From positions 1-27,762 of IMG/VR virus record IMGVR_UViG_3300029927_000055: DNA of 27,762 bases; one strand, given 5' to 3'. Numbering within the stretch: the first letter of the stretch is position 1; each line of letters begins with the position of its first letter. This DNA comes from a virus. Shown here piece by piece: positions 1 through 27,762 of this stretch. Made by a program: the position numbers and the translations under genes. Under the pieces are notes generated by a model. The model made no database searches, was not told the DNA's origin, and saw only the letters and a list, made by a program, of their open reading frames with translations.

Positions 1-45
1 CTCATAACGGAGTGGTCATGTGTTCGAGTCACATAGGACCCACCA
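1..45 (+). tRNA. tRNA (CAT anticodon), 3' part only, cut by the window edge
   Basis: The window opens inside the anticodon loop (CTCATAA, anticodon CAT at 3-5). There follow the 3' anticodon strand CGGAG, a 5-base variable loop, a T arm with stem ATGTG/CACAT around TTCGAGT, the 3' acceptor strand AGGACCC, discriminator A and an encoded CCA (43-45). The 5' half is outside the window, so elongator Met and Ile2 (lysidine) identities cannot be separated. It faces the convergent phage genes. Prophages often use exactly this anticodon-loop-to-CCA segment as their att core, so it is probably the host or phage-restored tRNA end at an attachment site. Confidence 0.85.
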
Positions 46-112
46 CTTTACAATCCCCCAAACAACGACATTTCAAAGAATTTATAAACTGATAAATCTA
101 TTTAAGTTTTTA

Positions 113-136
113 ATGGGTACCAAGATGGGTACCAAG
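113..136. repeat. Tandem 12-bp direct repeat, candidate integrase arm-type sites
   Basis: ATGGGTACCAAG occurs twice back to back (113-124 and 125-136). Each unit carries the palindrome GGTACC. The pair sits 67 bp from the tRNA CCA and before the last phage gene, in otherwise AT-rich non-coding DNA (46-149). Short repeated sites beside a tRNA att core are typical of tyrosine-integrase arm binding. That role is inferred; no integrase is in the window. Nothing else recognisable is seen in 46-149 and there is no convincing terminator. Confidence 0.5.
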
Positions 137-149
137 TTTGTCTTTATTT

Positions 150-824
150 TTAACACTTTTCATCTAATACAACATCCAAAATAGGTTCACTCTCTCTCTT
201 CATTAATTCCTCAAGCTGTTCTATAGTAAGGTCGTTTAACTCTTCAGGAGAGTAATTACCATTGGCATTAAATATGACAGTCTCAGGACTCTTACCAAAC
301 CTAGCTTCTTTAGCTATCTTATGTATCTCACTACTTGCTTTTATATCTGCTTGCTTGACTTTAGATATATCTTTTTTCACTTGGTTATTTAAAACGATAG
401 AACTAAGCATAGAGTTTTTAAAGAGTTGTGAGTCAAAGTAGTCAGCACCTACAGATGCTAAGAGTGTGACATCGGCTTCTACTCTTGCTTGTATCTCAGC
501 ATTTTCACTACCGACACTCAGCATTCCATCCGTTTTTATAGCACCATCTTTAGTGATACCTTGGTATCTATTGACTCTGTTTTTCATCTCATCATAAACA
601 GAAGTAGCTTTTAACTCTTCTCTGAGCTTCATAGTAGTCTGTTCTATAGTTCCAGCCTTGCATCCTTGAACCCAAATACCGCCAAACTCTTCTCTATCAT
701 CATTTTTCCAGTCACTCAGAGTAGATATCCCTACCGACTCTTGTTTTGATATGGTAGTAAGACTCATATCAAGAACCTCAAAGAGTGCTCTACATTTAAA
801 CCGTATTTCTATATCATGTGCCAT
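150..824 (-). CDS. Small-terminase-like / DUF1804-like HTH protein
   Basis: 224 residues. The N-terminal 50 or so residues (KCRALFEVLDMSLTTISKQ...STLSDWKND) resemble the helix-turn-helix of DUF1804-type proteins of Mu-like phages and of small terminase subunits, which bind the packaging site. The rest is helical and charged, and ends in an acidic tail rich in Glu (EELMKRESEP). The start ATG follows directly on the TAG stop of the giant gene, and its ribosome-binding site (AAGGGG) lies within the end of that gene, so the two are translationally coupled. It is the last phage gene before the tRNA. A small terminase here, far from the portal and with no large terminase beside it, is unusual for podoviruses. 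It could instead be another phage DNA-binding protein. Confidence 0.5.
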   Translation of the reverse strand: MAHDIEIRFKCRALFEVLDMSLTTISKQESVGISTLSDWKNDDREEFGGIWVQGCKAGTIEQTTMKLREELKATSVYDEMKNRVNRYQGITKDGAIKTDGMLSVGSENAEIQARVEADVTLLASVGADYFDSQLFKNSMLSSIVLNNQVKKDISKVKQADIKASSEIHKIAKEARFGKSPETVIFNANGNYSPEELNDLTIEQLEELMKRESEPILDVVLDEKC

Positions 825-3800
825 CTATTCCCCTTTTAGCTTTTTAAGTTCAGTTTCTAAACTCTCAGTTATCTCTTTAAACATAGTTGTTTTATTTGTA
901 TAAGCATCATTGATTAGTTTCTCTTTTTGAGTCTTACTTAAACTCTTATCATAAGAAACAACTTCTATACTAACTTTTATCTGAGTAAGTGTCTTGTTAA
1001 ACTTCTTAAGCATTTTATCAACACTTAAATAAGCTTGTTTTTCTTTATCGCTCATGTATGCTCTTATGTCTTTACCTTTATCGATAAAAGCTTCTTTTCT
1101 TTTCTTCTCATAACTAGCCTTAACCCCACTTGCCTTTTTCATTAGCTCATAGTACTTTTCACTATACTTGCTTCTAGGTTCTACCTCTCTAGCTTTAAAT
1201 CTATATGTTAAAAACTCTAAAGCATTTCTCTCAAATGGTCTTGCTCCCCACTCTTTTTTATTCCAAAGTAAATTCTCTGTAACTTCTTCTATCATTTTTG
1301 CAGTAAGTCCAAGGTATCCATCTACATAGTGTTGCAGTTTTATAGGACTCGTTCCTGTAGCCTTGCCAAACTCTCTATACATCTTTGGAGTGCTGCTAAA
1401 GTATTGGTCACTTAAGTCATCTAAATTTTGCATATTTCTAGGAACTATAGGAGAACCAGTCCAGTTAGTGTTTGTCATATCTTCAAGTATCGGCTGGAAC
1501 AAACCACTAATATCTCCAACACTAAACATATTTTTAGATCCCCAAAGAAAGTCTTTTACCGCTTGCTCTCCATGCTTAGTATAAATACCATCTACTATAA
1601 TCTCAGGAATAGTAGAAAATGCAAAACCTATATCATAAGGTCTTGGTACTTTTATATGATTATCTCCAATAAAGAAATGCCAGTACATAAGTTTAGAGTC
1701 TCGTGTAAGTTTTTTATATCTCTCATCATCTCTATTTTGAAACCATAAAGCAAGAGTAAGCCCAGCTATCATCCCACCAGTAGCATAAATCTTTATCTTA
1801 TGTGTTTGAAGCTCTCCAAGTTGATTTTTAAACTTGATTGCATTAGAAAACTGCATCTCTCCATTTAAAGAGAAAATTCTTCTTGCAGTTTTATCTATAC
1901 CATTGATACCCGCTTTCATAAAAGGAACCGTAGCCATAAACCCACTAAATGTATCGTTACCACCTTTTATGGCAAAGTCAGTACTTACCTCACGAGCTTC
2001 ATAAGAAGATTGCAGATTACTCTTACCGCTCCTTTGTGCTAAAGAAAAATCTCCAACACGAGTTCCATACTCAAATATATCAGCACCGTACTCCATAGCA
2101 CTTATAAGTTTACTAACTAAATCAAGCCCACGATTAACCTTTAGCATTGACATGGCTTGTATATCACTTCCAAGAGTTGTTCTTCTTGTTCCATATCCAG
2201 AACCACTAGCCATAAACTCTTTAAAAGTTTTTGACTTCGTTACAAAGTGATAAGCACCAGCTATTGAACTAAGTACAGGCTTAAAGTTGTTTTTACTAAG
2301 AACACTCGCAGAGATAGTATCTCGCACAAAGTTTGTTAGATAAAAAAGAGGATTATTAGTAATGTTCCAAGTCATAACATTTTTTATAGTCATGAGTCCT
2401 TGAACTAGCTCATTGTAATTAGCACTCCTAAAAGAAGTCATCGCATCAACAAGAGCCTTATCATTAACCTCAAAGTAAACAACCTTATCATCTATGATTG
2501 CACTATCTATATATGCAGTTTTAGAAGTAGGTTTATGCCCATGAGTCCAAAACTCTAAAGCCTCAGGGTTTTGTACAAGATTAGCTTCTATCTCTTTAAC
2601 ATCTATGATATTGTCACTTGTTATATCACCACTAAGTATCATTCCATCTTTACTTACAGTTATGCCAAGTTCACTCATTATAAGAGCTATCTTTTTAGCT
2701 TGCTGTTGAATATCACTTTTTACAAGCTTATCTTCTACACTCACCTTAGTTGCATAAACACCACCCATACCACTCTCTTGAAGCATCTCATAAAATACAG
2801 ATTTCCCTCGGGAAATTAGAGCCTCTTTAATATTACTTTCTATGCCATTAATAATATTTTCCATTATATCGCCTAAAGAACGAGTACCACCAGTGAGTCT
2901 TTGTCCTATAGTTGCTGGTGCTACTTCTCCAAACTGCACACTCTCAGTAACTCTAGCAAATGGAACATAGTTTTTATTAAACTCTTTGAAGTTCTCTCTT
3001 TGAGAAGTCGTAATGAGATTCATATTTACATAAAAATCAAGCATCCTATCATTAAACTCTTGATACTCATCAGAAACAGATTCAAACTCAGGATACATTT
3101 CGCCAAGGTCAAGCCCTATTTTTATCTCATCTTTACTTATAAGGTTCTCTCTACCTTGTGCCATAAGCTCATTAGCTCTCTTTGCTACAAGATAATCGCT
3201 AAAGAGTCGTACTCTCTCTTCTCCTTTAGAAGTAACAGGTGCAAATATATCATTCAAAGCTTTTCCACTATAAGATATATCTCCATTATCTTGTACAGTA
3301 GGGATTCCTATATTCATAGCACTATACATAATTGAACTAGCACCATTGACTAACTGTAAGAGCTTATAAGGACTATCAATCGCATCAGATGCATTGTCAC
3401 CTAAAACTTCTGCTTCTATGCGTTTAATGCTATGTATCTTGTCTATAGTAGCTTGTCTAAAGTTCTTCGCTATCTCTGCTTGACTTCTTTGTAACTTCTT
3501 TGCAGTTTTATTTAATTCTCCACCTTGCTTACTTCTAAGGGTTGCGTGAGAACCTTGGTGGAAGTACTGGTGTAGACCCTCTTGCAGTAAAGTCATTTTT
3601 TTAAGCAGCACTTTATCTGATGAGAGTTTTACCTCAAAGTCTGCTACCATATTTGGAGCCACAAGTTCAAGAGAATTGTAGTTAGTTAGCCATAGTCTAA
3701 CAAACTCTGCAAAACCCTCTCTTATTACATTCTTTGGGTTTGTAGTATAGCTGAGTGCTTTTACTTCTTCTTTGTTTCTAAGTATCTCAACTCTAAAGAA

Positions 3801-6800
3801 ACTATCATTCGATTTTTTAGTCTTGTTCTTGTAAAAGAAGTCTAAGTAGTGTGCCATCTCATGAGCCATTACTTCCATGTCACTATAGTTTTTTACTCGT
3901 ATAGCACTATCTTGTCTTTTGTAAACACCTAAAGCACTCTTAGCTTTTATTTTTGCTTCGTAGAGTCTATTGCCTATAATGTCTTTAAGATATACTCTTA
4001 AGCTATCAGCATTTATAGGAGCATCTATGCTTGGAAGAAGTACAGTTTTTACACCTATGTCTATAGTTCCATCTTTAGAACGAGTCGGCATATTTGAAGA
4101 AGAGTAAGTAGGTATATAGTTCGCTCCAGCTTCATCAAAACCATTAGCACGAGCATAAGCATCTGCTTCTTCTTGATTTTTTTTCTCTTTTTGAGTCATA
4201 TTGTTATTAATAGAATGGTTCATCTTGTTTTGCATATAACTATCCGAGCCACTATCGCTTACATTCTCTTCACTCTCAAGTATCTGTTGCTCTGTGTATG
4301 CAGCTTTTATGAGAGCTATATCTACATTCACACCATCTTTTGTATACTCATCAGTGATAAACTTAGTATCTGCAAGCTGTGTAGCTTGCATCTCTCTTCT
4401 CCCATCAAGCTTACTCTCAATAGTTTTTATATCATCTCTTATCTCTTGAATAGTGTTTTCATATTTTACTTTTCGAGCTTGATTATCTGAGATATACTTC
4501 TCTAGTTTAGCTTTTTTCTCTGCTACATCTTTAACAGCTTTATACTCAGGGTAGTTCTTCTCTTGCAAGTTAGACTCTACACCTTTTATTCCGTTTTCAT
4601 AGTTTACAATAGAACCCTGCTTAATTCTAATATCAGCTTCAAGTTTTGTCACTATATTTTTAAGATTGTTAGCGTCCACTACAGCATTATCTATAACTCT
4701 CTGTTTTCTAAGTTTCTCTCTCACAAATGGATCACTCTCTAAATCTATTATAGCTTGATATGGGTCAGTCATAGACTTGTTGTCTATCTTAGAAACACCA
4801 TCATTATATACAATATCAGATGTATCACTAAAACCATATATGTCGTTAAACCCTCTCTTAGCAATAACAATGTCATAACTTCTTTTATCAAAGGTTCCAA
4901 GTTGGAAGAACTTATGTGTTCGTACAGAAGCATTTTCATTACCTTGTCTTACACCACGGTTATTCCTCTGCTCTATTTCATCAGGGCGAAAAGGAATATC
5001 TAACTGATATATGTCAGTAGTTTTTCTGTTTAGGTCTACTCCAACACCAAGCTTAGATGTATTGCCTATAATGACTTTTATCTTTCCTTCATTATACATA
5101 TCCATGATTTTGTTTAACATGTCAGGTTTAATAGAACCCTTTGAGACTTTACCAGTGTTATGGTTTACAAACTCACCACCATTAACAAACACAACCTCTG
5201 TTTCATCAAAAAGACCAGTAGCTAAAACTTGCTCTCGTATCTCTTGGTGTGTAGAAGTTGTAGTACCATCAGGATTTTTTACTTTTAATCTATCTAAAAA
5301 TATTATCTGTCCGCTATCAGGGTTCTCTTTATATTGATTTTTAACAAGGTCTACTGTTTTTAATATCTTGTTGTTTTCTATCGTAGCTTCATCATTAACA
5401 ATAAGCTCTGAGAGTTCATCATGTGTAAGTTCAGACTTTCCTTTAGTGCCTATATCGTAGAGTCTCAAGTCTATAGATGCACTTCGACCTGCACCCATAG
5501 GAACAAGTGCTATCTCTATACTATCAGCAGTTATTGCACCAGATTTTAAAAGTTTACCATCTTCTATAGCTTGAATAAGTCGAGCTTGCACATCCCCAAA
5601 GATTACCTCCCCAGCTTTTGAGAGTTTCATATAGTGTTCTACTTCTATCTGCTTAGGTCGTGGTAAGTCAGGCATAGACTCAAAACCTTTATAGTCTACA
5701 TATCTATCAAGTATCTTACCTAACCACTCCAAGTTTTTCATACTACCGAGACCTTCTCTTTTTACTATCTTACCAATACTATCTGTAGTCTCATAATTTT
5801 CAATGTCATAAAAAGTATCTACAAAATCACTAGAAGCTTCTATGCCGTACTCTAAAAGGATATTCTCATCTAGGTGTTGCAGGAGTGTATATAGTTCAAG
5901 AGGTTTGTTTGGTGTTGGTGTCCCTGTGAGGAGTATTACATTGTTACCATTGTTGTTTTGAGATACATATTTACTTTTAAATCTAAAGTCATAACTTCTC
6001 ATAGAACCAAGAGTAGCAGAGTAAGGCTCTGCACCATCTTTAATATCTTTAGTAGTCAGACTCTTTCCAGCTTTATCGGAGTACTTGATAGCTATAGTTG
6101 CCCCAAGTCCACCTTTAACATCTTTACCTTGCATACCTATGTTTTTATAGTACTGCACTTCATCTGCTATAAGTCCATCAAAGCCAAGTTTTGCAAAGTC
6201 AAACTCAACCTCTCCACCATAAGCTTGTCTCAGACCTACTTTAAGAGCTTTTCTTTTTTGCTCCGCAGATACTATCTCTTTTTTATCTTTTTTACTTGCA
6301 TCATCTGTAGCACTCTCTTCTTTTATCATCTGAGCTACAAGGTCATCAACATACTCACTGAGCACATCACTAGGCAGACCAAACTTTTGAAACATTGTAT
6401 CGCCAATGATAGTAAAGTCATATCTATTATTAGCAAGGTCAAATGCCATCTGCTCTTTCTCTTCACGAGAGAGTTGTGTCCACTCTTTAGCATTACCTTT
6501 ATTCTTTCCACTCTTCACTTTTGGAAACTCGTAAACACTAGCATCAGGATACAATTCTTTAACAGTTTCTTCCCATTGTGCTATGGTATTTACAGGAACA
6601 ACAAAAAGAGGTTTTTTCATTACACTCTGATCCAAAAGGTTTTTAACTGCTACAACTGCTGTGATTGTTTTTCCTCCGCCGGGGGCAAAAGCTAAAACAC
6701 CTTTTTTATTAAAGACTATTTTTTCAGCACCCTCGGCTTGATGCCCTTGCATTTTAAAAGGTTTACCACGAAAAGACTTAGGTAAATCTCTTAAGAGTAC

Positions 6801-9800
6801 ACCAGTCATTTCAGGTCTTACATAGAAGTTTGAAAATCTATTGTACTCATCTGTAAGTATTTCAGAAAGTCCAACACTTTCTATGTATTGCATGACTTTA
6901 GGAACAAGAGTAACATTTAAAATCTCTTCCGCATCCATAGTTCTTTGGATATTTTCAGAATCACTCTCATCTTTGAGCTTTGGTGCAAGGGCTGTTTTAT
7001 TTAAGTATCTGTTATAAAGTTCAGCATGAGAAGCATTCCCATTAAAAACACTATCATTAACTTTAAGTTCTCCCTTTTGCACTGCAAGAAGTTTATCTTT
7101 TACAACACTCGGTATCCAAGACTCTCCGCCCTTAACTTTTATACTCTTGTAGGGAATCGCTTTGGGGATAATACCTTTAAGGTTTGTATATTGAGCCTTA
7201 TACTCAGCACTTGAAATATTACCACTAGCATTAAGATTTTCTAAGTTGTCTAGCTTTTTATAAACATTACCAGCATAGTACATAAATCCAAGTTGAATTT
7301 CATTCTCACCACTTTGTACAAAAAGACTTTCGCTCTTTAGCTGCTTAATATCATTTGAGTTTAAAAACTCATACGATTTAGAAGTATCTATGATGCTATC
7401 AAAGTTTGAGTAAAAGAGTGCTCTATCCATAAGAGGGCTAGATGAGTCTATCTTTATATCTCCACTATTTTTAAAACGTGTCTTTTCTCCATAAATAGCA
7501 GCAGGGTTAAAATCTTTGTCAAAGTAAGACATAAACTCTTTGAGTTTTACATCTGCACGATTAGCTTTCATAAACTTTTTAAGTCCAAGGTCATTATGTG
7601 GAGACTTCTCATATATCTCTTTATAGGACTCTATCTCACTAAGTGCATTTTCTAAGAGTGTTTTACTTTCTTGATTTACCGCATCTTCTGTTAAGGTCAT
7701 GATTCTGTTTAAGTGCAAAGCCTTATTTGTATTGTTTCCTTTGAGTTTAGTTCCAAACATTACTATCTGCTCAGAGTCCCTAAAAGTCACTACTTTGTCA
7801 AAGAGAGTAAAACTATCACTTGTAATTTCAGAGAACACCTTTGTGTCTTGAACAACTTTCATAACAAGGGCATTATTTTTAGCATAGACTCTAGCTTCAT
7901 CTAAGTCTACAAAATTGCTCTTTTCTTCTTTAGACTTTTTAAGTTTTTTATATGGCTCATAATTGAGTTTGATTTTTTCTAGATTACTCTCGCCTCGAAC
8001 TATCCAACCCTCTTTACCCATCTTAGTTTTATCTTTATCTATAAGAACTTCATCCCCTAAAAGAAACTCAGGGTTAGCTATGAAGTACTCATTCATAGCA
8101 AATCCCTCTCTAGAGCCAACATTGATAAAGAGATTGTTTATGTCATTTTGTCTTGACTCTACACCACTAGGTCTTTTTTGTATGAAGATTATATCTATCA
8201 TAGTGTCTGTATGAGAATTTTTTGCTTGACTCTTCTCAGGTAGTCTAAAAGCCCCTATTAAGTCGCCTCTATCCATAAGATACTTTCTCAAACTTCTAGC
8301 CGTAGTAGTCCCATCCATAGTACCAGTACTTGTCATAAACGCGACAACACCATTATCTTTTACCTTGTCTATTGAATGAGCAAAGTAAAAGTTGTGAATT
8401 GCTTTAAACGCTGGCTTAATAGTCATGGCATGTTCTCTCATAAGCAACTGCTCACTTGCAAAAGGAACATTAGAGATGATTAGGTCGTAGTTTTTACCAG
8501 CGAATGTTTCATAAGTTTCATCATAAAAGTTTTTTATTTGAGGGTATAACCTTTTAGTCACTTCTATATTTGTAGTGTCTATATCCACAACATCCCATGA
8601 GGCATCAGGATTAAAGCCTACAAAGTTACCACTTCCAACTGCTGGCTCTAGTACCTTGTCCATAGTGATACCAGTACTTTTTAAAGCGGAGTACATAGCA
8701 TCTACTGTTTCATAGTTTGTATAGTGTTGATTGATAGAGTTTTCATTAACTGCATCAAGCCCACCCTCTCCAGTATAGTGTCTAAGTATCTCTCTATCTG
8801 CCTCAGTTATCTCTTCTAAAGGTTTTTTGATGATGTCAAGGGCAGAAGCATTAAACTTTTTTCTCTGCCCTTTAGTTAGTTCTACTGATTCTTTACCTAC
8901 TAGGCTGTAGTTCTTTGTAGGAGTGAGTCGTTCATTAGGTTTTGGTAGTACTGTGTCTGCATTAGTTGTTTGTTGCTCATTGAGTTTATCTTCGCTAGTG
9001 GTCGGAAGTCTGTCCACTCTTTCATCTTTTGTGGGTACTTCATTTCTATTGCTTCTATCATCACTAAGTCTGTCAGGTCGTTTATCGCTGTTTGGTACTG
9101 ACTTGTCACTTCCTTTATCGCTTTTGGATTCAGGTGTTTTTTGTTTTGCAGTTGGTACTCCAGCTGTATCACTTGTTCTGTCAGTTGTTGTACTGCTTTT
9201 ATTTTCGCTTGCATTTTTTGTTTCCTCTCTTTTAATTCTATTTTCAACTTCATATATTATATCATCTATAAACTCTTTACTGTCAAGTTTATGTGTAGGT
9301 ATGAACTGATTATTACCATCAACACCACTCTTTGAAGTGGTCCTAAAAAGATGCCCACCAACAAATCCATCACTAAGAGTATAGGCATCATTATTGGAGT
9401 CACTCTTGTAATCTAAGTCATAGTTTAAAGAGACATATATCCCTATGTCACTCTTTGGTTTAAATAATTTAAAAGTAGTATTTCCTCCTGCTTCTGCAAT
9501 GTTATCACTTACTCCATTATATGAAAGTTTTTTACCCTTAGCATTCAGAGCAAACTCATATCCTAGTCTATCAGCTAGTTGTTTTACATACCTTGCTACA
9601 TCTTTTTGAATCTGCTTAGAGATTAACCTGCTTGGTATCTCATCAGTAACACCTTTAGTGCTGTAGACCTTAGCACTATCAAATATTATATCTTTTGGAG
9701 TTTGTCTATTGTCACTAGCATCGCTGTCTCTTGTGACTCTTGTTTGTCCTTTGTCAGACTTAGCTGTCTCTTGTAAGTCTGCATCGCTTCCTCTGCTAGC

Positions 9801-12800
9801 TGTGCTATCTTTTCTTCTTTGAGTTCCATCTTCATACTTTTTGATTGTATCTTTATCCAGCCCTTCATATTTTCTAAGTTCACTTTCATTTTTGTATACC
9901 TCCCTTGTTTGATTGAGTTGTTTTGCTTTAACATCTAGTGCGGTAGCCATTTCGTTTAAAGCTATTGTAGTAGCTTCATTTTTTGGTAAGTCTCCACTCT
10001 CTAGTTTGTCTATAAAGTTTTTGTACTTCTGCTCGCTACCATAGTAACTAGCCTTAGATAGTTTAGATACGAGATAAACTTTAGAAAGATTACTATACTC
10101 ATACTCAGGAGTAGAACCAGTCCAAGATGCACCCTGTCTAATACTATCTTCTTTTTGTTTATCAAGTTTAAAATCTGTCAGTTTGCCATCTTTTTTTATT
10201 TCAAGAACACTTCCATCATCATATATCTTGTAGTTTGTATCATTTATAGATACATCTGTAGTTATTTCATCTTGCTTGCTTGAGGGTACTTCTGTACTAC
10301 CATCTTCTTGGATTCCTCCTTGGAGTATCCCTCCTCTTGTAGTCTCTTGTACATCTCCATTATCTTTGGTTTTACTTTCTGAAACTCCCGTCTCACTTCT
10401 CGCTCCTTGAGTCTCTGTAGTGTCGCTTGTTCTTCTTGGGATTGTGCCATTTTCTACTCCTTTTAAGTTATTCTCTAGTAAATCATAAAGAGCTTTTTGC
10501 TCTTGTATCTCTATCTCATTTAAGTCCCATCTCCCATCAAGTTCATCAAACCTAATTATCTCTTTTACAAGATGTGGGTCTCCTGCACTATGTAAAGCAT
10601 TCATCGCTCTATCTGACAACTCCGTATATGTACCATTATTTGCATCTGTAAGTGCTGTAATTATATCACTATATTTTGTAGTATCACTCACTATCTCTTT
10701 TGCCCATGATGGAGTAATATACTCCTCACTTGCTTGTGTATCAAAAAGAGCATTTTGTCCTGTTGGTTCTAGTCCAGTAAGTGAACCCTGTTTGCTCTGA
10801 ACTTTTTTAGTATTAGTACTTAAAAAGTCATAAGCTCTTTGAGTCTCAGCAGGTGTGTTCTTGTTTTCGTAGTAAGCTCTCTCTTCTTCTGCTATGTCAC
10901 TGGTACTAAGTTTTTTGAGTCGAGCCTCTTCGCTCTTGTCTGCATCAAAAAGTTTTTTATTTGCTTGTGCTAAAGCATCTTCACTATATCCATAAAGCTT
11001 TTCATTGAGTGCGAGCTTTGCATCTATTGCACTAGGAGTAGGTTTCTTCTTCCCTCTCGCATTAGCTTGTGACTCTTCTATTGATGGTGCCGAAGAAACT
11101 ATACTAAGAGTACTTGGACTTACTGCAAACTCTACACCATCAGCATTTATTACTGCTACCTTTTTTCTATCATAATTGTATTGATTATCACTAGGTGCAA
11201 CTGTCACTATACTGCTTTTACCATCTGAAGTGGTATACTCAACTTGTTTTCCACTCTCATAAGTGCCAATATTATCAGCTTGAAGTGCGGGACTATCATC
11301 TTCATAAAGATTTTTAGCATTTTTTGGTGCTGTTTCTATTTTGGTAGCAGTAGGCTCAATAACTTGTGTCGGTTCTGCCTCTACACCTTTAGGTTCTAAA
11401 GCTATCTCTTCTGTACTTCCTATCTCTGCTTCAAGCTCTTTAAAACCTATATCAATAGCATTAAGTCCATCTTCGTTTAAAACATTGAGTCCTTGCTTTT
11501 TAGCATCTTCGACTATGACTTCTTGCATATTTATATTCTCTACTGCTTCTACAGGTACTTCTACTTCAGGATTGTTTATAACAAAGTTAGTAAACTCATC
11601 TTGAATAGTTTTTACTTTTACCTCAAGGCTTTGTTTAAACTCTATATATCCATTATCATCCACAGTAGCAACAAGACCATTACCAAGAACATCTCTCTTG
11701 TAAGTATCTAAAATATACTCTTCTCTTTGAGTCTCTCGTTTTTTTGCAGAGTACTCATTGAGTGCCATACTACCAGTTGCAGTAGCACCACTAAGAGTAC
11801 CTCCCATACCAGCACCAGCAACCACACCAGCTAAAGAATTATCTACATACTGCTCAACACTGCTAAGACCTTTCTTCGTACTTACTTCTTCTCCAAACAT
11901 CTCTAAAGGATTTTGTACCCCCTCAGTAACACCCTCTTTAATAAAACCATCTTTCATCTTTGAGCCTATCTCTTTGGCAACTTCTGTAAGTTTACCATCA
12001 AGTGCTTTTTTACCAACACTCTGGACAACATCACTAGTCATAGCTTTAAGACCGAACCTATCCAACAAAATACTTCCTATTGTAGTTGGTGCAGATATAA
12101 GGTAGTCAGTAGCATTAGGCTCTTTTCTATTTTGATTTTTTGCTCTCTTCTCAGCACTCTCTTGAAGTCTTGAAGCATAGTACAGTGGTAGGGTAGCTAC
12201 CATCTCTGCCATATCAACACTACTAGCAACTCCCTCACTTCCCACATAGTTTCCAAGCTCTTGCCAAGCATCAATATCAAACACTCCACCTGTATTAAAA
12301 CCTTTTTTTACCTCTTCCCACGAGTGAGTTGGTTTATCTTTTTTGTTGAGTTTAAACTTGTTTTGCTCATAAACAAAGTCATTTAGTTTATCACTAGCAT
12401 CTTTGAACCACTCTTTCCTTTTTTTGCTCTGAGCATCCATAGCATCAGTAGATATTCCAAGATACTCTATAGGGCTTTTAATGTTTCCTAAGATATTGTA
12501 AGTACCTTGTATTGCATTTGCAGTTAGCTCATTAGTTCTATTTACAACTCTCTTAGCTAGTTCAAAATCTCCAGACTCAGGGTTAATATAATCTTCTTGT
12601 GGTTTGATGTTGTCTTCAAATGTAGCTATATCCATAGTACTAGTGCTGTCTTGATTAAAAGAAGTATCTGGAGTCTCTATTGATAATGGTTTTTGCTTTA
12701 TAGTAGGTATACTCCCATCAATATTTGGGGCAGTTGGATTGTGAATTGACGGATCACTTACAGTATCATCTTGTATGTAGTTTTTTGGAGGGTTTACAAA

Positions 12801-13010
12801 GTCGACTACTTTATCAACAGTATCACTCACATCAAAATCAATTTGTGCATTTATAAAATTATCTCTGATGCTTGTTTGTGTAGATGTATCAAGGGCAGTG
12901 AACTCATTATCAGCTATCTCAGTATCAAAATAGTTAGTAGCTATAGTCTGTTTTTCTTTTAAGTCGAGGGATTGAAATTCATTGTCGTTAAATGTATCTA
13001 GCTTTTTCAA
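825..13010 (-). CDS. Giant polyvalent phage protein: methyltransferase, helicase, metallopeptidase and large-polyvalent C-terminus (DarB-like)
   Basis: 4061 residues in one uninterrupted frame. The start is TTG at 13008-13010, chosen because AAAGG lies 6 nt upstream and because two related repeats (DNEFQSLDLKEKQ, DNEFTALDTSTQ) begin within 10 residues. Seen in order: a Gly-rich, membrane-compatible stretch near 392-415; long low-complexity Ser/Asp/Lys linkers near 870-1340; an N6-adenine methyltransferase with motif I LEPAVGSGNF (about 1453) and NVPF (about 1513); an SNF2/DEAD-type helicase with Walker A APGGGKT (about 2107), ADEVQ (about 2279), LLTGTPTPN (about 2358) and a motif-VI-like RGVRQGN (about 2690); a coiled-coil region; HEMAHYLD (about 3048) with a downstream GFAEF as possible third zinc ligand; and a C-terminal phage large-polyvalent region with one hydrophobic segment near 3740. 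Such proteins are known to be packaged and injected, e.g. P1 DarB in antirestriction. That role is inferred here. Confidence 0.85.
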   Translation of the reverse strand: MKKLDTFNDNEFQSLDLKEKQTIATNYFDTEIADNEFTALDTSTQTSIRDNFINAQIDFDVSDTVDKVVDFVNPPKNYIQDDTVSDPSIHNPTAPNIDGSIPTIKQKPLSIETPDTSFNQDSTSTMDIATFEDNIKPQEDYINPESGDFELAKRVVNRTNELTANAIQGTYNILGNIKSPIEYLGISTDAMDAQSKKRKEWFKDASDKLNDFVYEQNKFKLNKKDKPTHSWEEVKKGFNTGGVFDIDAWQELGNYVGSEGVASSVDMAEMVATLPLYYASRLQESAEKRAKNQNRKEPNATDYLISAPTTIGSILLDRFGLKAMTSDVVQSVGKKALDGKLTEVAKEIGSKMKDGFIKEGVTEGVQNPLEMFGEEVSTKKGLSSVEQYVDNSLAGVVAGAGMGGTLSGATATGSMALNEYSAKKRETQREEYILDTYKRDVLGNGLVATVDDNGYIEFKQSLEVKVKTIQDEFTNFVINNPEVEVPVEAVENINMQEVIVEDAKKQGLNVLNEDGLNAIDIGFKELEAEIGSTEEIALEPKGVEAEPTQVIEPTATKIETAPKNAKNLYEDDSPALQADNIGTYESGKQVEYTTSDGKSSIVTVAPSDNQYNYDRKKVAVINADGVEFAVSPSTLSIVSSAPSIEESQANARGKKKPTPSAIDAKLALNEKLYGYSEDALAQANKKLFDADKSEEARLKKLSTSDIAEEERAYYENKNTPAETQRAYDFLSTNTKKVQSKQGSLTGLEPTGQNALFDTQASEEYITPSWAKEIVSDTTKYSDIITALTDANNGTYTELSDRAMNALHSAGDPHLVKEIIRFDELDGRWDLNEIEIQEQKALYDLLENNLKGVENGTIPRRTSDTTETQGARSETGVSESKTKDNGDVQETTRGGILQGGIQEDGSTEVPSSKQDEITTDVSINDTNYKIYDDGSVLEIKKDGKLTDFKLDKQKEDSIRQGASWTGSTPEYEYSNLSKVYLVSKLSKASYYGSEQKYKNFIDKLESGDLPKNEATTIALNEMATALDVKAKQLNQTREVYKNESELRKYEGLDKDTIKKYEDGTQRRKDSTASRGSDADLQETAKSDKGQTRVTRDSDASDNRQTPKDIIFDSAKVYSTKGVTDEIPSRLISKQIQKDVARYVKQLADRLGYEFALNAKGKKLSYNGVSDNIAEAGGNTTFKLFKPKSDIGIYVSLNYDLDYKSDSNNDAYTLSDGFVGGHLFRTTSKSGVDGNNQFIPTHKLDSKEFIDDIIYEVENRIKREETKNASENKSSTTTDRTSDTAGVPTAKQKTPESKSDKGSDKSVPNSDKRPDRLSDDRSNRNEVPTKDERVDRLPTTSEDKLNEQQTTNADTVLPKPNERLTPTKNYSLVGKESVELTKGQRKKFNASALDIIKKPLEEITEADREILRHYTGEGGLDAVNENSINQHYTNYETVDAMYSALKSTGITMDKVLEPAVGSGNFVGFNPDASWDVVDIDTTNIEVTKRLYPQIKNFYDETYETFAGKNYDLIISNVPFASEQLLMREHAMTIKPAFKAIHNFYFAHSIDKVKDNGVVAFMTSTGTMDGTTTARSLRKYLMDRGDLIGAFRLPEKSQAKNSHTDTMIDIIFIQKRPSGVESRQNDINNLFINVGSREGFAMNEYFIANPEFLLGDEVLIDKDKTKMGKEGWIVRGESNLEKIKLNYEPYKKLKKSKEEKSNFVDLDEARVYAKNNALVMKVVQDTKVFSEITSDSFTLFDKVVTFRDSEQIVMFGTKLKGNNTNKALHLNRIMTLTEDAVNQESKTLLENALSEIESYKEIYEKSPHNDLGLKKFMKANRADVKLKEFMSYFDKDFNPAAIYGEKTRFKNSGDIKIDSSSPLMDRALFYSNFDSIIDTSKSYEFLNSNDIKQLKSESLFVQSGENEIQLGFMYYAGNVYKKLDNLENLNASGNISSAEYKAQYTNLKGIIPKAIPYKSIKVKGGESWIPSVVKDKLLAVQKGELKVNDSVFNGNASHAELYNRYLNKTALAPKLKDESDSENIQRTMDAEEILNVTLVPKVMQYIESVGLSEILTDEYNRFSNFYVRPEMTGVLLRDLPKSFRGKPFKMQGHQAEGAEKIVFNKKGVLAFAPGGGKTITAVVAVKNLLDQSVMKKPLFVVPVNTIAQWEETVKELYPDASVYEFPKVKSGKNKGNAKEWTQLSREEKEQMAFDLANNRYDFTIIGDTMFQKFGLPSDVLSEYVDDLVAQMIKEESATDDASKKDKKEIVSAEQKRKALKVGLRQAYGGEVEFDFAKLGFDGLIADEVQYYKNIGMQGKDVKGGLGATIAIKYSDKAGKSLTTKDIKDGAEPYSATLGSMRSYDFRFKSKYVSQNNNGNNVILLTGTPTPNKPLELYTLLQHLDENILLEYGIEASSDFVDTFYDIENYETTDSIGKIVKREGLGSMKNLEWLGKILDRYVDYKGFESMPDLPRPKQIEVEHYMKLSKAGEVIFGDVQARLIQAIEDGKLLKSGAITADSIEIALVPMGAGRSASIDLRLYDIGTKGKSELTHDELSELIVNDEATIENNKILKTVDLVKNQYKENPDSGQIIFLDRLKVKNPDGTTTSTHQEIREQVLATGLFDETEVVFVNGGEFVNHNTGKVSKGSIKPDMLNKIMDMYNEGKIKVIIGNTSKLGVGVDLNRKTTDIYQLDIPFRPDEIEQRNNRGVRQGNENASVRTHKFFQLGTFDKRSYDIVIAKRGFNDIYGFSDTSDIVYNDGVSKIDNKSMTDPYQAIIDLESDPFVREKLRKQRVIDNAVVDANNLKNIVTKLEADIRIKQGSIVNYENGIKGVESNLQEKNYPEYKAVKDVAEKKAKLEKYISDNQARKVKYENTIQEIRDDIKTIESKLDGRREMQATQLADTKFITDEYTKDGVNVDIALIKAAYTEQQILESEENVSDSGSDSYMQNKMNHSINNNMTQKEKKNQEEADAYARANGFDEAGANYIPTYSSSNMPTRSKDGTIDIGVKTVLLPSIDAPINADSLRVYLKDIIGNRLYEAKIKAKSALGVYKRQDSAIRVKNYSDMEVMAHEMAHYLDFFYKNKTKKSNDSFFRVEILRNKEEVKALSYTTNPKNVIREGFAEFVRLWLTNYNSLELVAPNMVADFEVKLSSDKVLLKKMTLLQEGLHQYFHQGSHATLRSKQGGELNKTAKKLQRSQAEIAKNFRQATIDKIHSIKRIEAEVLGDNASDAIDSPYKLLQLVNGASSIMYSAMNIGIPTVQDNGDISYSGKALNDIFAPVTSKGEERVRLFSDYLVAKRANELMAQGRENLISKDEIKIGLDLGEMYPEFESVSDEYQEFNDRMLDFYVNMNLITTSQRENFKEFNKNYVPFARVTESVQFGEVAPATIGQRLTGGTRSLGDIMENIINGIESNIKEALISRGKSVFYEMLQESGMGGVYATKVSVEDKLVKSDIQQQAKKIALIMSELGITVSKDGMILSGDITSDNIIDVKEIEANLVQNPEALEFWTHGHKPTSKTAYIDSAIIDDKVVYFEVNDKALVDAMTSFRSANYNELVQGLMTIKNVMTWNITNNPLFYLTNFVRDTISASVLSKNNFKPVLSSIAGAYHFVTKSKTFKEFMASGSGYGTRRTTLGSDIQAMSMLKVNRGLDLVSKLISAMEYGADIFEYGTRVGDFSLAQRSGKSNLQSSYEAREVSTDFAIKGGNDTFSGFMATVPFMKAGINGIDKTARRIFSLNGEMQFSNAIKFKNQLGELQTHKIKIYATGGMIAGLTLALWFQNRDDERYKKLTRDSKLMYWHFFIGDNHIKVPRPYDIGFAFSTIPEIIVDGIYTKHGEQAVKDFLWGSKNMFSVGDISGLFQPILEDMTNTNWTGSPIVPRNMQNLDDLSDQYFSSTPKMYREFGKATGTSPIKLQHYVDGYLGLTAKMIEEVTENLLWNKKEWGARPFERNALEFLTYRFKAREVEPRSKYSEKYYELMKKASGVKASYEKKRKEAFIDKGKDIRAYMSDKEKQAYLSVDKMLKKFNKTLTQIKVSIEVVSYDKSLSKTQKEKLINDAYTNKTTMFKEITESLETELKKLKGE
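2801..2816. repeat. 16-bp GC-core inverted repeat inside the giant gene
   Basis: ATTTCCC-TC-GGGAAAT, 7-bp arms around two bases, lies in coding sequence and encodes ISRGKS. It shares TTTCCC.CGGGAAA with the palindrome at 15410-15425, which encodes the same SRGK tetrapeptide in the same frame. The GC-rich core and the CGA/GGG codons are unlike the surrounding AT-rich sequence. Function unknown. Confidence 0.55.
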
Positions 13011-13015
13011 AATAT

Positions 13016-13037
13016 GCCTTTATTATTATATAAAGGC
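13016..13037 (-). promoter_or_regulatory. Hairpin that encloses the ribosome-binding site of the giant gene
   Basis: On the transcribed strand GCCTTTAT and ATAAAGGC form a perfect 8-bp stem around a 6-base loop. The 3' arm carries AAAGG (13017-13021), which lies 6 nt before the TTG start. The structure would therefore hide the ribosome-binding site until it is opened. The loop side also contains TATAAT (13025-13030), so it overlaps a possible -10 element. It is not followed by a proper T-run, so it is a poor terminator. Confidence 0.55.
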
Positions 13038-13048
13038 TTATACTAACG

Positions 13049-13071
13049 AATAAAAAAAGATTAAGTGGGGT
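13049..13071 (-). promoter_or_regulatory. Late-promoter box, copy 1 (upstream of the giant gene)
   Basis: On the minus strand the site reads CCCCACTTAATCTTTTTTT followed by ATT. The same box occurs at 19927-19950 with one more T. Both lie in the only two intergenic gaps near module boundaries, about 40 bp before a start codon. A TATAAT sits 18 bp downstream of this copy. The likely role is a phage late promoter or activator site driving the giant gene and the small-terminase-like gene. Confidence 0.55.
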
Positions 13072-13086
13072 CTTTAAAAGCACCAG

Positions 13087-14031
13087 TTAATTTTGATAAT
13101 CTTTCCATGAACCGCTTTGCTTTTGAGTAGTTTTCTTAGGACTTTCATTTGAAGCTTTTTTTAACAAAACATTACCATCAGCAGTAAACTCATAAAGGTC
13201 TGGGTTTTGGTATACATGTATTGCTAAACTAGGCTCAAGCTTGTACTTTTTAGATATTTTAGCAGCCCCAGATACAGTGTTTTGGTACTGAACTTTAGTT
13301 GCATCATCAAAATTAAAGTTAGGGGCATCCATCCCCATAGCTGTTTTTACTTGTGCTGCTATTTTTGCATCGGTTATCTCAGTATATTTAAAACTATCAT
13401 CTTTAGAGTTTTTAAGTGCAGCCTTATTTAACTTCTCCTGCATCTTAGATAATTTTGTAGCATTTTTAATATCTTTCTCTTTTGTTGTTAATTTAGATAG
13501 TTCTGCATTCTTTGCAAGTATCTCTGCTTTTACTTTTGCTACAGTTGTTGCACTTACATTAGGGTTGTTTTGCATCCATACATCAAGAGAGAGTCCATCT
13601 TTTGCACCTACATTGTAGAGACTTGCATTTTTATATGCACTCTCATCTGCTATCTTTTTGAAGTAAGCATCTTCTGCTTGTAGGTCAGTAGCACTTGGCT
13701 TAACATTCGCGTCTTCACTTGCAAAAGCACTATACAATGGACTAGACTCATAAGCATTTCTATCTGTCTGCCCTAAGTAGCTTTTCCCAAAAGCATCACT
13801 CACATCTTTTTGTGCTTGCTCTGCTTCTTGTTTTACTACTGTAGCATTTCTTTGTTTAGTCTCAGCATCTACTAAATCAGAACGAGACTTCTGTGCCTTT
13901 GCATCTACCATATTTTTTCCTATGCTTGCAAAAGCATCCCCTAAGTTCTTAAAAGCACTCCCTCTACTACTCGTAAGTCCTCTAGTATCTACTCGTGAAA
14001 TATCCCCTTTAAAAGAATCATACCATCCCAT
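13087..14031 (-). CDS. Putative internal virion / ejection protein
   Basis: 314 residues, rich in Ala, Lys, Asp and Ser, with long helical stretches (about 50-85 and 170-215) and no membrane segment. It resembles no enzyme. Its ATG overlaps the portal stop codon by one base (TAATG), so it is translationally coupled to the portal gene. Genes in this place in P22-like phages encode proteins stored in the capsid and injected with the DNA; that function is assigned by position and composition only. It is the last gene before the intergenic gap with promoter box 1. Confidence 0.45.
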   Translation of the reverse strand: MGWYDSFKGDISRVDTRGLTSSRGSAFKNLGDAFASIGKNMVDAKAQKSRSDLVDAETKQRNATVVKQEAEQAQKDVSDAFGKSYLGQTDRNAYESSPLYSAFASEDANVKPSATDLQAEDAYFKKIADESAYKNASLYNVGAKDGLSLDVWMQNNPNVSATTVAKVKAEILAKNAELSKLTTKEKDIKNATKLSKMQEKLNKAALKNSKDDSFKYTEITDAKIAAQVKTAMGMDAPNFNFDDATKVQYQNTVSGAAKISKKYKLEPSLAIHVYQNPDLYEFTADGNVLLKKASNESPKKTTQKQSGSWKDYQN

Positions 14032-15902
14032 TAACTTGCCCTCCTGTTAGCATCTAACATATTTTTATCCATCTTTGCTCTTACATTTTGCTTTGAGACA
14101 AGCGAGTTACTAAAAGCTTTTTGCAGGTCTATCTTATTCTTGTCTGTCAAAGCCTTTGCTCTTGAGTTGTTTAGAGTAGCCTGAGACTGTTTGAGTAACA
14201 TCTCTAGTCTTATGTTCTCTTGCTCGAGCTGTGCATTTTGTTGTGCTTGTGGAGAGTCTTGTGCATCTTTATCTCTTTGCTCTATGATCTCTCGTATCTT
14301 ATTTGCACTTGGAGAGTCACTATCTCTGAGTATGTCAGGGATTAGGTACTTGACAAGTGCTGGGTCTGTGCTTTGAAGTACTTTGAGTAGCTCTACATTT
14401 TGTCGTAGTCTCTCTGCACTCATAGAGTTAGACTTCGGTTTAGCAGTAAAGACAAGGTCATATTTACCTACAGATATAGCATTTTTAGCTACTGGTCTTA
14501 CCTCCCCACCACTCACATTCTCAAACTCTACACCACCAAACTCATTCTTTACAGGTTCATTCATCATCATAAAGTCTTGCATATAGTCTTCATCTATTAT
14601 GCTCACAACTCTAGCCGAGTCATAGTACTGCTCTACAAACTTTACGGCTTTTTTTATTATCTTCTTTTGAAGATTATCGCCCTTGTTCATAAAACGACTC
14701 AGCCCTACAAGTCCTGTCTGTATTCTCTGCTCTTGTCCTACTCCACTCATGCGGTTGTTGGCAGTTCCTAGCATCTCTTTGTTCGAGTTAAGCAGCTCAC
14801 TTATCTGCTGTCGTGCATCTATGATGATGTTGAGTATCTGCTGTATCTGAACATTTTGCTTGACATCTTTTATGCCGTTTACACTTTCCACCATAACAGT
14901 GGCATCATCTCTGCTGTTCTCATCTGCAAACTTTTCTATGTCCTCATCTATGAGAGCACCTTTTTCTACATATACTTTTTGGTTTGCAAGCATATTTTGT
15001 AGTCTTAGTTTTGAGTAGTTTATGTTATCTTGTAGAGGCATGATGTCACGGTATAGCCCCCAGTACTTTATCTTTCCCTTAGTATCTCTTCCTAAAAACT
15101 CTACTTCATAAGGGAAGCCATCAAAGTCGTATGGTGTTTCATTTTGAAGTAGTATAGTTCTATCACTCCAGAAGCAGTAGTAAAACTTATCTTTTTTGGC
15201 TTGCTTATCCCACTTTCTGTACCAAGTGTAAGAGAGAAGCACTCTATCTCTTATGTGTGCATCAGCATAAAGGTCATCATCTACTATGTCTGAGAGATGG
15301 TTGCTTGAGTTTAAAGACTCTATATCTTTTGCATCAAATCCAAGCCCGTAAAGGTCTTCTTTGTCTATCCAAAAACAACGAGTGATATACCTTGCATCTT
15401 TGTTGTAGTTTTTCCCGCGGGAAAATGGGTCAAGGTATATCTCATCCGCAGGAACATGGTTGATGTCAAGGTCTTTGTGTTCTCGTCCAAATTCATCATA
15501 CTCACCACTAGCACTTATACTGAGTTCTGCAACTGCTAGTCCTTCTATGCTAAGCTCATCATCAAGTGCGTCTATCTGCTCTTCATACTCACTTACTTGA
15601 GTTATGGCTTTCATGAGAGCATTGAGCATATTTGCCCCTGCTTTATCTTTTTGCTGTCTTCCAAAGAGCTTTATATCTATGCGTCTCTCTTTTTTAAACC
15701 CGAGTATGGCATTGTTATGTTTTGCTATCTGGTTTTCATACTGCTCTGGTTGCTCACGGTTGGCTAGTATGCCTTTTATGAAGTCATCGAGTTGGTCACC
15801 ATTATAGTACTCTCTTACTTTTCTACTAAAAGCTTTTGTATCTTTAAAGTGGCGAGCTGACTCTCTGAGCCACTCTACTAAAAGTACTGTATCTTCAAAC
15901 AT
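14031..15902 (-). CDS. Portal protein (P22-type podovirus)
   Basis: 623 residues, a usual length for P22-type portals. Recognisable features are the N-terminal helical segment, a central core with GDQLDDFIKGILANREQPEQYENQIAKHN-like spacing (about 30-65), the block DINHVPADEIYLDPFSR (about 148-164), the stem-like region near YWGLYRDIMPLQDNINYSKL (about 259-278), and a C-terminal Gln-rich coiled coil (about 540-590). The portal forms the dodecameric ring through which DNA is packaged and ejected. It lies 10 bp after the preceding small gene and overlaps the next by one base. A 16-bp palindrome lies inside it at 15410-15425. Confidence 0.8.
   Translation of the reverse strand: MFEDTVLLVEWLRESARHFKDTKAFSRKVREYYNGDQLDDFIKGILANREQPEQYENQIAKHNNAILGFKKERRIDIKLFGRQQKDKAGANMLNALMKAITQVSEYEEQIDALDDELSIEGLAVAELSISASGEYDEFGREHKDLDINHVPADEIYLDPFSRGKNYNKDARYITRCFWIDKEDLYGLGFDAKDIESLNSSNHLSDIVDDDLYADAHIRDRVLLSYTWYRKWDKQAKKDKFYYCFWSDRTILLQNETPYDFDGFPYEVEFLGRDTKGKIKYWGLYRDIMPLQDNINYSKLRLQNMLANQKVYVEKGALIDEDIEKFADENSRDDATVMVESVNGIKDVKQNVQIQQILNIIIDARQQISELLNSNKEMLGTANNRMSGVGQEQRIQTGLVGLSRFMNKGDNLQKKIIKKAVKFVEQYYDSARVVSIIDEDYMQDFMMMNEPVKNEFGGVEFENVSGGEVRPVAKNAISVGKYDLVFTAKPKSNSMSAERLRQNVELLKVLQSTDPALVKYLIPDILRDSDSPSANKIREIIEQRDKDAQDSPQAQQNAQLEQENIRLEMLLKQSQATLNNSRAKALTDKNKIDLQKAFSNSLVSKQNVRAKMDKNMLDANRRAS
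15410..15425. repeat. 16-bp perfect palindrome inside the portal gene
   Basis: TTTTCCCGCGGGAAAA is a perfect palindrome encoding FSRGK in the portal frame. It shares TTTCCC.CGGGAAA with the imperfect copy at 2801-2816. CCCGCGGG is very GC-rich for this sequence. Confidence 0.6.
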
Positions 15903-15912
15903 CTTTTAACCC

Positions 15913-16200
15913 CTAAGCCATTTGAGTAGTGTCTTCTATCTCATTTCCAAGTGTATCTTTTTTCTTTTTCTTTTTCTTTGGGTTCAAAGAAGAGTCCGCA
16001 AACGCATCATCTAAGTTCGTTTGTGCTTTGTTGTATCTTGAGAGGGCAAGTTTATCTTGTGCTACTTGATAGTTAAACTGCTTATCTATCATCTTGTTTC
16101 TTGCTGTATCTGTTTGGTACTGTCCGTATGCTCCAGCCAAAGCACCGACACCTTGAACTATTGCTCCTGCATTTCTTTCATACCATTTATCTTTTGCCAT
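15913..16200 (-). CDS. Small head-region protein with a poly-lysine run
   Basis: 95 residues. The middle part has a short hydrophobic, Gly/Ala-rich stretch (AGAIVQGVGALAGAYGQY, about 11-28). A run of seven lysines (about 75-81) comes from a repeated AAGAAA tract ending in A6. The start is preceded by AAAGGA at 9 nt. Position between the adaptor-like gene and the portal is typical of small P22-type virion proteins. No family was recognised. The A-rich tract could be prone to slippage but the frame is intact. Confidence 0.55.
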   Translation of the reverse strand: MAKDKWYERNAGAIVQGVGALAGAYGQYQTDTARNKMIDKQFNYQVAQDKLALSRYNKAQTNLDDAFADSSLNPKKKKKKKDTLGNEIEDTTQMA

Positions 16201-16211
16201 TATAAAATCCT

Positions 16212-16799
16212 TTATATTTTTTGATATTTTGAAGTAACACCACTTGCTCTAGTGTTTATGTCTGCTTTTAGCTCAGATAGTGCTATGTTGTAAAGCTTTA
16301 GATAGTGTAGGTTTAAGTTTCTCTCTTTTGTGTTTCTCGTTGGCTTTTCATATATGTCAGACTTAAACAGAAGCTTGAGTGCTTTTATATAACTAACAGG
16401 GAGTTCTATCTCACAGTTTATATTTTCTAGTACTTTTGCATGTCTGTAGACTATAACTCCAGTAGTATCAGCAGTAGGTATCTCGTTTATCACAAATGTG
16501 TTTTGATAAAAAGAGTACCTTGCTCTTTCCTTCGTGATGTGAAAGTTCTCTATGGGAGTATACTTAAAGGTAATCGCATCTATTGTAAGTGTTATGTTTC
16601 TCAGCGCTTCATAGAGTAAGTAGTACTCTGTTTTATCTTTTCTTATAGCTATAGTCTCTTTAGCTATAAAAAAAGGAAAATCAGTCTGCAAAGTAGCATA
16701 GCTACTTTGTAGTTTGACAAACAACTCCTCATCCTTCCACTGTTGTGACTTCTCTTGTAAGTCACTTCGTATCTGAATGATTAAGTCTTTTGCTTTCAC
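16212..16799 (-). CDS. Putative head-tail adaptor protein
   Basis: 195 residues, mostly helical, beginning with MKAKDLIIQIRSDLQEKSQQWKDEELFVKLQSS-like sequence in which residues 1-30 resemble the first helices of phage adaptor (DUF6682-like) proteins, with a Trp-x-Asp-Glu-Glu element. The start is GTG and overlaps the TAG stop of the upstream gene (TAGTG), giving translational coupling. Location between the capsid genes and the portal supports a connector role joining portal and tail. The assignment rests on position and a faint family resemblance. Confidence 0.5.
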   Translation of the reverse strand: MKAKDLIIQIRSDLQEKSQQWKDEELFVKLQSSYATLQTDFPFFIAKETIAIRKDKTEYYLLYEALRNITLTIDAITFKYTPIENFHITKERARYSFYQNTFVINEIPTADTTGVIVYRHAKVLENINCEIELPVSYIKALKLLFKSDIYEKPTRNTKERNLNLHYLKLYNIALSELKADINTRASGVTSKYQKI

Positions 16800-17131
16800 T
16801 ATTTTGCCTCTAAGTCATTTAGAACTCTTGTGAGTTCTACATTTTTACTAAAAAGTGAGTGTATCTCATTTTCTAGTGCTTGTGTTTTCTCCACAAGAGC
16901 CTTTATTTTTTGCTCAGAGGAAACATCTGCTTTTACAAATGAAATCTCATCAACACTGACAAACTCATCAAAACCTTTATGTACTAAGTTAAAAGCGACT
17001 TTTTTATCTACTATGACAATATCGCCTTTTACAAGCTTCGGCTTTGGTCGAGCTAAGGAGGTATTGAGTACCTTAGCCTTAGTCCCGACATACTTGATAG
17101 CACTATAAGGTGCGAAGTATACTTTAGCCAT
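16799..17131 (-). CDS. Small head-module protein, unknown
   Basis: 110 residues. The N-terminal 70 look like beta-rich sequence with several Val/Lys alternations (KPKLVKGDIVIVDKKVAF), followed by a coiled coil with heptads (about 73-108, QALENEIHSLFSKNVELTRVL). A good ribosome-binding site (AGGAG, 8 nt) supports the ATG. The stop overlaps the GTG of the next gene. No family recognised; probably a structural or assembly protein by context. Confidence 0.5.
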   Translation of the reverse strand: MAKVYFAPYSAIKYVGTKAKVLNTSLARPKPKLVKGDIVIVDKKVAFNLVHKGFDEFVSVDEISFVKADVSSEQKIKALVEKTQALENEIHSLFSKNVELTRVLNDLEAK

Positions 17132-17140
17132 ATAGTACTC

Positions 17141-17545
17141 CTAGTACTCTTGCTTTGATGTTGCAAGTTTTGCATAAGTAACTGTGATAGTAGCCTTACC
17201 AGTAGTAGCAACGCCACCAACTAAATCAACAACAATAGCAGTAGACTGAGTAGCAGTGAACTGTCTTTTGTTAAAGTCAATTCCCTTTACTGTATTTGCA
17301 ATAGTCGCAGGGATAAATCTTGCATAATCACCCTCAATTCCAACACTAATAGTATTGTCATCCGCAGGTGTTGCGTTTTGTCCATTAAACTTTTCATCAA
17401 TGCTTACATTTACCGCAACGATTCTAAAACCCTCTGCGATACCCATGAAGTCTAGTGTCTTACCAACATCACCAAAACCTACATCAAAAGTGATAGTACC
17501 ACTATCTCTAATCTCACGGTTTTTTCTTTTAACTATAATTGCCAT
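17141..17545 (-). CDS. Putative capsid decoration or minor head protein
   Basis: 134 residues, beta-rich with regular Thr/Val/Gly content (e.g. GKATITVTYAKL near the end) and no membrane segment. It follows the major capsid gene by 9 bp and has a strong AGGAG site. Small beta-rich proteins directly after a major capsid gene commonly cement or decorate the shell. The role is inferred from place and composition. Confidence 0.5.
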   Translation of the reverse strand: MAIIVKRKNREIRDSGTITFDVGFGDVGKTLDFMGIAEGFRIVAVNVSIDEKFNGQNATPADDNTISVGIEGDYARFIPATIANTVKGIDFNKRQFTATQSTAIVVDLVGGVATTGKATITVTYAKLATSKQEY

Positions 17546-17554
17546 ACTCTACTC

Positions 17555-18718
17555 CTACTTTCCAGTTGAAGCGATAACTGCTACAACACCATAATCTTTG
17601 TTATCAAAGATACTATCAGCTAAGATGCCATCGTTTGCACTTGCTTCATACTTCGTTTTTGCCATACCATAGACTCTGTCTATACCTGCATGCATTCTAC
17701 GAGGGTCACTTTTGTCAGCCCAGTCATAGTAAGCGATACCTTGGTCTACAACCATGTAACATGAACCAGCACCAACAAGTAAGTTGATCTCTGTCTCTTG
17801 CCCAGCACCACCTGCATAAGTTTTTAAATCAAAACTTTTAGTATTACCAAAGCCGTTAAACTTTCCACCAGAAGTAAGCACACCTGATTGTCTTGGAGTG
17901 TCTGTTTTTACATCAAGTAAAAGAACACCATCCCAAAAACCTAAAGCACCTGTAAAGATAGGATTTGTTTTTCCTCTCTCAAGAGCATCTCTTCTTGCCG
18001 CTTCCCAGTTTGCATCATTTTTGATATGTCTAGCCGAGTTTGTTCCAACGAACATAACATAGAACTCTACTTCATCATAAAAGCCCATGTTCTCATTTTG
18101 AGTAGTGCTCACTGGAAGAAGTGGTGGAACTGTTGCTTTACCTGCATAGTCTAGCCCTAGCACTGCTCTGTTTTTTGCCTCTTCTACATCTGTAGTAGTG
18201 ATAACATCTGCTGTTACAAGGTTTGCAGTTGTAGCATCAACTGGATGTCCACATACAACGATGTTCGTACAGTTTGCACTCATAGCAGAAAAGAAAATCT
18301 TATCAAACTTACGAGTACCCCAGTTTGTCAGTGAAGTTTTTGCTCTTGACTTAAACTTACTTGAGTTTCTCTGGTTAATGATACCTTGAGTTGATGGTAC
18401 TGAGTGCTGAAATCTATCAACTTTGATAAACATGTTAATGTCTTTAAGCTCTTCAGAACTTCCTGAAAAATCAACATTACCGATAGTCCCACTCTCTATA
18501 AGAGCATCTTCCATCTTCACACCGATAACAGAACCAACATCATCAATACTTTTTAAAACTGTTTTAATGATACTAGTCGTATCATCTTCAGTCTTTGCTA
18601 TAAAAGGTAAAACCTTCGACTTTGCAATAACCTCTTTTGTTATTGACTTACTGTAACCTACACTCTCATCAGCAGTAGATAAAAAATCTGTTGCTGACAA
18701 TCCACTAAAAACTGCCAT
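17555..18718 (-). CDS. Major capsid protein, N4-gp56-like family
   Basis: 387 residues. The block FSGSSEELKDINMFIKVDRF then QHSVPSTQGIINQRN (about 83-118), continuing to LTNWGTRKFDKIFFSAM (about 128-145), matches the conserved core of N4-gp56-type capsid proteins with the HK97 fold. The protein forms the icosahedral shell. The start follows AAGGA at 6 nt. It lies downstream of an exceptional 145-bp leader with two hairpins, which suggests special control of this most abundant product. Neighbours are a scaffold-like gene upstream and a decoration-like gene downstream, the usual head order. Confidence 0.82.
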   Translation of the reverse strand: MAVFSGLSATDFLSTADESVGYSKSITKEVIAKSKVLPFIAKTEDDTTSIIKTVLKSIDDVGSVIGVKMEDALIESGTIGNVDFSGSSEELKDINMFIKVDRFQHSVPSTQGIINQRNSSKFKSRAKTSLTNWGTRKFDKIFFSAMSANCTNIVVCGHPVDATTANLVTADVITTTDVEEAKNRAVLGLDYAGKATVPPLLPVSTTQNENMGFYDEVEFYVMFVGTNSARHIKNDANWEAARRDALERGKTNPIFTGALGFWDGVLLLDVKTDTPRQSGVLTSGGKFNGFGNTKSFDLKTYAGGAGQETEINLLVGAGSCYMVVDQGIAYYDWADKSDPRRMHAGIDRVYGMAKTKYEASANDGILADSIFDNKDYGVVAVIASTGK

Positions 18719-18740
18719 GTTATTTCCTTAGTTTTTTTGT

Positions 18741-18758
18741 AAATGTCTTGAGACATTT
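18741..18758 (-). promoter_or_regulatory. Short hairpin just before the capsid ribosome-binding site
   Basis: AAATGTCT and AGACATTT form an 8-bp stem around two bases, 22 bp before the capsid start. No T-run follows on the transcribed strand (A-rich instead), so it is not an intrinsic terminator. It may protect the 5' end of the processed capsid message or adjust translation. Confidence 0.5.
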
Positions 18759-18760
18759 TT

Positions 18761-18858
18761 ATCTTTTGCCTACCCTAATGTAGATAGCAAAGTAAAGAGA
18801 GACACGGTTAGGGTTAGGCATCTCTATACTTGCTACCTACATTAAGGTAGGCTAAGAT
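18761..18858 (-). promoter_or_regulatory. Long imperfect hairpin in the capsid leader (34 bp of pairing, 20-base loop)
   Basis: Arms 18768-18800 and 18821-18852 pair over 32 positions with one bulge, and a further 5 bp (18761-18765 with 18854-18858) extend the stem. Two DNA mismatches (18775/18845 and 18784/18836) become G-U pairs in the minus-strand RNA, leaving one U-U mismatch. The loop (18801-18820) carries GGTTAGGGTTAGG. Its part 18808-18819 can pair with 18768-18778 (11 bp, one bulge) instead of the outer arm. This looks like a structured mRNA leader, possibly an RNase III site or attenuator. Confidence 0.7.
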
Positions 18859-18863
18859 TATGT

Positions 18864-19115
18864 TTAGCTTATAAAGCCTATAGCTTTTTGCAAATCCCCA
18901 TCCGCTAAAGCATCCATCGCTTCTACAGAACTCTTTTTTGACTTAATCATATCCTGCATCTCTTTGAGTCTTGCAGGGTCTTTCATGATTTCAAAGAACT
19001 TTTCAGTAGCTCTTATGTCCTCTTTTATCTCCCAATCATCTCGCTTTTTAGCTGGAGTAGACTCCATCTTCTCTTCCATCTTCTCGTTCATCTTTCCTTT
19101 CATTTCCATCATCAT
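18864..19115 (-). CDS. Small charged protein, unknown, in the head operon
   Basis: 83 residues beginning MMMEMKGKMNEKMEEKME, a Met/Glu/Lys repeat, followed by a helical segment (about 25-60) and an acidic C-terminal piece. The start is ambiguous among three consecutive ATG codons; AAGGA lies 4 to 10 nt before them. It sits between the scaffold-like gene and the capsid leader. Very charged small helical proteins here could assist assembly. No family recognised. Confidence 0.5.
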   Translation of the reverse strand: MMMEMKGKMNEKMEEKMESTPAKKRDDWEIKEDIRATEKFFEIMKDPARLKEMQDMIKSKKSSVEAMDALADGDLQKAIGFIS

Positions 19116-19132
19116 GTTTTCCTTTTATTTTT

Positions 19133-19885
19133 TTACAAGCCTAAAGCTTCTTGCAGTAACTTATCATCACTAAGAGTTCCAGTAGAGACATCAGTGTTAC
19201 TTGGAGTCTCTTTTCTTAAGTCATTTACATTTGGGATGTTTGGTGTTGTAGATTTTTTAATGTTTTTTGGGTTAATGTTTACATACTTCTCATAAGTCTT
19301 AAGAAAAACATCTGCATAAGATTCTGAATCATTTAGGATTTTGTCTTGTTGTGCTTTAGAGAGGTCGTTTGTAAAGTATGCAGTCACTTTTTCATGGTCA
19401 TACTCAGGATATTTTGCACTGACTTCTACTATAGCACTCTGTCTTTCATAGATGAGTTGTTTGTTCTCTTTTTCATCTTTTAGAGCCTGTATCTCATCAA
19501 CTTTAGAACCTGACTTCTCAAACTCTTTGAGTTTATCATTTACAAGCTTCATGTACTTAGGCTTGTCCTCAAACTCCAAAGCCTGCTCTGCATCACTAAG
19601 GTGTGTATCGAGGTTATCATAAAATGTAGAAACATCAACACTCTCAGCTTCAAGCTGTTGTATCTGCACATCTATCTTTACTATCTCTTCGTTGATACTT
19701 AACTGCTCATCTGTAACAAGAGTTGTTTTAGTAAGAGGTTCTTTTGGTGTCTCTTCTATCTTTTTTTCACTAGATTCTTTAACTTCTTCTTCTTTTGGAG
19801 TCTCTTCTTTTTTTTCACCACCAAAAACAGTACTCTCAAGAGCATCAATATCCACTGCCTCTAATCCTTTTTCTGCATTACCCAT
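19133..19885 (-). CDS. Putative scaffold protein
   Basis: 250 residues, acidic and highly charged, with an unfolded N-terminal third rich in Glu, Lys, Thr and Pro (about 25-55) and long helices (about 70-190). It has few hydrophobic residues and no membrane segment. Composition and position one gene before the major capsid protein are those of podovirus scaffolds, which guide procapsid assembly and leave the shell. The C-terminal part (DDKLLQEALGL) could be the capsid-binding tail. AAAGG lies before the ATG and promoter box 2 lies 42 bp upstream, so this gene probably opens the head transcription unit. Confidence 0.6.
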   Translation of the reverse strand: MGNAEKGLEAVDIDALESTVFGGEKKEETPKEEEVKESSEKKIEETPKEPLTKTTLVTDEQLSINEEIVKIDVQIQQLEAESVDVSTFYDNLDTHLSDAEQALEFEDKPKYMKLVNDKLKEFEKSGSKVDEIQALKDEKENKQLIYERQSAIVEVSAKYPEYDHEKVTAYFTNDLSKAQQDKILNDSESYADVFLKTYEKYVNINPKNIKKSTTPNIPNVNDLRKETPSNTDVSTGTLSDDKLLQEALGL

Positions 19886-19926
19886 CTCGTGTCCTTTAAA
19901 TATAATTTATATAGGAGTATTGTAGT

Positions 19927-19950
19927 AATAAAAAAAAGATTAAGTGGGGT
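19927..19950 (-). promoter_or_regulatory. Late-promoter box, copy 2 (upstream of the scaffold gene)
   Basis: On the minus strand CCCCACTTAATC is followed by eight T and ATT, nearly identical to 13049-13071. An AT-rich -10-like element (TATAAA, 19906-19911) lies 15 bp downstream and the scaffold start follows at 19885. It probably drives the head operon down to the 314-residue gene. Confidence 0.55.
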
Positions 19951-19973
19951 ATATATTTGATAGTTTTAAATTT

Positions 19974-21125
19974 TTAAAATCCTAAAAAGTTACCAATTCC
20001 TTTCAATCCGTCTGATATTGAACTTCCAGCATTGTCTGCTACATCTTTTACAGATAATGTAAACTCATCATCTCCTATCACATCAACAACATCAAGGAAA
20101 AAATCACCTAGATTATTATTTTCTCCTTCTCTTATATTAGACAGGTCTAGTGCATCTTGGTCTACTGATTTCGTATAAGTTGGAGTAATCTTTAATCCAG
20201 CCTTTCCTCTTTCATACTCCTCAACTGTTATAGCACCTTCAGGGGCATTAGCCCTTTGAGATTGAGCTAGTTTTGCAAAGATGCTATCTTCACTTTGGGC
20301 ACGGTTCCCTGCTGTAATATTTAACATTCTGTAAAGTTCTGCTGGAGATGTGAGTCTATTTTGTAGTATTTTATTGTAATTTTTGTCTTGTAGTCCTAAA
20401 AATCTTACTGTATTTAAGTCTCCAGTCTCATTAAACAAAGTGCCACCAGCACGAGGGGCATCATAGTTTACACCACCAGCAAACCAGTCATATATGCTCC
20501 CATCAATACTACTACTAACTACAGAAGCACTAGGTATAAGCTCATAGTTTCTTTGTAGCCCATAGAGTGGTAGTTCATCAGGAGCAGAAGATAATATAAA
20601 CTCAAACTCTAATTCCCAGTAGTCAGACTCTGTTTTAGTTTTTTTATCATCTTCACTCTTAGATTTGTTATCATTTTTACTTATCTCTTCTTTAGCATCT
20701 TGTAAAGCTTTTTCAAATTGATAGTAAGCATCAGAGTACTCATAAGTTGGAGTATATTTTGTATATGTAAACTCATACCCATCATTAGTAGTAGCAGTTC
20801 TTATGGATTCTGTATATCCTGTTATATATGGCTTAAAAGGATTTTCAACATTATTGAGATTCGTTCCATATGCTTTTATTATATCCTCAGCATTACCAAT
20901 ATAAGTCTCATCAGGTAGAGTAACTGTTATTGGTGCTACGGTATTTGTAAAAGTTGATAACCTTTTTTGTATACTATTGTTTTTAATATCTTCAGAACTT
21001 AAGTACTTAAACTTATTAGAATCAACATTAAGATTACTAAAGTCTCCAGTTTGTCCTGCACTTCCACCAGTTGTTCCACCACCAGTTGTTCCACCACCAG
21101 TTCCATCATATACTACAGAAGACAT
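19974..21125 (-). CDS. Virion-like protein with Gly/Thr-repeat N-terminus, unknown
   Basis: 383 residues. The N-terminus has a Gly/Thr repeat (GGGTTGGGTTGG, about 10-21, from 15-bp DNA repeats at 21066-21105), followed by an asparagine/tyrosine-rich body and a charged helical linker (about 160-180). The C-terminus ends in a Gly-rich amphipathic helix (SISDGLKGIGNFLGF). No enzyme motif or signal peptide is visible. The gene starts directly after the TAA of the preceding gene (TAAATG). It is probably a structural protein connecting head and tail modules, but the function is unassigned. Confidence 0.5.
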   Translation of the reverse strand: MSSVVYDGTGGGTTGGGTTGGSAGQTGDFSNLNVDSNKFKYLSSEDIKNNSIQKRLSTFTNTVAPITVTLPDETYIGNAEDIIKAYGTNLNNVENPFKPYITGYTESIRTATTNDGYEFTYTKYTPTYEYSDAYYQFEKALQDAKEEISKNDNKSKSEDDKKTKTESDYWELEFEFILSSAPDELPLYGLQRNYELIPSASVVSSSIDGSIYDWFAGGVNYDAPRAGGTLFNETGDLNTVRFLGLQDKNYNKILQNRLTSPAELYRMLNITAGNRAQSEDSIFAKLAQSQRANAPEGAITVEEYERGKAGLKITPTYTKSVDQDALDLSNIREGENNNLGDFFLDVVDVIGDDEFTLSVKDVADNAGSSISDGLKGIGNFLGF

Positions 21126-22007
21126 TTATGTTGCCTTTACAGTCTCAGCTAAAGCTATCTCAGTACCATCTGCATTAAGTACAGGACTATAATCCACAGG
21201 AGAAGAACCTGAATTTATATAAATTTTTTCAAGCATATTTTTATATATCTTCCACATATCTGTAGTAATGACAAAACCACCAACGCCTAAGTTCCCTAAT
21301 GTATCACTATAGTCTTGCATCGCTTTTATTCTGTTGTTATATATTACTGAGTATCCTAACTGCTTTTCTTGCTCTTTTACGAAATTTACATCTGCATTTA
21401 ACTTCTCTTGTGTAAGTTCTTGAGTAGACTTTGCAACACCAGTAGTAGCAAGTGTTTTCGTTTTTACATCTCCAACCGAAGCAAGTCCATCTATAACTTC
21501 TTGATCAGTACTTACATAATATGTATAGTCAAAGTATGTATTTCCTGTAGTGAGTTTAGCAGCTATGTACTGTTCATCTTTAATAAGTAAATCTTTTGCT
21601 AATTGTGCATCTCTAGCAGCTGTTGCACTTGCTATGTCTAGTGCTTTGTTTGTTTCACTATCGGCTTGTCTTCCAACGAGTGTAGCACTTTTGTCTATTC
21701 TAATTCTCTCACTCGCTTTGTTAAGTAGGTCCTGAGTTGATTGTGCATCCCTTACGGCTGTAGCACTTGCTATGTCTAGTGCTTTGTTTGCCTCTGTAAC
21801 TATCTGCTTATCTAAAAGTAAAAAACCTTTTATGACTTGGAGTGATTGAGTACTCTGGCTCATTGCTCCTATGATTATGTTTGATGCAGCAGTTGCTAAA
21901 CTCTCATCCTCCATTTGAGTAGCTTCTTGTAACTTTTTAAGTTCACTCATCCCTTTTGTTAAAAATTCATCATATAAACTTTTAAGTTCAGTTGTATCTA
22001 TTGCCAT
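21126..22007 (-). CDS. Helical virion-like protein with internal 46-residue repeat
   Basis: 293 residues. The first 155 are almost wholly helical, with a duplicated segment NKALDIASATA.RDAQ at about 72-87 and 118-133. The C-terminal part (about 155-293) contains beta segments and aromatic residues (YFDYTYYV, FVITTDMWKIYKNM). AAGGA lies 7 nt before the ATG. It lies between the lysis cassette and the head module and is cotranscribed with the next gene. A rod-like tail or injection protein is a fair guess; no family was recognised. Confidence 0.5.
   Translation of the reverse strand: MAIDTTELKSLYDEFLTKGMSELKKLQEATQMEDESLATAASNIIIGAMSQSTQSLQVIKGFLLLDKQIVTEANKALDIASATAVRDAQSTQDLLNKASERIRIDKSATLVGRQADSETNKALDIASATAARDAQLAKDLLIKDEQYIAAKLTTGNTYFDYTYYVSTDQEVIDGLASVGDVKTKTLATTGVAKSTQELTQEKLNADVNFVKEQEKQLGYSVIYNNRIKAMQDYSDTLGNLGVGGFVITTDMWKIYKNMLEKIYINSGSSPVDYSPVLNADGTEIALAETVKAT
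21625..21790. repeat. Direct repeat, 28 bp identical, period 138 bp
   Basis: The same 28 bases occur at 21625-21652 and 21763-21790, in frame with a 46-codon period. They encode the repeated NKALDIASATA segments in the 293-residue protein and mark a recent internal duplication. Confidence 0.75.
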
Positions 22008-22016
22008 GTTTTTTCC

Positions 22017-22238
22017 TTATATTAAAGACTCTTTGAGCCTTATGTATTGCTTGACTTGTTTTAAACTTGTTTTATTGTTTTGTAAGTTTATGATGTCTGA
22101 TTCTATAGAAGTTAATCTCGCTTGAATATCTGATATATCTAGTGTTATAGTTCCGATAGTAGTATTATTAAGAATATCTATAAGACCTTGCAGTTCACGT
22201 ATCTTAACGAGAGAAGATGCTGCTATGTTATTGTTCAT
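22017..22238 (-). CDS. Small coiled-coil protein, unknown
   Basis: 73 residues with heptad-like hydrophobic spacing over most of the length (IRELQGLIDIL, LTSIESDIINLQ). No membrane segment. It begins 6 bp after the lysozyme stop without an evident ribosome-binding site, suggesting translational coupling. It could belong to the lysis group or to the virion genes that follow. Confidence 0.5.
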   Translation of the reverse strand: MNNNIAASSLVKIRELQGLIDILNNTTIGTITLDISDIQARLTSIESDIINLQNNKTSLKQVKQYIRLKESLI

Positions 22239-22244
22239 AATATT

Positions 22245-22643
22245 TTATATACTTCTCTTCATCAGGTTAGATAATTTTTTAGCTCTATTTGGAGTCTGTA
22301 TCGCCCATTTACTATCGAGCATCTCTTCACTTGCACTTACATAATCAAAATTCTTTAAATGCTTCCACATTTTCTTAAATTTAAGTACACCATTAACACC
22401 CATCTGATAACTCATTTCTGAAATTACACTTTGTGCATTTAATGTAAGTTTATTAACAAAAGGCTCTTTTTTCTCAAGCTCTTTGATTTTCTCTTTTAGT
22501 CTCATCTCTAAGATTACTTGTGACTCTTCTTTACTTAGTGGTAGTTTTGTTCCATAACCTATAGTTGCAAAACCTAGTGTATCAGCATAAGGCATCCCAC
22601 GAAACCCCTCAGACTCTTTAACGTTTTCTATTAACTCTTTCAT
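22245..22643 (-). CDS. Endolysin, T4-type lysozyme (GH24)
   Basis: 132 residues, shorter than T4 lysozyme (164). The N-terminal active site matches the family: Glu12 in ESEGF, Asp21 in YADT and Thr27 in FATIGYGT, in the T4 spacing Glu-8-Asp-5-Thr. It hydrolyses the glycan strands of peptidoglycan and releases the phage. There is no signal peptide or SAR helix, so it needs a holin for export. Its ATG overlaps the stop of the upstream gene (ATGA), consistent with a lysis operon. Confidence 0.85.
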   Translation of the reverse strand: MKELIENVKESEGFRGMPYADTLGFATIGYGTKLPLSKEESQVILEMRLKEKIKELEKKEPFVNKLTLNAQSVISEMSYQMGVNGVLKFKKMWKHLKNFDYVSASEEMLDSKWAIQTPNRAKKLSNLMKRSI

Positions 22644-23059
22644 TCTTTATCCTTGTTATCGTTTAGTTCTCTTAACATGTAAGTAGAAAATGCTTTTGTC
22701 AGCTCTTCTAGCTTTCCCAGCATCACATCGCTATTTTTAGTCATGTGTGCCAGTTCGCTGTCTATATTTTTTAAGTGTAGAGCAAGTTCATGTTTTGAAA
22801 CAAATTTACTATCTGCTGTTTTTTCATCAAGAAGAGTTCCAAATTTTGATTCGAGTCTTGTAGCTCTATCATGGCAGTCATCTATTCTTCTAAACTGAGC
22901 ATCCAACTTCCTGTCCATATCATGATGATAAACAGTGTCAGTCTCTAAGTGTGACTTTGCACCTTTTTCTAGTGAGTCTAGTCTATTCCTAACTATTCCA
23001 TAACCAAAAGCAACAGCTAACAGTCCACTTCCCGCACTTATCATCCAACTCTCTAACAT
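22640..23059 (-). CDS. Membrane-anchored coiled-coil protein, candidate spanin-like or lysis accessory
   Basis: 139 residues with one N-terminal membrane segment (about 4-23) and a long charged helical remainder with coiled-coil spacing. This N-in helix plus periplasmic coil resembles inner-membrane spanins such as Rz, though no outer-membrane partner was found. AAGGAG precedes the ATG. It lies between holin and lysozyme and overlaps the lysozyme start by 4 bases. Alternatives are a holin regulator or a tail-associated protein. Confidence 0.5.
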   Translation of the reverse strand: MLESWMISAGSGLLAVAFGYGIVRNRLDSLEKGAKSHLETDTVYHHDMDRKLDAQFRRIDDCHDRATRLESKFGTLLDEKTADSKFVSKHELALHLKNIDSELAHMTKNSDVMLGKLEELTKAFSTYMLRELNDNKDKE

Positions 23060-23099
23060 TTAGCTCTCCTTGTACTTACTAACTAATATGACTTTCATA

Positions 23100-23528
23100 T
23101 CACTTTCCTCTAATCGAGTTTATAGTTCCACCACCAAAATAAAAAACTACTATCGTTCCTATGATTATGCCTACATTAAAAGTAAGTACAAGATTAAACA
23201 ACGGTTCTAAAGATATTTCAATTATATTTTTCACTTCTACACCATTGCTTAGTTCTATATACTTATGTATAGAATTAAATACTACTATCACAAGACCTAT
23301 TAAAAAAGCTAAAGAGTACAAAAACATAAAACTAAATGTAATGAACCTTTGAGCTATTTTAAAAGGTTCGTAAGCACCAAGCATTTTTATATGTAGTTCT
23401 CCGACCTTTTGCTTCATCTCTGCTTTTTCTTCATTGGTATATACAAGTTTATCACCCGTAGCTATAACAGCATCTACAACGCTATCTATACTTTTGACAC
23501 TAAATATACCTTTTATTAAATCAAACAT
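23100..23528 (-). CDS. Holin, 3TM/GTA-type family
   Basis: 142 residues. A helical N-terminal part (YTNEEKAEMKQKVGEL, about 30-45) is followed by two clear membrane helices (about 62-84 and 111-131) ending in FYFGGGTINSIRGK. This arrangement resembles the holin family described for gene-transfer-agent release. It would form inner-membrane lesions and let the lysozyme out. AAGG lies before the ATG. It is separated from the lysozyme by one small gene. Confidence 0.65.
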   Translation of the reverse strand: MFDLIKGIFSVKSIDSVVDAVIATGDKLVYTNEEKAEMKQKVGELHIKMLGAYEPFKIAQRFITFSFMFLYSLAFLIGLVIVVFNSIHKYIELSNGVEVKNIIEISLEPLFNLVLTFNVGIIIGTIVVFYFGGGTINSIRGK

Positions 23529-23530
23529 CT

Positions 23531-23794
23531 CTAAACCTTAGTAACTATGATTCCATACTCTAAAGCGTATAAAACCATAGAAGGTGCAAATGTATAAACA
23601 AAATCCATAAAGTCTGCTGTGTTCGTTTTAGGATTATAATAGTCATAAACTTCTTTACCTAGTGATTGAACAAACACTACACATATCGCTAAGTGTGGAT
23701 TAACCATACCTACTACAATATATGTCAGCAAACCGTAAAAAGCATGATTTGCTTTATCTTGTGGCATCAGCATCCACTTGAGTACTTTGCTCAT
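23531..23794 (-). CDS. Small phage membrane protein with DKxxH and GKExxD motifs
   Basis: 87 residues with two or three hydrophobic stretches (about 17-42 and 66-84). Conserved-looking residues are Asp13, Lys14 and His17 (QDKANH), GKEVYD (46-51) and TADFMD (59-64). This DKxxH...GKExxD...D pattern is shared with small membrane proteins of unknown role that are common in phages and bacteria. It is first in the lysis cassette, 2 bp before the holin, so it may be a second holin or pinholin. The function is inferred only from context. Confidence 0.5.
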   Translation of the reverse strand: MSKVLKWMLMPQDKANHAFYGLLTYIVVGMVNPHLAICVVFVQSLGKEVYDYYNPKTNTADFMDFVYTFAPSMVLYALEYGIIVTKV

Positions 23795-23795
23795 C

Positions 23796-24197
23796 TTAGT
23801 ACCCTATTTCAGCTTTGAGACCAAATCCTAAAGATAAACACTCTTGTACATAAGCCTCATAAGCAACTCTTTTAGCATCTGCTGGATCTCTCTTACTCTG
23901 TGCAACTTCATCAGCAACATCATACTTTTTTGCTATTTCTGTTTTTACAACTTCACGGATACGCTTAAGCTGTGCAGAGTTAGTAACTAGTGCTTTAAAC
24001 TCATCTTTTAAAATTACGGTTGCACTTATCTCTGTTGGCTGTTGTGCTATAAGTGCATCAATATCAGCCTCAACCGTAGACTCTAAACTAACAACACCTG
24101 TATCAAAAACATTAACTGTAACACTCACAACACCACCCTTGAACTCTAAAACTGAAAACTCAGCCTCAACTTTTGTAAACTTTACATACTTAAACAT
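23796..24197 (-). CDS. Unknown protein, coupled to the reverse transcriptase
   Basis: 133 residues. The first 55 look beta-rich (EFSVLEFKGGVVSVTVNVF), the rest helical and charged with KRIREVVKTEIAKKY (about 78-92) and a conserved-looking Cys. GAGGAG lies 7 nt before the ATG, and the start lies inside the end of the reverse transcriptase gene (16-bp overlap). No membrane segment or enzyme motif. It could be a DGR accessory, a tail-fibre chaperone or a lysis-operon leader. Confidence 0.5.
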   Translation of the reverse strand: MFKYVKFTKVEAEFSVLEFKGGVVSVTVNVFDTGVVSLESTVEADIDALIAQQPTEISATVILKDEFKALVTNSAQLKRIREVVKTEIAKKYDVADEVAQSKRDPADAKRVAYEAYVQECLSLGFGLKAEIGY

Positions 24198-25231
24198 AAC
24201 AAACTCCTCTTTGGTATTAAAATAAAATCAGGCATATATCTTAAAACTATTTTTCTAAAGTAGCTAAGAGTATTTGTGCCTTTTGCATGACCGATAATAG
24301 ATACTATCGAACTAATATTTTTATCTATAACTGATTTTCTAAACTTGTACAATGTATGTTTTCGAACAAATTTTACACTTCTCCATGTACGATACCCCAC
24401 AAAGTTCAAGCCTCTTTTTATCTTTAGTATATGCCAGTGACTTAGTTGCATTTTTAGCTTTTTATCAACAAACTCTTCACACTGTTTTTGTGCTATTTTT
24501 GCTTCATCTAAAGTTAGCCCTACCAGTACAAAGTCATCTACATATCTAACATAACTCTTTATCTTCAAAACTCTCTTTATGAAGTTGTCTACCTCATTCA
24601 TATAGACTAGAGAGTACAACTGACTCAAAAGGTTGCCAATAGGAATGCCGACACTTGATCCATTTGCATCAGCAAAAACCATCATCAAGTCTATAAACTT
24701 CTTGTCTTTTATCCTTTTTTCAAATAGTCCTCTTAATATAGTTCTATCAATAGAGTAAAAAAACTTCTTAATGTCAAGCTTTAATGTATATTTATCTCCA
24801 TCATACTTACACATCTCTTTTTGTGTATAAGCACTAGCCTTATGTGTCCCACCATTTTTTCTACAAGCGAAGCTTGTGTCTATAAACGTACTATTAAAAA
24901 TATTATAGATGACTCTATAAATAGCATGTTGCACAACAAGGTCTCTAAAATGAGGTGCTAAAATAACTCTTCTCTTTGGTTCATACACCTCAAACTCTCT
25001 ATATGGTTTTGTGGTATATGTTTGTGTTTTTAACTCTTCAAATAGTGCATCCAAGTTAAGACTTAAATTTTTTTCAAATAGATATGTTCCTACTTTTTTT
25101 CTCTTGCCTTTTCTAGCTTCTAAATATGCTACAAAAAGGTTATCTTGAGTAAAAGCAAGTTCATACAAGTTGCCATATCGTTTCGAGGTTCTTAGAATTT
25201 CTAAGCCATATTTTTCTTTCATACTTGCCAT
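24182..25231 (-). CDS. Diversity-generating retroelement reverse transcriptase
   Basis: 349 residues, within the usual 280-400 of DGR enzymes. Polymerase motifs are LKLDIKKFF (150-158, catalytic Asp153), GIPIGNLLSQ (195-204, the G...SQ motif typical of DGR enzymes in place of the group II intron QG) and YVDDF (230-234, catalytic Asp pair). Further downstream LNFVGYR (about 275) matches motif 7. It lacks a maturase or endonuclease domain. It lies downstream of the avd gene and template repeat on the same strand, the canonical DGR order, and makes the adenine-mutagenised cDNA. It overlaps the next gene by 16 bp. Confidence 0.93.
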   Translation of the reverse strand: MASMKEKYGLEILRTSKRYGNLYELAFTQDNLFVAYLEARKGKRKKVGTYLFEKNLSLNLDALFEELKTQTYTTKPYREFEVYEPKRRVILAPHFRDLVVQHAIYRVIYNIFNSTFIDTSFACRKNGGTHKASAYTQKEMCKYDGDKYTLKLDIKKFFYSIDRTILRGLFEKRIKDKKFIDLMMVFADANGSSVGIPIGNLLSQLYSLVYMNEVDNFIKRVLKIKSYVRYVDDFVLVGLTLDEAKIAQKQCEEFVDKKLKMQLSHWHILKIKRGLNFVGYRTWRSVKFVRKHTLYKFRKSVIDKNISSIVSIIGHAKGTNTLSYFRKIVLRYMPDFILIPKRSLLCLSM

Positions 25232-25320
25232 ACTTTAATAAATCCCCTCTTTAAAATTTCGCTTTTAGCTGGACTCCACATCCCTCTTTTCCAATCTTGT
25301 TTTTGACATTTTAGGATTAC

Positions 25321-25439
25321 AATAGAGTCGAAACCACCAACATTCGTGTTCGAGTTCGAAGAATAGTTATTCAAATTGAGGGCGAAAACCCCAGCATTAG
25401 AAGAATTATTCCAATTCCCACCGACAATCGGCACGAGAC
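25321..25439 (-). repeat. DGR template repeat (TR)
   Basis: This 119-bp sequence aligns without gaps with 25902-26020 (offset 581). There are 19 differences. In 17 of them the TR coding-strand base is adenine, out of 25 adenines in TR. The other two (25395 and 25396) are at G and T. TR is rich in AAT and AAC codons if read in the VR frame (GGNWNNSSNAGVFALNLNN), the usual mutable design. It lies between the avd and reverse transcriptase genes and is transcribed on their strand. The surrounding 25232-25474 holds no other gene. Confidence 0.95.
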
Positions 25440-25474
25440 ACAAAGCATGTTAATGTGATAGCCCATTGAGTTAT

Positions 25475-25876
25475 TTAAAACTCTTTTAGTTCTTTTAGCT
25501 TGTTTATCCAAGCACCAATAATCTTACCTATTTCGTCTATAAGTCTCGATATAGCAAGGTATCTATGTTCAGGTTTAGCTACTTTTATGTTTTTAGCACC
25601 ATTCTTAAAAGCAAAATATTCAAGCTCATAAGCAAGATTTATCTGCATTCTAAGTTTTTCATGCTCAATATCAAGCATCGTTAAAGAGGTCTTTTTGTGA
25701 TACCTCTTTTGACACTCAGTAATTAAATCGTAAACGCGATATGCAGTATTTCTAATCCCATTAGATAAAGCATACTTCTCATACCGAGGGAAATGATTAA
25801 GATACATATTGAGTAACTTCATCATCTCCACAAACTTACGGTTCAAAACAACCTCTCCTTTACAAGCCTTTACCAT
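25475..25876 (-). CDS. avd: DGR accessory variability determinant (bAvd-like)
   Basis: 133 residues if started at ATG 25876. The helical core with TSLTMLDIEHEKLRMQINLA (about 63-82) matches bAvd proteins, four-helix bundles that form a positively charged pentamer and bind the reverse transcriptase and template RNA. The ATG has only a weak ribosome-binding site. TTG at 25846 is preceded by AAGGAG at 8 nt, so the true product may lack 10 residues (starting LNRKFVEMM). It lies 17 bp after the variable-protein gene and before TR. Confidence 0.88.
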   Translation of the reverse strand: MVKACKGEVVLNRKFVEMMKLLNMYLNHFPRYEKYALSNGIRNTAYRVYDLITECQKRYHKKTSLTMLDIEHEKLRMQINLAYELEYFAFKNGAKNIKVAKPEHRYLAISRLIDEIGKIIGAWINKLKELKEF

Positions 25877-25886
25877 TCGCTACCGC

Positions 25887-25901
25887 TCTCTATTACAGAG
25901 A
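25887..25901. other. Small hairpin abutting the 3' end of the VR
   Basis: TCTCT and AGAGA (5 bp, 5-base loop) border the last VR position (25902) on the outer side and include the stop codon of the variable protein. In Bordetella phage DGRs a cruciform just after the VR aids homing. This one is shorter, so the role is tentative. Confidence 0.35.
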
Positions 25902-27413
25902 AACAGAGGCGAAACCACCAACAGCCGTGCCCGAGATCGAAGAATAGTAAAGCAAACTGAGGGCGAAAACCCCAGACCTAGAAGAATCAGCCCAAGCCCC
26001 ACCGACAATCGGCACGAGACCATGTCTCATATATTTATAAATATAATCATTACCAAACTCTGTTGTACCTGTAGCATCTACACCAAGAGCCGTAGGAATT
26101 CCACAACTAGCCATCTTGTACTCTTTGGAGTTTGTATCAGTAGAAAAGTTTAAAACTGTATTTGTCCCACTTCCAAAATATACTGTTCCGCTATTGCTAT
26201 CTATAACCCCTGTCATATCTAGTAAATCATAGTTTGCACTATCAAGTAGGTTAGCAGATGTTAAACTATCTGCTCTTACAGATGTTTTTAATATTCTAAA
26301 ATATCTTGATGAATAAACACCATCAGTAGCAGAAATAGCTCTCTCAAGTGCTGTACCTACTGTAAAATTATCGGCATCGGTGACTGCTGTAACTGTATAA
26401 GCTGCTGTGTTATATGTAGAACCACTAGCTGGAGTCCCACCGAAGTAGATAACATCGTTTACAGCAAGTCCATGACCAACCATAGCTATTGCAGTACCAC
26501 CACTTGCAACACTAGCACCAGTTTTTGCAAGGTAGGTAAGTCCTGTAACAATCTTCCACATATTACCTGTCATATCTGCTATACCGCAGTCCTGACCATT
26601 GTGTGTAGTTTTTGCGAAATTTGAACCACTTCCCGTTAAAGAAGCATTGGAATAACCACTTGCTGTAAAAGTAACACTTGTATCATTTACATCACTGAGT
26701 GCATTAGCAAGATTTCCTTTTGGGAAGTATGGTAAGACATCATTATATGCACACAAAGCAGTCGATGCACCACTTTGGCTTTGAGCTAAAGCTATTAATT
26801 GCAGAGCAATCCATTCAAAAATAGTAGGTGTCTTATACCCATCAGCTCTACAAGCATCTATAAATCCTGCATAGTTATTTGCTGGTGCTGATACTAAAGC
26901 ACTAATAGGATTGTGAGCAGAGTTTGTAGATAGTGGATCTAAATTTTGTTTAGATACCATCTTCCCACCCTCATTTCCTGCCATGTATTTAAAATGCAGA
27001 AAACCATTTGGTGAGTCAATAAATGCTCTTGGCGTTACATTTCCTGTTACTGCAATAGGACTAATGCTTATAACATTACCTGTCATCTTGTATGTAAATG
27101 GAGCAATGTATTCAAGCACACTTCCTTTTAAGTCCATAATAAGACCATAGTTTGGATGTGCGACATCTGCATGACCTGTAAGCTTTACATATCCTGCGGG
27201 AACTAACTCATCTTTCATGGCAGCAACACCAAAGCCCATAGTTCCAGCTACACCGATATTATAAGCTGTGTCCTCTGGTAAAATATCAAAATTGATATCA
27301 ACTAACTTCTGTAAGCTCGCACCTGCATAGCTTAACTGTTCAAGGTCTGTACTTGTATCTGCAACTTCTTCAATTTTTCGAACAAGTGTATCTCTTGCAC
27401 TTTTTAAACCCAT
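25893..27413 (-). CDS. DGR variable protein, C-type-lectin/FGE-like receptor-binding protein
   Basis: 506 residues. The N-terminal part (about 1-170) is a separate beta-rich region. The C-terminal part has an FGE/C-type-lectin-like block with GIADMTGNMWKIVTG (277-291), a Gly/Ala/Thr-rich beta insert of about 75 residues (297-370), and the terminal variable region starting near LVPIVGG (466-472). The VR encodes residues 466-504. In DGR phages this fold displays mutable residues for receptor binding; a tail-fibre tip role is inferred here. AAGGAG lies before the ATG. The upstream gene encodes a repeat-rich fibre-like protein. Confidence 0.85.
   Translation of the reverse strand: MGLKSARDTLVRKIEEVADTSTDLEQLSYAGASLQKLVDINFDILPEDTAYNIGVAGTMGFGVAAMKDELVPAGYVKLTGHADVAHPNYGLIMDLKGSVLEYIAPFTYKMTGNVISISPIAVTGNVTPRAFIDSPNGFLHFKYMAGNEGGKMVSKQNLDPLSTNSAHNPISALVSAPANNYAGFIDACRADGYKTPTIFEWIALQLIALAQSQSGASTALCAYNDVLPYFPKGNLANALSDVNDTSVTFTASGYSNASLTGSGSNFAKTTHNGQDCGIADMTGNMWKIVTGLTYLAKTGASVASGGTAIAMVGHGLAVNDVIYFGGTPASGSTYNTAAYTVTAVTDADNFTVGTALERAISATDGVYSSRYFRILKTSVRADSLTSANLLDSANYDLLDMTGVIDSNSGTVYFGSGTNTVLNFSTDTNSKEYKMASCGIPTALGVDATGTTEFGNDYIYKYMRHGLVPIVGGAWADSSRSGVFALSLLYYSSISGTAVGGFASVSL
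25902..26020 (-). repeat. DGR variable repeat (VR)
   Basis: VR is the last part of the variable-protein gene. Compared with TR, residues changed are N473A, N475A, N476D, N479R, A480S, N486S, N488L, N489Y, N493I, N495G, N497A, D502A and I504V. All except A480S come from template adenines. The 14-bp block at 25910-25923 is identical to TR and would fit the homing-initiation end; the outermost differences at 25904 and 25909 could be adenine changes or cis-element differences. No second VR was seen in the window. Confidence 0.95.
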
Positions 27414-27467
27414 TTGTAACTCCTTATATTTTTTGAACAGTTTAAAGACATGTTTTTGGTCATCTGC

Positions 27468-27762
27468 TTATAGGTTTAAACCTATTCCGAAACTCTGCAT
27501 TTTAAATCTTCTAGCTACTTTAAAAGTATCACTATAGATGGTATTTACTTGATTATTTATATCATCAATTTTTAGATTTTTATATGTTTCTAAATCTGAA
27601 ATTTTTAAGTCTTTGTAAGCTTCTAAGTCTATGTTTTTCAAATCCTTATAGGCTTCTAGGTCCACTACTTTTGCATCTTTAAATGCTGTGAGTTGAGTCT
27701 CTTTTGTTGTTGTGTATGTGTCAAGGTCGACTACTTTTGCATCTTTAAATGCTGTGAGTTGA
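27468..27762 (-). CDS. C-terminal end of a fibre-like protein with 11-residue repeats (5' end beyond the window)
   Basis: The reading frame runs open from the right edge; the GTG at 27663-27665 is not needed as a start. The sequence repeats with an 11-residue period: DLEAYKDLKNI, DLEAYKDLKIS, DLETYKNLKID, then DINNQVNTIYS, with upstream VVDLDTYTTTK and ETQLTAFKDAK units (22-residue double period). Such hendecads form right-handed coiled coils as in phage fibres. It ends FGIGLNL. It lies 54 bp before the variable-protein gene and probably forms its shaft or attachment. Confidence 0.65.
   Translation of the reverse strand, partial: QLTAFKDAKVVDLDTYTTTKETQLTAFKDAKVVDLEAYKDLKNIDLEAYKDLKISDLETYKNLKIDDINNQVNTIYSDTFKVARRFKMQSFGIGLNL
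27661..27762. repeat. 66-bp direct repeat in the fibre-like gene
   Basis: Positions 27661-27696 and 27727-27762 are identical except at one base (27663/27729). The offset of 66 bp equals 22 residues or two 11-residue units. The window ends inside the second unit, so more copies may follow. Confidence 0.8.

Follow-up and report, generated by a model that had tools for sequence, protein, structure and literature searches.

The 27,762-nucleotide stretch analysed here (the window) is the whole of IMG/VR record IMGVR_UViG_3300029927_000055 and is without host flank. Near its end, a non-coding template repeat (TR) recurs in altered form as a variable repeat (VR) at the edge of a phage gene, with a reverse transcriptase (RT) encoded close by. 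The locus raises the question of whether this is a complete diversity-generating retroelement (DGR), whether the differences between the repeats are its work, and whether it is still at work in this phage. Our reading, to which we assign a probability of roughly 0.95, is that the locus is a DGR of the standard BPP-1 type, carried by a podovirus-like and probably temperate Campylobacterota phage.

TR and VR differ at template adenines

TR (25321-25439, minus strand) and VR (25902-26020, minus strand; at the extreme C-terminus of the variable protein, VP) were re-counted, and the figures of the first-pass annotation were confirmed: an ungapped match of 119 bp with 19 differences, 17 of which lie at template adenines, so that 17 of 25 adenines in TR are changed (hypergeometric p = 9.7e-13). 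The two non-adenine differences are T44->G and G45->T on the TR sense strand; the T->G at position 44 (window 25396, VR 25977) adjoins the G->T. When the TR was used as a query against the whole 27,762-bp record, it matched at TR and VR only, and the pair was the sole family of long direct repeats within 22500-27762. Elsewhere, a tail gene contains an internal repeat of approximately 70 bases (21602-21813), and imperfect repeats are also present in relative L013.

The TR carries 10 AAY codons in phase with VR. All changed adenines occupy codon position 1 or 2, mostly of AAT/AAC (Asn) codons, and in no case did an adenine change create a stop codon in VR. With the last, fixed codon excluded, 13 codons are variable, corresponding to about 4e13 possible proteins.

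The 3' end of the repeat behaves differently from its core. TR position 112 lies in GAC (Asp), its VR counterpart being GCC in all close relatives, and of the 80 unique relatives, 74, the window's element among them, share a fixed TR GACT / VR GCCT difference. Since a mutagenised adenine would not become C every time, the difference at 112 is best regarded as a fixed IMH*/IMH-type marker, and its fixation indicates that information transfer stops before TR position 112. Past this marker, around position 117, the likeness of TR and VR is no longer kept. Judged from these alignments, the adenine differences at 112 and 117 fall beyond the mutagenised core and are not products of mutagenesis; we assign them to an IMH-like VR 3' end (GGTTTCGCCTCTGTT..., 25902-25919, minus strand) with a fixed C opposite TR A112. 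The whole 119 bp was thus rejected as the mutagenised region because a fixed TR/VR difference sits in its 3' end. This leaves 15 of 23 core adenines, together with the two non-adenine changes, to be counted as mutagenesis. The proposal that adenine mutagenesis acted here in the past is supported, with two of its 17 adenine differences re-assigned to the IMH.

All parts of a DGR are present and intact

On the minus strand, the window encodes, in order, VP (25893-27413, 506 aa), avd (accessory variability determinant; 25475-25876, 133 aa), TR and RT (24182-25231, 349 aa). All three ORFs are intact and, as had been noted, the parts lie on one strand in canonical order; it is the order of BPP-1. 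The end of VR lies 9 bases from the end of the VP ORF. Avd was identified by Pfam (bAvd, 6e-18) and PHROG ('Avd protein of DGR', 3.3e-21), and RT likewise (RVT_1, 4.3e-15; PHROG RT, 2.6e-98). The RT contains the motifs IGNLLSQ (DGR-type GxxxSQ) and catalytic YVDD, which are invariant or nearly so in seven relatives, and a search with its profile found the solved RT chain of BPP-1 (8ub7, E = 6.6e-71).

Family searches placed VP in PHROG 2889/20912 and in no confident Pfam family. An AlphaFold2 model built from 44 sequences (mean pLDDT 88) was used in preference to one built from six, which was discarded at pLDDT 33. The best match of this model among PDB folds was TaqVP (5vf4, E = 1.2e-13), followed, among DGR proteins, by Mtd variants (E about 0.005-0.02). 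As modelled, VP has a C-type-lectin-like fold into which a beta domain is inserted around residues 300-360. One relative of VP has an Mtd_N domain and another a phage tail-fibre N-terminus; by analogy with these, VP is probably placed on the tail.

With Avd, a DGR-type RT, a C-type-lectin-like VP model, TR, VR and a GRNA-loop hairpin all found, the claim of a complete phage DGR is upheld. By homology to BPP-1, an RT-Avd complex would copy TR-containing RNA, erring frequently at template adenines, and in mutagenic retrohoming the mutagenised cDNA would take the place of VR at the VP gene's 3' end. The IMH and the post-VR hairpin would single out VR rather than TR as the recipient, the function of the hairpin again being assigned from BPP-1. 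The result would be an altered ligand-binding face on a VP with a probable tail location and a probable role in binding the host surface, both tail position and receptor binding being drawn from the same homology.

VR changes while TR stays among relatives

Relatives were gathered by RT, TR/VR pairs were found by script and 80 unique pairs were tallied. In a recount without base preference over the 105 bases that precede the fixed GACT, the rate of change was 52.5% for TR adenines, compared with 1.6% for T, 0.5% for C and 0.4% for G. The choice of pairs leans to adenine, given that the finder tolerated adenine mismatches and allowed up to four others, but this lean is insufficient to explain an excess of about 100-fold. 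Among the 54 non-adenine changes in the 80 pairs, 31 are T->G, 4 are T->C and none is T->A. The non-adenine changes are not random, and the T->G excess may be a second, less frequent kind of error made by these RTs; a fixed-site artefact was rejected as its source because the T->G changes are scattered along VR.

Six pairs of sister phages with identical TRs were compared, in which 79 of 81 VR differences occurred at template adenines, against 34 differences in 27,311 flanking bases outside VR. For L144/L145, all 14 VR differences were at TR adenines (flank, 3 in 4,041 bases); the corresponding values were 15 of 15 for L169/L170 (8 in 5,600), 20 of 20 for L179/L181 (23 in 4,984), 6 of 6 for L182/L183 (0 in 5,930), 21 of 23 for L204/L207 (0 in 2,027) and 3 of 3 for L208/L209 (0 in 4,729). 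Across the clade, VR changes while TR stays, and the DGR clearly works in this family. The nearest relatives of the window's element (RT 69-73% identical) possess nearly the same TR, each with its own adenine-type VR.

These comparisons bear on whether the repeats could have arisen by ordinary duplication and diverged under positive selection, without templated mutagenesis. Direct repeats do exist in the tail genes of this phage. However, the adenine focus of the TR/VR differences (p = 1e-12), on which we rejected this explanation, has its equal in the approximately 100-fold excess in the 80 pairs; the TR is placed between avd and RT and is not part of any conserved gene; and near-identical phages differ almost only at VR adenines. 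We consider a duplication of this kind next to impossible. The parts, the adenine bias, the one-way flow of information and the VR-only variation of sister phages together identify a bona fide, complete DGR.

A hairpin with a tandem G.A mismatch follows VR

For BPP-1 and a number of other phage DGRs a hairpin after VR has been described, with a GC-rich stem of 7-10 bp and a GRNA loop, that is required for retrohoming; for BPP-1, whether a cruciform forms was left open (Guo et al., PMC3240598). The window has a counterpart at 25871-25894 (minus strand; sense AGAGAGC-GGTA-GCGAATGG) with the GRNA-type loop GGTA, the 3' arm of which overlaps the avd start codon. Its stem begins with two Watson-Crick pairs followed by tandem A.G/G.A. 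The core GAGC-GGTA-GCGA is present with weak outer pairs (A.A, G.T), and the predicted DNA fold is marginal at -0.8 kcal/mol; an uninterrupted GC-rich stem of 7-10 bp, as defined for BPP-1, was not found in this hairpin.

Downstream of VR, 72 of the 80 relatives have the motif RY-GRTA-RY at a distance of no more than 60 bases; shuffles gave an expectation of 0.6, and after TR the motif occurs in 1 of the 80. In 54 of the 80, the window's element included, the stem contains the tandem G.A mismatch (A.G then G.A), always on the sense strand; such stems consist of two Watson-Crick pairs, A.G and G.A, and then two further pairs. A search for perfect-stem hairpins had missed most relatives because of this mismatch.

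In an alignment of 60 sequences, the four Watson-Crick columns were paired in 91% of cells (shuffles, 65%) and showed 74 double changes (shuffles, 24), a signal that was lost when the partners were slid. The sequences had been picked for a loop with plausible closing, which favours the inner pairs and affects the outer pairs far less; the outer stem pairs covary too. The mismatch positions are mostly occupied by G.A/A.G or by Watson-Crick pairs. None of 79 elements had the complementary C.T there, a pair that would be expected if the antisense arm were equally important. In a quick RT tree, strongly supported branches forced at least six interchanges between the G.A and the Watson-Crick state.

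A tandem G.A on the sense strand is a C.T on the opposite strand, which is less stable. Given that the G.A occurs on the sense strand only, selection appears to act on the sense-strand hairpin. This suggests, at what we would put just short of an even chance, that recognition of VR in this clade may involve only a sense-strand hairpin, whose loop is GRTA and whose stem has tandem sheared G.A in place of Watson-Crick pairs, and not a symmetric cruciform. DNA folding energies favoured the sense over the antisense strand in six of six pairs tested, but the values were small and mostly no better than those of shuffles, so that the case for the hairpin rests on covariation and not on energy. Within the limited coverage of the open-access literature searched, no earlier mention of a sense-strand tandem G.A hairpin was found. 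The strand asymmetry makes the choice between hairpin and cruciform (PMC3240598) testable.

Past and present action in this phage

A longer record, IMGVR_UViG_3300029868_000036 (47,494 bp), contains all 27,762 bases of the window with zero mismatches, VR included. As VR is the same in both records, they give no sign of recent change in this particular element. The first-pass annotation had stated that diversification has acted on this phage, and this holds for the past; for current action, the two sole records share one VR.

Three points thus count against our reading: the shared VR, the two non-adenine VR changes and a hairpin weaker than that of BPP-1 (PMC3240598). All three would fit a DGR that was once active and is now inactive in this phage, its VR having been diversified earlier and fixed since, whereby the non-adenine changes could be later point mutations and the stem is weak beyond its two inner pairs. 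Conversely, the RT, Avd and VP ORFs are intact with their catalytic and DGR motifs, 15 of 23 core adenines are changed, and the closest relatives keep the same parts, each with its own adenine-type VR. The two records may also come from one population or sample series and so provide no test of rate. We regard an inactive element as unlikely.

The phage and its host

The window carries a P22-type portal (P22_portal, 2e-90) and a Phage_capsid_3 head protein, which bear out the description of the phage as podovirus-like. The term prophage, also applied earlier, was not borne out, the window being an entire record with no host flank in which integration could be seen. The other 20 kb of the 47,494-bp record encodes two tyrosine recombinases, an S24-type repressor, ParA, ParB, a primase and a DnaB-like helicase, and the record also has a terminase-like protein, recognised by sequence with no Pfam hit. 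This gene content suggests a temperate phage. ParA and ParB lie beside the two recombinases (6510-7971 and 328-1413 of L018, the rest of the 47-kb record), and the phage could persist as a plasmid-like prophage.

Two further features of the genome were observed. A single polyvalent protein of 4,061 aa (825-13010) has SNF2/helicase domains and LPD38, probably with methyltransferase- and metallopeptidase-like parts, and is presumably injected together with the DNA; a 12.8-kb ORF is present in a Helicobacter ganmani prophage. A coiled tail protein with DLEAYKDLK units is encoded as tandem repeats at 27468-27762 and at the start of the 47-kb record, where each record ends; these repeats probably broke both assemblies.

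The closest RT relatives in genomes belong to Sulfurovaceae (65%) and Helicobacteraceae (63%), and in the RT tree the window falls in a 40-row clade (support 94) whose named genome-borne members are all Campylobacterota. Portal matches lie mostly in Helicobacter prophages, the N-terminal region of VP matches Campylobacter and Helicobacter phages, and the DGR, portal and capsid of the H. ganmani prophage are related to those of the window. These lines lend indirect support to the Campylobacterota host proposed earlier, and by kinship such a host is probable. Of the phages with 70-73% identical portals, three carry the DGR (G008, G009, G365) and two show no RT in the fragments compared (G006, G007).

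Could the host instead lie outside Campylobacterota, with the DGR or tail module recently acquired from phages of that group? A portal scan of genome contigs revealed no close prophage of this phage, a search of 347 Campylobacterota genomes yielded portal matches of only about 28-35% identity, and the portal was not found in the genomes of RT relatives. DGR modules move, portal relatives L013 and L014 are without RT in the fragments compared, and RT relatives at 50-56% occur in Pseudomonadota. Set against this are the grouping of the RT with Sulfurovaceae, Helicobacteraceae and Sulfurimonas, the mainly Helicobacter origin of the portal matches, the VP N-terminus and the H. ganmani prophage with its similar DGR, portal and capsid. 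This DGR is rare in Campylobacterota (4 of 347 genomes searched at E <= 1e-40, three of the four already among the RT relatives). An outside host appears improbable to us, and a phage of Campylobacterota remains the preferred reading.

Comparison with known systems

The window resembles Bordetella phage BPP-1 (mtd-avd-TR-brt), also a podovirus, in its one-strand order VP-avd-TR-RT, in its TR-to-VR spacing (581, compared with 556 in BPP-1) and in having a GRNA-loop hairpin after VR. By the same scan, the TR/VR differences of BPP-1 are adenine-only, at 17 of 23. The two RTs are 36% identical. Unlike BPP-1, whose variable protein is Mtd, the window has a VP with a fold nearest TaqVP; its stem contains a tandem G.A mismatch where that of BPP-1 is uninterrupted and GC-rich, and it is without the 14-bp GC-only tract. 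TaqVP of Thermus aquaticus (5vf4) shares the modelled C-type-lectin-like fold over about 460 alignment columns (E = 1.2e-13) at 16% identity. The window's VP differs in being a phage protein, in its helical N-terminal segment and in an inserted beta domain with weak similarity to endosialidase/tailspike domains.

Other DGRs belong to the RT clade of the window and come from IMG/VR phages and Campylobacterota genomes (L031/L037, L039, L133, L139, L051 of Sulfurovaceae and L052 of Helicobacteraceae). These have the gene order of the window (nearest RT 69-73%), nearly the same TR, the GACT/GCCT marker and a GRTA hairpin. Each has its own VR, and most members of the wider clade that were tested gave no match to the window's portal. 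The Helicobacter ganmani prophage BK070120 is related in RT (44% identity), Avd, VP N-terminal region, portal and capsid; its TR/VR differences are adenine-only (10 of 21), and its hairpin has a perfect 9-bp stem with a GATA loop.

More than 30,000 DGRs have been catalogued from metagenomes (PMC8144416), and the window's adds one element to a well-known type, being a phage DGR of the ordinary kind. What is added is a coherent, Campylobacterota-linked clade of phage DGRs in which near-identical phages differ at VR only, and a conserved recognition hairpin with a strand asymmetry, the part that a specialist would want to test. Should that asymmetry prove to reflect function, the target would be recognised as a sense-strand hairpin rather than a symmetric cruciform.
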